Positions 1 through 55,746 of a stretch of DNA of 55,746 nt are shown here, one piece after another. The translations under genes were made by a program, and so were the position numbers. A model generated the notes under the pieces. The model ran no database searches and was not told where the DNA came from. It worked only from the letters and a program-made list of their open reading frames with translations. Each line of letters starts with the position of its first letter. Positions within the stretch are counted from its first letter, which is position 1. This stretch comes from an uncultured Eubacteriales bacterium (lineage in GTDB: Bacteria > Bacillota > Clostridia > Christensenellales > Aristaeellaceae), in contig CACZXF010000004.1 in NCBI GenBank assembly GCA_902785105.1, forward strand, positions 1 through 55,746, written 5' to 3'.

Positions 1-114
1 GGCCATGGCATTTCTACCCCCTGTAGGTTATCTGGAAGTAGTATACCATATATGGTAATTATATGCAATATGCTTAAATTATTTCGTGACTATTCCTTAT
101 AGTTTAGCGAGCTT

Positions 115-732
115 CTAATCAAATATCGTCTGCCATTCCGGGTCGGCAGCGGCGCGGAAGGAGAGGTCGATGTGCTCCAATGTGGTCTTGCCCTCGTTGA
201 TCGTGGGCAAAGCGTCGCGGGAAAACCAGCCGCAGGCGACGGTTTCGGTGTTCGGGATAAAATCACCGGAGACATGGTCGCACAGCACCAGTATGGAGCA
301 TATCTCATGGGCATGACGCACGGGATGGTGGCGGTTGCGATCCTCCAGGGCGATGAGCCGCCGGGCCTCTACTGTCATGCCCGCCTCCTCATAAACCTCC
401 TTGACGGTGTTGCGGCGGACGCTGAGGTTGTAATCCACCCAGCCACCGGGCATCACCCATAGGCCGTCGCGCTCCTGTACCAGCAGTATCTTATCATTCT
501 GAAATACTGCTGCCCTCGTTTCTAGCTTCGGCGTCTGATAGCCGTCGCCGGAACAGAAGTAGTCCTTCACCTGCTGAAGCGGCAATTCCGTGATTTCCGC
601 CATCATCTCCGCCGATATTTCGCGGATGCGCTGGAAGCGCTCGATGTCGTAGACATCCTTGCAGTAGGCCAGCGCACATTGTGATATATCCTGCAATTCT
701 TTGGCCCATTCGAGCCAGCGGTTCTTGTCCAT
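115..732 (-). CDS. NUDIX hydrolase with N-terminal NUDIX4-type domain
   Basis: A 205-residue protein probably hydrolysing a nucleoside diphosphate linked to another moiety (ADP-ribose pyrophosphatase-like). The N-terminal ~60 residues are helical and match the extension seen in the YjhB/NUDIX4 group; the NUDIX fold follows from about residue 70. The NUDIX box reads GGWVDYNLS...VKEVYEEAGM: the EExG core is present, the REU arginine is Lys, and the upstream Glu of GX5E is replaced by Leu. As I recall, this divergence is normal for the YjhB-like group, but I cannot check it. The ATG is preceded by GGGGGAGAGGG. It is the last gene of a minus-strand unit, 26 nt after the J-domain gene. Substrate unknown; family call is firm. 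Confidence 0.88.
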   Translation of the reverse strand: MDKNRWLEWAKELQDISQCALAYCKDVYDIERFQRIREISAEMMAEITELPLQQVKDYFCSGDGYQTPKLETRAAVFQNDKILLVQERDGLWVMPGGWVDYNLSVRRNTVKEVYEEAGMTVEARRLIALEDRNRHHPVRHAHEICSILVLCDHVSGDFIPNTETVACGWFSRDALPTINEGKTTLEHIDLSFRAAADPEWQTIFD

Positions 733-758
733 GTTCCCTCTCCCCCATTTTCATGTAT

Positions 759-1211
759 TTACAGAAAGAATCCGAAAAAGCCGATGCGCAGCAGGGCTAT
801 GATGAAGCGGAAGAGCATCAGGCCGCCGATGATGCGGAATATGCCGCGGAAGGGATTGACGACGGCCCGATTCTGGTTGTAGTTTTGCTGCCATGTCGTC
901 CAGGGATTTTCATCCGCCGCGTCGGTATTGTAAGTGTAGACGCGCCAACCATTTTGGCGATAGGTCCGGTTGGCGTAGCCGGTGTAATCGCCGTAGGTGG
1001 AGCGCTGAGGCTCAGGCCGGGCGTGATATTTGCCCGGATTACTGAGCATGTCGTAAGCCTCGTTGATCTGCTGCATCTTCTCTGTGGCCGTGGGGTCATT
1101 GGGATGCAGGTCGGGATGATACTGCTTGGCGAGCCTGCGATAGGCGCGTTTGATCTCCTCAGCGGAAGCGCCCTCGGAGACGCCTAAAACCTCATAGGGA
1201 TTGCGAATCAT
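759..1211 (-). CDS. J-domain (DnaJ-like) protein with C-terminal hydrophobic segment
   Basis: A 150-residue protein starting [12 protein letters not shown]. The first ~65 residues are a J-domain with the HPD motif (YHPDLHPND), which stimulates DnaK-type ATPases. There is no Gly/Phe region, zinc finger or substrate-binding domain, so it is not canonical DnaJ. A Tyr/Asn/Gln-rich linker follows, then a hydrophobic C-terminus (about residues 125-150, Phe/Leu/Ile-rich) that could tether the J-domain to the membrane. The open frame extends 76 codons further upstream, but that stretch overlaps the zinc-ribbon gene; the ATG at 1211 has an AAGGAGGG ribosome binding site. It sits 25 nt after the zinc-ribbon membrane protein, and the two may act together. 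Client unknown. Confidence 0.85.
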
Positions 1212-1236
1212 ATGTAAACCCTCCTTTTGGGAGTCC

Positions 1237-1665
1237 TCATGCCTTTTTCTTAAAGCTGTGGCCGCACCTGGAGCAGGTGACGGTCTTTTCGCCGATGCCC
1301 CGCGGCATACGCAGGCGGGATTTGCAGTTGGGGCAGCGATAGTATTTATATTTGCGGATATTTTTGAGACGCGTGAACCCCTGCCCGAGTTCCGTCCGGC
1401 ATTTTTGCAGGAGCTCTGTGAAGCGCCGATTTTCTTCATGCCGCTTTGCGACGTTGTGAGAGAGCATCCTGTAAAACGCCCACAGATACAGCGCCGCCGA
1501 GAGCAGCGTCAGCGCCTGAAGTCTCAACAGCCGCCCCAAAAGCACCAGTATCAGCGCCGCTATGATGATGGTCAGTCCCAGATTGTCCGCGCCATTGCAG
1601 CGGCGGAGCCAGTGCATCGCTTTATCTGCCTCGCTTTTAAGCACCGCCTTCATCTTATTGAGCAT
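1237..1665 (-). CDS. Membrane protein with C-terminal zinc ribbon
   Basis: A 142-residue protein with two closely spaced hydrophobic segments (about residues 28-65: [19 protein letters not shown] and [14 protein letters not shown]), a charged helical stretch, and a C-terminal zinc ribbon built from CPNC and CSRC pairs about 20 residues apart. It is the first gene of the minus-strand unit with the J-domain and NUDIX genes. I recall similar zinc-ribbon membrane proteins beside small J-domain genes in Clostridia, but the function is not known. The start at 1665 follows a GGGAG/GAGGG-like site. Orientation is probably ribbon in the cytoplasm, since zinc ribbons fold there; this is inference. Confidence 0.75.
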
Positions 1666-1780
1666 TATCCCTCAGCTCCCTTAAAACAAGATTGAATAAT
1701 TGTCTTTCTTTGATGTTTATGAAAGCATTATGCCATAGGAATAACAACTGAATATAAACTTGTTTTATAGCTCGCAGCGC

Positions 1781-1809
1781 TGGACAACGATCCTCAAAAG
1801 TGCTATAAT
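1781..1809 (+). promoter_or_regulatory. Sigma-A promoter for the sensor/GGDEF gene
   Basis: TGGACA (1781-1786), 17-nt spacer, TATAAT (1804-1809). Transcription would start near 1816, about 57 nt before the chosen ATG at 1873. It lies in the 207-nt divergent region between the zinc-ribbon gene (minus) and this gene (plus). A second TATAAT at 1834-1839 lacks a good -35. Confidence 0.7.
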
Positions 1810-1872
1810 TGTTATACTGGGATTAATGTGTGTTATAATTCGTATCCCACTATTTCAGAAGAGGAAAGCCGC

Positions 1873-3753
1873 ATGGATAAATATAGACTCGCGTTCTTCA
1901 CGGCGGATTGGAATTATGAGCTGGTGGAGACCACGCTGTATGGCCTGAAGCGCTTTGTGGACGAACACGAGAATGTCAGCATATGCGTGTTCGACTGCTT
2001 CGGCAAGGACGAGGGCACCGAGAAGGACAAAAGCGAATATAACATATTCAACCTCGCGGATCTAAAGCAGTTCGATGGGCTCATCGTGCAGGGCAATCAG
2101 ATCGTGCTGGGATCCGTTCGAGAGGAGATCTCCCGGCGCGTCGTCACTTCGGGGATTCCCGCCGTGAGCATCGACTGCCCCATGAAAGGGTGCGCGCTGA
2201 TCAACATCGACAATGAGAAGGCGCAGTATGAAATCACCGCCCACGTGATTCAGCGGCATGAGGTGCGGCGACTGGTTTACCTGACGGGCATCATGGATAA
2301 TGGCTGTCCGGAGGGTCAACAGCGCATGGACGGCTTTCTGTCCGCCTGCCGGGATAACGACATTGCCGAGTCGGACATCGAGGTCATACCGTGCAGTTGG
2401 CGCACCAGCGACGGCGCGGAAACAGTGGAGCGCTGGCTCGCCTCCGGGAAGCCGCTGCCGGACGCCTTCATCTGCGGAAACGACGAAATGGCTCTGGGCA
2501 TGATGGAGCGCCTGGAGGATCACGGCTTCGCGATCCCACGGGATGTCATCGTCACCGGCTTTGACAACATCTCCAGCGCCGAGCTCTCCACCCCCCGGCT
2601 CTCCACCATCAACCGGGATTACGAGCAGTTGATCTATCTGGCTGCCGAAACGGTGATCAATCGCATCGAGGGGCGGGACCACCGGGATGAGGTGGTCTGC
2701 GACCATAATTTGGTGGCTTCGGAATCCTGCGGCTGCCACGGAGGTGTGCAATCCGGCTACATACGCGGGCGGTATTTCCGACAGACCCGCTTCCTCAAGG
2801 ATTTTTACATGTTCCAGGATCGCATGGCCGAGGAGCTGCTGGAGGCCGGCGATCTGCTGGAGCTGATGGACATCGTGGAGCGCAACCACAGCATATTCGG
2901 CTGTGACAGCGTCTATCTCTGCATCAACGACTATTATTACGACAACTACGACAGAAAGCAGTGGCGGAACGAAGGCCGGACCTTCGGCGCTGAAATGATA
3001 CTGGCCGCCTGCATGGATGGCGGTGAACAGCCTGTCAGGGCCCATCGCTATGCCCGCTTCCCGACCCGGTCCCTGCTGCCCGGGGATATCCTTCAGAAGG
3101 AGCGCTTCCTGGTGTTCTATCCCCTGCATTACAACACCAGTTCCATCGGTTACATCGCACTGAACGGCATCAGCCAGGCGGCGAAGCTGAACCTTCACAA
3201 GAGCATATTCAACTTTGTGGAGATCGCAGTGGAGAATGTGCGGAAGAAGGGATTGCTGAAGGAGCTCAACGACGAGCTGGACGATCTCTACGTCCGGGAC
3301 GCCATGACCGGCTTCTACAATCGGTTCGGGTTGGAACGCTATGGTCAGCAGGTCTTTGAGCGCTTCCTGTCCTCGGACGGCCTCGTGCAGATCATGTTCA
3401 TCGACATGGATGACATGAAGGGCATCAACGATCGCTTCGGCCACGAGATGGGCGATATGGCAATACGTGCAACCGCCGACGTGTTGCGACAGGCCAGCGG
3501 CAGCGACGACTTTCTGATGCGCTACGGCGGCGACGAATTCCTGCTGATCGCCTCCGGCCGCGAGGGCTATTTACAGGCCAATATAGAAAGCGCCGTCGAA
3601 GCCCGCCGGGACAGGACGGACACACCCTTCCGTCTGAGCCTAAGCATCGGCATCGTCCGCGTGGATCGCGCCGACCCGCGCACACTGGATGAGTGCATCG
3701 TCGCCGCGGACGCGCTGATGTATGACATAAAGAATCAGAAGAAGAAACACTGA
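1873..3753 (+). CDS. LacI-type sugar-sensor domain fused to GGDEF diguanylate cyclase
   Basis: A 626-residue cytoplasmic protein. Residues about 3-285 resemble the periplasmic-binding-protein-like ligand domain of LacI/GalR repressors (for example FICGNDEMALGMM and STINRDYEQLIYLAAE), but there is no helix-turn-helix. A middle domain of about 180 residues (290-470) follows, opening with a SCGCHGG segment. The GGDEF domain (about 475-626) carries an intact RYGGDEF signature near residue 551, so it probably makes c-di-GMP. The inhibitory RxxD I-site five residues upstream lacks its Arg (the segment reads GSDD), so product inhibition may be absent. The frame is open to 1828, but the ATG at 1873 has an AGAGGAAAG site. 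Only 29 nt separate it from manA, so the pair is likely co-transcribed. Ligand unknown. Confidence 0.88.
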   Translation: MDKYRLAFFTADWNYELVETTLYGLKRFVDEHENVSICVFDCFGKDEGTEKDKSEYNIFNLADLKQFDGLIVQGNQIVLGSVREEISRRVVTSGIPAVSIDCPMKGCALINIDNEKAQYEITAHVIQRHEVRRLVYLTGIMDNGCPEGQQRMDGFLSACRDNDIAESDIEVIPCSWRTSDGAETVERWLASGKPLPDAFICGNDEMALGMMERLEDHGFAIPRDVIVTGFDNISSAELSTPRLSTINRDYEQLIYLAAETVINRIEGRDHRDEVVCDHNLVASESCGCHGGVQSGYIRGRYFRQTRFLKDFYMFQDRMAEELLEAGDLLELMDIVERNHSIFGCDSVYLCINDYYYDNYDRKQWRNEGRTFGAEMILAACMDGGEQPVRAHRYARFPTRSLLPGDILQKERFLVFYPLHYNTSSIGYIALNGISQAAKLNLHKSIFNFVEIAVENVRKKGLLKELNDELDDLYVRDAMTGFYNRFGLERYGQQVFERFLSSDGLVQIMFIDMDDMKGINDRFGHEMGDMAIRATADVLRQASGSDDFLMRYGGDEFLLIASGREGYLQANIESAVEARRDRTDTPFRLSLSIGIVRVDRADPRTLDECIVAADALMYDIKNQKKKH

Positions 3754-3782
3754 TCCTTACAATATGAAGGGGGATAAAGCCT

Positions 3783-4775
3783 ATGAGTCTCTATCCGTTG
3801 ATTATGACGCCTCACTTTCGCCATGGGGAAGCGACGCCCTGGGGCGGATATGCCCTTCGGGACATCTTCATGAAGGACGCCCCGGAGGACGTGACCGGTG
3901 AAAGCCTTGAGGTGTCAACGCTGCCGGAACAGGAGAGCCTGGTTTCCAACGGATCCCACGCGGGAAAGACGCTCTCCCGCATGATCGAGCTGTGGGGCGA
4001 GGAACTGACTGGCAAAGGGGCCTTTCCCCTGCTGCTCAAGCTGGTGGACGCGGGGCAGAACACCTCCGTACAGGTACATCCCGACGACGCCTACGCCCAG
4101 GCGCACGATGGTGTCCCCGGCAAATCGGAGGTCTGGGTGATACTGAACGCCGAGCCTGGCGCGCAGATGCTCTGCGGGTTGGACGCCGACGGCGAAGCTC
4201 TGCGGACGCTGGTCTCGGAGGGGCGCATGGAAGAATGCCTGCGCTGGCAAGCCGTTCGACCCGGCGATGTGTACTATGTTCCGGCTGGGACCGTCCACGC
4301 CCTCGGCGCGGGGATACAGATGTACGAATTACAAACCGCCAGTGATATCACCTATCGACTGTGGGACTTCAACCGGGGCGACCGGCCGCTGCATGTGGAG
4401 CAGTCTCTGGAGGTGCTCAAACCCGGCAAAGCACCTCGGAAAAACGAGGGCACCACGGTGCTATGCAAAGGCGGCAGCCGCACCTATTATGTCTGCGACA
4501 AGGACTTGGAGCTGTGCCGGCTGAACCTGTCCGGGACCATGCCACTGGAATCCGGGCGACCGCTGCTGCTGACGCCCATGGGCGGGTGTGAACTGCGCTG
4601 GGGCGAGGAATCACTGTTCCTCGATCCCTTCCAGACTGTGGTCATCCCTGCCGGGCTCGAGGGTGTGTCCATCGTCGGCAACACCAAGGTGCTGATGGCC
4701 GCTCCTTCCGATCAGCCGCGCCTGCGGGAGGCCCTGGGCTACCGCGCCGAAAATGTGGCGGGCCTGATGGATTGA
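3783..4775 (+). CDS. manA: Mannose-6-phosphate isomerase, class I
   Basis: A 330-residue cupin-fold enzyme interconverting mannose 6-phosphate and fructose 6-phosphate in the cytoplasm. The zinc ligands of the short Bacillus-type class are visible: Gln and His in SVQVHPDD (about residues 95-97), Glu in KSEVW (about 115) and His in GTVHAL (about 171). YELQTASDITYRLWDFNR is also typical. The length matches the ~315-330-residue family. The ATG follows AAGGGGG. It lies directly downstream of the LacI-sensor/GGDEF gene, which suggests that sugar sensing and hexose phosphate use may be linked. Its stop codon lies inside the -35 box of the next promoter. Confidence 0.93.
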   Translation: MSLYPLIMTPHFRHGEATPWGGYALRDIFMKDAPEDVTGESLEVSTLPEQESLVSNGSHAGKTLSRMIELWGEELTGKGAFPLLLKLVDAGQNTSVQVHPDDAYAQAHDGVPGKSEVWVILNAEPGAQMLCGLDADGEALRTLVSEGRMEECLRWQAVRPGDVYYVPAGTVHALGAGIQMYELQTASDITYRLWDFNRGDRPLHVEQSLEVLKPGKAPRKNEGTTVLCKGGSRTYYVCDKDLELCRLNLSGTMPLESGRPLLLTPMGGCELRWGEESLFLDPFQTVVIPAGLEGVSIVGNTKVLMAAPSDQPRLREALGYRAENVAGLMD

Positions 4776-4800
4776 CGCGACATACAATTGATGGTATAAT
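4772..4800 (+). promoter_or_regulatory. Sigma-A promoter overlapping the manA stop codon
   Basis: TTGACG (4772-4777), 17-nt spacer, TATAAT (4795-4800). The TGA stop of manA (4773-4775) lies within the -35 box. The start point would fall near 4807, inside the left arm of the following hairpin. It would drive the CBS-domain gene at 4869. Confidence 0.7.
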
Positions 4801-4832
4801 ACAGACAGGAGATATTGTTCTCCTGTCTGTAT
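4799..4832 (+). terminator. 13-bp perfect hairpin after manA
   Basis: Left arm 4799-4811, 8-nt loop, right arm 4820-4832, perfectly paired (core ACAGACAGGAG / CTCCTGTCTGT). It is followed only by TTATAT, a weak U-tract. It may terminate manA transcripts, or form a 5' end structure on the next mRNA since the promoter lies immediately before it. Confidence 0.6.
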
Positions 4833-4868
4833 TTATATCGACCCTTTCAAGGAGCGTGATGGTCCTTA

Positions 4869-6134
4869 ATGGACGGTACCGGTACAATGATCCTTTCCCT
4901 GATCGCGCTGATCGCGATGTCAGCCTTTTTTTCCGCCTCTGAAACCGCCTATACCAGTTTGAACCGCGTCCGGGTCAAGAACATGGCCAACGCGGGCAAT
5001 CGTTGTGCCGAAAAGGTGCTGAAGCTGGCCGAGAATTACGACAAGCTGCTCTCGGGCATACTGGTTGGGAACAACATCGTCAACATACTCTCCGCATCGC
5101 TGGCGACGGTACTCTTTGTCAACCTGATCGGCGGGCGCGGCGTCACCGTTTCCACCATCGTGATGACCGTGGTGGTGCTGATGTTCGGCGAGATCGCGCC
5201 GAAGAGCATCGCCAAGGAGCATCCGGAGGAGATCGCCTTCGCCGTCTATCCGCTTTTGAGCTTCATCATACGCATACTGACGCCCATCATCTATCTGACC
5301 ACGCTGTGGCAGCGGCTGATCTACCGGGTGTTCAAGCCCTCCGAGGACAAGGGCATCACGGAGGAGGAGCTTATCACCATCGTGGAGGAAGCCGAGAGCG
5401 GCGGCGAGATCGATTCCCACGAGAGCGAGTTGATACGCTCTGCCATAGAATTCAACGATCTGACCGTCGAGGACATACTCACCCCCCGCGTGGACATGAC
5501 CGCCGTGGACATCGAGGACAGCGCCGAGGACATCGCCCGGACCTTCGAGGACAGCGGTTTCTCCCGCATCCCCGTGTACGAGGGCAGCGTGGACAACATC
5601 GTGGGCATACTCCATGAAAAGGACTTCTTCACCCGCAAGGGGCCGCTGAACCTGCGGGAGATGATGACCAAGCCCCTCTGCGTGGTGCCCACCACCGAGC
5701 TGCCGGTGCTGCTCAAGCTGCTGCAAAAGACCAAGAACCACATGGCCGTGGTGATGGACGAATACGGCGGCGTGCTGGGCATCGCCACCATGGAGGACGT
5801 ATTGGAGGAACTGGTGGGCGAGATCTGGGATGAGCACGACGAGGTCGTGGAGGATTTCTTTGAGTTGCCCGATGGCAGCCTCCGCGTGGCCGGCGGCGCG
5901 AGCCTGGACGACCTGCGGGAACGCATGAATATTCCCGACGAATATGATTCCGTCACCGTCAACGGCTGGGTGCTGGAGGTGCTGGGCCACTTCCCCCAGA
6001 ACGGCGACAGCTTCGACTTTGACAGCCGCCATATCACCGTCGAAAAAGCCGCCCGACGCCGGGTGGAACAGATACTTATCAGCCCCGCTGTAGATGACGA
6101 TCAAAATGATTCATCACCCATAGAAGAGCATTGA
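4869..6134 (+). CDS. CNNM/CorC-HlyC family membrane protein with CBS pair
   Basis: A 421-residue protein of the family often annotated as hemolysin or magnesium/cobalt efflux protein. The N-terminal ~190 residues form the DUF21/CNNM transmembrane domain (SAFFSASETAYTSLNRVR near the start is diagnostic). It is followed by a tandem CBS pair (about 205-325, including ILTPRVDM and MAVVMDEYGG) and a C-terminal CorC_HlyC transporter-associated domain (about 335-410). Family members are linked to Mg2+ transport; true haemolytic activity is unlikely. An in-frame stop lies at 4857, so the ATG at 4869 is the earliest start, with AAGGAG 14 nt upstream. It has its own promoter. Confidence 0.9.
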   Translation: MDGTGTMILSLIALIAMSAFFSASETAYTSLNRVRVKNMANAGNRCAEKVLKLAENYDKLLSGILVGNNIVNILSASLATVLFVNLIGGRGVTVSTIVMTVVVLMFGEIAPKSIAKEHPEEIAFAVYPLLSFIIRILTPIIYLTTLWQRLIYRVFKPSEDKGITEEELITIVEEAESGGEIDSHESELIRSAIEFNDLTVEDILTPRVDMTAVDIEDSAEDIARTFEDSGFSRIPVYEGSVDNIVGILHEKDFFTRKGPLNLREMMTKPLCVVPTTELPVLLKLLQKTKNHMAVVMDEYGGVLGIATMEDVLEELVGEIWDEHDEVVEDFFELPDGSLRVAGGASLDDLRERMNIPDEYDSVTVNGWVLEVLGHFPQNGDSFDFDSRHITVEKAARRRVEQILISPAVDDDQNDSSPIEEH

Positions 6135-6162
6135 GCAGAGCATGAATTGTGGAGGTATCGCC

Positions 6163-8265
6163 ATGAACGAGCAGATTATGGAGCTTCTTTCGGGCGGTCT
6201 GCCCAAGGGAGTCAAGGACATTGCACAGTCGATCGGCCTTTCACAGAGTGAAGTTCAGACGGTGCTGGATACGCTGATGGCTGAGGGCGAGGTCGTTAAA
6301 ACGAAGAAGGGGCGTTACACCACCGCCAGAGACGCGAAGCTGGTCAAGGCGCGCATCGGCTTTCAACGGAACGGCACGCCTTTGGCCCGGCCCCTCGACG
6401 GCGGCACCTCGATGCAGTTGGAGGTCGCCGGCGGGGAGCGCTGTATGCCCGACGATCTGGTGCTGGTGCGGCCCATGGGCGTGAAGTGTGCCCTGCACAC
6501 CATATTGAAGCGGGGCCGGGAGGGCTTTGCCGCCTATGTGCGCATCGAGCACAAGGCAAAGAAGGGCGCGAGAAGGGACGAAGTCAAGGTGATGGCCACC
6601 GCCGTGCCCTGTGATTTGCGGATTCCCTATGATGTGGTGCTGACCGGCGATCTATCCTTTGTCCGCAACGACCAGATCGCACGGCTCAAAATCGAGAAGT
6701 ATCCCGAATTTAACCGGCCCATCTATGCCAGCGTGGAGCGGGTGCTGGGCAATGGCTCCTCCATGCCCGCGCTGATGAAGGCGGTGGCGGAGGATCACGG
6801 CTTTGCCACGGAGCTGGACAGCGCCGTGGAGGCGGAGGCCCGTGAACTGCCCACCGAAGTCAGCGCTGCCGACATCGAGGGACGCGAGGACCTGCGGGAC
6901 CTGCTGACCTTCACCATCGACGGGGCCACCGCCAAGGATTTCGACGACGCGGTCTCCATCGAAAGGACGGAGCACGGCTGGCGGCTGGGCGTCCACATCG
7001 CCGACGTGTCCCACTACGTCCGCCCTCGCACGGCCATCGATGACGACGCGCTGGAGCGGGGCACTTCCCTCTATCTGCCGGGGCTGACGGTGCCGATGCT
7101 GCCGGAATGTCTGTCCAACCACCTGTGCTCATTGATGCCGGATGTGGACCGGCTGGCCATGAGCCTGTTCATGGAGCTCAGGGACGGCGCGGTGGTCGAT
7201 CACCGGCTGGTGGAATCAGTCATCCATTCCCATGCCCGGCTGACCTATCAGGCGGTGAACCGGCTCTGGGAGGGCGGAGACACGGAGATACCCGAGGACG
7301 TACAGGCCGCGCTGTCTGACATGCGGGAGGCGGCCCAGACCCTTCGGGCAAAGCGCCACGCGCGTGGGACCATCGACTTCGAGATGGAGGAACCAGAATT
7401 CATTCTCAACGACGCCGGGGAACCAGAGGATGTGCTGTGCGAACCACGGGGCGAGGCCGAGATGATGATCGAGGACTTCATGCTGGCCGCCAACGAGACC
7501 GTGGCCGCGCTGGCCCGGTCTACGGAGCTGCCCTTCATCTACCGCATCCACGAAGACCCCGATCAGGATCGGCTGGAAACATTGGAGCACTTCCTCGGCG
7601 GGCTGAACCTGAAGGTCCGAATCAGTGCCAATCCCCATCCCGGCAAGCTCCAGGCGATATTGGAGGAGGCGAAGGACCATCCCGCCCGGGACATCATCCG
7701 TCACTATCTCCTGCGCACGCTGAAGCGGGCCCAGTACAGCGACAAGCCGCTGGGCCACTTCGCCATGGCGATGGAGGATTACTGCCACTTCACCTCCCCC
7801 ATCCGCCGCTATCCCGACCTGACGGTCCATCGCATGCTGAAGCTGCTGCTCCACGGCGACATGGAACGGGCGGAGCGTATGAGCGGTGCGATGGCCGAGC
7901 TGGCCGCCGCATGCTCCCGCCGGGAGTATGCGGCCACGCTGGCAGAGCGACAGGGCGACGGCATCATGATGGCGGCGTATATGGCGACCCAGATCGGTCG
8001 GAAGTTCGATGGCGTGATCTCCAATGTCACCGCCTGGGGGCTGTATGTCACACTGCCCAATCAGGCGGAGGGATTGGTGCACATCGCCGGGCTGGATGAC
8101 TTCTACGTCTATGACGCCGAGCGCAACCGCATTGTCGGCGAAGCCACCGGCACCGTGTTCAAGCTGGGCGATCGGGTGCGCGTTCGCATGGAGAGCGCCG
8201 TCATTCCCGCCGGCGAGATCAACTTCGAGCTGATGCCGCCAAAGAAAACACATGAGGAAGAATAA
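6163..8265 (+). CDS. rnr: Ribonuclease R
   Basis: A 700-residue processive 3'-5' exoribonuclease of the RNase II/R superfamily, acting on structured RNA. In order: N-terminal winged-helix domain (about 5-60, VKDIAQSIGLSQSEVQTVLD), cold-shock OB domains, the RNB catalytic domain with the Asp cluster in DGATAKDFDDAVSIE (about 252-266), and a C-terminal S1 domain (about 610-692). The tail is short (PPKKTHEEE), lacking the long basic extension of E. coli RNase R. An upstream ATG at 6142 is in frame, but the ATG at 6163 has a GGAGG eight bases before it and was chosen. No smpB or ssrA follows, unlike the common Firmicute arrangement. Confidence 0.95.
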   Translation: MNEQIMELLSGGLPKGVKDIAQSIGLSQSEVQTVLDTLMAEGEVVKTKKGRYTTARDAKLVKARIGFQRNGTPLARPLDGGTSMQLEVAGGERCMPDDLVLVRPMGVKCALHTILKRGREGFAAYVRIEHKAKKGARRDEVKVMATAVPCDLRIPYDVVLTGDLSFVRNDQIARLKIEKYPEFNRPIYASVERVLGNGSSMPALMKAVAEDHGFATELDSAVEAEARELPTEVSAADIEGREDLRDLLTFTIDGATAKDFDDAVSIERTEHGWRLGVHIADVSHYVRPRTAIDDDALERGTSLYLPGLTVPMLPECLSNHLCSLMPDVDRLAMSLFMELRDGAVVDHRLVESVIHSHARLTYQAVNRLWEGGDTEIPEDVQAALSDMREAAQTLRAKRHARGTIDFEMEEPEFILNDAGEPEDVLCEPRGEAEMMIEDFMLAANETVAALARSTELPFIYRIHEDPDQDRLETLEHFLGGLNLKVRISANPHPGKLQAILEEAKDHPARDIIRHYLLRTLKRAQYSDKPLGHFAMAMEDYCHFTSPIRRYPDLTVHRMLKLLLHGDMERAERMSGAMAELAAACSRREYAATLAERQGDGIMMAAYMATQIGRKFDGVISNVTAWGLYVTLPNQAEGLVHIAGLDDFYVYDAERNRIVGEATGTVFKLGDRVRVRMESAVIPAGEINFELMPPKKTHEEE

Positions 8266-8323
8266 TGCAAAGAGACTGCTTGTTGACTTTGCAATTATCC
8301 CTCGGGCATTAACAATATAACAC

Positions 8324-8352
8324 TTGACAAACCCTTCCGTTAGTGCGATAAT
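8324..8352 (+). promoter_or_regulatory. Sigma-A promoter for tRNA-Arg(CCT)
   Basis: TTGACA (8324-8329), 17-nt spacer, GATAAT (8347-8352), ending 21 nt before the mature tRNA 5' end. Confidence 0.8.
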
Positions 8353-8373
8353 GTATTCTGTTGAGTTTAATAT

Positions 8374-8447
8374 GCACCCATAGCTCAGCAGGATAGAGCG
8401 ACCGCCTCCTAAGCGGTAGGTCAGGGGTTCGAATCCCTTTGGGTGCG
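8374..8447 (+). tRNA. tRNA-Arg (anticodon CCT)
   Basis: Complete cloverleaf: acceptor GCACCCA/TGGGTGC, D arm with AGCTCAGCAGGATAGAGC, anticodon stem ACCGC/GCGGT with loop CTCCTAA giving anticodon CCT (reads AGG), T arm with GGTTCGAATCC. The discriminator is G and the 3' CCA is not encoded (GTTA follows), unlike the four tRNAs at the end of the window. Confidence 0.95.
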
Positions 8448-8461
8448 TTAGAAAACTATAT

Positions 8462-8498
8462 AAAAGGGAGTTGTTCTTTCAGAACAGCTCCTTTTTTT
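8462..8498 (+). terminator. Intrinsic terminator after tRNA-Arg
   Basis: GGAGTTGTTCT (8467-8477) pairs with AGAACAGCTCC (8481-8491) with one G-T pair, followed by seven T. The left side carries AAAAG and the right side T, so it could also end the convergent protease gene that stops at 8517. Confidence 0.88.
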
Positions 8499-8516
8499 GC
8501 GCGGTGAATAACTGTT

Positions 8517-10604
8517 TTAGTCTTCTCTATAGGTTTCCAGTGTGATCGTTCCCTCCCAGTTCAAGTTTTCAGGGAAACTGAAATTGTTTCCATCCCAGTT
8601 CAGTTCGATGCGCTCAAGCTCAATCGGCCTGAGGAACATATCGAATAATTCGTATTCAAGATAGTAGGTGCCAGCGGGCAGCGGGACTTCCTTGACCTCC
8701 ATCGTCCGATAGAGTTTCATGGGATCGGAAGCCTGGTACATGGTGGACTGGGAGACATCATGGGTATCCACCGCATAGAGCAGTCGGAACTCCTGTCCGG
8801 CCTTTTGGGACAGCGGCTGCACATTCCGTCCGGGCATCATGTCATCATCATCATAACCCTCCCATACGCCGTAGACGGTGTAGCTGCTGGAATAATTCAG
8901 GGCATTTTCGGCAATGATCTGAGCCGTCTGATGTCGGTTGTAACTTCTGCCGCAGCGCAATATCCAATCCTTTGTGCCAATCTTCACGGGGATATTGTAC
9001 AGGCAAGTGTCGTCATCCGCAAAAATCATCTCGATATCGCAGAGCTGTCCATCGATACTGGGCCACTTCCAGGGGGCCACCGCGCCCCAAATGAACACGC
9101 CGTCATCTTTCCCCAACGCACGGCAAAGTGTCGAACCCAATCGCACCACCTGCTCGGTCTCCGGATCATAGCGATACAGTTGATAGTTGATGAGACTGAG
9201 ATAACCCATACCGTCCCGTTCTATATACAGACCGGGTATACCGTTCGGACTCATGCACTTTTCGATCTTTGTTTCAAATTCACTCCTCGTTTTAAGCTCC
9301 GGCAGACGTTCCACCACGTCATACACCCAATCGGGAGCCGTCCATTCGGAGATCGCGTCCAGAAAGGCCAGGTAGCTGGGAATATTGCAGTTATCGGAAT
9401 AGACCTCCAATTCCTCATTGGTAAAGCTTGTTGCGTAGCAGAAGGACAGCCCGGAGGCGCTGCTGCGACCCGCACCGTGGACATTGTAGACCACAGCATC
9501 CGAAAGCGCGTTCAATAACCCGCCCCTCAACTCGGTCTCCATCACATTCACGCTCAGTTCATTATAGTATATATCGAAAATATCCCGCATATCGGCCTTG
9601 CCCATGCCATACTCCTCTGCTTCAAACAGCATCGTCGCGTACATGGACAGTAGCTCTGGGTAGTCCAAATAGCTTTCATTGACTTTCTGGAAGAATAACT
9701 CAAGTCCCTGTTCCACTTTCTCCACCTTGGACAAATCGATCACTGACCAGGTCAGGATAGCGCGTGCCTGAGTGTCATCCATGGAGGCATATTTCTTCTG
9801 GGTCATGTCGCAGACAAAGCGTCCCATGCGTCTGCCGTCGTTGTAGGGATTGTTGATGAGCTCCTGAAGCCAACCGTCCACATCGGAACCCTTGCCGGGT
9901 ACGATCTCCTCAGAAGCGATCATCCAGGACGCGCTATCCGCAATGGCGCAGGCGGTCTCAATGTTTGCCATCATACAGGCATCAAACAGCACGGTCTCGA
10001 GGTGAACGCCGCTGTCTGAAAGGGACTCCCCTAATTCCCGAACGCTCATCACATCGCCGTCAAACAGTTCATCGATGAAGATGCCCGTCTTGCTGCCGCC
10101 GCCGTGGTCCCAGAGCACCAGAGCGTATTTCTTCGCGGGGCAGGTTTCAGCGCCCCATTTTATGAAGTCGCTCAGCGTTTCCTTTTGCGCCATGCTTTGA
10201 AGGGGCAGCTCCTGCTCCAATTGGAAATAACCGCTCTCATCGGTCAGCTCCCGTGAAAACTGATAGCTCCACCGCTGCAGCTTGTTCGTTGCAACATTCA
10301 TGCCTAAGCGCTGCGCGTGCCATTCCTTGCTCCCGCCGGTCTGTATCAGCACATTCACCTGATCGGGAAGCCAACAATTCTCCTCATTTTCCGAACCTTC
10401 GAAGGGATAGAATTTGCGGGGTAGATAGCAACGCGTGATCTCCTCCATATTCAGAGTGGCATAGGAATATCTGGATTCCAGATCAGAGCCGCAGAAATAG
10501 AACATCACCGTCCATTCATCCAGCGGCTCCTCCCCTGCCTCCGCGATGGCATTTGGAACGACGCACAGCATCAGAAGCAGCAGCGCAACGAGCCATTTTT
10601 TCAC
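8517..10604 (-). CDS. Clostripain-family (peptidase C11) secreted cysteine protease
   Basis: A 695-residue secreted protein. A signal peptide (KKWLVALLLLMLCVVPNAIA, cleavage likely after AIA near residue 22) is followed by a C11 domain: WTVMFYFCGSDLES near residue 32, the catalytic His in LVLWDHGGGSKTG (about 166) and the catalytic Cys in VLFDACMMA (about 206). Clostripain-type enzymes usually cleave after Arg or Lys. The ~300-residue C-terminal part is unassigned and probably beta-rich. GTG at 10613 overlaps the AAGGAG site; GTG at 10604, eight bases past it, is the better start. The gene lies 74 nt downstream of the giant repeat-protein gene on the same strand, separated by a hairpin, so co-expression and processing of the giant protein are plausible. 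Confidence 0.88.
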   Translation of the reverse strand: MKKWLVALLLLMLCVVPNAIAEAGEEPLDEWTVMFYFCGSDLESRYSYATLNMEEITRCYLPRKFYPFEGSENEENCWLPDQVNVLIQTGGSKEWHAQRLGMNVATNKLQRWSYQFSRELTDESGYFQLEQELPLQSMAQKETLSDFIKWGAETCPAKKYALVLWDHGGGSKTGIFIDELFDGDVMSVRELGESLSDSGVHLETVLFDACMMANIETACAIADSASWMIASEEIVPGKGSDVDGWLQELINNPYNDGRRMGRFVCDMTQKKYASMDDTQARAILTWSVIDLSKVEKVEQGLELFFQKVNESYLDYPELLSMYATMLFEAEEYGMGKADMRDIFDIYYNELSVNVMETELRGGLLNALSDAVVYNVHGAGRSSASGLSFCYATSFTNEELEVYSDNCNIPSYLAFLDAISEWTAPDWVYDVVERLPELKTRSEFETKIEKCMSPNGIPGLYIERDGMGYLSLINYQLYRYDPETEQVVRLGSTLCRALGKDDGVFIWGAVAPWKWPSIDGQLCDIEMIFADDDTCLYNIPVKIGTKDWILRCGRSYNRHQTAQIIAENALNYSSSYTVYGVWEGYDDDDMMPGRNVQPLSQKAGQEFRLLYAVDTHDVSQSTMYQASDPMKLYRTMEVKEVPLPAGTYYLEYELFDMFLRPIELERIELNWDGNNFSFPENLNWEGTITLETYRED

Positions 10605-10642
10605 TGAATTCACTCCTTTTCAGAGACCATGGAACTGCCGAA

Positions 10643-10665
10643 GGGGCGGCAATGGCTGCCGCCCC
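10643..10665 (-). terminator. Hairpin between giant gene and protease gene
   Basis: GGGGCGGCA pairs perfectly with TGCCGCCCC over a 5-nt loop. No U-tract follows on the minus strand, so it is more likely a partial terminator or mRNA-stabilising hairpin that sets protease output relative to the giant gene. Confidence 0.45.
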
Positions 10666-10678
10666 CGAAGGATGTGTT

Positions 10679-12100
10679 TTAGGCCGCTTCCGCGCCTTCA
10701 GGCAGCTCCTGAGGCACCCATTCACCGTCCACAAGGCGATATCTGCCGCCGCCGATGTCGGACGCGGTGTTGTCGCCGGTACGCTCAGGCCAAATGGGCT
10801 GGTTGGCCTTGATGATGAACTCCGGATCGCCCTCGGCGATACCCTCCACGCGGGTGAAGGGAGAATCGAAGGTATCACCATCAAAGGTGACGGTGTAGAA
10901 GCCCTCAAACAGGTTGATGGTTCCCTCAGCGCCGTTGACCATCACGTAGAGGTTGTCGTTGACGGAGTAAGCCGACAGCGTCGTGCCTTCGATGGCAAAT
11001 GGCCTCAGGCGGACGCGCAGGTTCACGGGAAGCTCCAGAGGCCTGCCGTCCAGGGAACTGGTGATAAACTTGACGATGTTGGGCTGGCCGGGCTCGGTGG
11101 TGAAGAACAGCAAATTGTACTTTTCGATCTCCATCCGGTCAGAAGCGCTGTCACGGTAGATCAGCAGGGACGTTTCAATTCCGGGTTCACCGGCGTTGTA
11201 TGCCCTCTGAGTCGTGTAATAGGCGGCCAGCTCGTCGGTCGTGTTGTTGACGATGAGATAGTAGAGCTCCTCATCCGGGTGATTGGCGGTTTCAGGCGTA
11301 TAGCCGATCCAGTAAAGCGTATAGCCGTCGTGAGCCTCAGTCTTTGTAATACCATAGGTATCGATTTCCTGAGGTACCATTCCGCCGTTGGACGCCATAC
11401 TATCCACCAATTGCTGATTGATAACCATCATGCGGAAGAAATCCTCGTTGAACTTATCAATCACATAGCTGCCGGAGATCTCGTACATACGGAGTTCCAC
11501 ATCGCCCAGTTCGGGGATGTTCAGGGTTCCATCGGAGAAGTCCAGCGCGCCAACGCTGCCGATGGGCGCAATGGGCCGGTTCCAGGCATTGCGGGTGAGC
11601 GCGGTGATCACGTCGACATTCCGGTTGACGCCATCGTTCAGCACATCGCCACTCATAGTGTCGGTGATGTACTGGAGGCGATAGTTCGCTGACATCACCA
11701 GCCAGCTCGCGTTGGGCAGCAGGTGGACGTTCGTCAGCGTAACGGCATTCTGCCAGAGCTGATAATCGTCGACAGCATCCTGATCGAGACGCACATCCTT
11801 CGTGAGGATGTTCTGGATCTCAAGCACATACACCTTGTCCGCCGCCTGGCTGTCCTTCTCGCCATAGCGGGCCTTGGTGGTACCGGCTTCGCTGCTGCTG
11901 ACCGTATGGATGTCGCTGATGGGCGACAGGGTCTTGGTGATCCTTTCGACCTGCCTCTGGATCGTCCTGACCGGGGCCAGGGCCTTGTTGACGCTGCTGC
12001 GCATCTCTTCGCGGCGAGACCTGGGCGCGTTGTCCACCGCGGTAATCTCGCCTTGGCCGCAGAAGTCGCACCGGTAGAGATCCCTCCAGCCCCATTCGGT
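10679..12100 (-). other. Non-repetitive C-terminal domain of the giant protein
   Basis: The final ~470 residues depart from the repeat pattern. The region opens with WGWRDLYRCDFCGQGE, holding one of the few Cys pairs in the protein (CDFC). It continues with a charged helical stretch and then a mixed alpha/beta region rich in Tyr and Asp, ending QELPEGAEAA. It has no recognised anchor motif. It could be a capping or attachment domain; I do not recognise the fold. Confidence 0.5.
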
Positions 12101-15100
12101 CCTGGATTCATCCTTGGTCAGCGTCGCATTGCCGAGGAAGGTCTTGATCTCCAGGCGTCCGATGCGGGTCCACAGTCTGGTGGCAATGCTCTCTCCGGGC
12201 CTGTCGGCGATATGCTTCACGCCTTGATTCGCTCGGAAGGTCACTTTCCTCTTGTTGCTCGTGCGGATCTGGTTGGCGGAATATCCGGTGATCTTGCTCA
12301 CGGGCTGCACCACGCCGCCGACGACGTAGAGCTCCGCATAGGTATTCACCTCGATACCGGCTTCTCCCTCATTTTCCGTCCGTTCTGTATTATTCGGATG
12401 GAGATTGATCTTATCGCTGGCTACCAGACGAGCATTGTCCAGCCAGAGCGTGTTGACCAGGTTGGCGACCACGGTACCGTGGGCTGAGGATTTTCCGCCG
12501 GCACCCTTGCCATCGGAATGAGCATAGGTGTTCACGCGCATCCTCGCGTTGCTCACCCTGACGGCAATGTCGCCTCTTACCGACGTAAGGTTGGTTCTAC
12601 TCTTGCCATTCTTGTTGATGTTAATATTGTTATTGAAGTTCAGGGTGTTCGTGGCGTTTGTCTTGGGAACGATACCACCGCCTGCAGCCTTGACCTTGGC
12701 TTCCGTGTAGATGCCATACTTTCCACCATCCATTTTATCGCTGGACGCAATGGCCTCGATGGTGATATCGCGGGTCTCCGCTTTGATATTAACGTTCTCG
12801 CCGATGTTCACGATATTGTTGGAGGTCACAGTGGTTTCGGAGGTCGCCTCGCCGAAAGAGAAGCCGCCGGCAGTATCCACAAAGGATTTGGTGACGATCG
12901 CGTCATTCTCGCCCTCTTTCTCCGAGACGATGCCTCTGTCGGGGGCGAGCACGGTCATGGAGGTGCCCGAGTAGGCGCCGATGTTGACGCCCCAGCCAAA
13001 CAGAGAGGCGCCTTTGAAGATATCCACCTCGGCACTCCTGGTGATGGTATTTTTGGCAACGGCGTTCTGTCCGTCGATGATGCTGCCGCCGCTCAGGTTG
13101 GTCTCGGCGTCGGCCTCGGTGCTGTTGGCAGCCGCGACGTTCAATACCCTGTTGGAATTGAGAGTCACGTTTTCGCCGACCTGAATCAGGTTGTCCGCAT
13201 TCACGATGTTTTCGCCGATCATCTTATTCAGGTTCAGTCCGATGCCGATGTTGCTCGCGTCCATCTTGGAATCCGAGATCGTATGGTTGTAGGAATGGAT
13301 ATACAGGCTCTCATCGCTGGTCAGATTCGAGCCGTCGCTGATGAGCACGCCGGTATCATACCAGGATTCGGTGGGCTGGCTGGAATCCTTGACAGATCCC
13401 AGAGAGTAGGAGGTCTTCTGCTCCATGCTGGAGACGGCCTTGCCCTCGTTGTATGCCTTGATGTTCATGACACGGGTGCTTTCCAGCGAGACATCCCTGA
13501 CCATGATCTTGGAGGTCTGCTTGGTCCGCTTTTCACCCACGCCGGACTTGATGTTGGAAATACCGCCGTCGATGGCCTGGAGGCCGCCGGGCGCATAGCC
13601 CACAGCTTCAGCAGAGCCATTGGTGCGGTTGATGATATTGACCGGGCCGCCTACCACACCGTCAAAGCCGGCCAGCATCGTATTGAACCTATCGTTGACG
13701 GCGGCGTCAGCATCCAAGTTGCCGAGGGTGGCGAGGCCGAAGTTCTTCACGCCATCGGTGCGGGCGGTCGCTGTCGTCTTGCCCGTTCCGCCGTCTGTCG
13801 GGGTGATCTTCACGCCCGCATCCAGCTGGGCGACATTGATCCGGTTCAGCTTCTTGCCGTTGCCGTTGATGTAGGCAAGGGCATCGATGGCCTCGCGGGC
13901 CTTGGCACGGTTGATCTCCGTGTTGAACAGGGTGACGCCGAGGCGGTCCTTGACGCCGGAGGTGCCGACCGTGGCGTTGACATCACTGGCCTTCACGTGG
14001 GACTCCACCAGAAGCTTGCCGCTCTTGGCGGCTACCTGCTTGCCATCCGTCGTTCCCAGGATCTTGCCGCTCTTCAGGTTCATCTGAGAAACGAGGTGTC
14101 CGGACTGATCCGCGTTGGCCATGCTCACGCCCAGGGACAGGCCGCCGATCTTCAATTCGGCAGGCCGCACGTTCGCATTGACGGCGCCACCCATCTCGCT
14201 AACAACGCTGACCATGTCATCGGTTTTGATCGTGCTCTTATTCAATTCCACGGTCGAGCTCACCATGGCGACGTTCTTGGCATCCGCCAGGTTGAAGGCG
14301 AGGTCGAACAGGCTGGTATCCACGCCGCCCGCCGAGGGGGTGACGTTGGTGGTGACATTGCCGGTGTAATCGGTGATCACGTCCAGCTTGTGCAAATTGA
14401 AGGTGCCGCTGCCGAGGTTAATCTTGGTGTCGCGAGTATCCTGCCCATAGGCCACGCCCGCCATGGCACTGGCGCCGATCAACTTGAAGGAATTGTTGGA
14501 AATGTCCGTGGTCACATTGTTGCCACCGGTGTTCCTGGCGTTGAAGTCGAAGGTCTTGTCGGAGGCCTTGTCCACCTTCACATTGATCAGGGAATTGGCG
14601 CGTCCATAGGCTGCAGCCAGGGAGAGCTTGACGCCAATGAGGCTGCCGCCGCCGGTAATGATGGACGCGTCGGTCTTGCCCTTCTGGGTCGCGTTAAAGT
14701 TGACTTCTTTCCCGACATCCAGGGTCGGCAGCTCCACGGTAGTGCAGGTATTCGCGTCATTGAAGGCCACGACCGTGGTGCCGCCCACCTTCGGCAGATC
14801 CAGTGCGCTCAGGTTCAGGCCGACGAGCTTCGCATTGGCGGTGGCATCGCCGTTGGCGTGGACAGTCAGCGCATCGCCCACCGTCAGCGTACCATTGCCG
14901 CCCAGGGTGGCAAAGTTCCTGGTGTTGTTGCGGGCAATGGCGGTGTTGAACCCGGCCGTTATGAGGCCCATACTGCCGGAGAGTGTAGACGCGAGGGCGG
15001 AGGTGGATTTACTGTCATCCGTGGTCACTCTCATGCTCCCGGTGACATTGACATTTGCATTGTTGGTATTGACGATGGCGCGGTTGTCGGCGCGCATATC

Positions 15101-18100
15101 GGCATAGTTGACGCTGAGGCCGATCGCCGCGATGCCCGCCACCGCCGATGCCAGTTCGGAGACGGTGGTGCCGCCCACGCCGGAGTTCACATTCAGATCC
15201 TTGACCTGGACATCAGCATTCTCCACCTTTGCGTGGACGGTGGATTCGTTGAAAGCCAGCAGGACGTTGCCGCCGACGGCGACGCCGCCCCCTGCAACGG
15301 AGAGCACCTTCGGGGTGGAATTGGTGGTCACGTCGTTCTTCACGTTCAGCTTGCCGCTCTGCGCGGTGACGCTGGCCTTGGCCTTGCCGGTCTCGCCCAC
15401 GGTGGTGTTCATCTCAACGGAGGCGTTGGACACAGCCGCATTCAGCACCGCGCCTACGCCGCCCACGGCGATGCCCAGCAGATAGCTGTCGGTGTTGGTG
15501 GTCGCTTTGCCCTCCACATTCACATTCTGCTTACCGACCACCTTCGCGCCGCTGCGAATGGCGGTGTTCTGCTTGAGCCGGTTGATGGCGATGCCCACGC
15601 CGCCGTTGATGGCCGCGGCGCCCGCGCCTGCGGTGGCCGCCAGAGCGCTCACGCCGACGTCGGAATCGGTTTTGACGTTCACATCGCCTGTGGCGTTCAC
15701 AGTGGCATTCTCGCCGATGGCCGCCGTCACGGTGCCGTTGGCCTGGGCCACGGCCACGGAGACGTTGGCGGAAACCAAGCCCGCGCCGAGCGCGGCGGTG
15801 GCCGCCAGCACGTTCTTGTATTCGTGCTTGGCTTCGACGTTGACATTCTTAATGCGCGTGACGTTGCCGCCCACAAGCGCCTGGGTCAGGTTGTCCGTCA
15901 GCACCACGGAGGCAGCTACGCCCACGTTCACCAGACCGGCGGAGGCGGTCAGGCCCACGGCGCGGATGCCGCGATTGGAGACGTCCTCCAGCTTGCCCTT
16001 GAGAGTTTCCTTCAGAGCGCTGTCGCGGGTCTTGGCATCGTCGTCATTGGCCGAATCGCCCGCCTTGGAGGTGGCCTGCACAGTCAGGCTGGCGCTGTCC
16101 TCGGTGTGGATCGTGCCCATGGCGGAGGCAAGCACATTGCTGCGCATCACCGCCACGGCTGCGCTGACGCCCACACCCACGATACCGCCCACGGCCGCGG
16201 TGCCGCCAAACAGATCGGCGGAGGTGGGCTGCTCCGCGATGACGGAGATATCGCCGCCTGAGGTCACATTCGCATTCACGCCGATCCTGGCGATGACGGC
16301 ATCCTGGGATTCATCCGTGTAGTTATAGGTATTGAGGGTCTTGGCGCTCTTGATGTCGTCGGTATCCTCGGGGTTCAGTTTCTCGCCGCGATCCTTGCCG
16401 TCGTTCTTGTACTTGTCCTCGTTGAAGTCCTCGCTGCGGTAGCCGGTGCTGCCGTCGAAGGTGACTCGCTTGTCATCTTTGGAGCCGGTCTTGTTGCCCA
16501 CGGTAGCCTGGCTCTCGTAGTGGCCGTTGCCGGAGACCTGCTGGTCCAGATCCTGGATGTCGTCCGTCTTTACGCCGCTGGCTTTCGCGACGTTCAGGAA
16601 CTTCTCAGTGTCAAAGGTCGTCTTGCCATGATCCTTGTCCTCGGAGTTGCCGTAGGCCAGCATGTCGGCGGCGTCCTGGCTCATCTTCTCGCCCGCCACC
16701 AGCACGGCCACGGTGACGCCCACGCCGACCGCGCCAGCGCCGCTCAGGGTTGCGCCCGCGTTGATGACGTCGCGCTTGCCGTTGGCCTTGATGTTCAGCG
16801 CGCCATTGGAGTTGGACTTGCCGTCCACGGCGGCGGTCACATTGCTCTTGAGCACGCTGACCACGCCGTTGACCGCTATGGCCGCCGCTCCGGAGCCCGC
16901 GATGGACGCGCTCAGGCTGCGCAGCTTGTAATCACCGTCGGCCGTCACGTTGATCGCACCGGTGCCGGCGGTGAGGCTGGAACCCTCCTTGGCCAGGGCT
17001 CGCACCCTGTCCTTGCTCACCAGCACGTTGGCCGTGCCGGATATGCCGGCGCCGCCCGAGACGGAAGCGCCTACGGCATAGAGGTTCACATCCCGCTTGG
17101 AGGTGGCCTCGATGTTGATCTTGTTCGTGTCGGCAGCCTTGATGACCGCGTTGCTGCCGACGATCGCCTCGCTGCTGCCGGTGAAGTAGGTCACGGTGCC
17201 CACCGGGGTCACCGCAACGCCGCCCGCGCCGGCAATGGCCGCGGCCGCGTTGATGATCTCCGCATCGTTATGTGCGGTCAGGTTGATATGCTTGTCATCC
17301 GCATGACTGTTGCTGACGGTGCCTTCGATGTCTGCCAGCACTTCGCTCTTGAGCACCTGGACCGCCGCGCCGATCTCCACAGCGCCGCCGCCCGCGCCGC
17401 CTGCGCTGATCGCGAGCTGCTGGATGTTGTCCTTGTTGCTGGCGTTCACGGTAATGACTTCCGCGCCCTCCAAATCCTTGGCGAGGGCCTTGACAGTCTT
17501 GCCGGAAATCAGGGTGACCGCAGAAGCACCCACGCCCGCCGAGCCGCCGAGGCTGATGCCGCCGGCCAGCAACATCTGCCGGGTGTCATCGTTCGCGGTG
17601 ACGGTGATGTCGGTGCTCGCGTTCTTGAGGCTCGCCTTGGAGGCGTCAGCGATGACCTTGTTGTTGTTGAGGAGTATGGTCGCCACGCCGGTGACGCCCA
17701 CGCCGGTGCCCGCGGCAATGCCCGCGGCGCCGATGAACTGGGTCTCGGAAGCGTTGGCCGCGACGTAGATACCCCTGACAGATTTCTTGGTGGTCAGCGG
17801 CTGGATGTAACCATAGCTGGTGGTCGACACATCTTTGCTGGAGACGATCGTGCCGACATCGTTGTCCTTCTTGACGAACACTGCCGTCGCGCCCACCGCG
17901 GCGGAGGTGCCGGAGGCGGCGATATTGCCGGCGGCAGCCACGGTGAAGTCGCTGTAGTTGGACTCCAGGAGGATATTCTCTGTAGCGGAGAGCTTCGCGT
18001 TCTCCCCGACGTCGGTATGAATCTTGTTCTTCTCTACCAGCACCACAGCGTTGCCGGACAGGGCCGCGCCGCTCAGGCCGCCAGCGGCGGACAAGCCCGC

Positions 18101-21100
18101 CAGTATGGAGGTGTCCTTGCCGGAGGATTGGAGCTTTAGGTAATAGCCTCTTGCCTTGAGCTCGCCGCTCTTCACAGTGACGATGGATTCGCGGTCAAAC
18201 ACATTGACGTTGAATGCGCCGCCCAGGGCCGTGGAGCCGCCTCCCGCCAGCGCCGCGGAGGCGTTGAGCATCCAGGCGTCGTTGTTTGAGGTGATGATAC
18301 CGCGGGCGAAGTCGCCGTTGAAGTTGTCGCCCAGGGTGGTATGGGCCTTGGAGCGGGACACGATGACGTTCGCAACGCCCGCGCCGGAGACACCGCTGCC
18401 GGTCAGGGCCGCGGAAAGGGAGGCCGTGCCGGAGATGAGCTGGTCGGAGACGTCGGACTTCACAAGGAGTTGCATGGAGCTTCCACTGCGCACATCCTTG
18501 CCAACGGTGGTAAAGGCGCTGGCATTGTCCACGATGACGTTCACCGTGCCGCCCGCCGCCATGCCGGAGACACCGGCGGCCACGTTGGCGCTGCCGGAAA
18601 TGGCCATCAGGTCGAGTTCGACATTGCTGCTCAGCGTCGTAGAAGAGGCCCTGAGCTGCGTCCTGTCGCCGACATTGGTCTCGGCCTTGGCGTTGTTGAC
18701 GATGACGTTCACCGCACCGCCCGCGGCGTTGGCGCTGGAATTCTTCAGCGAACCGACGGCCACGCTCATGGCTCCGGTGAAGAGCTGGATGTCACCCTTG
18801 ACCTCGGAGTTCAAGGACAAATGGCCTTTGGAGGTCAATTTGCTGTCCTGACCGGTCTTGGCGGACACATCGTCGGAATTGACCAGCACTGCCACCGTCG
18901 CGCCCACACTGGCCTTGGCCGGCGCGGCGGACAGGGAGCCCGCGATGATCCGGGCACTGTTGCCATCGGCAGCGTTGATCTGAAGGTCTTCGTATTCATC
19001 AGAGGAAGAGATGTTGACCTCGTTGTGGTCGCCCAGCGCCGCCCGTACGGTATTGTTGGTGACTGCCACGGCGAAGGAACCCGCGATGGACGCCTTACCG
19101 GCGCCAAAGCCCAGGGAACCCGCGATGGCCTCGGCGTAGGTGTTCTGGGCCGACAGATAGTTGAGGCCGTTGACGGCGTTCAGCAGCTTGTCGCTGGACA
19201 GGTTGACATCCACCTTGTAGCTCTTGTCGCCGTCCTTGTGCATGTCGATGAAGCCGGTGTTCGCGCTTTCACGCTGCTTATCGTCCAGCTTGCTGGAATC
19301 GGAGACCAGGCTGCGCATGGACAGCAGGTTCTTATAATCGCTCTGCTTGATCTCGATCTTTTCAGCGTTCAACTTGAAAGCTCTAATGGCATTGATGGCG
19401 GTATACTCGCCCACATCAGCGGTCACGGTGTTGCCGCTGACGATGGTGGTGGAGGCGACGCCCATGCCCATGGACGCGCCGTTGGACAGGCTCAGGCCGC
19501 CCGACCTCGCGGTCAGCCGGGACTTATCCGTGGCATCGACGGTCACGTGGTTGCCTCTGAGCTGGCGCTTATTTCTCTCGTCGCCCCGCGCGATGTCTAT
19601 CGTGGACTTGGCGTGGCTGACCAGTACGCTCACCGCGCCGGCGATGGCGGTGGAGGCATCCTTGCCGGCCACGGAGCCGGACAGCGCCTGGGCCGCCAAC
19701 TTCCCGGCGAAGTCGCCGTCCACATTCTGGGTCAGGGTGCTGGCGACATTGAGATCGTACTGATAGAGTGCGGTCAGGTTGCCCCCCACCTCTACCTTCG
19801 AGGTGTTGTCGCTGACACTGACGGCCACGCCCGCCGCGATGGCATTGGATTTCTCCGCCAGGGACATGGCCGCGCCGGTGCCCATGGTGGCGAAATTGGC
19901 GGTATTTTTAGAGGTAATGTCGATCTTTTCCGACGCGGTGATATTGCCGTTAATGAGGGTCTCCGCCGCATGGTTCGCCACGGTGACGCCCACAGCCGCG
20001 GCCACCTGCCACTTGGAGCTCTTGCCATCGCGCTGGAGTTTCACATCCTTGCCGGTCTCACTCTTGATGAAGCTCTCGCCTTCCTTGGCGGCGTCGTTGC
20101 CCTTCTCTTCACCCTCGACCTTGACGCCCTGGCTGCGCAGCACGTTGGTGGAGACGGACAGGTTCTCGTTGGCCTCGTCGCCATCTTCCTGCTTCTTGAG
20201 GTTCATCCGGTCGGAGATGTTCTTGGCGGTCTCGTTCTTGGACTTCTTGGCGTCATCGGTCTTCATCCAGTCGTCCACCGCGGAGCCGTCCAGGAGCTTG
20301 TTGGCCTTGTTCGCGATGTCCTCCGCGCCCTGATTCAGCTTGTTCAGCGCGCGGGCAATGTCCGCGCCCATGGCGGTGGCCAGGGCATTGGTGTTGTCCT
20401 CGCTGTGGGACTCTGCGCCGATGACAGCGCCCTTATACGCCTCCACCTCTCCGCTCTGCTCCACCTTCGCGGCGGTGTTGGCCAGGTTCACGGCCACGCT
20501 CGCGCCCACCGCCGTCGCGCCGCCTACGGCAAAGGCGCTGGAGGTGGTATTGGTGATGCTGTTTTCCTTGGCGGTCAGCGTCAGCTTGCTGCTCTTATCC
20601 GTGACGGGAGCCTCCCAGGAATGGGTCTCCACATTGACCTTCGAGGCCCGGAGGTAGGCCAAAACATTGTTGTCCAGTATGTTCAGCGCCACGGAGGCGT
20701 CCACGCCGTACTTCTTTCCGGCAGCCTCGTCGCTGGTGCCGGCCATCGGGTCGCTGCCGGCGACGCTGGCGATGTCCTCCGTGTGGTCGGAATTGGCGGT
20801 GACGGTCAGCGTACCTGCCTGGACGTCACGGGACATGCCGATTTCCGCCTTGGTCTGGGTCTCGCCATAGACCATGGAGAAGGCCGCGCCCACGCCGACG
20901 CCCTTGCCGGTGCCGTCCTTGGCGCTGGTCTTGGAGGCCTTTTCGGGGTCCTCCTTGTCAAACTGCACGACGAAGGAATTGAGGTTTGCAGCGGGCATAT
21001 CGAAGGTGAACACCGTCTCGTCGCCGGAAACGGAGCCCTTGGCCAGCATGACCTCCTGCTTCTTGCCCTTGCTGTCGGTATATTCGTAGCCGATGCCGGA

Positions 21101-24100
21101 GATCGTGCGGCCCTTGACGTTCTTGACCTTGACCTCCACCTTGTCGCCCACGTGGGTGTAGAGCTTGTCGTCCTTCACGGTGCCGTCTTTGGCGGTGATG
21201 GTCACAGCCCCGGCCTCCACGTTCTGGGCGGTCAGCACGTCTACGCCGGGGATGGCGTAGTCGATGGTGACGGGGTTCAGCTCCAGCTCGATGTTGACGC
21301 TCTTGTCGGCCTTTTCCAGTTCGCCCTTGTCGGTCTCGACGTACCAGCCGTTGTCGTCCTTCTTGGCCTCGACGGTGCCGGACACCTCGAAGCCGCTCTT
21401 ATCGCTGAAGCTGTAGTTTACCTTCTTGTCGGCAGGCATATCATAGCCGTCCTTGAAGGAGATGTAGATCTTGGGACGGACGTCCGCCATGTCGCCCTGA
21501 CGGATGGTCGCGGTGCCGCCCACGCCCACGGTCATCTTCACGTGGTCGTTACTGGCGACGGACTTGCCGTCATTGCCGCCGCCCACGTCCTTCTTGGCGT
21601 CGGTGACGGCGGACTTGTTGGCGCTGGCGTTGCCCTTGGCGTCGGTGGCGGCGGAGGCCACGTTGTTCACGGTCCGCAGCTCGTCGGCGTTGACGATGGC
21701 TTCGCCATACACATGGACGGTCTTGGAGCTGCCCTCCAGTTCGGCGGTGGTGGCGGCGTTGACCACGGTCACGGCCACGCTGCCCGCCACGCCCACGTCG
21801 CGTGTGCCCGCGCCGGAGATGGCCTGGGTGTCGATGACATGGCCGGTGGCCTTGGCCTGCTCGGCCTCAAGCCGGAGATCGTAGTTGTCGGACAGCTTGC
21901 CCAGGGACTCGTTGGTCAGCGTCACCAGGGCGGTCTTGGCCGCGTTGCGGAAGCCTTCGGCGATGAGCTTCTTGAAGTCCTTGCCTTTCAGCTTCTTCAT
22001 CATGTCCTCGTAGTCGAAGACCTTTTCCTTGAAGGTCCTGGTGACATTGTCGGACATCCCGCGGATGGTGGACTGGAGGCTCTCCTTGGAATAGGCGTCC
22101 TTCAGATCGTTGAAGGCGTTCACCACGCGGTCGATGTTCGCCTGCTTCAGGGCCGGGACGCTCTTGGTGAGCTCACCCAGCGCATCGCGCAGGGAATAGG
22201 TGATGAAATTCTCAAGGGCGGTATCGGCGCTCTTGCTGATCTCCTTCCCGGCCTCCTCGAGCACCTTGTTGAAGGTAGCGCTGAGGCCGTCAGAGAACAC
22301 GCCGCCCAGTAGCTCAGAGACGTGGTCCTTCAGATACTTCATGAGGCCGTCGCGGGTGCCTTCCAGCACTTCCCCGCCGGCGGTCTGGAGATGATACGCC
22401 AGCCGATTCTCGACCTGATTCATCAGCGCCTTTTGGACGCCCTCAAGGTCGGCCTCGGACAGATCCTCGAGGTCCATGACCTCGCCCAGAGCCTTCATCA
22501 TCGGCTCCTGGAGCTGGCTCACCAGGGCGACCACGCCGTCCTTGGTGTCGGCCAGCAGTTTCTTGGCGGCATCATAGCGACTGCTCAGGCTGTTCTTCGC
22601 CAGGGCTTGGCTGATGCCGGTGGTCTTGAGCAGTTCGTCGCTGACATTGGTGACCACCTTGCCGACGATTTCGCCCACGACGGTGTCAGAGATGTACTGA
22701 TCCAGTCCCATCTCCTTCACGAGGTCGTTGATATAGCTCTTTACGGTATCGCCCAGCCACGCGGCCATTTCATCGGGCGTGTCGGTCTTTTTCTTCTCTT
22801 CCTTCTTCTTTTCCTTGGGCTTGTTGATCTGGGTAGTGGCGGTCAGCTTCAGCATGGCGGCTTCGATCTCGCCGTCGCCGATGTGCGCCAGGTTGTTCAG
22901 ATTGACGATGTTCACAGCGACGCCCACGCCCACGCCCACGTCGGAATTTGTGGTGCTGGCGTTGGCCTTCACCTTGGAGGTGGTACCGTTGAGGCCAGTG
23001 ACGGCAAGCACCTTGCCGGCCTTGATATCCACGCCGTTTTTGACCTCGGACTTATTCTCGCTGGTCTGGATGTTCACGGCTACAGCGCCGGCCACGCCCA
23101 CGGTGCCCTCGCTGGTCTCGGCCTTCTGGCGCTTCTTCGCGGCGGCGTCGATGCCCTCGGCGGTGACGCTGCCGGACTTGTTCTTATTGGCCAGCTTGGC
23201 CGCGCCGCCCAGCAGGCTGTCGGCCTGCTTGTCCGCGCTCTTCTTGTCCTTCTTGCCGCCGGCAGCGCTGGCCGTGACGGTCTCGGTCATGCTGCTGATG
23301 GTCTTGGAGGCCACGGTGACAGTGGCTGCCTCCACGCTCTGGTTCAGCACGGCCTGAGCCACGTCCTTCACCACAGAAACGCCCGCAGCAATGCCGACGC
23401 CCGTGCCCTTGCCGGTGGCGGAAGCATTGGCGGTGACGGTATGGATCACGTCAGTGGACGCGGACACATTCGCGGTGTCCTTGACCTTCAGCTTGCCGTC
23501 GAAAACCCTGCCGATAGAGGCATTCGCCGTCGCGCCGATGACGTCCACGGCAGCCACGGGCACCACGGAGGTGCCGCCCTTGGCGCCTGCGATGGCGGTG
23601 ACGTCGTCCTTCACCTTCTGATTGGCGGTGACGGAGAGGTTCTTGAGGGAGGTGGTCAGCTTCGCGCCGTCCTGGATGGCGGCGGCGGAATCCGTGCCGT
23701 TCACAGCCACGGCAATGCCAGCCCCGACGCCCGCGTCGCGACTTTCCTTCTTGCTGTTGGCATCACCGCTGACCTTGAACTTCACGTCAGCCTTGGAATC
23801 GACGGAAACCTTGCCCTTGACCGTCAGATTCGCGTCCTTGTAGATGAGGGCCTTGGCGTCCTGGGAGGCCACCTGCACGGAGACCGCGCCGCCGGCGCCG
23901 ATGTTGCCCTTGCTGTAGCCGGCCTTGGAGGTGGTGGAGGTGCCGCCCTTCTGGGAAGCGCCCACGGCCAGGTTGCCGGCTTCGACCTTGCCCTTGAGCT
24001 CGGTTTTGCTCTCGCTGTTCACCACGCTGACCGCGATGCCCGCGCCCAGGCTGGTGTCCACGGCGGAGGAATCCGACTGGCCGGGCTCAAACTCGCCGGT

Positions 24101-27100
24101 GAAGGTGATGGTGACCTGCGAGGGATCAGAGATGTTCTCGGGAACGGTGAAGTTATAGGTCGTATCGTTGGTGCGGCCCATGTACACCTCTTCGGTGTAG
24201 GAGCCGTCCTTGGCCTTGATGACAGCCTTGAGGGTGCCCGCCTTGACCATGAAGTTGTCCTCGGGCTTGACGGTGACGGTCACCATATCGCCCCGGTCCG
24301 CGCGAGGCAGGCTGGGCTCGACGGTGCCGTTTTCCAGCTTCGCCGCCTCGAGGGTGACGTCCTTCAGGGACAGCGTGGCGGTGACGGTCAGCTTGGCGTC
24401 ATCCTTGGTATCCTTGGGCACGCTGAAGCTGGCGCCCTTTCCCTCAGCGACGACCTTGCCGCTGGCGTCGGTGACCTTGACGCCGGAAATCTTGTAGCCC
24501 TCTTCGATCTTCTTCTTGGAAAGGCTCAGCTTGACCTTGTCGCCGGTGGCGACGGTGTACTCGGAGAGGGTGTAGTCCTTGGAATCCTTGCCCTCGCCGG
24601 TGTAGAGGCCGATGGTCTTGCGCTGGAAGGTGGCGTAGACGCTGACCGCGCTGCCGTCCTTCAGTTCCGGCACGTCGAAGGTGTAGACGCCCTCGATCTC
24701 CTTGCCCTTTTCGTCCTTGGCCGGCTTGATCTTGGTATCCTCATCGGAAAGCTTGTAGGTGGTGCCGTTGTTCAGCTCCACAACGATTTCCTTCACGGCA
24801 TAGCCCGCGTCCGGTGTGACGGAGAACTTCGGTGCGTCGGTGCGCTTGACATTCTTGTCGTACAGCTTCACCGAGCCGTCCTTGGTCTTGTCCTTGTCCA
24901 CGGTGAAGTCGTGCAGATCGTCCTTGAATTTGCCGTTGATGGTGATGAGCGCGCCCTCGGGCAGATCCTTGTTTTCAAGCACCCAGAGGCCGTCCTTCTT
25001 GGTCAGGGCCGCCTCCTGCTTCTTGCCCTTGGCGTCGGTCCAGGTGGCCTTCAGATCGACATCCAGGACATAGCCCTTGTCGGTCTTGGCCTCGGCGGCA
25101 AATACATAGGAAGTGATATTGCCGTCCTTGTCGGTCTTGGCCTCGCGGAACGCGACGGTACCCATGTCCGTCTTGGTCTTGCCATCCTTATCCGCAGTGC
25201 CGTTATAGCTGATATTGAAGGCGTTGGGGATGATGGCCTGAGCCGCCTGAGTGGAGACGGTCTTGCCGTATTCGCCCTCCTTGGCAAAGATGAAGGACAC
25301 CTGGGCCATGCTGCCCTTGTCCACCTTGTCCATGTTGCCGAAGTCGAGGGTGTAGTTGCCATCCTTGTCCTTCTTGAGATCGACGGTCTTGCGCTTGCCG
25401 CCCTCCAGATAGGTGATGACAGCCTGGGAAACCGAATAGCCCGCTTCGGGAGTGGCGGTGAAGGTATACTTGTTCCGGTCGCCCGCCTTCCAGGTCACCT
25501 TGCCGTTCTCGGTGGGGTCCAGGATCAGCGCGGCCTCGCGCAGCGCCACATCATAGCCGGTATAGGTGCCCTGCTTGGGCCGGGAGATGGCGTAGGAGGT
25601 CTCCTCCTCCTTCTTCTTGCCGCCGGCCGTCTGCTTGTCCACGGCGGTGCCGTCGGCGGCGGTGGTGATGTAGGTGACGGCGTCAGCATTGACGCTCACC
25701 TTGCCGCCCGCCTTGATGGTCGCGGCGGGATCGATGTACGCCTTGTTGTCGTTGGTCGCCACAGTCACGGCCACAGAACCGGTGAGCTGGGTCTGAGTAG
25801 TGTCGGCGCTGTTGTCTTCGCCGGGCACGAAATTGCCCGCCACGCTGACGCCCTCATCGACGACGATGTTATCGGGGATCTTGACGATGTAGCGGCCATG
25901 GGCATCGGCATTGACGACCACGGTCTTTTTGACGGTCTTTTCGCCATCCTTGACGGACCAGGTGGCCTTCAGGCCGCCGTCCGCCAGCTTATACTTGCTG
26001 TTGGGGTTGGGCACCAGTCGCAACTCGGTGCCGGGCGCAACGTTTTTCAGACTCTCGTCGGGTTCCTTGGCGTCGGTGTCATAGGTCAGCACCGCGCCGT
26101 TGGTGCCGGACAGCTTGAGCTCGGCGGTCTTTTCTTCCTTGGATTTTTCGCCGGACTTCTCCTCGTCCTTCCCGTCGTTGGGCTCGTCCTTCGTGCCGCC
26201 GACGGCGTCATTCACCACCTGCTCGACGTTCACGTCATCGTTGGCCTTCTTCTCCTCGAAGAGATCGGCGGCGGTCTGAGTGTAGCTCTCGATCTCCTCA
26301 TATTCCACGAACACCGTCACATTCTGGGCGCTCATGGTGAAGCTGGTGCTGTAGACACCATCCTTTTCGCTAAACTTATCGGTGCTGCCGATGGCATATC
26401 TGTCCTCGCCGGGATTGATGCCACGGGCGGAGATGGTCTTTACGCGATAGCCCGGCCAGGGGGTGACGCTGACCTTCACCACGGCCTTGCCGTCCTTGAT
26501 ATCGGTGTCCAGCTTGACCTCGCCCTTCTTGCTGGCGTTGTCATCCAGGCGCACGGCCTTTTCGCCGATGGCGATCTTCTTGATGGCCGCGTCGATCTTC
26601 TGCTGGGCGGTCTCGCTCTTGATCTTGCCCTTGATCCAGTTCCAGGCCTTGAGCAGAGTTTTAAGGACGGACGCCGTGGTATCCTCGGCGTTATCGTCCT
26701 CCTTGTCGCAGTTGGCGGCAGTGGCTGTGGTGTTCACGTTTTCATTGGCGACGGAATCCACCTTCACGCTGCCCTTGTCGGCGGTGACCTGACCAGTCTG
26801 GCCCACCTCGGCCTTCACATCCTGGAGGGCCACGGTCACGCCCACATAGCCGCCGGAAATGCTGTCCCCGGAGGAGCCGCGCCCGGCGGAGGTGTCTGCG
26901 TCGATGTCGCCCTTGGCGCGGATGACCGCGTCGCCCTTATAGGCATGTACGGTGCCGTTGACGGTGGTCCGCACATCGTTGATCAACACGGACACGGCCA
27001 CTGCGGCGGGCGTATTGCTATAGCCGGAGACCGCTTTGTTGGAAACCTTGATCTTACCCTCGGAACGGATGGAGACATCCCTCGCAGCCTCAATGACCGC

Positions 27101-29899
27101 GCCCTTCTGCACCTCTACCTTTGTATCGGCGTCGATGACGGTAACGCCGAGGGGGAAGCTGCCGATGGCCTTGCCGTCGGAGCTGTAGCCGGTGGTGGCA
27201 CTGACCCGGGCGTCCATGCTGATGCTGCCCCGATCGCTGTCGACCTTCTCTTTGCTGAAATCGTAACCAGCGTAGACCTTGCCGGCCACATTCACGCTGG
27301 CCTTGCCGACCTTGACATTGACAACGTTCATATTGGACAGCAGGGTGATCATGCCGCCGCTCTGCTCCACATGGGCCAGGGCGATCACATCGCCGGAGGC
27401 ATACACGATGGCCTTTTCGCCGATGGTGATAGTGGCCTCGTCGGAGACGTTGATCATGTCAAGACCCGCCTGGAGCAGCTCGCTCCCGGCGTTTTCGACG
27501 GTGTCCCAGGAGAGCCACTCGCTGGTATTTTCCTTGAAATTGTTAAACCGTTCACTGATGCTGGGGGTGTAAGCGGTGCCGTCGGCGGCCTCAATGTTGA
27601 TGAGCTCCGCCATCAGGGTGCCGTTGATCTCGACGTCATTGCCCTTGAGGATTAGCTTCATGCCCTTGGCATCCACCGTCGCGCCCTCGTTGATGACGAT
27701 CTTGTTGCCGTCATCATGGGTATAGGCGGCGTCGAGGAGGATGCCGGACAGCGCCAGCTTCTGGCCGTCCTTGGTGGTCACTACCAGCTTCTTGAGCTTG
27801 GAGGTGGGGCCATTGTATATGTAATTGGTAAAGGGATGCTCGGCCACATAGCGGTCGATCACGCCCGTATCGGTGGGATTCAGCTTGACGGTACGCTTGT
27901 TTTCCAGCGCGTCGGTCAGATTTTCAATACCCTCGGTCTGAACGGTCAGGGTGTTGTTCGCGCCGGACAGCTTCATTTCAGCCTCGGTGCCGGTGGCGCG
28001 TTCCTCTTCCTTGACATCCTTGTTCAGCGTGCCGGTGATGTTCAGGTGGTCGCTGCCAGAGCCGCCCTTGACCTTCACGCGCTTCACGGTGTCTGAGACG
28101 CCCAGATCGACCTCGGCGTCGTTCATGCCCTCGCCCAGATCCACATCGACGGTGCCGGTGGGATTCTTGGTGGAGCGGTCGCCGCCGTTGGAAACGGACA
28201 CGCTGTCATCGTCCGCGCCGGTGGAGACGGTGATCTCTCCGGAGCCGTAGCGGGCATCCACGGAGACCGTGTCGTCGCCCGCGCCGGTATCCACGGATAC
28301 CTTGCCCAGGGACTCGTCGATCAGGTTCACGGTGTCGTCGCCCTCGCCGGTGCGGATGTCCGCCGCGCCGCCGCCGGTGACGCTGGCCGTCACGGTGTCG
28401 TTGCCGAGACCTGTGTCGATGGTCGCCGTCGCGCCCTCGCCCACGGTCACGTCCAGCTTGTCAGTGCCCTTGGTGCCGGAATAATCCAGCTTCGCGTCCT
28501 CAACGCTCACAGCGCCCTTGAGGTTCGCGCCGCGGATGGCCAGATTGATGCCCTTGATGGTGATGTTGCCCGCGATCACCGAGGTGCCGTCCGCCTGGAG
28601 ATTATCGTCGCCGGAGTCCTCGGCCACCAGGTCGACGCCAAAGCTTTCGCCATAGGTCTTGCTGGAATCCTTCTCCAGCTTCAGGTCGCCCTTATAGGTG
28701 GTACCCTTGTTCAATATGATGGTGATACGCTCGTTCAGGGTGCTCAGGCTGCCCAGCTTTTCGTTGACCTTCTTTTGCAGGTCAGAGACCTCAGCCGCCT
28801 TCGTGCTCTCCTGTGCCATGAGAGGTTCAAGCGCGTCATCTTTTCCGACTCCAGTCGCTTCTATCGTTTCACTTACGACTTCGGTCGGTTCTTCAACGAC
28901 TACAATTTCTTCAGCAACAGCTTCAGCCTCGGAGGCTTCTTCCCCCGCGGTCTGTTCCGTTTCTGTTGTATCCGCATCTTCCGTCTCAGAAGCCTCGGGA
29001 GCTTCCTCGGACGGCGCGTTATTATCTGTTTCTTCCCCGGTCTCGACAGGCGTCTCCGGAGCTGCCTCGTCCAACACCACGGTATCCTCCGTGGTTTCAT
29101 CGACAGGCGCTTCTTCGTCCGCCGCGGGTATCTCGTCCACAGCTTCCGTGGACGTCTCCGGGACCGCTTCGTCCCACACTATGGCGTTTTCTGTGCCTTC
29201 TTCACTGCCCGACTCAGCAGGCGCTTCTTCGCGAGACGCGGAGGTATCGTCCGCAGGCGTCTCCGTGGACACTTCGCCCCACACCACAGCATTTTCCTCG
29301 ACGTCATCGCTGCCCGACTCAGCAAGCGCTTCTTCGCGAGACGCGGAGGTATCGTCCGCAGGCGTCTCCGTGGAAGCTTTGCCCCACACCACGGTATTTT
29401 CCACGACGTCATCGCTGCCCGACTCAGCAGGGGCTTCTTCGTGCGACGCGAGCGTTTCATCCGCAGTCTCAGCGGGCATTTCCGAGGTTATCCCGCCCCA
29501 CAATACGGTCTGCTCCGTGGTGGTATTATCGGACTCTCCACTCGATTCTTGGTGCTCCGTACCGGAGTCAGAATCCTTTGATTCAAAGCTTTCGGAAACC
29601 GACGATTCATGGGAGACAGATTCCTCACCTTTATGGCTCTCCGATTCAGAAGAATCATGGCTGCCCGAATCAGATGATTCGTGGCTGCCTGAATCCGAAG
29701 ATTCATGGCTTTCCGATGAAGATGATTCATGGCTGCCCGAATCAGGCGACTCGTAATTGCCGCCGTCATCACCGACAGCCTCTTCTGCATAGGCAGCGAA
29801 CCAGTCTGCCGCATAGCCGCCCACCGAAGTGAACAGCATGCACAAGGTCAGCAGCACCGACAACGCACGCTTCCTGATGCTCACAGAACTCTTTTTCAT
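10679..29899 (-). CDS. Giant (6406-residue) secreted filamentous-adhesin/LktA-like repeat protein
   Basis: One uninterrupted frame of 19.2 kb. In order: signal peptide (about 1-38, basic then hydrophobic, ending AYA-EE); Ser/His/Glu-rich tract (about 50-125); five ~35-residue acidic repeats (about 131-308); RTX-like GxGxDD strands (about 476-613); then ~5000 residues of beta-strand repeats of the type GVGVAVAVN...AxIGxxAxVxA, resembling Fusobacterium leukotoxin LktA and filamentous haemagglutinins. The array is interrupted by Ig/InlB-B-like beta segments (about 1130-1950 and 2800-2990), a helical island (about 2356-2686) and charged linkers (about 3180-3290, 4400-4560). The last ~470 residues are non-repetitive. 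I see no LPXTG, SLH, choline-binding or autotransporter barrel. Cysteines are very rare. ATG follows GAGGTG. Role probably surface or secreted adhesin; inferred. Confidence 0.85.
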   Translation of the reverse strand: MKKSSVSIRKRALSVLLTLCMLFTSVGGYAADWFAAYAEEAVGDDGGNYESPDSGSHESSSSESHESSDSGSHESSDSGSHDSSESESHKGEESVSHESSVSESFESKDSDSGTEHQESSGESDNTTTEQTVLWGGITSEMPAETADETLASHEEAPAESGSDDVVENTVVWGKASTETPADDTSASREEALAESGSDDVEENAVVWGEVSTETPADDTSASREEAPAESGSEEGTENAIVWDEAVPETSTEAVDEIPAADEEAPVDETTEDTVVLDEAAPETPVETGEETDNNAPSEEAPEASETEDADTTETEQTAGEEASEAEAVAEEIVVVEEPTEVVSETIEATGVGKDDALEPLMAQESTKAAEVSDLQKKVNEKLGSLSTLNERITIILNKGTTYKGDLKLEKDSSKTYGESFGVDLVAEDSGDDNLQADGTSVIAGNITIKGINLAIRGANLKGAVSVEDAKLDYSGTKGTDKLDVTVGEGATATIDTGLGNDTVTASVTGGGAADIRTGEGDDTVNLIDESLGKVSVDTGAGDDTVSVDARYGSGEITVSTGADDDSVSVSNGGDRSTKNPTGTVDVDLGEGMNDAEVDLGVSDTVKRVKVKGGSGSDHLNITGTLNKDVKEEERATGTEAEMKLSGANNTLTVQTEGIENLTDALENKRTVKLNPTDTGVIDRYVAEHPFTNYIYNGPTSKLKKLVVTTKDGQKLALSGILLDAAYTHDDGNKIVINEGATVDAKGMKLILKGNDVEINGTLMAELINIEAADGTAYTPSISERFNNFKENTSEWLSWDTVENAGSELLQAGLDMINVSDEATITIGEKAIVYASGDVIALAHVEQSGGMITLLSNMNVVNVKVGKASVNVAGKVYAGYDFSKEKVDSDRGSISMDARVSATTGYSSDGKAIGSFPLGVTVIDADTKVEVQKGAVIEAARDVSIRSEGKIKVSNKAVSGYSNTPAAVAVSVLINDVRTTVNGTVHAYKGDAVIRAKGDIDADTSAGRGSSGDSISGGYVGVTVALQDVKAEVGQTGQVTADKGSVKVDSVANENVNTTATAANCDKEDDNAEDTTASVLKTLLKAWNWIKGKIKSETAQQKIDAAIKKIAIGEKAVRLDDNASKKGEVKLDTDIKDGKAVVKVSVTPWPGYRVKTISARGINPGEDRYAIGSTDKFSEKDGVYSTSFTMSAQNVTVFVEYEEIESYTQTAADLFEEKKANDDVNVEQVVNDAVGGTKDEPNDGKDEEKSGEKSKEEKTAELKLSGTNGAVLTYDTDAKEPDESLKNVAPGTELRLVPNPNSKYKLADGGLKATWSVKDGEKTVKKTVVVNADAHGRYIVKIPDNIVVDEGVSVAGNFVPGEDNSADTTQTQLTGSVAVTVATNDNKAYIDPAATIKAGGKVSVNADAVTYITTAADGTAVDKQTAGGKKKEEETSYAISRPKQGTYTGYDVALREAALILDPTENGKVTWKAGDRNKYTFTATPEAGYSVSQAVITYLEGGKRKTVDLKKDKDGNYTLDFGNMDKVDKGSMAQVSFIFAKEGEYGKTVSTQAAQAIIPNAFNISYNGTADKDGKTKTDMGTVAFREAKTDKDGNITSYVFAAEAKTDKGYVLDVDLKATWTDAKGKKQEAALTKKDGLWVLENKDLPEGALITINGKFKDDLHDFTVDKDKTKDGSVKLYDKNVKRTDAPKFSVTPDAGYAVKEIVVELNNGTTYKLSDEDTKIKPAKDEKGKEIEGVYTFDVPELKDGSAVSVYATFQRKTIGLYTGEGKDSKDYTLSEYTVATGDKVKLSLSKKKIEEGYKISGVKVTDASGKVVAEGKGASFSVPKDTKDDAKLTVTATLSLKDVTLEAAKLENGTVEPSLPRADRGDMVTVTVKPEDNFMVKAGTLKAVIKAKDGSYTEEVYMGRTNDTTYNFTVPENISDPSQVTITFTGEFEPGQSDSSAVDTSLGAGIAVSVVNSESKTELKGKVEAGNLAVGASQKGGTSTTSKAGYSKGNIGAGGAVSVQVASQDAKALIYKDANLTVKGKVSVDSKADVKFKVSGDANSKKESRDAGVGAGIAVAVNGTDSAAAIQDGAKLTTSLKNLSVTANQKVKDDVTAIAGAKGGTSVVPVAAVDVIGATANASIGRVFDGKLKVKDTANVSASTDVIHTVTANASATGKGTGVGIAAGVSVVKDVAQAVLNQSVEAATVTVASKTISSMTETVTASAAGGKKDKKSADKQADSLLGGAAKLANKNKSGSVTAEGIDAAAKKRQKAETSEGTVGVAGAVAVNIQTSENKSEVKNGVDIKAGKVLAVTGLNGTTSKVKANASTTNSDVGVGVGVAVNIVNLNNLAHIGDGEIEAAMLKLTATTQINKPKEKKKEEKKKTDTPDEMAAWLGDTVKSYINDLVKEMGLDQYISDTVVGEIVGKVVTNVSDELLKTTGISQALAKNSLSSRYDAAKKLLADTKDGVVALVSQLQEPMMKALGEVMDLEDLSEADLEGVQKALMNQVENRLAYHLQTAGGEVLEGTRDGLMKYLKDHVSELLGGVFSDGLSATFNKVLEEAGKEISKSADTALENFITYSLRDALGELTKSVPALKQANIDRVVNAFNDLKDAYSKESLQSTIRGMSDNVTRTFKEKVFDYEDMMKKLKGKDFKKLIAEGFRNAAKTALVTLTNESLGKLSDNYDLRLEAEQAKATGHVIDTQAISGAGTRDVGVAGSVAVTVVNAATTAELEGSSKTVHVYGEAIVNADELRTVNNVASAATDAKGNASANKSAVTDAKKDVGGGNDGKSVASNDHVKMTVGVGGTATIRQGDMADVRPKIYISFKDGYDMPADKKVNYSFSDKSGFEVSGTVEAKKDDNGWYVETDKGELEKADKSVNIELELNPVTIDYAIPGVDVLTAQNVEAGAVTITAKDGTVKDDKLYTHVGDKVEVKVKNVKGRTISGIGYEYTDSKGKKQEVMLAKGSVSGDETVFTFDMPAANLNSFVVQFDKEDPEKASKTSAKDGTGKGVGVGAAFSMVYGETQTKAEIGMSRDVQAGTLTVTANSDHTEDIASVAGSDPMAGTSDEAAGKKYGVDASVALNILDNNVLAYLRASKVNVETHSWEAPVTDKSSKLTLTAKENSITNTTSSAFAVGGATAVGASVAVNLANTAAKVEQSGEVEAYKGAVIGAESHSEDNTNALATAMGADIARALNKLNQGAEDIANKANKLLDGSAVDDWMKTDDAKKSKNETAKNISDRMNLKKQEDGDEANENLSVSTNVLRSQGVKVEGEEKGNDAAKEGESFIKSETGKDVKLQRDGKSSKWQVAAAVGVTVANHAAETLINGNITASEKIDITSKNTANFATMGTGAAMSLAEKSNAIAAGVAVSVSDNTSKVEVGGNLTALYQYDLNVASTLTQNVDGDFAGKLAAQALSGSVAGKDASTAIAGAVSVLVSHAKSTIDIARGDERNKRQLRGNHVTVDATDKSRLTARSGGLSLSNGASMGMGVASTTIVSGNTVTADVGEYTAINAIRAFKLNAEKIEIKQSDYKNLLSMRSLVSDSSKLDDKQRESANTGFIDMHKDGDKSYKVDVNLSSDKLLNAVNGLNYLSAQNTYAEAIAGSLGFGAGKASIAGSFAVAVTNNTVRAALGDHNEVNISSSDEYEDLQINAADGNSARIIAGSLSAAPAKASVGATVAVLVNSDDVSAKTGQDSKLTSKGHLSLNSEVKGDIQLFTGAMSVAVGSLKNSSANAAGGAVNVIVNNAKAETNVGDRTQLRASSTTLSSNVELDLMAISGSANVAAGVSGMAAGGTVNVIVDNASAFTTVGKDVRSGSSMQLLVKSDVSDQLISGTASLSAALTGSGVSGAGVANVIVSRSKAHTTLGDNFNGDFARGIITSNNDAWMLNASAALAGGGSTALGGAFNVNVFDRESIVTVKSGELKARGYYLKLQSSGKDTSILAGLSAAGGLSGAALSGNAVVLVEKNKIHTDVGENAKLSATENILLESNYSDFTVAAAGNIAASGTSAAVGATAVFVKKDNDVGTIVSSKDVSTTSYGYIQPLTTKKSVRGIYVAANASETQFIGAAGIAAGTGVGVTGVATILLNNNKVIADASKASLKNASTDITVTANDDTRQMLLAGGISLGGSAGVGASAVTLISGKTVKALAKDLEGAEVITVNASNKDNIQQLAISAGGAGGGAVEIGAAVQVLKSEVLADIEGTVSNSHADDKHINLTAHNDAEIINAAAAIAGAGGVAVTPVGTVTYFTGSSEAIVGSNAVIKAADTNKINIEATSKRDVNLYAVGASVSGGAGISGTANVLVSKDRVRALAKEGSSLTAGTGAINVTADGDYKLRSLSASIAGSGAAAIAVNGVVSVLKSNVTAAVDGKSNSNGALNIKANGKRDVINAGATLSGAGAVGVGVTVAVLVAGEKMSQDAADMLAYGNSEDKDHGKTTFDTEKFLNVAKASGVKTDDIQDLDQQVSGNGHYESQATVGNKTGSKDDKRVTFDGSTGYRSEDFNEDKYKNDGKDRGEKLNPEDTDDIKSAKTLNTYNYTDESQDAVIARIGVNANVTSGGDISVIAEQPTSADLFGGTAAVGGIVGVGVSAAVAVMRSNVLASAMGTIHTEDSASLTVQATSKAGDSANDDDAKTRDSALKETLKGKLEDVSNRGIRAVGLTASAGLVNVGVAASVVLTDNLTQALVGGNVTRIKNVNVEAKHEYKNVLAATAALGAGLVSANVSVAVAQANGTVTAAIGENATVNATGDVNVKTDSDVGVSALAATAGAGAAAINGGVGIAINRLKQNTAIRSGAKVVGKQNVNVEGKATTNTDSYLLGIAVGGVGAVLNAAVSNASVEMNTTVGETGKAKASVTAQSGKLNVKNDVTTNSTPKVLSVAGGGVAVGGNVLLAFNESTVHAKVENADVQVKDLNVNSGVGGTTVSELASAVAGIAAIGLSVNYADMRADNRAIVNTNNANVNVTGSMRVTTDDSKSTSALASTLSGSMGLITAGFNTAIARNNTRNFATLGGNGTLTVGDALTVHANGDATANAKLVGLNLSALDLPKVGGTTVVAFNDANTCTTVELPTLDVGKEVNFNATQKGKTDASIITGGGSLIGVKLSLAAAYGRANSLINVKVDKASDKTFDFNARNTGGNNVTTDISNNSFKLIGASAMAGVAYGQDTRDTKINLGSGTFNLHKLDVITDYTGNVTTNVTPSAGGVDTSLFDLAFNLADAKNVAMVSSTVELNKSTIKTDDMVSVVSEMGGAVNANVRPAELKIGGLSLGVSMANADQSGHLVSQMNLKSGKILGTTDGKQVAAKSGKLLVESHVKASDVNATVGTSGVKDRLGVTLFNTEINRAKAREAIDALAYINGNGKKLNRINVAQLDAGVKITPTDGGTGKTTATARTDGVKNFGLATLGNLDADAAVNDRFNTMLAGFDGVVGGPVNIINRTNGSAEAVGYAPGGLQAIDGGISNIKSGVGEKRTKQTSKIMVRDVSLESTRVMNIKAYNEGKAVSSMEQKTSYSLGSVKDSSQPTESWYDTGVLISDGSNLTSDESLYIHSYNHTISDSKMDASNIGIGLNLNKMIGENIVNADNLIQVGENVTLNSNRVLNVAAANSTEADAETNLSGGSIIDGQNAVAKNTITRSAEVDIFKGASLFGWGVNIGAYSGTSMTVLAPDRGIVSEKEGENDAIVTKSFVDTAGGFSFGEATSETTVTSNNIVNIGENVNIKAETRDITIEAIASSDKMDGGKYGIYTEAKVKAAGGGIVPKTNATNTLNFNNNININKNGKSRTNLTSVRGDIAVRVSNARMRVNTYAHSDGKGAGGKSSAHGTVVANLVNTLWLDNARLVASDKINLHPNNTERTENEGEAGIEVNTYAELYVVGGVVQPVSKITGYSANQIRTSNKRKVTFRANQGVKHIADRPGESIATRLWTRIGRLEIKTFLGNATLTKDESRTEWGWRDLYRCDFCGQGEITAVDNAPRSRREEMRSSVNKALAPVRTIQRQVERITKTLSPISDIHTVSSSEAGTTKARYGEKDSQAADKVYVLEIQNILTKDVRLDQDAVDDYQLWQNAVTLTNVHLLPNASWLVMSANYRLQYITDTMSGDVLNDGVNRNVDVITALTRNAWNRPIAPIGSVGALDFSDGTLNIPELGDVELRMYEISGSYVIDKFNEDFFRMMVINQQLVDSMASNGGMVPQEIDTYGITKTEAHDGYTLYWIGYTPETANHPDEELYYLIVNNTTDELAAYYTTQRAYNAGEPGIETSLLIYRDSASDRMEIEKYNLLFFTTEPGQPNIVKFITSSLDGRPLELPVNLRVRLRPFAIEGTTLSAYSVNDNLYVMVNGAEGTINLFEGFYTVTFDGDTFDSPFTRVEGIAEGDPEFIIKANQPIWPERTGDNTASDIGGGRYRLVDGEWVPQELPEGAEAA
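21840..22830 (-). other. Alpha-helical island inside the giant protein
   Basis: About 330 residues (roughly 2356-2686), entered through a Lys/Glu-rich stretch (KPKEKKKEEKKKTDTPDE), that look helical and soluble: many Leu/Ala/Glu/Lys heptad-like runs such as VVTNVSDELLKTTGISQALA and LKDHVSELLGGVF. They have none of the Gly-Val-Ala beta-strand pattern on either side. It may be a functional effector or a hinge domain. No family recognised. Confidence 0.55.
28060..28470 (-). other. RTX-like calcium-binding nonapeptide region of the giant protein
   Basis: Successive strands read GLGNDTVTAS, GEGDDTVNLI, GAGDDTVSVD, GADDDSVSVS and GGSGSDHLNI, spaced ~18-25 residues apart. They resemble the GGxGxDxUx calcium-binding repeats of RTX proteins, though they are degenerate and not contiguous. 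Calcium binding is inferred. Confidence 0.55.
28976..29509 (-). repeat. Five ~105-bp tandem repeats encoding acidic 35-residue units
   Basis: Units begin TVLWGG, TVVWGK, AVVWGE, AIVWDE and TVVLDE and run ~34-37 residues each. The two central copies are nearly identical in DNA (29211-29269 against 29316-29374 differ at one base), spaced exactly 105 bp. This indicates recent unit duplication and likely length variation between strains. Confidence 0.85.
29526..29752 (-). repeat. Ser/His/Glu low-complexity repeat tract
   Basis: Encodes about 75 residues dominated by S, E, H and D in units such as SDSGSHESS. At DNA level the motif GATTCATGGCTGCCCGAATC recurs with small changes. It lies just after the signal peptide of the giant protein and is a candidate for O-glycosylation or a flexible stalk. 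Confidence 0.8.
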
Positions 29900-29965
29900 T
29901 TTTACACCTCACGCGAACAGTCCTTTAGAAAACAAGTACATCATTCGATAAAACCGTGGATAAAG

Positions 29966-30061
29966 CTATAAAAATGGACCAAATATGCGTATAGTCTCCT
30001 GCTTTCGAGCCGCTGTTTTAAAGGAACCCTCAATTCTTTTTACATGTCTCGGAGTATTCAT
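29966..30061 (-). CDS. Possible 31-residue leader peptide or small protein
   Basis: ATG at 30061 is preceded by GAAGGGGG at good spacing and opens a 31-codon frame beginning MNTPRHVKRIEG and ending IFGPFL. The stop falls 66 nt before the giant gene's ATG. It lies between the predicted promoter and the giant gene, so it would be translated from the same mRNA. The peptide is strongly basic (several Arg and Lys) with no signal peptide. It could be a regulatory upstream ORF or a real small protein; no homologue is recognised. Existence as a translated ORF is inferred only from the ribosome binding site. Confidence 0.4.
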   Translation of the reverse strand: MNTPRHVKRIEGSFKTAARKQETIRIFGPFL

Positions 30062-30108
30062 TTTTTCCCCCTTCTGAACACATTACCTGCATAATATACT
30101 TGATAACT

Positions 30109-30137
30109 ATTATATCAAATTTCAGTCTTAATGTCCA
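30109..30137 (-). promoter_or_regulatory. Sigma-A promoter of the giant gene
   Basis: On the minus strand, TGGACA (30137-30132), 17-nt spacer, TATAAT (30114-30109). It gives a ~200-nt leader containing the 31-codon ORF. The whole gene-free stretch 29900-30316 otherwise holds only the repeat end at 30191 and the hairpin at 30259. Confidence 0.7.
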
Positions 30138-30190
30138 CCTGTTTATGTATATTTTTTACAAATACCTCTGGGTTACAACTCAGAATCCCA

Positions 30191-30215
30191 GATAAACAGG
30201 GATTTATCAAGGACG
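30191..30215 (+). repeat. Solo end of the intergenic palindromic repeat family
   Basis: GATAAACAGGGATTT followed by ATCAAGGACG matches the left end of the element at 37901 (15 identical bases, then near match). No core or second end is nearby, so it is probably a remnant. Confidence 0.5.
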
Positions 30216-30258
30216 TTAAGCAGTAACCGGGACAGTTCTGTATGGTTTTCCAAAACAT

Positions 30259-30300
30259 ACGGGGTCTGTCTCACACGTACATTTGTGAGACAAACCCCGT
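30259..30300 (-). terminator. Long hairpin after the GH13 gene
   Basis: A 17-nt arm (30259-30275, starting ACGGGGTCTGTC) pairs with 30284-30300 with one mismatch over an 8-nt loop. On the minus strand it follows the GH13 stop by 17 nt and is trailed by ATGTTTTGG. It is a likely terminator separating the GH13 and giant genes. Confidence 0.65.
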
Positions 30301-30316
30301 TTACTGAAACAGCGCT

Positions 30317-31876
30317 TTATTTGAGCGCAATAAAGGACTGACCCGCCATGTGCAGGACGCTGCCTTCGACCCGAGCTTCACCAAGCGTGAATACGGGCTT
30401 CATCCCGGCCACGGGGACCTGGACGCTCAGCGTGTCTCCGGAGGGATTCACCGCCAGGATCATGCTGCCCCGGCGATAGACAAAGGGGTCCCCCTTGCGA
30501 TTGCAGAGGGGCTCAAAGGCGCCGTCGGCCTGCAAATCCGGTTCGGCGTGGCGCAGTCTCAGAATAGCCCGGACGGTGTTCAGCAGCGAATGGGGGTCAG
30601 CTTCCTGGGCGGCGACGGTCGGGGCGTCGTCGGCCGGGTCCACCGGCAGGTACAGCGTGTCGGCGCAGCCCTGGGAGAAGCCCAGGTTCCTCGTGTTGTC
30701 CCACTGCATGGGTGAGCGGGAACCGGTGCGGAAGTAGCCGCCCTCCTTGGTGGGCAGGTTCAGATAGCGCATGCCGATTTCATCGCCGTAATACAGGAAG
30801 GGCACGCCGGGCATGGTGAATATGAAGGCATAGGCAAGCTTGAGCTCCTCGGGCGTCAGCGTGAAGCGGGGGCGCGGGGTGTCGTGGTTGCAGGTCAGCA
30901 TGGAGATATAGCCGATGTCCTTCGTATCCTGATACCAGGGCAGATATTCCCGGAGGAAGCGGTTGATGTCGCGATCCTTCGCGTCCCTGTGGAAATAGCT
31001 GTTGTCGCTGTCGGCGTTGCGCCCGATGATCCTGTCGTAGTCGCGCAGCAGCGAGGCGTAGCCGCCGCCGTTGTGGTTCAGATAGAAGTCCATGTCGTAG
31101 CCGGCGCGGAGGGCCAGCGGCGGGTCGCTCCATTCGGACACCATGACCGCGTCGGGATATTCCGCGTCCAGCATCTCGCGGACGTTCCGCCAGATGGCGC
31201 TGGTGCCGGACTTCTTCTCGTCGTCATACTTGACCAGCGAGGAGGCCATGTCCACCCGGAAGCCGTCGCAGCCGTGATCCAGCCAGAAGCGCATGACGTC
31301 CTTGAGTGCCTCCCGGGTGGCGATGGCGTCGGGATGGTCCATGGGGAGCTGCCAGGGCTCCTCCGGCTTCAGGAAGCCGTAGTTCAGCGCAGGCTGGCAC
31401 TTAAAGAAGTTGATGATGTAGGTCGCGGGCCGCTCCGCCTCGCCGGCGATGTAGGGCAGCCTGTTGCAGCCGGCAAACCAGCCGTCCGTCCAGATATAGC
31501 GGTTGGAGAATTCGTTGGGCTGGTCCGCGCTCTGGCTCTTTCGGAACCACTCGTGCTCTTCGCTGGTGTGTCCGGGCACCAGGTCCAGCAGCACATGGAT
31601 ACCCTTTTTGTGAGCCTCGTCAAACAGCCGATACAGGTCGTTGTTGGTGCCATAGCGCGGGGCGACCTTCTTGTAATCGCACACGTCGTATCCTGCGTCC
31701 CTAAAGGGCGAATCATAGCATGGATTGATCCACAGGGCGTTGCAGCCCAGGGATTTGATATAGTCCAGCTTTTCGATGATGCCGTTGAAATCGCCGATGC
31801 CGTCGGCGTTGGTGTCGTAAAATGACTGGGGATAGATCTCATAAAACACCGCGTCCTTTAACCACTTATTTGACAT
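30317..31876 (-). CDS. GH13 alpha-amylase-family glycosidase (trehalose synthase/alpha-glucosidase-like)
   Basis: A 519-residue intracellular enzyme with no signal peptide. All GH13 landmarks are present: DLVPGHTS (about 97-104, region I), GFRVDMASS with the Asp nucleophile (about 208), VMVSEWSDP with the acid/base Glu (about 247) and TCNHDTPR (about 330, region IV). The opening DAVFYEIYPQSFYDTNADGIGD is typical of the oligo-1,6-glucosidase/trehalose synthase side of the family. The C-terminal domain is short and beta-rich. The open frame extends 197 codons upstream across the regulator gene in another frame; the ATG at 31876 with GGAGG is the real start. It has its own promoter 35 nt upstream. 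Exact substrate cannot be set from motifs. Confidence 0.9.
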   Translation of the reverse strand: MSNKWLKDAVFYEIYPQSFYDTNADGIGDFNGIIEKLDYIKSLGCNALWINPCYDSPFRDAGYDVCDYKKVAPRYGTNNDLYRLFDEAHKKGIHVLLDLVPGHTSEEHEWFRKSQSADQPNEFSNRYIWTDGWFAGCNRLPYIAGEAERPATYIINFFKCQPALNYGFLKPEEPWQLPMDHPDAIATREALKDVMRFWLDHGCDGFRVDMASSLVKYDDEKKSGTSAIWRNVREMLDAEYPDAVMVSEWSDPPLALRAGYDMDFYLNHNGGGYASLLRDYDRIIGRNADSDNSYFHRDAKDRDINRFLREYLPWYQDTKDIGYISMLTCNHDTPRPRFTLTPEELKLAYAFIFTMPGVPFLYYGDEIGMRYLNLPTKEGGYFRTGSRSPMQWDNTRNLGFSQGCADTLYLPVDPADDAPTVAAQEADPHSLLNTVRAILRLRHAEPDLQADGAFEPLCNRKGDPFVYRRGSMILAVNPSGDTLSVQVPVAGMKPVFTLGEARVEGSVLHMAGQSFIALK

Positions 31877-31910
31877 ACACTCAAACCTCCAGACTGTCAT
31901 AATTATTGTA

Positions 31911-31939
31911 AATATAATATAAATAACAAGGTTTGTCAA
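31911..31939 (-). promoter_or_regulatory. Sigma-A promoter of the GH13 gene
   Basis: Minus strand: TTGACA (31939-31934), 17-nt spacer, TATATT (31916-31911). The -35 begins 2 nt past the CdaR-type gene's stop codon. Confidence 0.75.
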
Positions 31940-31941
31940 TA

Positions 31942-33048
31942 TCATTCCGATTGCTTTTCGGGCTTCAACGCCTCCAGCCGCAGGGCGGTATAGAGCATGG
32001 ATGCTTCCCGAAAGCGGCGGGGATCGAGGCCGCAGCGGTCGCGGACCCGTTTCAAACGATATTGCAGTGTGTTGACGTGGAGAAAACAGCGTTCCGCCGT
32101 CTCCTTGAGGGACATCTCCGTGGCGAAATAAGTATTGAGAAGCGCCCTGTCCGCCGCGTCCAGTCCTCCGAGGCACTTCTGCATATAGGCGCTGGCAGCG
32201 GCTTCCGACACGCTGCCCAGCAGCAGCTCCAGGCGTATGGATTCGTAGGACGCGAGATTCTCCCCGTCCACGAGGCTCAATATCGCCAGCCGTGCCGCCT
32301 GGAAGGACAGGTCCTGCCGCGACAGCCGCCGCGCGGAGCCGATGCCAATGCGGATATCTCCAGGGAAACCCGATGCCAGCTCGCGCATCGCCTGCTCCCA
32401 CCGCGGACCCTCCGCATTCCTTACGATCAGGATATACTCGTTGGGAAAGCGATAGGCATAGAGGCATTTCCCCGTACTCGTCACCGCCGATTGTACGGCC
32501 CCCTCTATGGTGGACAGTGGACTCTCATGATCGTCCCGCAATCGAATTACAATGGTGCGCCATTGTTCGCCCGTGTCTGCAAGACTGTTGCGCTCCAGCA
32601 CCGCTGAGATGAAGTCTGGCTGCACCGCCTCACGATTGACCAGTGCCCGCACCAGATAGCCCGTCTGGGTGCGGGTGTCGTAGTTCCGGGCGTCTATCTC
32701 ATGCTCCCTCAACAGCAGCAGCGTCAGCCGCTGGGCCAAGTCGGCGTATTTGCGCACCTCCTCCGGCACGCCGGTAATGCCGATGACCGCCACGGTATCC
32801 CCGTGAAAGCGTATGGGCATATTGATGCCGTGGCGAACGCCCCGGTCGGGGTCGTCCGCTTCGATGGTCACGATCTTCCCCAGCCGCGCCGCCTCGTGGC
32901 CGCCGTCGTGGTAGCCGCCCACGCGGACGGGGTCCGTGCTGGCAAAGATGTGCCCCTGTACATCTATGAAGTTGATGTCATGGCTGCAAATCGTCTTTAG
33001 GGTATCGACGATCTGCTGGGCAAGCTGCATTTGAATCCGCGCGGGCAT
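31942..33048 (-). CDS. CdaR-family transcriptional regulator
   Basis: A 368-residue regulator of the sugar diacid/glycerate type. The N-terminal ~135 residues match the diacid recognition domain (LAQQIVDTLK...INFIDVQGHIFASTDPVRVGGYH), and the C-terminus holds a PucR/CdaR helix-turn-helix (about 305-360: SLKETAERCFLHVNTLQYRLKRVRD). The frame opens at a GTG (33057), but GAGGTGA positioned six bases before the ATG at 33048 makes that the better start. It is divergent from glycerate kinase and a GntP permease, which fits known CdaR control of glycerate/glycolate/sugar diacid genes. Effector is probably glycerate or a related acid; inferred. Confidence 0.9.
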   Translation of the reverse strand: MPARIQMQLAQQIVDTLKTICSHDINFIDVQGHIFASTDPVRVGGYHDGGHEAARLGKIVTIEADDPDRGVRHGINMPIRFHGDTVAVIGITGVPEEVRKYADLAQRLTLLLLREHEIDARNYDTRTQTGYLVRALVNREAVQPDFISAVLERNSLADTGEQWRTIVIRLRDDHESPLSTIEGAVQSAVTSTGKCLYAYRFPNEYILIVRNAEGPRWEQAMRELASGFPGDIRIGIGSARRLSRQDLSFQAARLAILSLVDGENLASYESIRLELLLGSVSEAAASAYMQKCLGGLDAADRALLNTYFATEMSLKETAERCFLHVNTLQYRLKRVRDRCGLDPRRFREASMLYTALRLEALKPEKQSE

Positions 33049-33180
33049 GGGCTTCACCTCATTGTTTTATATACTAAATTTACCTCTATACATGCATAAC
33101 TATTTGTCATATATAATATATCATATTCTCACTCAAAATGCTATAATAATTTCAGCAAAATTAATGGGGAGGGCAAAACC
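33049..33180 (+). promoter_or_regulatory. AT-rich divergent promoter region, cdaR / glycerate kinase
   Basis: The 132-nt gap is far more AT-rich than the flanking genes. A TATAAT at 33142-33147 is well placed for the glycerate kinase mRNA, but no convincing -35 precedes it. That is consistent with an activator-dependent promoter. GGGGAGGG before 33181 is the ribosome binding site. Confidence 0.55.
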
Positions 33181-34323
33181 ATGAAGTTTCTTTTTGCGTC
33201 GGATTCCTTTAAGGGCACGCTGACCAGCGAACAGACGGTTGAACTGCTGGCGAAGGCGGCAAAGGCGGTCTTTGGCGACATCGAGTACAGCGGCGTACCG
33301 GTGGCGGACGGTGGCGAGGGCACCACGGACGCGGTGGTGGCCGCAGAGAACGGCCAGTGGATCGAAACAGAGGTCTGCGGCCCGCTGATGGAGAAGGTCA
33401 CAGCCCGCTACGGCAAGCTGGACGAGCGCCGGGCGGTCATCGAGATGGCGGCAGCCTCGGGCCTGCCCATGGTGCCGATGGAGAAGCGCAACCCGCTTTA
33501 CACCACCAGCTACGGCACCGGCGAGCTGATCCGCCACGCGCTGGATCAGGGGTTTACGGACATCTCCATCGCCATCGGCGGCAGCGCCACCAATGACGGC
33601 GGCATGGGCTGCGCACGGGCGCTGGGCGTGCGGTTCCTGGACGCCGAGGGTCACGAGCTGGAGGGCCGGGGCGAGGATTTGGAGAAGGTCTCCGCCATCG
33701 ATGTATCCACGCTGGACCATCGGGTCGCCACCACGAAGATTACAGTGATGTGCGACGTGACCAACCCCCTCTGCGGCGAGAACGGCGCGACCTACACCTT
33801 CGGGGCCCAGAAGGGCGCGACCCCGGAGATTCAGGCACGGCTGGAAGCGGGCATGGTGAACTACCGCGACGTGATCCGCCGCCAGTTCGGCGTGGACCCC
33901 GATGCCATCCAGGGCGCGGGCGCGGCGGGCGGCCTGGGCACGGCGCTGACGGTGTTCCTCGGCGGCGAGATGAAGAGCGGCATCGATACCGTGTTGGACC
34001 TGATCGGCTTCGACCAGCGTCTGGAGGGCACCGACCTGGTGGTCACCGGCGAAGGCCGCACCGACTGGCAGAGCTGTTTCGGCAAGGTGATGCAGGGCGT
34101 CGGCGAGCGTGCCGCGAAAAAGGGCGTCATCGCCGTGGGCCTCAGCGGTTCCTTGGGCCGGGATGCGGCACAGATCTTCGATCACGGCATCGCCTCCCTC
34201 ATGACCACCGTGGACGCTCCTATGCCTCTGGAGGAGGCGCTGGGCCGAGCGGAGGAGCTCTACTATCTCGGCGCGTTGCGCATGTTCCGCTTCATCAAGG
34301 CGGGCATGGACCTGAAAAAGTGA
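33181..34323 (+). CDS. glxK: Glycerate kinase
   Basis: A 380-residue enzyme of the GlxK/GarK family phosphorylating D-glycerate with ATP to a phosphoglycerate. Diagnostic segments are FLFASDSFKGTLTS at the start, VADGGEGTTDA (about 41-51), IAIGGSATNDGGMGCARALG (about 137), the GAGAAGGLG loop (about 245), and LVVTGEGRTDWQS near residue 285. Full length for the family. It is followed by a GntP permease 15 nt downstream and faces a CdaR-type regulator, giving a plausible glycerate uptake and use module. The GarK/GlxK choice (2- or 3-phosphoglycerate product) cannot be settled here. Confidence 0.94.
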   Translation: MKFLFASDSFKGTLTSEQTVELLAKAAKAVFGDIEYSGVPVADGGEGTTDAVVAAENGQWIETEVCGPLMEKVTARYGKLDERRAVIEMAAASGLPMVPMEKRNPLYTTSYGTGELIRHALDQGFTDISIAIGGSATNDGGMGCARALGVRFLDAEGHELEGRGEDLEKVSAIDVSTLDHRVATTKITVMCDVTNPLCGENGATYTFGAQKGATPEIQARLEAGMVNYRDVIRRQFGVDPDAIQGAGAAGGLGTALTVFLGGEMKSGIDTVLDLIGFDQRLEGTDLVVTGEGRTDWQSCFGKVMQGVGERAAKKGVIAVGLSGSLGRDAAQIFDHGIASLMTTVDAPMPLEEALGRAEELYYLGALRMFRFIKAGMDLKK

Positions 34324-34338
34324 TTGGAGGAAGCAGTT

Positions 34339-35598
34339 ATGTATGATTTCACCACAATAGGCGCTATCGTCGGCCTGGTCATCGCCATCGTACTCATCAT
34401 CCGCAAGGTCCACCCCGCCTACAGCCTGATCCTCGGCGCCCTCGTCGGCGGCATCATCGGCGGCGGCGGGCTGGTCACCACCGTCAATACCATGGTTTCA
34501 GGCGCTCAGAGCATGATGTCCTCGGTGCTGCGCATCATGACCTCCGGCATACTGGCCGGAGCGCTCATAAAGACCGGGTCCGCCCAGAAAATTGCAGAGA
34601 CCATCGTCGATAAGATGGGCGAACGGCTGGCGCTGGCCGCCATCGCCCTGGCGACGATGATCATCTGCGCCGTGGGCGTGTTCATCGACATCTCCGTCAT
34701 CACCGTGGCCCCCATCGCCCTCGCCATCGGCAAGCGGGCGAAGCTGAACAAGCAGAGCCTGCTGCTGGCCATGATCGGCGGCGGCAAGGCGGGCAACATC
34801 ATCTCCCCCAACCCCAACACCATCGCGGCCTCCGAGGCCTTCGGCGTTGACCTGACCTCCCTGATGTTCAAGAACATCGTGCCCGCCATCTTCGCGCTGG
34901 CGATGGCAATCGTTCTCGCGACCGTGCTTTCCAAGAAGAAGAACGGCCTCGAGGTTGCCCAGGGCGACATCGAGACCAGCGACGCCACGCTGCCCGGCTT
35001 CGTGCCCGCCATTATCGGGCCCCTGGTGGTCATCGTGCTGCTGGCGCTGCGGCCCATCGCTGGCATCTCCATCGACCCGCTGATTGCCTTGCCCGTGGGC
35101 GGCCTGGTTTGCATGGCCGTCACCGGCAACATCAAGGGCGTGGTGCCCATCACGGAATTCGGCCTTTCGAAGGTCGTGGGCGTGTCCATACTGCTCATCG
35201 GCACCGGCACCATCGCCGGCATCATCAAGGCATCCGCGCTGCAATATGACGTCATCGCGCTGCTGGAGAAGATGAACATGCCTGCCTTCGTGCTGGCTCC
35301 CCTGGCCGGCATACTGATGGCCGGGGCTACCGCCTCCACCACCGCCGGCGCGACCATCGCCGCCCAGACCTTCGCCCCCACACTCATCGCCCAGGGCGTG
35401 CCCGCGCTGGCCGCCGGCGCGATGGTCCACGCGGGCGCGACCGTCGTCGACTCCCTGCCCCACGGCTCCTTCTTCCACGCCACCGGCGGCAGCGTCAACA
35501 TGGGCATCGGCGACCGTATGAAGCTCATCCCCTTCGAGGCCTGCGTCGGCCTCACCGCAACGATCATGAGCGTCATCATGTTCCTGATCTTTGGATGA
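34339..35598 (+). CDS. GntP-family organic acid permease
   Basis: A 419-residue integral membrane protein with about 12 hydrophobic segments and GntP-family landmarks (GGIIGGGGLVTTVNTM, SGILAGALIKTGSAQKIAETI, GGGKAGNIISPNPNT, DSLPHGSFFHATGG). The family imports gluconate, glycerate and related hydroxy acids with protons. The frame is open from a TTG at 34324, but GGAGG at 34326-34330 sets the ATG at 34339. Adjacent glycerate kinase points to glycerate as substrate (inference). A terminator follows. Confidence 0.9.
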   Translation: MYDFTTIGAIVGLVIAIVLIIRKVHPAYSLILGALVGGIIGGGGLVTTVNTMVSGAQSMMSSVLRIMTSGILAGALIKTGSAQKIAETIVDKMGERLALAAIALATMIICAVGVFIDISVITVAPIALAIGKRAKLNKQSLLLAMIGGGKAGNIISPNPNTIAASEAFGVDLTSLMFKNIVPAIFALAMAIVLATVLSKKKNGLEVAQGDIETSDATLPGFVPAIIGPLVVIVLLALRPIAGISIDPLIALPVGGLVCMAVTGNIKGVVPITEFGLSKVVGVSILLIGTGTIAGIIKASALQYDVIALLEKMNMPAFVLAPLAGILMAGATASTTAGATIAAQTFAPTLIAQGVPALAAGAMVHAGATVVDSLPHGSFFHATGGSVNMGIGDRMKLIPFEACVGLTATIMSVIMFLIFG

Positions 35599-35606
35599 AA
35601 TAAAAC

Positions 35607-35644
35607 CAGCCCCAGCCATCATTGGCCGGGGCTGATTGATTTTA
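35607..35644 (+). terminator. Intrinsic terminator after the permease
   Basis: CAGCCCCAGCC (35607-35617) pairs with GGCCGGGGCTG (35624-35634) with one mismatch, and TTTT follows at 35641. Confidence 0.75.
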
Positions 35645-35730
35645 AAAGTAAATTGGAATTTCTCAATCAGTTGGAAGTGGAGAATTGGGATTGGTGGTAC
35701 AAAACCCTATTTACCGATGCCCCTCCCCCA

Positions 35731-36408
35731 TCAGTTCTGCGGCTTTATGAGGCTTGCGATGAGGCCGGCGAATCCGGAGATGGGCATGGTCTGGAGCAGC
35801 ACGCGGCCAGGGCCGGTGACGACGGTGTTGAAGAGGCCCTCGCCGCCGAACAGCGCGTTCTTGACGCCCTTGATCTGCTCGACCTCCATCTTCACGGTGG
35901 CGTCCATCATCGCCAGATAGCCGGTGTCGATGACCAGCTTCTGACCGGCGGCCAGGTTGTACTCCACCGTCGCGCCGTCGATCTCCAGGAAGGCCATGCC
36001 GCTGCCGGAGATCTTCTGCATGATGAAGCCCTCGCCGCCGAACAGGCCGGTGCCCAGCTTCTTCTGGAAGTGGACGCTGATGTCGATGCCCTCGGTGGCT
36101 GCCAGGAATGCGCTCTTCTGGATGATGACCGGGCTTGACGGGGTGATCTCCACGGCCTTGATGGCCCCGGGGAACTTGGAGGCGAAGGCGATCATGCCGT
36201 TGCCGCCCTTGGATACATAACGGTTCTGGAACATGTTCTCGCCGGAGAACATGCGGCCGAACATCTTACCCAGGCCGCCGCCGGAGGTCTGCATCTCCAT
36301 ATTGGGGGTCATCCAGCTCATCGCGCCCGCTTCGCAGATCATGGTCTCCCCCGCGTCCAGCTGGCACACCACGACGGGCATGGGCTCGCCCTTGATTTGA
36401 TACTTCAT
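35731..36408 (-). CDS. AIM24/TIGR00266-family protein
   Basis: A 225-residue beta-rich protein of the AIM24 (DUF124) family: CEAGAMSWMTPNMEMQT near residue 25, paired LFGGEGFIM and LFGGEGLFN segments, and Gly-rich strands. Bacterial members are common, often called TIGR00266, and have no settled biochemical role; the yeast relative is mitochondrial. No signal peptide or membrane segment is clear. GGAG lies 11 nt before the ATG. It follows the NYN-domain gene on the same strand by 77 nt with a weak hairpin between them. Confidence 0.9.
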   Translation of the reverse strand: MKYQIKGEPMPVVVCQLDAGETMICEAGAMSWMTPNMEMQTSGGGLGKMFGRMFSGENMFQNRYVSKGGNGMIAFASKFPGAIKAVEITPSSPVIIQKSAFLAATEGIDISVHFQKKLGTGLFGGEGFIMQKISGSGMAFLEIDGATVEYNLAAGQKLVIDTGYLAMMDATVKMEVEQIKGVKNALFGGEGLFNTVVTGPGRVLLQTMPISGFAGLIASLIKPQN

Positions 36409-36442
36409 AAAAAAACAATCTCCTTTTCTGAAATTACAGCGA

Positions 36443-36475
36443 AGCAGGGAACGGTCATATCATGTGCTCCCTGCT
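36443..36475 (-). terminator. Weak hairpin between NYN and AIM24 genes
   Basis: AGCAGGGA pairs with TCCCTGCT over a 17-nt loop, without a U-tract. Termination is doubtful; read-through into the AIM24 gene is likely. Confidence 0.3.
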
Positions 36476-36485
36476 ATTGTTGTCT

Positions 36486-37868
36486 TTAATTATTCTCGCT
36501 CAGTATTTCCTTGGCGCGGTTGTAGTATTCGCGGCCCGTATCGCTGCCATAGGCTTTGCGGAGGGTGTTGTAGGCCATGAACATGGTGCTGCTCTCCGCA
36601 AGGATTCTGGCGATGTTTTCCGCGATCTCGGCTTCCATGCCGTCCCGGACCAGCCGGTCGATGAAGGCGGTCACCGTGGGATCGGTCGCGGGCTCCTGTG
36701 CTGGCTCCGCGATCTCTTCGACCTCGGGAACGCTCTTCGGTTCGGTGTCCGCTGACTCTACCTCTTCAACAACAAGCTCGGGCTGTGTTTCAGGCTCCGC
36801 AGCTTCCTCCTGAACCGTCTCCTCGACGACAGGCGCTTCCTCCTCAGCAGGTTCCTCTTCAACCACTTCGACAACCGGCTCTTCCACAGCGCCCGGTTCC
36901 TCGACGACAGGTGCCTCTTCCGTGGCGACAGTCTCTTCAACCACAACGGGCTCTTCCCTGGCAACAGTCTCTTCAACCACGGCGGGTCCTTCCGCGGCAG
37001 GCGCGGCTACGGCGGTCGCGGGGCCCTTCACGGTGACCCACACCTTGCCGTCGGAGCTATCCTCAAAGTTGAAGATGTCCGCGAAGGTGCTCGTCAGGTA
37101 GTTGAGGGGCTTCTTATTCGCGCCCTGACGGTCCACGCGGTATTCCGGCAGGCGGTTCAGCGCGGAGAACAGCGTGGATGCCTGCACCCTGCCGCCGCCG
37201 GAGGCCAGGCGCTTCAATATCACCTGCTGTATGGCGGCCACGCGGTCCTTGTGGGTGGACGGGGCGGGCTTCACCGGCTGGGCGGGCGGATTGGGGGCCT
37301 GCTGGGGCTGCTGGGCCTTCGGCTGAGGCTGCTGCTTTGGCTGTTGCTGCTGGAGCTGGGGCTTGGGCTGCTGCTGTGGCTTCTGCTGCTGGGGCTTCGA
37401 CGGCTGGGGCTGGCTCTTGGGCGCCGACGCGGGATGCTCCAGGACCATGAAGTCCGTGCAGGCGGTGCGCCAGAGCGGATTGGACTTCTCGGTGCCCATG
37501 CCCACCACGCGGATGCCCGCGGTGCGCAGGCGGACGGACAGCCCGGAGAAGTCACTGTCGCTGGATGCGATGACCACGGTATTCACGTCGTGGGTCAGAA
37601 GCAGTTCCATCGCCCCGATGACCAGCGCGATGTCCGAGGTGTTCTTGCCCTTGGATGCCTTGATGGTCAGGTTGGGATGAATGGCGTAGCGCAGCACCGG
37701 CTCGACCCAGGTGGTCAGCGCGGCCGCCACGCCGTAGATCTCTTTGGCGACGATCTCGCCCAAGGATTCGGCATTTGAGAAGATCAGGTCCGCAAAGCTG
37801 GGAAGTACATTTTCCGCGTCGATCAGAATTGCGATTTTACCCGGATTGGGTTCCGTCATGCTTGGCAT
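36486..37868 (-). CDS. NYN (PIN-like) domain protein with LOTUS/OST-HTH domain and low-complexity linkers
   Basis: A 460-residue protein with three folded parts. Residues ~8-140 form a NYN/LabA-like PIN nuclease domain: IAILIDAENV with the first Asp, SKGKNTSDIALVIGAMELL with the second acidic site, and VVIASSDSDFSGLSVRLR. A Gln/Pro/Lys-rich linker (~150-200) leads to a LOTUS/OST-HTH-like winged helix (~205-275: ILKRLASGGGRVQASTLFSAL...NYLTSTFADIFNF). A Glu/Val/Pro-rich acidic linker (~285-390) precedes a C-terminal helical domain. This layout suggests an RNA-binding or RNA-processing factor; no target is known. The frame can start at TTG (37871), ATG (37868) or ATG (37859); GGGAG spacing does not decide it clearly. 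Confidence 0.85.
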   Translation of the reverse strand: MPSMTEPNPGKIAILIDAENVLPSFADLIFSNAESLGEIVAKEIYGVAAALTTWVEPVLRYAIHPNLTIKASKGKNTSDIALVIGAMELLLTHDVNTVVIASSDSDFSGLSVRLRTAGIRVVGMGTEKSNPLWRTACTDFMVLEHPASAPKSQPQPSKPQQQKPQQQPKPQLQQQQPKQQPQPKAQQPQQAPNPPAQPVKPAPSTHKDRVAAIQQVILKRLASGGGRVQASTLFSALNRLPEYRVDRQGANKKPLNYLTSTFADIFNFEDSSDGKVWVTVKGPATAVAAPAAEGPAVVEETVAREEPVVVEETVATEEAPVVEEPGAVEEPVVEVVEEEPAEEEAPVVEETVQEEAAEPETQPELVVEEVESADTEPKSVPEVEEIAEPAQEPATDPTVTAFIDRLVRDGMEAEIAENIARILAESSTMFMAYNTLRKAYGSDTGREYYNRAKEILSENN

Positions 37869-37900
37869 CAACTCCCTTATAATATTATATATATCTGATC

Positions 37901-38063
37901 GATAAACAGGGATTTGTCGGGGAGACGAACCTCTCAGTCACGCTTCGCGTGACAGCTCTCCTTAAAAGGGGAGCCAAGAAGAACGGTCCCCCTTGGCTCC
38001 CCTTCCAGGGGAGCTGGCGCAAAGCGCCTGAGAGGTCGTAACCCCGACAAATTCCAATTTATT
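37901..38063 (+). repeat. Composite palindromic repeat element A (MITE-like)
   Basis: A ~163-bp non-coding element between pfkA and the NYN gene. The left end (GATAAACAGGGATTTGTCGG...) and right end (CCCCGACAAATTCCAATTTA) are imperfect inverted repeats of ~35 bp running into CCTCTCAG/CTGAGAGG. The core holds nested hairpins: TCACGCTTCGCGTGA and GGAGCCAAG...CTTGGCTCC. There is no ORF. The ends resemble those of element B at 41193, while the cores differ. Confidence 0.75.
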
Positions 38064-38075
38064 GTTCAGCTCGCC

Positions 38076-39080
38076 TTACCTTGCAGGCATGGTGAAAGCC
38101 GGGGTGGTGACGCTGACGGTCTCCAGGACCTGATAGCGGTCCATCTGGAGGTGCTTCTTCATGGCAAGGGCCTCCTCGATGGGGGTTTCCACGATGTCGC
38201 CGCCGCGTGTTCCGATGATGCAGTTAGTCCGGCCCTCAGCCATCGCCTTGACGGCGAAGTAGCCCATGCGGGTCGCGGTCTCGCGGTCGCGGGCATTGGG
38301 GGAGCCGCCGCGCTGGATGTGACCCAGGACGGTGACGCGGGGCGAAATGCCGATGCGCTCCTGGATCTGCTTGCCGATCTCCACGGCGCTGCCCACGCCC
38401 TCGGCCACCACGATCATGAAGTGGGTAGAGCCGGCGAGGCGGGCGTTGCGGATGCGCTCGATGACGTCGCGCTCAAGGTCCAGCTCGCGCTCCGGCACCA
38501 GCACGGCCGTTGCGCCCACGGCGATGCCCACATACAGCGCCAGGAAGCCGGCGTTGCGGCCCATGACCTCCACCACGGAGCAGCGCTCGTGGGACTGCAT
38601 GGTGTCGCGCAGGCGGTCGATGCACTCGATGGCGGTGTTGCAGGCGGTGTCAAAGCCGATGGTGTAATTGGTACAGCCGATGTCGTTGTCGATGGTCGCC
38701 GGGACGCCCACGGTGGGAATGCCCAGCCGGGACAGCTCCAGCGCGCCGCGGAAGGTGCCGTCGCCGCCGATGGCCACGATGCCGTCAAGGCCCAGCATCT
38801 TACAGGTGGACACGGCCTTCAGCCGGCCCTTCTCCGTCATGAAATCCTCGCTGCGGGCGGTGTAGAGGATCGTGCCGCCGCGGGACAGTATGTGGCCCAC
38901 GCTGGCGGCGTCCAGCGGCACAAAGTCACTGGTGATCAGGCCCTGCCAGCCCCTGCGAATGCCGATGCATTGCATGCCGTTGGCGATGGCCGTGCGCACC
39001 ACGGCGCGAACCGCCGCATTCATGCCCGGAGAGTCGCCGCCGCTCGTCAAAACGCCTATCCGCTTCATCTTCTTCTCCAT
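38076..39080 (-). CDS. pfkA: ATP-dependent 6-phosphofructokinase
   Basis: A 334-residue glycolytic enzyme phosphorylating fructose 6-phosphate. Motifs: GVLTSGGDSPGMNAA (about 8-22), GGDGTFRGA with the Gly that marks ATP rather than PPi use (about 106), PATIDNDI with the catalytic Asp (about 129), and MGRNAGFLAL (about 173). Length is slightly above the ~320 of the E. coli/Bacillus enzymes. ATG at 39080 follows AAAGGAG at nine bases; a second ATG five codons in is possible. It has its own promoter and is isolated from the upstream metal ATPase by a terminator. Confidence 0.95.
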   Translation of the reverse strand: MEKKMKRIGVLTSGGDSPGMNAAVRAVVRTAIANGMQCIGIRRGWQGLITSDFVPLDAASVGHILSRGGTILYTARSEDFMTEKGRLKAVSTCKMLGLDGIVAIGGDGTFRGALELSRLGIPTVGVPATIDNDIGCTNYTIGFDTACNTAIECIDRLRDTMQSHERCSVVEVMGRNAGFLALYVGIAVGATAVLVPERELDLERDVIERIRNARLAGSTHFMIVVAEGVGSAVEIGKQIQERIGISPRVTVLGHIQRGGSPNARDRETATRMGYFAVKAMAEGRTNCIIGTRGGDIVETPIEEALAMKKHLQMDRYQVLETVSVTTPAFTMPAR

Positions 39081-39152
39081 CCGTGTTCGCTCCTTTCAAA
39101 ACTCATGTGAATCATTGTCTCAATGCTTTACTCTTTTAATGTCTATACCTTA

Positions 39153-39181
39153 ATTATAACATATGAAACGGGCATAGGCAA
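39153..39181 (-). promoter_or_regulatory. Sigma-A promoter of pfkA
   Basis: Minus strand: TTGCCT (39181-39176), 17-nt spacer, TATAAT (39158-39153), about 72 nt before the ATG. Confidence 0.65.
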
Positions 39182-39203
39182 TAAAAAAAGCAACTCTGGA
39201 CAT

Positions 39204-39238
39204 AAAAAAGGACGGCCGGTTATTTCAACCAGCCGTCC
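39204..39238 (-). terminator. Intrinsic terminator after the P-type ATPase
   Basis: GGACGGCTGGTT pairs with AACCGGCCGTCC (one mismatch, 5-nt loop) and is followed by TTTTTT on the minus strand, right after the ATPase stop at 39245. Confidence 0.88.
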
Positions 39239-39244
39239 AAAAAC

Positions 39245-41158
39245 TCACAGATTCTTTACAAACAGGCAGCGTATGGCATTCAGCACAGCGAGGATCATCA
39301 CGCCCACGTCGGCGATGATGGCGATCCACATGTTCGCCAGGCCCAGCGCGCCGAGAACCAGGCAGATGGCCTTGATGATCAGCGCGAAGGCAATGTTCTG
39401 CTTCACGATGCCCAGACACTTCCGGGAAATCTTGATGGCCTTGGCGATCTTCAGGGGATCGTCGTCCATCAGCACGATGTCCGCCGCCTCGATGGCCGCG
39501 TCAGAACCCAGCGCGCCCATGGCGATGCCGATGTCGGCGCGGGAGAGCACGGGCGCATCGTTGATGCCGTCGCCCACGAAGGCCAGCCGCTTCTTGCCGG
39601 TGCATTCCTTTAGCAGCTCCTCTACGCAGGCCACCTTGTCCTGGGGCAGCAGCTCGGCGCGGTAGTCGGTGAGGCCCACGTCCGCGGCCACCTGCTTCGC
39701 CACAGCCTCGGCGTCGCCGGTGAGCATGACGGTCTTTTCGATGCCCGCCTTTTTCAGTTCTGCCATGGCCTCCTTGGAGTGCTCCTTCAACTCGTCGGAG
39801 ATGACGATGTGCCCGGCGTATTCCCCCGCCACGGCCATGTGGATGATGGTGCCCACGTGGTGGCAGTGATGGAAGGGGATGCCCAGCCTGTTCATCAGCT
39901 TCTCGTTGCCCACCGCCACGTCAGTGCCGTCCACCTTGGCAGTGATGCCGTGGCCGCTGATCTCCTGGAGGTCGGTCACCCGCTTGGGATCGACTTTTTT
40001 GCCATAGGCCTTCTGCAAACTCAGGCTGATGGGATGGGAGGAATGGCACTCAGTCAATGCGGCGTATTCCAGCAGCTTTGCTTCATCAATGGGGCTGTGA
40101 TGGACCGCCGTCACCTCGAAGTTGCCCTTGGTGATGGTGCCGGTCTTGTCAAAGGCCACGGTGGTGACCTCGGAGAGGGTCTCAAGGTAGTTGGAGCCCT
40201 TGATGAGTATGCCCTGATTGCTTGCCCCGCCGATGCCGGCGAAGAAGCTCAGCGGTATGGAGATGACCACCGCGCAGGGGCAGGAGATGACCAGGAAGGT
40301 GCAGGCGCGGAGAATCCAGTCCCGCCACATCTCGCCGGTGGATGCGTAGCCCGCCATGCCGACTTTGGTGATCATCATGAAGATCGACGGTATCAGCGCC
40401 AGCGCCAGCGCGGCGTAGCACACGAAGGGGGTGTACACCTTGGCGAACTTGGAGATGAAGTTCTCAGATTTGGACTTGCGGGAGGCGGCGTTCTCCACCA
40501 GGTCCAGTATCTTGGAGGCGGTGGATTCGTCGAACTCGGTGGTGGTGCGGATCTTCAGCACGCCGGACATGTTGATGGAGCCGGACAGCACGTCGTCGTC
40601 CACGGTGACCTCCCGGGGCTTGCTCTCGCCGGTGAGGGCGGCGGTGTTCAGCGCGGAGGAGCCCTCCACCACAACGCCGTCGATGGGCACCTTCTCGCCG
40701 GGTTGGACCACGATGATGGAGCCCTCCTCCACCTCGTCGGGGTCCACCCGCTCCAGGGTGCCGTCCTCGGTCTCGATGTTGGCGTAGTCCGGGCGGATGT
40801 CCATCAGGTCGGAGATGTTCTTGCGGCTCTTGCCCACGGCGTAGCTCTGGAACAGCTCGCCCACCTGATACAGCAACATGACCGCCACGCCCTCGCCGTA
40901 CTCGCCCAGGGCGATGGCGCCCACGGTGGCCACGGTCATCAGGAAGCACTCATCGAACATCTTGCCATTCTTGATGCCCAGGAACGCCTTGCGCAGTATG
41001 TCGTGGCCCACCGTCAGGTAGGGGATCAGGAACAGTATGATCAGCGCCCACTGCGGCATGTTCACATGCACGATGTCCTCTGAGATCAGATACAGGGGCA
41101 CAAAGAATACGGCGGCAATGATGATGCGAATGAGCAGATTCTTCTGTTTCTTGTTCAC
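39245..41158 (-). CDS. Zn/Cd-type P1B heavy-metal-exporting ATPase lacking an HMA domain
   Basis: A 637-residue membrane ATPase. CPC in FLVISCPCAVVISIP (transmembrane metal site), phosphorylation motif DKTGTITKG, TGES, HP in ECHSSHPIS, GDGINDAP, and a last-helix Asp in IIADVGVMILAVLNAIR place it in the P1B-2 (ZntA/CadA) group. The usual N-terminal HMA domain is absent; a free HMA protein is encoded upstream. A HHCHH cluster in the nucleotide-binding domain is unusual and could bind metal. The frame is open to 41227, but those codons come from the repeat element; GTG at 41158, nine bases after AAAGGG, is the likely start. It is regulated with the SmtB-like repressor only if transcription passes the terminator and repeat between them. 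Confidence 0.92.
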   Translation of the reverse strand: MNKKQKNLLIRIIIAAVFFVPLYLISEDIVHVNMPQWALIILFLIPYLTVGHDILRKAFLGIKNGKMFDECFLMTVATVGAIALGEYGEGVAVMLLYQVGELFQSYAVGKSRKNISDLMDIRPDYANIETEDGTLERVDPDEVEEGSIIVVQPGEKVPIDGVVVEGSSALNTAALTGESKPREVTVDDDVLSGSINMSGVLKIRTTTEFDESTASKILDLVENAASRKSKSENFISKFAKVYTPFVCYAALALALIPSIFMMITKVGMAGYASTGEMWRDWILRACTFLVISCPCAVVISIPLSFFAGIGGASNQGILIKGSNYLETLSEVTTVAFDKTGTITKGNFEVTAVHHSPIDEAKLLEYAALTECHSSHPISLSLQKAYGKKVDPKRVTDLQEISGHGITAKVDGTDVAVGNEKLMNRLGIPFHHCHHVGTIIHMAVAGEYAGHIVISDELKEHSKEAMAELKKAGIEKTVMLTGDAEAVAKQVAADVGLTDYRAELLPQDKVACVEELLKECTGKKRLAFVGDGINDAPVLSRADIGIAMGALGSDAAIEAADIVLMDDDPLKIAKAIKISRKCLGIVKQNIAFALIIKAICLVLGALGLANMWIAIIADVGVMILAVLNAIRCLFVKNL

Positions 41159-41192
41159 ACCGTCACACCCTTTCTGAATGTAATGAGGGAGT

Positions 41193-41352
41193 TCGATAAA
41201 TTGAAGTTTATCGAGGAGACAAATCATCCCATGTAGGGGCGCCGTTTCGGCGCCCGCCTCCTGCGAAACGGCATGTTCTACCGGGCGGGCGGCGCAACGC
41301 CGCCCCTACAGGAGAGCGGGCAATTCCCCGACAAATCCCCAATTTACCGTTG
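41193..41352 (+). repeat. Composite palindromic repeat element B (MITE-like)
   Basis: A ~160-bp element between the HMA gene and the ATPase gene. Ends (TCGATAAATTGAAGTTTATC... and CCCCGACAAATCCCCAATTTA) form an imperfect inverted pair like those of element A. The core is the GTAGGGGCGCCGTTTCGGCG...CGCCCCTAC type palindrome common in Clostridia intergenic regions. No ORF or transposase. Confidence 0.75.
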
Positions 41353-41361
41353 TCCAATCGC

Positions 41362-41385
41362 AAAAAAGGCGGGACGGACCCGCCT
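41362..41385 (-). terminator. Intrinsic terminator after the HMA gene
   Basis: AGGCGGG / CCCGCCT with a 5-nt loop, followed by TTTTTT on the minus strand, 14 nt after the HMA stop. It would split the repressor-HMA transcript from the ATPase gene. Confidence 0.85.
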
Positions 41386-41398
41386 CTTATTCGCTTGC

Positions 41399-41617
41399 TT
41401 ACAGGAAGATCTCGCAGTCGTCCTCGACCTTCTTGCAGTTGGTGCGGACGTTCTGCATGACGGCGGCGGGATCAGCGCCCTCTTCGAACTCGACCTTCAT
41501 CTTGAGGGTCATGAAGCTCACGGTACAGTCCTTGACGCCCTCGGTCTTCTTGGCGGCGTCCTCCATCAGGTTCGCGCAGTTCGCGCAGTCCACGTCGATC
41601 TTGTAGGTCTTCTTCAT
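41399..41617 (-). CDS. Free-standing HMA-domain metallochaperone (Zn/Cd type)
   Basis: A 72-residue ferredoxin-like HMA protein. The metal loop is DCANCANLME, with the Asp before CxxC that is typical of zinc/cadmium ATPase HMA domains rather than copper chaperones (MxCxxC). Two further Cys near the C-terminus (TNCKK and DDCEIF) are extra. It is likely to hand metal to, or act in trans for, the adjacent ATPase that lacks its own HMA domain. AAGGGGAGG precedes the ATG. It follows the repressor gene by 20 nt. Confidence 0.9.
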   Translation of the reverse strand: MKKTYKIDVDCANCANLMEDAAKKTEGVKDCTVSFMTLKMKVEFEEGADPAAVMQNVRTNCKKVEDDCEIFL

Positions 41618-41637
41618 CGTATTGTCCTCCCCTTATG

Positions 41638-41964
41638 TTATTCTGACAGGTGTTCCATGCCCTGGCCGATGATCGTCCTGACGTGATCGTCCGCCAGAAA
41701 ATAGTAGATCTGCTTGCCCTCCCGGCGGTTGCGCACCAGACGGGCCTGCTTGAGCACCCGGAGCTGATGGGATATCGCCGACTGCGTCATGCCTAATACC
41801 TCCGCGATGTCGTAAACGCACAGCTCCGATTCGAACAGCGCGTACAGTATGCGGATGCGCGTGGTGTCGCCGAATACCTTGAAAAGCTCCGCCAGGTCGT
41901 AGAGGCTCTCCTCGTCCGGCAGCTCCGATTCCACGCGCTCCAGCAGCTCCCGGTTCTCAGACAT
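41638..41964 (-). CDS. SmtB/CzrA-type ArsR-family zinc-sensing repressor
   Basis: A 108-residue winged-helix repressor: FKVFGDTTRIRILYAL, ELCVYDIAEVLGMTQSAISHQL (recognition helix) and the wing REGKQIYYFLADDHV. The C-terminal helix carries DxH-x10-H-x2-E (DDHVRTIIGQGMEHLSE), the exact spacing of the alpha-5 zinc site of SmtB/CzrA. The alpha-3 ELCVYD lacks the second Cys of the CadC/ArsR alpha-3 Cys pair, so zinc (or cobalt/nickel) is the best guess. A GTG at 41973 is in frame, but it overlaps the GAGGTG site; the ATG at 41964 was chosen. Derepression by zinc should induce itself and the HMA gene. Confidence 0.92.
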   Translation of the reverse strand: MSENRELLERVESELPDEESLYDLAELFKVFGDTTRIRILYALFESELCVYDIAEVLGMTQSAISHQLRVLKQARLVRNRREGKQIYYFLADDHVRTIIGQGMEHLSE

Positions 41965-41980
41965 TTGGTTCACCTCTATT

Positions 41981-42002
41981 CATATGAGCAACCTTTCATA
42001 TG
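41981..42002 (-). promoter_or_regulatory. SmtB/CzrA-type operator
   Basis: Inverted repeat CATATGA-N8-TCATATG, the same arm and spacer as the classic CzrA/CadC-type operator (ATATGA-N8-TCATAT). It sits 3 bp past the -10 box, over the expected start point, so repressor binding would block transcription. Confidence 0.85.
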
Positions 42003-42004
42003 AC

Positions 42005-42033
42005 ATTATAGTCCAAAACTTGCACTATGTCAA
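42005..42033 (-). promoter_or_regulatory. Consensus promoter of the zinc-resistance genes
   Basis: Minus strand: TTGACA (42033-42028), 17-nt spacer, TATAAT (42010-42005), a perfect match at both boxes. It begins 21 nt after the stop of the upstream lipoprotein gene, with no terminator visible in between. Confidence 0.88.
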
Positions 42034-42053
42034 TAGCCTTTTGAAATATTATG

Positions 42054-43247
42054 CTATTGCTTCCCCCGTCGTGCCTGCACGGCGCGATAGGAGCAGGCTT
42101 CAGCCAGGGCGCAGAGCTCGTTGAGGTTGGCATCCGCGTTGTAGATCCTGACGACGCGGGAGAGGTCGTCGAAATTGTAGGCGTTCATGGCGGCGCTGGC
42201 GGAGAGGGCGTACTTTTCGTTGTAGTCCTCAGCGCTGTCGGAGACCCATAAGCCCTGGGTGACCTGTATTGCCTTCCCGTCGTCCCGGAAATCTTCGGCG
42301 TAGCCGGTGACAGCGTTCAGAATCAGCGCGAAGGCGGGGCCGACCATGGAGTTATACTTGCCCACCACGAATTTGAGCACGCCGTCGGTGACGAGCTGGA
42401 GGTTTCGGGTGTTGTAGCTGTCCACGATGCCCAGCGGCGTCTTGCCGATGACCGGCACCATGCCCTCGGGGGGCAGGACGGACAGCACAGCGTCGTAGGT
42501 GCCCCCGGCAAAGGCTTCCTTCGCGGTCTCGAGGAAGTTGTCGCGGGTGATGTAGCCGGGGCAGATGGTCACGCTGACGCGGTCGGTTTCCACGGTCACG
42601 GGCGTCTCCGTCCGGGCGAGGTCCTCGCGCTTCTGGGAGAAGGTGGCTCCGTAGGCGCTGGACAGGGTGTCCAGTATGCCCAGGGTGCGCTGGTAGTGCA
42701 TCTCATTGCCCAGCGACGCGCCGCCGCTGAGTATGAAATAGCGATTTCCCGTCTTTTCCCGGAGGAAATACCGGGCCATGTCCGCGCCGGCCTGGAACTC
42801 GAAGGGCTGGCCGGGGCCGAACATGCCGAGGAACCAGGGGTTATCCTCCACCGCCTCGAAGTCCTCGGCGGAGACGGTGCCGGAAGCCAGCAGATAGTAG
42901 GCCTTGTTCTGCTCGCACAGCGCGATCTCCGCTTTCAAATCGTAGGACAGAAAGGACAGGAAGCCCTCTACCCCGTCCGCGCAGGCGGCCCTGATGAAGT
43001 CCTGTTCCTCTTCCTCTGTCCGTATGGAACCGGAATAGACGAACTTCACCATCTCGAAGTTGTCCTCGATGTAGCCCTGGAGGTACTCTCGGAAGCCCTG
43101 CACCTCCTGGTCGGCGGTGTTGTAGACGATGACGCCGATCTTGTGGACCTCGGTCGGCTCCTGTTCAACCACAGACTCTTTCTTTGAACAGGCAGCGAGA
43201 CTCACGCACAGCATCAGCGCAAGGAGGAACGCAAGCGCTCTCTTCAT
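42054..43247 (-). CDS. Type-I periplasmic-binding-fold lipoprotein in the riboswitch operon
   Basis: A 397-residue lipoprotein: signal peptide with lipobox LAAC (Cys20), then a LacI/BMP-like ligand-binding fold opening HKIGVIVYNTADQEVQGFREYL and continuing with FILSGGASLGNEMHYQRTLGILDTL. It is the last gene of the seven-gene unit: its ATG overlaps the stop of the second ATPase (ATGA), so it is translationally coupled. Opp/Nik systems normally use a single type-II (cluster C) binding protein, so a second, unrelated binding-fold lipoprotein is unexpected. It could be a surface sensor or an alternative substrate-capture subunit. Function unknown. Confidence 0.8.
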   Translation of the reverse strand: MKRALAFLLALMLCVSLAACSKKESVVEQEPTEVHKIGVIVYNTADQEVQGFREYLQGYIEDNFEMVKFVYSGSIRTEEEEQDFIRAACADGVEGFLSFLSYDLKAEIALCEQNKAYYLLASGTVSAEDFEAVEDNPWFLGMFGPGQPFEFQAGADMARYFLREKTGNRYFILSGGASLGNEMHYQRTLGILDTLSSAYGATFSQKREDLARTETPVTVETDRVSVTICPGYITRDNFLETAKEAFAGGTYDAVLSVLPPEGMVPVIGKTPLGIVDSYNTRNLQLVTDGVLKFVVGKYNSMVGPAFALILNAVTGYAEDFRDDGKAIQVTQGLWVSDSAEDYNEKYALSASAAMNAYNFDDLSRVVRIYNADANLNELCALAEACSYRAVQARRGKQ

Positions 43248-44218
43248 GCGGCTCCCCCCTTCCCGAAGCGGTGACAGGCGACCTCGTGGCCGGGGCCGAT
43301 CTCGGTCAGCGTGGGCTTCTCATGGCGGCAGATGTCCTCGCAGCACTCGCAACGGTCCTGGAAGGGGCAACCGGTGGGCAGGTCCAGCGGACTGGGCGGC
43401 TCGCCCTTGATGGGCTCGATCTTCTTGGAGAAGTCCATCCTGGTGTCAAACACCGCGCTGAGCAGCGCCCTGGAATAGGGATGGCAGCAGACCTGGGAGA
43501 GCTGGTCCCCCGGCATGACCTCCACGATGTTGCCCAAATACATCACCGCGATCTGATGGGAGAAGGATTGAATGAAACCTAAGTTGTGGCAGATGAAGCC
43601 TATGGTGATGTTCTTCTCCCTTTGCAGGCGGGTAATCAGCTCGATGACCGTCTCCTGTACGGAAACGTCCAGCGCGGAGGTGGCCTCGTCCATCACGATG
43701 ATCTCCGGCTCCAGGGCCAGCGCCCTTGCGATGGCGACCCTCTGCCGCTGGCCGCCGGACATGTTGTGGGGGTAGCGGTCGATAAAGTCGGCGGGCAGTT
43801 CCACCATTTTCAGCAGTTCCGCGGCTTTGTCCCGCTTCTGAGAGGGCCTGATCCTGCCGTAATTGAGCAGCGGTTCGCACACGATGTCCCTGATCTTCAT
43901 CTTCGGGTTGAAGGATGTGGCGGGGTCTTGGAACACCATCTGGATGTGCTGGCGCATTTCGTGGAGCTCGCGGCCCTTCAAGCGGGTGATGTCCCGGCCC
44001 TGATAGATGATCTCGCCCTCCGTGGGACGGTCCAGCCACACTAAAAAGCGCATGAAGGTGCTCTTGCCGCAGCCGGATTCGCCGACGAGGCCCAGCGTCT
44101 TGCCCTTATAAAGCTTCAGATTGATGTCGTTGCAGGCCACCAGCTCCCGGCCATTTGAGACGGGGAAACGGCGGGTGACGTGCTTCGCCTCTAAGATGAG
44201 GTCCTTTTCGTCAAACAT
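43244..44218 (-). CDS. Oligopeptide/nickel-type ABC transporter ATPase (OppF/DppF/NikE-like)
   Basis: A 324-residue ATPase: Walker A GESGCGKST, signature MSGGQRQR, Walker B IIVMDEATSALD. The C-terminal oligo_HPY extension carries the Cys cluster CPFQDRCECCEDIC seen in OppD/OppF/DppF proteins, which can hold an iron-sulfur cluster. The ATG at 44218 overlaps the end of the preceding ATPase gene by 8 bp and has GGGAGGG nine bases upstream. The longer frame upstream is in the neighbouring gene. Confidence 0.92.
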   Translation of the reverse strand: MFDEKDLILEAKHVTRRFPVSNGRELVACNDINLKLYKGKTLGLVGESGCGKSTFMRFLVWLDRPTEGEIIYQGRDITRLKGRELHEMRQHIQMVFQDPATSFNPKMKIRDIVCEPLLNYGRIRPSQKRDKAAELLKMVELPADFIDRYPHNMSGGQRQRVAIARALALEPEIIVMDEATSALDVSVQETVIELITRLQREKNITIGFICHNLGFIQSFSHQIAVMYLGNIVEVMPGDQLSQVCCHPYSRALLSAVFDTRMDFSKKIEPIKGEPPSPLDLPTGCPFQDRCECCEDICRHEKPTLTEIGPGHEVACHRFGKGGAA

Positions 44219-44999
44219 AGCGCTTCCCTCCCAGTGACGGCACGGCCCCGATGAGCTTTCGGGTGTATGCGTTGGTGGAATCATTGAGAATGTAGCCCCG
44301 CTCGCCCTGATCCTCGATGTGGCCGTCCTTCATCACGACCACCTTGTTCGCCATGTAGGCGGCGACGCCAATGTCATGGGTGACGACGATGATGGATGTG
44401 CCGTATTCGTCCCGAAGCTCCATCATCTGGCGGACGATCTGGGCCTGTGTGGTGACGTCCAGGGCGCTGGTGGGCTCGTCGGCCAGCAGCAGCTTGGGCT
44501 GGTAGGTCATGCCCATGGCGATGCCCACGCGCTGGCGCATGCCGCCGGAGAGTTGGAACGGGTAGGAGCGCATGATGCGGTCCGGGTCGGGCAGGCGCAT
44601 GCGTGAAAGCATGTCCGCGCCCTTCTTCCAGGCGTCCTGTTTGGAGATGTGCTCGTGGGTGCGGATGTACTCCACGAAGCTCTTGCCGATGAGCCGGGTC
44701 TGGTTCATCATCGCGCCGGAATCCTGGAAGATCATGGAGATATCGTGGCCGCGGAGGGCTCGCCATTCCTTCTTATTTAATTGGAGCAGGGAACGCCCGT
44801 CATAGATGATGTCACCCGAAGAAACCCTGCCGCCGCCGGGCAGCAGGCCCAGCACGGCGCGGATGACGGTGGTCTTGCCGCTGCCGCTCTCCCCCACCAC
44901 CGAGCAGATCTCGCCCTGCTCCAGATCGATGGAGCAGCCGCTGACGGTGACGTGCTTGCCGTAGGAGACGTCTATGTTTTTGATTTCAAGCAGTGCCAC
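44211..44999 (-). CDS. Oligopeptide/nickel-type ABC transporter ATPase (NikD/DppD-like)
   Basis: A 262-residue ATPase: Walker A GESGSGKTT, signature LSGGMRQR, Walker B LLLADEPTSALD, and H-loop VVTHD. It lacks the oligo_HPY Cys extension of its partner, and its length is close to NikD. It starts at GTG 44999, seven bases after GGAGG, and only 4 nt past the stop of the upstream permease, so the coupling is tight. Confidence 0.9.
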   Translation of the reverse strand: MALLEIKNIDVSYGKHVTVSGCSIDLEQGEICSVVGESGSGKTTVIRAVLGLLPGGGRVSSGDIIYDGRSLLQLNKKEWRALRGHDISMIFQDSGAMMNQTRLIGKSFVEYIRTHEHISKQDAWKKGADMLSRMRLPDPDRIMRSYPFQLSGGMRQRVGIAMGMTYQPKLLLADEPTSALDVTTQAQIVRQMMELRDEYGTSIIVVTHDIGVAAYMANKVVVMKDGHIEDQGERGYILNDSTNAYTRKLIGAVPSLGGKRYV

Positions 45000-45003
45000 G
45001 CGC

Positions 45004-45840
45004 TTACCTCCCTTCATTGGACCGGGGGTCCAGTATGTCGCGGAGGCCGTCGCCCAGCATGTTGAACACGACGACGGTGACAAATATGGCCAGGCCGGGG
45101 TAGATCATCAGCCAGGGGGCGGACTGCATGAAGTTGCGCCCCTCGTTCAGCATAGAGCCCCACTCCGGGTTCGGCGGCTGCGCGCCGAATCCCAGGAAGG
45201 ACAGCGCGGCCAGCTCCATCATCATGCCGCCGATGTCCGTGGCGGCGGTGATGACCAAGGTGGTGATGGTGTTGGGCAGCATGTACTTCCAGAGCATATA
45301 GGGGGTCTTGGAACCGGTGACCATGGCGGCGGCCACGAAGTCCGTGTGGCGGATCTTCATGACCAGCGACCGGGCAAGGCGGGCATACTTCGGCCAGCTC
45401 ACCACGGCGATGGCGATGATGGCGTTCTGCGTGCTGGCCCCGAGGATGCCCGCCACGGCGATGGCAAGGACCAGGCCGGGGAAGGCGATCATCATGTCCG
45501 CCAAGCGCATAATAATCGCGTCTACAATGCCGCCGAAGTAACCGGCCAGGATGCCCAGAAAGGTGCCGATGACGAAGATCACGGCCACCAGTATGAACGT
45601 GGAGGACAGGGATATCCGCGCCCCGTAGAGCACGCGGACGAATATGTCGCGGCCCATCTTGTCCGTGCCGAAGGGATGCTCGGCGCTGGGCGGCTTGATG
45701 GATTCCTTCAAACTGCCCTTAATGGGGCTGACCCCGCCGCTGAGCTGGGGCGCGAATATCGCCATCAGTATGATGAGCAGCGCCAGCACGGCGAACACGA
45801 CAAAGACGGGATACTTTCTAATGAAACTTTTCTTTTCCAT
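45004..45840 (-). CDS. ABC transporter permease (DppC/NikC-like)
   Basis: A 278-residue inner membrane permease with an N-terminal TM (FVVFAVLALLIILMAIF), HPFGTDKMGRDIFVRVLYGARISL, which is characteristic of DppC/OppC/NikC, and the EAA loop near DFVAAAMVTGSKTPYMLWKYM. A GTG at 45849 overlaps the previous stop (GTGA), but the ATG at 45840 has better spacing to GAGG; either may be used. Confidence 0.9.
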   Translation of the reverse strand: MEKKSFIRKYPVFVVFAVLALLIILMAIFAPQLSGGVSPIKGSLKESIKPPSAEHPFGTDKMGRDIFVRVLYGARISLSSTFILVAVIFVIGTFLGILAGYFGGIVDAIIMRLADMMIAFPGLVLAIAVAGILGASTQNAIIAIAVVSWPKYARLARSLVMKIRHTDFVAAAMVTGSKTPYMLWKYMLPNTITTLVITAATDIGGMMMELAALSFLGFGAQPPNPEWGSMLNEGRNFMQSAPWLMIYPGLAIFVTVVVFNMLGDGLRDILDPRSNEGR

Positions 45841-45845
45841 ATCGT

Positions 45846-46784
45846 TCACCGCCTCAGCCGCATCCGCGGGTCAACATAGTTGTAGGAGATATCCACCAGC
45901 AGGTTGATAACCATGTAGATGACCGCCACCCACAGCACGTAGCCCTGTATCAGATAGTAGTCATAGGAGGTGATGGCCTGCACCGCCAGGTTGCCCATGC
46001 CGGGATAGGAGAATATGACCTCCACCACGCTGGTGCCGCCCAGCAGGGAGCCCACGGACAGGCCCAGCATGGTGATGAGCGGCAGGAGCGAATTGGGGAA
46101 GACGTTGCCCCACAGTATCTTCCATTCCGCCACGCCCCGGGCCCGGGCGCCGATGACGTAATCGGAGTGCAGCTCCTCCAGCACCGCCGTGCGCACCTGC
46201 CGGGTATACTTGGCGGACATGGCGACGGCCAGCGTCACGGCGGGCAGTATCATGTCCTTGAAGGTACCGCCGGAGGATACCACGGGCAGCAGGCGAAGCT
46301 GCACGCAGAACACCAGGATCAGCAGGAGGCCCACCCAGAAATTGGGGATGGACACGCCGAAGAAGGTGATGGCGCGGACGATGTAGTCGATGGGCTTGTC
46401 CTGATACACCGCCGAGAGCACGCCCAGCGGCACGGAGACAAGCAGCATCAGCACCATGCTCATCAGCGCCAGCTTCAGCGTGGGCCACAGCCTCGCCAGC
46501 AACAGCGTCACCACAGGCTTGCCCAGTGCGAAGGAGTTGCCGAAGTTCCCGTGGAGGCAGTTGCCGAGCCAGCGGAAATACTGGGTCAGGAAGGGGTCGT
46601 TCAGCCCCATCTCCTCCCGCTGCTGGGCCACCTGCTCCTCGTCGGGCATCAGGCCCTGGGCGAGATACATGTTCCGGACCGGGTCGCCCGGCGACAGATA
46701 GGTCAGCAAAAACGTGATGACGCTGATGCCGATCAGCACGATCAGCATCTGCGCCAGTCTGGACAATATCTGTTTCTTGCCCAA
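45846..46784 (-). CDS. ABC transporter permease (DppB/NikB-like)
   Basis: A 312-residue permease of the OppB/DppB/NikB family: opening helix MLIVLIGISVITFLLTYLSPGDP, MGLNDPFLTQYFRWLGN, FGVSIPNFWVGLLLI and the EAA loop in DYVIGARARGVAEWKILWGN. The start is a TTG at 46784 with AGGGGG about eight bases upstream; no ATG near the N-terminus fits. It lies 90 nt after the binding-protein gene, with a GC-rich hairpin in the gap. Confidence 0.9.
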   Translation of the reverse strand: MGKKQILSRLAQMLIVLIGISVITFLLTYLSPGDPVRNMYLAQGLMPDEEQVAQQREEMGLNDPFLTQYFRWLGNCLHGNFGNSFALGKPVVTLLLARLWPTLKLALMSMVLMLLVSVPLGVLSAVYQDKPIDYIVRAITFFGVSIPNFWVGLLLILVFCVQLRLLPVVSSGGTFKDMILPAVTLAVAMSAKYTRQVRTAVLEELHSDYVIGARARGVAEWKILWGNVFPNSLLPLITMLGLSVGSLLGGTSVVEVIFSYPGMGNLAVQAITSYDYYLIQGYVLWVAVIYMVINLLVDISYNYVDPRMRLRR

Positions 46785-46836
46785 GCGAAACGCCCCCTAA
46801 GTCATGGGTTGATATTATAAATAAACAAAGTAAACG

Positions 46837-46863
46837 AGGGGCGGGTGGTGAAACGCCGCCCCT
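46837..46863 (-). repeat. GC-rich hairpin between binding-protein and permease genes
   Basis: AGGGGCGG pairs with CCGCCCCT over an 11-nt loop. It resembles half of the core palindrome of element B at 41193 and may be a remnant of that repeat. Inside an operon it could lower expression of the permeases relative to the binding protein. Confidence 0.5.
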
Positions 46864-46874
46864 GCATTATAGAA

Positions 46875-48431
46875 TTAAGCCGCGGGCACGATCTCGGTGG
46901 TCAGCCAGTAGTAATCGGCGGTGTGGATATGAGCATAGCCGACGTTCTTGGAGAAAGCCATGGAGCTGTTGTAGTAGCCATCGACGATGACCACGGCGTC
47001 GTCCACCAGCACCTGCTGCATCTGCTGGAGCAGGTCGGCGCGGGCGGCGGGGTCGGCGGTCTCGAGGAACTGCTCGTAGAGGGCGTCATAGGCGTCGCTC
47101 TGATAGCCGCAGTAGTTGGAGCCGCTCTTGCCGTACCAGTTGGCCATGTACTCGGTGGGGTCGCCGTTGCCGACGGTGGTCCAGTTGTTGTTGTCCAGGT
47201 CGTAGTTGCCGGTGACCAGGTCGTTCCAGCAGTCGTCGGAGGAGCCGTAGGCGGGGGTGATGCCGATGCCAAGCTCCATCAGATAGAGGGTGTGGGCGTC
47301 GGAGAAATCGTTGAGCAGGCGGTTCTCATAGGAGGAGTAGCGCAGCATGATGGGCTGGCCGTCCAGCTCGCGGACGCCGTCGCCGTCGCTGTCCACGATG
47401 CCCGCCTCGTCCAGCATGGCGGCCGCGGCGTCGGGATCGTAGGCGTAGGGATTGTTCAGCTTATCATAGCCATAGGCCAGAGTGCTGGGCAGCACGGAGA
47501 AGCCCGCGGTGTACAGGCCGCCGATGGTGTTGGATTCGCAGATGGTGTCGTTGTCGATGGCCATGACGATGGCCTTGCGCAGGGTGTCGTTGGCCAGGAT
47601 GCCCTTCATGTTCATCCAGCTGAAGCCGCAGCGGACGCCGGAGGCGATGTCCACGGTGTAGTTGTCGTCGGCCTGGAGGCGCTGGAGGTCGGCGACGTTG
47701 GTGATATTCTCCACCAGGTCCACCTGGCCCGCCATCAGCGCGTTGGCCTTCGCGGAGGCGTCGCCCATGAAGATGATCTCCACCTTGTCATAGGGGACTT
47801 CGCCGTTCCAGTAGTTGGGATTCTTGACCATGGTGTAGCCCACCAGATCGGCGTGGTCCTGCACCATGTAGGGGCCGGTGCCGATGACCTCGTGGTCGAA
47901 ATCGGTGGTCTCGGCCACGTCGATGATCGCCATGACGGGGTAGGCCAGGTTGCCGGTCAGGTTGTAGTCCGGCTTGGGCAGGGTGATGGTGATGGTGCTC
48001 GCCGCATCGTCCGCTACCACCTCAGCCTCGAAGGGCAGGTAGTTCTGGGGGTTGGAGGAGCCGTTGGGGCCCTGCTCCCGGACGCTGTCCAGGGATTCCT
48101 TGACCTTGGAGGCGGTCATGTCGGTGCCGTTGGAGAACTTGACGCCCTCGCGGATCTTGATGGTCCAGACGGTGGAGTCCTCATTGGCCTCCCAGGATTC
48201 GGCCAGCCAGGGCTCGATCTCCATGTTGTCGTTGAACTTGAACAGGCTCTCGCTGATGCCGTAGCGCATGCAGTTCCAGGCGCAGTTAGTCTGGGCAGCG
48301 GGGTTGACCAGACCGTCGGAATACATCTGGCAGCCAAAGGTCAGCGTCTTTTCCTCCGCGTAAGCGGGGGCGGCCGCCAGCGCCAGAAGCATGGACAGGG
48401 TCAGAAACAGTGCCATCATTCTCTTTTTCAT
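46875..48431 (-). CDS. Extracellular solute-binding protein, NikA/OppA family (SBP_bac_5)
   Basis: A 518-residue binding protein. The signal peptide (MKKRMMALFLTLSMLLALAA, ending AYA-EE near residue 26) has no lipobox Cys, unlike most monoderm binding proteins. The mature part shows family landmarks: PWLAESWEANEDSTVWTIKIREGVKFSNG, GTGPYMVQDHADLVGYTMVKNPNYW and an NPYAYDPDAAAAMLDEAG segment. A short upstream frame to 48482 is not used: AAGGAG is positioned for the ATG at 48431. As first transporter gene after the deacylase, it defines the substrate of the riboswitch operon, which cannot be read from motifs; peptide, nickel or metal-chelate are all possible. Confidence 0.92.
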   Translation of the reverse strand: MKKRMMALFLTLSMLLALAAAPAYAEEKTLTFGCQMYSDGLVNPAAQTNCAWNCMRYGISESLFKFNDNMEIEPWLAESWEANEDSTVWTIKIREGVKFSNGTDMTASKVKESLDSVREQGPNGSSNPQNYLPFEAEVVADDAASTITITLPKPDYNLTGNLAYPVMAIIDVAETTDFDHEVIGTGPYMVQDHADLVGYTMVKNPNYWNGEVPYDKVEIIFMGDASAKANALMAGQVDLVENITNVADLQRLQADDNYTVDIASGVRCGFSWMNMKGILANDTLRKAIVMAIDNDTICESNTIGGLYTAGFSVLPSTLAYGYDKLNNPYAYDPDAAAAMLDEAGIVDSDGDGVRELDGQPIMLRYSSYENRLLNDFSDAHTLYLMELGIGITPAYGSSDDCWNDLVTGNYDLDNNNWTTVGNGDPTEYMANWYGKSGSNYCGYQSDAYDALYEQFLETADPAARADLLQQMQQVLVDDAVVIVDGYYNSSMAFSKNVGYAHIHTADYYWLTTEIVPAA

Positions 48432-48493
48432 GGGGTATTCTCCTTCCGAAAAATGTATTATGTATGGCCTGGTGGGGGCCATATAAACAGAAA

Positions 48494-49504
48494 TCAGGTC
48501 TCCGAATCCGCTACGGCATAGGCCACAAGCAGTTCTCCCTTAGGCACAGCCAGGCCGTTGTTCAGATAGAGGACATGACCGTCCATCTCCGCAAAAACAT
48601 CTTCTATTATTTCTCCGTAAAAGTCCTGTAGCGTGCCGAAGCGCTGGCCTTTTTTGACGGGCTGGTTCTTTTCCACCTCGGTATACCAGAGTCCATCCTT
48701 TTCGGTTTCAAGGTAAATGGCTTCCCGGAATACGCGGCGAGGGAGGGCATTATCGTACAGCCCTGTCTCCGGAATAATGCCAAGATGCGCCATAAGCAGC
48801 AATATATCCTTGCGATTGGCTTCCACCCACTGTGCCTCGCAGAAATAGCCCTCGCCCCGCTCAATCAGCAGGCCAGGGATGTCCAGTTGTGAGGCGGCGT
48901 AGCTGTACTGGCCGCGGGTGGCCTGGGATTCGATGAGAAAGCCGATGTTCATGGCCTTGGCCGCGCTCAGCGCCGCCTCCCGGACCTTCGGATGGGTCGG
49001 GAAAAAGACCAGCGGCGTCATGCGCTCACCCCGGCTGCCGCCGTGAAGGTCCAGTATGAAATCCACCTGGGGGAATATTTCTTTCACGAAGAATGCGGCC
49101 ACGCGCTCCCCCACCGTTCCGTCAGCTTTGCCGGGATACTGGCCGTTGAAATTGAAATGATCCTCGGGAGTGACGCGCGGATACATCGTCCAGAAGCCGG
49201 AGGTGTTGACACAGGGTATGGCGATGAGCCGGCCTGACATTTGCTGAGGATCGACTTCCCGCGCCGCCTGAATCGCCGCCGGAGTGCCGTTGTATTCGCC
49301 GCTGTGCATACCGGCGGTGACCAGCAGCGTTTTGCCAGGCTTCGCGCCGTTGACGAGTATCACGGGCAGTTCGTAAGCCCCGCCCTCGCGGGTGCCGGGC
49401 AGCACCTCGCCATGATTGGAAAGCCCATCCATAGGCACACGAATCGTCGCGTTCAGCCTCTCGCCGGGGTTCAGCGCTTCACCGAATATCCTCCACTGCT
49501 CCAT
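48494..49504 (-). CDS. Succinylglutamate desuccinylase/aspartoacylase-family (M14-like) zinc deacylase
   Basis: A 336-residue zinc enzyme. The ligands are visible as GMHSGEYNG (His67, Glu70) and DLHGG (His154), with the catalytic Glu in IPGLLIERGE (about 215) and a substrate-loop NFNGQYPG. This group removes acyl groups from amino acids (AstE, AspA) or acts as carboxypeptidase; many members of this subgroup are of unknown substrate. No signal peptide, so cytoplasmic. It is the first gene behind the cobalamin riboswitch and precedes the NikA/Opp-type transporter by 62 nt (a small hairpin TATGGCC/GGCCATA lies in that gap). It probably processes the imported compound; inference. Confidence 0.9.
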   Translation of the reverse strand: MEQWRIFGEALNPGERLNATIRVPMDGLSNHGEVLPGTREGGAYELPVILVNGAKPGKTLLVTAGMHSGEYNGTPAAIQAAREVDPQQMSGRLIAIPCVNTSGFWTMYPRVTPEDHFNFNGQYPGKADGTVGERVAAFFVKEIFPQVDFILDLHGGSRGERMTPLVFFPTHPKVREAALSAAKAMNIGFLIESQATRGQYSYAASQLDIPGLLIERGEGYFCEAQWVEANRKDILLLMAHLGIIPETGLYDNALPRRVFREAIYLETEKDGLWYTEVEKNQPVKKGQRFGTLQDFYGEIIEDVFAEMDGHVLYLNNGLAVPKGELLVAYAVADSET

Positions 49505-49524
49505 GGTCAGCCCTCCTCATAATT

Positions 49525-49566
49525 AAAAACGGCCCGCCTCCGCGCATGCGGCAGCAGACCGTTTTT
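49525..49566 (-). terminator. Riboswitch-linked intrinsic terminator
   Basis: On the minus strand AAAAACGG... pairs with ...GGCCGTTTTT through a GC-rich stem with small bulges and a GCAT loop, ending in TTTTT 20 nt before the deacylase gene's start. It is placed between the cobalamin aptamer and the first gene, as an expression platform would be. Confidence 0.8.
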
Positions 49567-49621
49567 CAGCAGCCAAAACAAAATCATCCGTCCTTCAAAG
49601 TCCGTGAAGCGAATGTATCAG

Positions 49622-49790
49622 AAACTCAGGCAAGTCTTCTGGCTCATGGATCATCGCGTCGGCCGTCTTCCCGGTTTTCACCAGTGACATCGTGGCTTCC
49701 GCTCCCCAAATACAGCGGCGGCTCCGCGCGGGATTCTCACCCGCTTCCTTTTTCAGCCTCCCCTTGGGGAGGACACCTGTGTCGATTATT
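49622..49790 (-). promoter_or_regulatory. Cobalamin riboswitch
   Basis: Read on the minus strand, the conserved cobalamin aptamer boxes appear in order: GGAAGCGGGTGAGAATCCCG, CGCGGAGCCGCCGCTGTA, GGAAGCCACGATG, then the 3' box GAGCCAGAAGACTTGCCTG, which can pair back to the 5' CAGGTGTCC. Known cobalamin riboswitches turn genes off when B12 binds. The downstream terminator suggests transcriptional control of the deacylase-transporter operon. Confidence 0.92.
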
Positions 49791-49805
49791 CAATTAATTG
49801 TAATA

Positions 49806-49834
49806 ATATTATCATAATGGACTTCCAAAGTCAA
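49806..49834 (-). promoter_or_regulatory. Promoter of the riboswitch operon
   Basis: Minus strand: TTGACT (49834-49829), 17-nt spacer, TAATAT (49811-49806). Transcription would begin just before the aptamer, giving a leader of ~295 nt. Confidence 0.65.
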
Positions 49835-49940
49835 GGGGACAGTTAAGCAAAACTGACATTAATTATCACTAAATCATCACCATTTTCCGGCAATAAATCC
49901 ATTCACAGTCCCCGAATATGCACAAAATTTCTAAACGCTA

Positions 49941-49970
49941 TTGAAACCGTGGCGCCACATATGTTATAAT
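49941..49970 (+). promoter_or_regulatory. Promoter of the GNAT gene
   Basis: TTGAAA (49941-49946), 18-nt spacer, TATAAT (49965-49970), 43 nt before the ATG. The rest of the gap 49505-50012 holds the riboswitch, its terminator and its promoter on the other strand. Confidence 0.65.
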
Positions 49971-50012
49971 CAATGTGACGAACCACTAAATACAATTAGG
50001 AGGATTCCGGAC

Positions 50013-50450
50013 ATGAACATGACGATACGCAGGGCCATGATCTCCGACGCGGAGCCGATTTACGAGCTGTGCGTGAACGAGCTGGGATACCATTATTCCA
50101 AGGATCAGGTTGCCGCCAACATCCGCCGTCTGATCGGCGATCCCACCAACCTGATCCTGGTGGCTGAGAACAGCGGCGAGGTGGTGGGCTTCATCCACGC
50201 GCACAACCATGACCCCATCTATGCCCCGCCCATGAAGAACGTGGTGGCGATGGCCGTTCGCGCCGACCACCAGAAGCATGGCCTGGGCCATATGTTTATC
50301 GAAGCCGTGGAAAACTGGGCCCTTGAGGAGGGCGCCTGCGCCGTGCGCCTGAACTCCGGCGAGCATATGGACGAAGCGCTGCATTTCTACAAGTCCATCG
50401 GTTACGACTACATCAAGACCCAGTACAATTTCCGCAAGATGCTCAAGTGA
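50013..50450 (+). CDS. GNAT-family N-acetyltransferase
   Basis: A 145-residue single-domain GNAT protein: opening MTIRRAMISDAEPIYELC, the acetyl-CoA loop VRADHQKHGLGHMFIEAVENWA (Q/R-x-x-G-x-G/A type), and the closing LHFYKSIGYDYIKTQYNF. It acetylates an unknown amine. The open frame runs up to 49941, but AGGAGG before the ATG at 50013 fixes the start. A terminator follows, so it is likely monocistronic. Confidence 0.9.
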   Translation: MNMTIRRAMISDAEPIYELCVNELGYHYSKDQVAANIRRLIGDPTNLILVAENSGEVVGFIHAHNHDPIYAPPMKNVVAMAVRADHQKHGLGHMFIEAVENWALEEGACAVRLNSGEHMDEALHFYKSIGYDYIKTQYNFRKMLK

Positions 50451-50506
50451 CCGCATGGCCCGGTCAGACGGGCGATCCTGGCTTCATATCCTGCAAATGA
50501 TCTCTT

Positions 50507-50529
50507 CGGGAGCTTTTGCTCCCGTTTTT
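50507..50529 (+). terminator. Intrinsic terminator after the GNAT gene
   Basis: CGGGAGC-TTTT-GCTCCCG followed by TTTTT. Confidence 0.92.
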
Positions 50530-50556
50530 CTTTGGTAACAAAAGGAGGTAGACACC

Positions 50557-52752
50557 ATGAAGAGAATTGTCATCCTGTTGATGGCCCTGATTCTGATGGC
50601 GGCGCTGGCGCTGCCCGCGCTGGCGGCGGATGTACGGCGGACGACCAAGAGCGTCAAGGTCTACGAGGACACCAGCAGCAGCTCCGAGGTGCTGGAGAAG
50701 ATCAGCAAGGGCAAGAAAGTCCTCATCGAGGAGGACTACGGAAGCTGGGTCGGCATACTGGTGGAGAGCCCGGAGGGCGGCCAGATGCTGGGCTACATCC
50801 AGTCAAAGTATCTGGAATGCAACCACAACTGGACCGACTGGGTCACCGAAAAGAAGGCCACCTGCACCAAGGCCGGCCTGCGCTCCCGCTACTGCACCAT
50901 CTGCGGCAAGGAGCAGACCAAGGAGATCGAGAAGCTGGGCCACGATTACGGCAAGTGGACCGTGGTTCGCACGGCCACCTGCGCGAAGGACGGCCTGCGG
51001 GAGCGCACCTGCAAGCGCTGCGGCTACGAGGAGGAAAAGACCTACCGCGAGGACCACACCTATGCCGCGTGGGTCGTGACCAAGCAGCCCACCTGCACCG
51101 CGGTGGGCACCCGTCAGCGCACCTGCCAGGTCTGCGGCCATGTGGATGTTCAGGACATCGACATGGTGCCCCACGATCTGGAGTACAAGATCATCGTGGA
51201 GGCCACGGACCACTCCTCCGGCACCCGTGCGGCGGTCTGCAAGGTGTGCGGTTACACTGAGAACGCCACCAGCTACGACCCCGAGGGCACCATGCGGCGC
51301 TATGACCGGGGCGAGAACGTCTATCAGCTCCAGCAGCTCCTGGTGGATCAGGGCTATCTCAACGCCGGCGGCGCGGACGGCATCTTCGGCGGCGGCACTG
51401 AGAAGGCGCTGATCAAGTTCCAGACCGACCAGGGACTGACCGCGGACGGCATCGCCTGGCCCCAGACCCAGCGCCGGCTCAGCCATGACTTCGGCTCCTG
51501 GGAGACCGTGCGCGAAATGACCCGCACCGAGCCCGGCCAGCGTCGGCGCGTGTGCAAGGACTGCGGCTATGAGCAGGTGGAGACCGTGGAGGCCGGCGAC
51601 GTCATCGAGCGCGGCGCCCGGGGCGAGAACGTCCGCGCCCTCCAGCAGATACTCAAGCAGCTCGGCTACAACGCCGGCGGCTTCGACGGCATCTACGGCA
51701 AGCGGCTGGACAGCGCCTTCACCGACTTCGGCGCGGACCACGGCCTGACCTTCGAGCAGGGCACGATCCGCCCCGCCGATCTGGACGCGCTGATGAACGC
51801 CTGGTTCGCCACCGGCATCGGCACGCTATCCGAGGGCGGCGCGGAGAGCCCCGTGAACATGGCGCTGACCATCACCCCTGCTTCCGACGAGACGACGGAT
51901 TCTGACGTTACCACCTACACCTGGTCTCTGACCAACCTGGGCGACAAGAAGTGCATGTTCAACGCCATCCTGCTGACCTACGGCGACAGCCCGGACTTTA
52001 CCCATGACAACATGGTCATGGTGATCGACGGCCAGGAGCTGAAGGCCAACGTCGGCAATTCCCTGACCGGCAGCTTTAAGGTCGCCAGTGGCTGGGGCAC
52101 CGGCAGTCTGAACTTCGCCGCCATGGCGGTGGACGAGACGACCGGCACCAAGTGGCTGAGCAACACGGTGACCTTTGAGGCTGAAGTCAAAAGCGCGGAG
52201 AAGACCGTGGAGCCCCTGCCCGTGGAGATCAACGTCGCCGCCCTCCAGAACGGCGAGTATCCCGTGGCCTTCGATCGCGGCGACATCGCAAGGGTGACCT
52301 CCGGCATCTACATGAACGCCGTGCACATCTTCACCATGGACACCTACGACGGCTCCGCCATCGAATCGCTGGCCCCGGGCGATACCGTTGTCGTTGACGG
52401 TGAGAGCATCACCGTCAACACCGTCGAGAACCGTGACGGCGACGTGCTGGTCAACGGCGGACTGGACGAGGGCTGCGCCTTCACCATCGCCGAGGGCGGT
52501 GACACCTACCGCGTATTCGGAGACGACGACCGGGCCACCTTCACCGAGCGCGGCATGACCACGCTGCCGGTGGATACAACAGCCAAATTCGTTGACAGCT
52601 CCGACATCACCAAGGCCCCCGTCACTACAGAATATGACGGCCTCTACGATGCCATCATGAATTCCGAAATCGATTCCTTCGATCAGTTCAACACCACCCT
52701 GACGGTGAAGGACGGCAAGGTCGTCGAGATCCATCGCATATTTATACCGTAA
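50557..52752 (+). CDS. Secreted protein with SH3, Cys-pair repeats and two peptidoglycan-binding domains
   Basis: A 731-residue exported protein. In order: signal peptide (1-24, ending LALPALAAD), bacterial SH3 domain (about 28-90, TKSVKVYEDTSSSSEVL...YIQSKYLE), repeats of the type HxxxxW...TCxxxGxRxRxCxxCGxE (about 92-250, with pairs CTICG, CKRCG, CQVCG, CKVCG), a PG_binding_1 domain (about 250-310), a further Cys repeat with CKDCG, a second PG_binding_1 domain (about 355-410, GENVRALQQILKQLGY), and a ~300-residue beta-rich C-terminus of unknown type. No catalytic domain is recognised. It probably sits on peptidoglycan outside the cell. AGGAGGT precedes the ATG and a terminator follows. Confidence 0.85.
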   Translation: MKRIVILLMALILMAALALPALAADVRRTTKSVKVYEDTSSSSEVLEKISKGKKVLIEEDYGSWVGILVESPEGGQMLGYIQSKYLECNHNWTDWVTEKKATCTKAGLRSRYCTICGKEQTKEIEKLGHDYGKWTVVRTATCAKDGLRERTCKRCGYEEEKTYREDHTYAAWVVTKQPTCTAVGTRQRTCQVCGHVDVQDIDMVPHDLEYKIIVEATDHSSGTRAAVCKVCGYTENATSYDPEGTMRRYDRGENVYQLQQLLVDQGYLNAGGADGIFGGGTEKALIKFQTDQGLTADGIAWPQTQRRLSHDFGSWETVREMTRTEPGQRRRVCKDCGYEQVETVEAGDVIERGARGENVRALQQILKQLGYNAGGFDGIYGKRLDSAFTDFGADHGLTFEQGTIRPADLDALMNAWFATGIGTLSEGGAESPVNMALTITPASDETTDSDVTTYTWSLTNLGDKKCMFNAILLTYGDSPDFTHDNMVMVIDGQELKANVGNSLTGSFKVASGWGTGSLNFAAMAVDETTGTKWLSNTVTFEAEVKSAEKTVEPLPVEINVAALQNGEYPVAFDRGDIARVTSGIYMNAVHIFTMDTYDGSAIESLAPGDTVVVDGESITVNTVENRDGDVLVNGGLDEGCAFTIAEGGDTYRVFGDDDRATFTERGMTTLPVDTTAKFVDSSDITKAPVTTEYDGLYDAIMNSEIDSFDQFNTTLTVKDGKVVEIHRIFIP

Positions 52753-52776
52753 CACCGGCTTAATTACTTTGACAGC

Positions 52777-52814
52777 GGGCCGCGGATTGAGACATTCCGC
52801 GGCCCATTATTTTT
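52777..52814 (+). terminator. Intrinsic terminator
   Basis: GGGCCGCGGA (52777-52786) pairs perfectly with TCCGCGGCCC (52796-52805), 9-nt loop, then ATTATTTTT. Confidence 0.88.
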
Positions 52815-52827
52815 AAAGTTGATTGTC

Positions 52828-52856
52828 TTGAACGCGAGAAATTTAATAGGTATTAT
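52828..52856 (+). promoter_or_regulatory. Promoter of the phosphatase gene
   Basis: TTGAAC (52828-52833), 17-nt spacer, TATTAT (52851-52856). Confidence 0.6.
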
Positions 52857-52927
52857 ATAGACAAAAAGCGTCATGACGCACTTCAAGGATTCAAATCGGA
52901 AACCCATTGTAAATCCGGAGGTCAGAT

Positions 52928-55093
52928 ATGAGGAAAATCAGGAACCTGGTCTTGGGGGGCATCCAGCAGAAGGTTTTCAATCTGGTGTTGATCGTCATAC
53001 TGCTGATGATGGCAGCTTACACGGTGGTCATATCCTATCAGGTGGTACACATCGGCAGTTTAGTGACGGAAACCAACGAAAAGCAGAAGGCTTCCATCGC
53101 CGCCATCTCCCAGCAGACGATGGACGCAGTGATCTCTCAGAGCATGGGCCGGAGCACCCAACTTGAAGCCAATATCGCCAACGATCTGTTCGAGGACCTG
53201 GCGGACACGGTGAAGATGCTCGGGGATTACGCCTCCAACATCGTCAATACCCCCGAAGCCTACGCGCCTCAGCCCTATGCCCTGCCCGACCCGGCCCGCG
53301 ATGGCGAAATCACCGTCCAACTGCTGACGAAGATGGGCCTGGACATCGACAACCCGGAGCTTACAGAGCGTCTGGGTCGTCTCGCCAATATGTCTGCCAT
53401 GATGAAGACCCTCTACGCCAACGGCAATGTCAATTCCTGTTACATCGCCCTTCCGGAGGGCGCGATGCTGCTGGCGGACGACCACTCCGCCGGGAAATTC
53501 GATTCGAACGGTGCGCTGACGCCCATCGCCATCGACGACCGGGACTGGTACAGGGGCGCATCGGAAACGGGCAAGCTGTACTATACGGACGTGGTGCAGG
53601 ACGTATTTACCGGCCAGATCGGCATCATGTGCGCCATGCCTGTCTATAAAGGCAATGATCTTGCCGCCGTGGTCGGCGCGGACCTGTTCCTGGACAATAT
53701 GGTCAACGCGGTGGCCGCCTCCGGCCAAAGCGGGGCCTTTACCTTCATCGTCAACCAGTATGGCCACGTGGTGTTCTCCCCCTTCGAGAATGGCTCCCTG
53801 CGTGTACGCCCGCCTGAGGAGGCGGCGGATCTGCGGAAATCCGGGGATGCGTCCCTGGCCTCATTTGTCGAAAGCGCGCTGGCCGGCGTCACCGACGTGA
53901 CCGAGGTCACCACAGACGGTCAGACTTACTACATGACCGGCACGCCCATCGAATCCGTGGGCTGGACCATCGTCTCCGCCGTGAGTATCGAGTCGGCCCA
54001 ACAGCCCACCGTCATGCTGGAGCAGCAGTACGACGGCATACTCAGCGAGGCGCTGACCGCCTTCAGGAACAGCCTCAATCACGCCAAGTCCACGGTGATC
54101 GTGCTGCTCATCGTCATACTGGTGCTGGGCATCACGGGGGCACTGATACTCTCCAAGCGCATCGTCGCGCCACTGGGCGCCATGACCGAGCGGGTCATAT
54201 CACTGGGCGGGCAGGATTTGCAGTTCTTCATGGAGGACACCTACAGAACCGGCGATGAGATCGAGGCGCTGGCCGAAGCCTTCGCCAATCTTTCCGCACG
54301 GACGCTGCAATATGTGGACCAGGTGCAGAAGGTCACCGCCGAGAAGGAGCGCATCGGCGCAGAGCTGAACATGGCCACGGCCATACAGGCCAGCCAGCTT
54401 CCCCGGCTTTTCCCGGCCTTCCCGAACCGGCCTGAATTTGACATCTACGCCAGCATGACCCCGGCCAAGGAGGTCGGCGGCGACTTCTACGACTTTTTCC
54501 TGGTGGACGACGACCACATCGCCCTGGTGATGGCCGACGTCTCCGGCAAGGGCGTACCCGCGGCGCTGTTCATGATGGTCTCCCGGGTGCTCATCAAATC
54601 TCACTTGCAAAACGGCGAAAGCCCCGCTCAGACCCTTGAGAGCGTGAACGACCAGCTCTGCGAGAGCAACGAGACCGAACTTTTCGTCACCGTGTGGCTG
54701 GCGGTACTGGAGATCTCCACGGGCAGGGGCATCGCCGCCAACGCCGGCCATGAGCATCCCGCACTGCGCCGCGCAGGTGGAGAATACGCGCTCCAGGTCT
54801 ACCGCCACTCCCCCGCCGTCGCCACCATGGAGGGCATCCCCTTCCGGGAGCACACCTTCCAGCTCTATCCCGGCGACAGCCTGTTCGTGTACACCGATGG
54901 CGTGGCCGAAGCTACCAACGCCGAAGACGAGCTCTTCGGCACGGACCGCATGCTGGACGCCCTGAACTGCGATCCCGACGTTACCCCTGAAACCGTCCTC
55001 AAGAACGTGATGGACGGTATCAATGAATTTGTCGCCGACGCGGAGCAGTTCGATGATATCACGATGCTTTGCCTGAAATATATCGGAAAGTAA
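52928..55093 (+). CDS. Membrane sensor with dCache, HAMP and SpoIIE/RsbU-type PP2C phosphatase
   Basis: A 721-residue signalling phosphatase. TM1 (about 18-38), an extracytoplasmic double-Cache-like sensor (about 60-375; IDDRDWYRGASETGKLYYTD is typical), TM2 (about 388-410), HAMP (about 411-465), a short coiled linker, and a PPM/SpoIIE phosphatase domain (about 490-720). The metal and catalytic motifs are present: VGGDFYDFF (about 515), ADVSGKGVPAALFM (about 535), NAGHEHP (about 605), YTDGVAEA (about 654) and DDITML (about 708). Such proteins dephosphorylate anti-sigma-factor antagonists of the SpoIIAA/RsbV type in response to an outside ligand. No anti-sigma, antagonist or sigma gene is adjacent, so its partner is elsewhere. 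GGAGG precedes the ATG. Confidence 0.92.
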   Translation: MRKIRNLVLGGIQQKVFNLVLIVILLMMAAYTVVISYQVVHIGSLVTETNEKQKASIAAISQQTMDAVISQSMGRSTQLEANIANDLFEDLADTVKMLGDYASNIVNTPEAYAPQPYALPDPARDGEITVQLLTKMGLDIDNPELTERLGRLANMSAMMKTLYANGNVNSCYIALPEGAMLLADDHSAGKFDSNGALTPIAIDDRDWYRGASETGKLYYTDVVQDVFTGQIGIMCAMPVYKGNDLAAVVGADLFLDNMVNAVAASGQSGAFTFIVNQYGHVVFSPFENGSLRVRPPEEAADLRKSGDASLASFVESALAGVTDVTEVTTDGQTYYMTGTPIESVGWTIVSAVSIESAQQPTVMLEQQYDGILSEALTAFRNSLNHAKSTVIVLLIVILVLGITGALILSKRIVAPLGAMTERVISLGGQDLQFFMEDTYRTGDEIEALAEAFANLSARTLQYVDQVQKVTAEKERIGAELNMATAIQASQLPRLFPAFPNRPEFDIYASMTPAKEVGGDFYDFFLVDDDHIALVMADVSGKGVPAALFMMVSRVLIKSHLQNGESPAQTLESVNDQLCESNETELFVTVWLAVLEISTGRGIAANAGHEHPALRRAGGEYALQVYRHSPAVATMEGIPFREHTFQLYPGDSLFVYTDGVAEATNAEDELFGTDRMLDALNCDPDVTPETVLKNVMDGINEFVADAEQFDDITMLCLKYIGK

Positions 55094-55189
55094 TACTTTC
55101 TCCCATTGGACTGACAGGGGATGTCTCAAAAAAGCCTCTGTCAGTCCATTGCCTTAAACGTAAAATATTAGTTTATTTCCCCAAAGGCA

Positions 55190-55218
55190 TAGACAAACAG
55201 GTGAAAAGGTGGTATAAT
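55190..55218 (+). promoter_or_regulatory. Promoter of the four-tRNA cluster
   Basis: TAGACA (55190-55195), 17-nt spacer, TATAAT (55213-55218), 43 nt before the first tRNA. An inverted repeat at 55108-55147 (GGACTGACAGGGG / CCTCTGTCAGTCC, one mismatch) lies before it and may end the phosphatase transcript. Confidence 0.7.
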
Positions 55219-55261
55219 TTATAACTGTCGGCGGGATTGTTCCCCCCAGACGTCTCAGGCT

Positions 55262-55338
<77 letters not shown>

Positions 55339-55343
55339 GTTAT

Positions 55344-55421
55344 GGTGGGTATAGCTCAGTTGGTTAGAGTGCCAGGTTGTGGCCCTGGAGGTCGTGGGTT
55401 CGAGCCCCACTACTCACCCCA
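55344..55421 (+). tRNA. tRNA-His (anticodon GTG)
   Basis: Acceptor GTGGGTA/TACTCAC with the extra 5' G(-1) opposite C73 that marks tRNA-His, anticodon loop TTGTGGC (GTG), encoded CCA. Confidence 0.96.
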
Positions 55422-55453
55422 CTTTCTTTAAACGAATTGGTGCGGCGCTCTAA

Positions 55454-55528
55454 TGGGGCGTAGCCAAGCGGTAAGGCACGGGACTTTGACTCCCGCATTC
55501 GCAGGTTCGACCCCTGCCGCCCCAGCCA
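55454..55528 (+). tRNA. tRNA-Gln (anticodon TTG)
   Basis: Acceptor TGGGGCG/CGCCCCA, anticodon stem CGGGA/TCCCG with loop CTTTGAC (TTG), encoded CCA. Confidence 0.95.
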
Positions 55529-55532
55529 ATCC

Positions 55533-55608
55533 GCTCCATTAGCTCAGTCGGTAGAGCACCTGACTTTTAATCAGGGTGTCCGGGGTTCGAATCCCCGATG
55601 GGGCACCA
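55533..55608 (+). tRNA. tRNA-Lys (anticodon TTT)
   Basis: Acceptor GCTCCAT/ATGGGGC, anticodon loop CTTTTAA (TTT), T arm CGGGGTTCGAATCCCCG, encoded CCA. It is separated from tRNA-Gln by only four bases. Confidence 0.96.
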
Positions 55609-55615
55609 CTTAAAT

Positions 55616-55646
55616 TTAGGGCATTTCCTACAAGGAAGTGCCCTAA
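55616..55646 (+). terminator. Hairpin after the tRNA cluster
   Basis: TTAGGGCATTTCC pairs with GGAAGTGCCCTAA (one G-T pair) over a 5-nt loop, then CACTTTG. The U-tract is poor, but the position fits a terminator. Confidence 0.65.
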
Positions 55647-55746
55647 CACTTTGTCAGATGTCTACAAAAATCTTCGTCCCTTTTGTTATCCGGAGATTAA
55701 CCAGCACAAGCGGAATTTTTGGCATTTTCCCAAAACGCACAAGATG

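Follow-up and report, generated by a model that had tools for sequence, protein, structure and literature searches.

A B12 riboswitch has been predicted ahead of transporters of the NikABCDE family in Clostridium tetani and Desulfitobacterium hafniense (Rodionov 2006, cited in PMC2667541), and the passage of PMC2667541 dealing with these two cases treats both as exceptions to nickel specificity. The operon described here, found in the window (the whole stretch of DNA that was analysed, 55,746 nucleotides from an uncultured Eubacteriales bacterium), shares with them a NikABCDE-type transporter behind a B12 riboswitch, but it also includes a deacylase and a lipoprotein gene and is followed by a P-type ATPase gene, none of which is named in that passage. 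A first-pass annotation of the same DNA did not know the gene set as a described system; given the two species above, the riboswitch-led Nik transporter had been described before, whereas for its pairing with a deacylase no description was present among the literature matches listed, whose scope lay mostly outside subscription journals.

The importer has the five-part layout of the Opp-family nickel importers NikABCDE and Opp2BCDF-Opp5A, and its two permeases exceed the Opp2B and Opp2C cut-offs; it differs from them in a binding protein that stays below the NikA cut-offs, in the B12 riboswitch in front, and in the presence of an extra deacylase and of a second binding lipoprotein. The staphylopine importer CntABCDF is also an Opp-family system and has a metal chelate as cargo, but the binding protein of the window reaches 97.1 of the 800 bits set for CntA; a search for opine dehydrogenase (PF10100) gave 0/15, with the control equally silent. 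The CbiMNQO importer shares the presumed task, supply of cobalt for B12 synthesis, and is often under B12-riboswitch control too, but it is a transporter of an unrelated type, and CbiM was not found in the genome to which the window belongs. The set described here is a concrete candidate for the cobalt source of gut and rumen anaerobes that make B12 but lack CbiMNQO, and it predicts a cobalt-ligand cargo and a ligand-hydrolysing enzyme.

Leader RNA and gene layout

The features, in the order in which the operon would be read, are the following:

49806..49834 (-): promoter-like site TTGACT-17-TAATAT, pattern match only, immediately ahead of the aptamer
49612..49795 (-): cobalamin riboswitch aptamer (RF00174), covariance model, 116.5 bits
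49525..49566 (-): terminator-like hairpin of the expression platform, ending in TTTTT; GAGGAGG and ATG come after
48494..49504 (-): metal-dependent deacylase of the AstE/AspA/DoeB fold, 336 aa, PF24827 82.1 bits
46875..48482 (-): NikA-like SBP_bac_5 binding protein, PF00496 237 bits; start probably at an internal ATG
45846..46784 (-): NikB-like permease (Opp2B), NF045470 391.5 bits, cut-off of 350 passed
45004..45849 (-): NikC-like permease (Opp2C), NF045474 329.3 bits, cut-off of 300 passed
44211..45017 (-): NikD-like ATPase, PF00005 93.7 bits; start by codon score
43244..44218 (-): NikE/OppF-like ATPase with oligo_HPY C-terminus, PF00005 125.8 and PF08352 51.9 bits
42054..43247 (-): lipoprotein of type-I periplasmic binding protein fold, 397 aa, AF2 pLDDT 86.8
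41638..41964 (-): ArsR/SmtB-type metalloregulator, NF033788 103.6 bits, cut-off 55
41399..41617 (-): heavy-metal-associated (HMA) protein, 72 aa, PF00403 31.6 bits, cut-off 24.8
39245..41158 (-): heavy-metal P-type ATPase, Cd/Zn type by score, TIGR01525 563.6 and TIGR01512 500.2 bits

The clear cobalamin aptamer claimed in the first-pass annotation was recovered with the Rfam covariance model: the RF00174 match (116.5 bits, gathering score 31.5; E = 1.4e-28) is complete, covering all 189 model positions (1-189), and it is the best-scoring of the five cobalamin riboswitches in its own genome. The terminator proposed downstream of it corresponds to the hairpin at 49566-49525, with five T at its end. 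On folding, the 71-nt hairpin stretch gave -29.9 kcal/mol (z = -2.75; 1 of 200 shuffles equally good), and the same hairpin is kept in three related loci, L018, L019 and L021 (z = -4.50, -2.89 and -4.96, respectively); it was detected in this way, being absent from the output of a simple terminator pattern scan. The promoter-like site agrees with the consensus at 9 of 12 positions, and the region contains three such sites, compared with an average of 0.9 after shuffling. From the aptamer and the conserved hairpin we predict that the operon responds to corrinoids: plentiful adenosylcobalamin, or a related corrinoid, would be bound by the leader RNA and transcription would end at the terminator, and the operon would be read when B12 is short.

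Behind the leader, seven packed genes (42054-49504, reverse strand) follow in the order deacylase, SBP_bac_5 protein, NikB and NikC permeases, two ATPases and the lipoprotein, after which come the ArsR, HMA and P-type ATPase genes. The tight packing noted on first reading is confirmed by overlaps of 4 (NikB/NikC), 14 (NikC/NikD), 8 (NikD/NikE) and 4 bases (NikE/lipoprotein), and by short gaps around the binding protein gene, of about 11-74 bases before and 90-126 after, depending on the start codon. The start of the NikE/OppF-like ATPase was taken from gene-start prediction, as for the NikD-like one. Pfam and NCBIfam bear out the earlier gene assignments, with matches to AstE_AspA_cat, SBP_bac_5, BPD_transp_1 (twice) and ABC_tran (twice). 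The lipoprotein, by contrast, had no match in Pfam or NCBIfam at E 0.001, and its type-I binding protein nature is upheld by the predicted fold, which Foldseek matched to 5ocp (E = 1.3e-11; TM 0.56/0.71). There were 366 PDB matches at E <= 0.001; the best 50 consist of LacI-type and periplasmic solute-binding proteins, the majority named as sugar-binding; a Bmp/PnrA type was considered and set aside, the best 50 of the 366 being mostly of the sugar-binding types.

Cargo of the importer and cobalt genes of the host

The NCBIfam names of the transporter, and the fact that the binding protein has nickel proteins as its two best solved relatives, might suggest a simple nickel uptake with an indirect link to B12. 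However, control by B12 fits cobalt, and the riboswitch-led cases of C. tetani and D. hafniense stand, in the passage of PMC2667541 mentioned above, outside nickel specificity; we regard nickel as a very improbable answer. The binding protein, whose N-terminus resembles, by eye, a signal peptide without lipobox cysteine, scores 211.8 of the 600 bits of the NikA equivalog Opp5A_nikA, its best NCBIfam match, and 160.4 of the 393 bits of TIGR02294.

The explanation that we prefer, and to which we give an even chance, is that the operon encodes an importer of cobalt, or rather of a cobalt chelate, which is switched off by B12 and serves de novo B12 synthesis, with the deacylase hydrolysing the imported ligand. 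The case for cobalt import is one of genomic context, and the deacylase step is inferred. The NikA-like protein would bind an extracellular cobalt-ligand complex, which NikBCDE would import; the deacylase, presumably cytosolic and zinc-dependent, would then cut an amide bond of the organic ligand, possibly an N-acyl amino acid or a short peptide-like chelator, and this hydrolysis would free cobalt for the chelatase CbiK and prevent ligand build-up. Wrong metals imported along with cobalt may be expelled by the P-type ATPase together with the ArsR regulator, and the lipoprotein is a putative second binding component.

The genome of the host contains cbiG, cbiJ, cbiC, cbiD and corrin-methylase genes of the anaerobic cbi pathway. 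In the same genome (G000, 92% complete) no match was obtained for CbiM, NicO or CbiZ (PF01955). CbiD was found in 18 of the 20 genomes searched, including all 12 that carry the riboswitch-Nik set; in the two that lacked it, a related transporter-deacylase set is present, for which no riboswitch was found. CbiM was found in 2 of the 12 genomes with the riboswitch-Nik set vs 4 of the 6 that have CbiD but lack this set, a difference that is not significant (Fisher p = 0.11). Moreover, among 100 genomes of the host's family a strong CbiM match was present in just 1 of the 26 that are CbiD-positive, and in 10 CbiD-positive relatives neither Nik nor deacylase genes were seen in the short flanking stretch examined at 28 riboswitch loci (0/28). 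The absence of CbiM, which we had considered as proof of need, is undercut by this low base rate and by the 10 relatives, and a riboswitch-led Nik transporter is not the general answer of the host's family to cobalt supply.

Two other riboswitch-led importers were found in the genome of the host. One is an Opp/Nik-type operon without deacylase (L008), so the deacylase is dispensable for some importers of this kind; the other (L009) comprises Peripla_BP_2, FecCD and ABC_tran proteins and is, we assume, of the BtuFCD type. The latter bears on the possibility that the operon of the window serves corrinoid salvage or remodelling, with the importer taking up incomplete corrinoids such as cobinamide and the deacylase acting as an unrelated replacement of the corrinoid amidohydrolase CbiZ on the nucleotide-loop amide. 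The likeness to CbiZ consists in an amide hydrolase, here by family, in a B12-controlled context, and the salvage reading is in line with the lack of a CbiZ match in the host and with a locus (L094) in which the deacylase has a BtuC-like gene and a Peripla_BP_2 protein as neighbours. However, the deacylase belongs to another family, L009 already provides a BtuFCD-type importer, the permeases are nickel-type, and the neighbouring genes point to metals (ArsR, HMA, P-type ATPase, a PF02583 repressor and a NiCo riboswitch). In addition, one of the closest enzymes of solved structure, DoeB, takes its name from a substrate that is a small acyl amino acid, and in one case, L034 from a Lachnospiraceae MAG, CbiK and the deacylase are in a single frame; CbiK inserts cobalt before any corrinoid amide is present in the pathway. 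On balance we find corrinoid salvage rather unlikely. The first-pass annotation had left the cargo open between a cobalt chelate, a corrinoid fragment and an acylated precursor: the cobalt chelate is now the best supported, by the Nik-type permeases above their cut-offs, the recurrence in 26/80 loci described below, CbiD in 18/20 genomes and the CbiK fusion, and the corrinoid fragment is the weaker alternative.

The deacylase and its possible substrates

PF24827 is the only Pfam match of the deacylase, well over its cut-off (82.1 vs 25 bits), and the nearest solved structures are 3na6 and DoeB (6twm/6twl); the predicted model (pLDDT 94.9) superposes on 3cdx and 6twm with TM 0.79-0.85. H67, E70, H154 and E215 are invariant in 23 aligned sequences, that of the window included, and we take them to be metal ligands plus the catalytic glutamate. 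The enzyme thus has the fold, the PF24827 catalytic domain and the H, E, H, E set in common with DoeB (EutE), AspA and AstE, but it falls far below the DoeB equivalog cut-off and has a glycine (NFNGQYPG) at the arginine of the NxNR motif, which in the AstE/AspA superfamily presumably binds the substrate carboxylate. Across 78 clustered deacylases this position is Arg in 57 and another residue in 17, the pattern being unmatched in 4. The annotation as N-acetyl-diaminobutyrate deacetylase was rejected, the score for TIGR02994 being 100.2 of 402.7 bits, a quarter of the cut-off.

For gut anaerobes at large we put forward, tentatively, a pathway in which chelated cobalt is imported, the chelator is cracked in the cytosol by a dedicated AstE/AspA-type hydrolase and the metal is handed to CbiK. 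If true, this would do for cobalt, under a B12 switch, what the import and hydrolysis of siderophores do for iron, it would mean that gut and rumen contain a small cobalt carrier not yet described, and it would add a processing step to the cobalt supply for B12.

Recurrence of the set and neighbouring metal genes

We retrieved 80 loci with the deacylase alone as query, and NikB/C-like permeases lie within 8 kb of the deacylase in 49 of them. The earlier reading had proposed to look for the deacylase-transporter set behind B12 riboswitches of other genomes, and it does recur there, in many gut bacteria: a cobalamin-class riboswitch at the Rfam gathering level precedes Nik and/or deacylase genes in 26/80 loci. 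In 17 of these the deacylase follows in the same orientation, and in 9 it is divergent or apart. Cultured carriers of the set include Cellulosilyticum ruminicola, Lachnoclostridium sp. An138 and Phascolarctobacterium faecium, the last with a divergent deacylase. A B12-box regular expression, which had given 8 loci, some of them overlapping copies, was superseded by Rfam and two covariance models of our own. On the deacylase tree the riboswitch+Nik label changes 11 times, at least 8 of these being forced by well-supported branches (with L050 labelled as Nik only), so single inheritance is insufficient as an explanation. Cobalt and metal genes accompany the deacylase in several loci: in L020 riboswitch and deacylase come directly after genes for CbiJ, CbiB, a CbiA/GATase_3 protein and an aminotransferase, in L050 the metal-sensitive repressor (PF02583) lies between the two, and in L047 the NiCo riboswitch and a cation-efflux gene are beside the deacylase.

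Homologous sets without riboswitch exist as well, in part agreement with the counter-evidence foreseen in the first-pass annotation, namely such operons with ordinary peptides as cargo. No cobalamin riboswitch was found at the gathering level by the transporter-deacylase pairs of L043, L048, L049, L064, L066, L070 and L074, nor, with our own covariance models only, by the sets of L053 and L057, whose genomes lack CbiD. These last two could be expected if the system were nutritional, with an Opp/Dpp-type importer and the deacylase feeding amino acids from peptides or acyl amino acids, under B12 control since the products serve a B12-dependent fermentation; peptides are also imported by the SBP_bac_5/Opp family, and the fold of the deacylase includes the dipeptide hydrolase CphZ (8ein). 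We judge this unlikely, given that the riboswitch association recurs across the tree, that CbiD accompanies the riboswitch-Nik set in 12/12 genomes, and that the permeases pass nickel cut-offs with metal genes recurring alongside.

In 24/80 loci the deacylase has a MATE-cluster gene at a distance of up to 3 kb; these genes belong to three MATE clusters, for each of which one member was confirmed as MatE. SAM-methyltransferase-like genes occur within about 7 kb in L016, L029, L050 and L085. These neighbours would suit a self-made cobalt metallophore, exported by MATE, re-imported as a complex by Nik and opened by the deacylase, as esterases do with some iron siderophores. Nevertheless, Acidaminococcaceae contribute many nearly identical loci to the 24, and in the gene list of the window, inspected by eye, no MATE or chelator-synthesis gene stands beside the operon; we consider a metallophore of the host's own making decidedly doubtful, and keep to the import of a cobalt chelate.

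As for the metal genes downstream of the lipoprotein, an ArsR homologue adjoins the operon in L019, the HMA gene is kept in L018, L019 and L021, and in L022 and L023 the gene of a P-type ATPase homologue separates that of the lipoprotein from that of the deacylase. In the window the ArsR, HMA and P-type ATPase genes, absent from the first-pass annotation, continue on the strand of the operon and are candidates for a shared transcript.

The operon and its leader RNA

The first-pass annotation had placed a cobalamin aptamer and a downstream terminator ahead of seven tightly packed genes, which lie at 42054-49504 of the minus strand; the aptamer and a terminator-like hairpin were recovered. The Rfam covariance model returned a complete cobalamin aptamer at 49795-49612 of the minus strand (RF00174, 116.5 bits). 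A promoter-like site, found by pattern match, lies directly 5' of it; on the 3' side there is a hairpin, its outer stem 14 pairs long in the centroid fold and five T at its end, followed by GAGGAGG and then by the ATG of the first gene. The same hairpin is kept at three related loci (L018, z -4.50; L019, z -2.89; L021, z -4.96), and this conservation is compatible with transcription attenuation.

Gene calls and Pfam/NCBIfam matches bore out the proposed seven-gene content: an AstE/AspA-fold deacylase (48494-49504), an SBP_bac_5 binding protein, NikB- and NikC-like permeases, two ATPases and a lipoprotein (42054-43247). Both permeases pass the thresholds that NCBIfam sets for the nickel permeases Opp2B and Opp2C; for the binding protein, the closest NCBIfam models are NikA, with scores under their cut-offs, and the two top solved-structure matches are nickel-binding proteins. 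Nickel uptake is a rival reading, considered unlikely. The lipoprotein, with 0 matches in Pfam or NCBIfam, is by its predicted model a type-I periplasmic binding protein fold, and a cysteine occupies the lipobox position in 8 of 10 aligned members. On the 3' side of the operon, the same strand carries genes for a regulator of the ArsR type, an HMA protein of 72 residues (PF00403) and a heavy-metal P-type ATPase. The HMA and ATPase genes also adjoin the operon in L018 and L019, the latter with the ArsR gene; in L021 the HMA gene is present, and then the contig ends.

The Pfam search identified the AstE/AspA catalytic domain in the deacylase, whose predicted model (pLDDT 94.9) has 3cdx, DoeB (6twm) and 3na6 as closest structures. 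The four residues with the roles of metal ligand and catalytic base in the AstE/AspA family are identical in all 23 aligned sequences. The Arg position of the NxNR motif is Gly in this deacylase and Gly or His in its nearest relatives; Arg was found there in 57 of 78 clustered deacylases, and the pattern was unmatched in 4.

Cobalamin riboswitches and B12 genes of the same genome

The genome to which the window belongs contains five cobalamin riboswitches:

Window, 49795-49612, minus strand: ahead of the operon described here
L008:3846-9382 (C20): ahead of a second operon of the Opp/Nik type, which lacks a deacylase and has its genes in the order B, C, A, D, E
L009: ahead of a BtuFCD-type importer
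L006:4617-5877 (C43): ahead of a cobaltochelatase, CbiK, whose N-terminus resembles a signal peptide
L007:4700-5492 (C51): no gene found over about 600 bases, then a 648-residue protein with a Bmp domain

Six of 10 genomes from the host family also have a riboswitch-CbiK pair, followed in two of them by a further CbiK match.

Among the B12 genes of this genome, cbiG, cbiJ, cbiC, cbiD and corrin-methylase genes lie in one run and CbiK has three matches, while CbiM, CbiZ and NicO gave 0 matches in the assembly (92% complete). Corrinoid remodelling, in which the operon would serve to rework corrinoids, is a less likely rival reading.

Recurrence of the deacylase-transporter set

In the host family (150 genomes, including this one), a deacylase match at E 1e-20 was obtained in four, this one among them. 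Of the others, G060 holds the entire operon with its riboswitch, at 69% identity; in G052 and G016 the stretch around the deacylase had 0 cobalamin riboswitches at gathering level. A genome-collection scan with a four-sequence deacylase alignment gave 253 relatives, and the 80 top-scoring ones were retained (L017-L096). NikB/C-like homologues (tblastn >100 bits) were present on 50 of these 80 best loci, and in 49 they lie no more than 8 kb from the deacylase; a lipoprotein homologue was found on 9 and a P-type ATPase on 12 (L014 not counted).

The Rfam scan covered 45 of the 80 loci (44 directly, and L018 via L014, which L018 contains letter for letter), and the other 35 were scanned solely with two custom models built from riboswitches of these loci and of the window's genome. 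The set does recur behind cobalamin riboswitches elsewhere, a point on which a search had been proposed: a cobalamin-class riboswitch at gathering level precedes the Nik and/or deacylase genes on 26 of the 80 loci. It leads to the deacylase in six (L017-L021, L050), with a metal-sensitive repressor gene (PF02583) in between in L050 and a contig that stops after the deacylase in L017. The order riboswitch, Nik genes, deacylase on one strand is found in 11 (L022-L028, L030, L083-L085), and in nine (L029, L037, L046, L047, L069, L071, L075, L079, L094) the riboswitch is ahead of Nik with the deacylase divergent or apart. A LysR-like gene in L027 and L071, and another frame in L028, separate riboswitch and Nik. 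Below E 1e-4 the first custom model found 27 of 82 loci, namely the 26 plus L077, whose riboswitch heads neither Nik nor deacylase. One of the 26 belongs to a Planctomycetota MAG (L083, 47 bits); the others given a phylum in the tree analysis are all Bacillota.

In the deacylase tree, a quick search with hand-assigned labels and L050 entered as Nik only, the deacylase of the window falls within a supported 19-row clade in which 15 rows have both riboswitch and Nik; across the entire tree this label requires 11 changes, at least 8 of them forced.

Cobalt as the probable cargo

The best reading is a B12-switched importer of cobalt, or of a cobalt chelate; it rests jointly on the B12 control, the permeases of nickel type, the genes for de novo B12 synthesis and the neighbours that handle metals, and we consider cobalt import probable. 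Of 20 genomes searched, 18 had CbiD, among them all 12 that carry the riboswitch-Nik set; the genomes of L053 and L057, both negative, carry a LysR-containing set in which the custom models found no riboswitch. In L020, cbiJ, cbiB, an aminotransferase and a CbiA/GATase_3 gene come directly before riboswitch and deacylase, and in L047 (10947-12004, Phascolarctobacterium faecium) the neighbours of the deacylase include a NiCo riboswitch and a gene for cation efflux. A 598-residue single frame, L034:4106-5902, joins CbiK to an AstE/AspA deacylase domain, with a MATE-cluster gene on one side and another deacylase on the other. The hydrolase is found repeatedly alongside the importer and in one case is joined to a cobalt-inserting enzyme, which suggests that it may work on a cobalt ligand after import.

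A self-made metallophore, i.e., a ligand produced by the cell itself, is a less likely rival on which the MATE genes bear: they lie within 3 kb of the deacylase in 24 of 80 loci, a count inflated by near copies, and none was seen by eye in the gene list near the window operon. Peptide nutrition, in which the transporter would feed the cell with peptides, is another less likely rival. Transporter-deacylase pairs that lack a cobalamin riboswitch are numerous, and they weigh against our reading; among the loci scanned with Rfam they are L043, L048, L049, L064, L066, L070 and L074. A separate set of ten loci (L048, L049, L052, L053, L056, L057, L078, L082, L086, L090) combines a more distant Opp/Nik-type transporter with the deacylase; a gene from a LysR cluster occurs at 6 of them and one from a MATE cluster at 7. 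The set had 0 riboswitches (Rfam for L048 and L049, custom models for all ten), and CbiD was missing from 2 of 3 genomes searched.

Other observations also weigh against this cobalt reading. Among 100 host-family genomes, CbiM was found in 18 at E 0.001 (5 above 170 bits) and CbiD in 26, with CbiD and strong CbiM together in one; CbiM is rare in this family regardless, which weakens its absence as an argument for our reading. CbiM occurred in 2 of 12 riboswitch-Nik genomes (one match weak) versus 4 of 6 CbiD-positive genomes without the set (Fisher p 0.11, not significant). In 10 CbiD-positive relatives, the short stretches behind 28 riboswitch matches (3 under cut-off) had no Nik or deacylase.

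C. tetani and D. hafniense have transporters of the NikABCDE family for which a position behind a B12 riboswitch had been predicted earlier (PMC2667541). The deacylase partnership is apparently new: among the papers listed, judged by title or abstract start, none described a deacylase paired with such an importer, and 'cobaltophore' and 'cobalt metallophore' had 0 occurrences in the papers covered, which included few from subscription journals.

Some minor observations were also made. L016:2300-10266, from a same-genus genome, holds a Nik-type operon with genes for two SAM-methyltransferases, a deacylase in divergent orientation and no riboswitch at gathering level. L047 carries three cobalamin-class riboswitches, and in Phascolarctobacterium L077:4428-4600 and L079:9488-9660 are cobalamin riboswitches near the deacylase on the opposite strand, the latter with a methylmalonyl-CoA mutase gene next. 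In G017 and G031 (L149, L150), cobalamin riboswitches lie near a gene, on the opposite strand in L149, that looks, by eye, like a TIM-barrel protein of the CbiR type. On the minus strand of the window, 10679-28819 forms one open reading frame, 6046 residues long.
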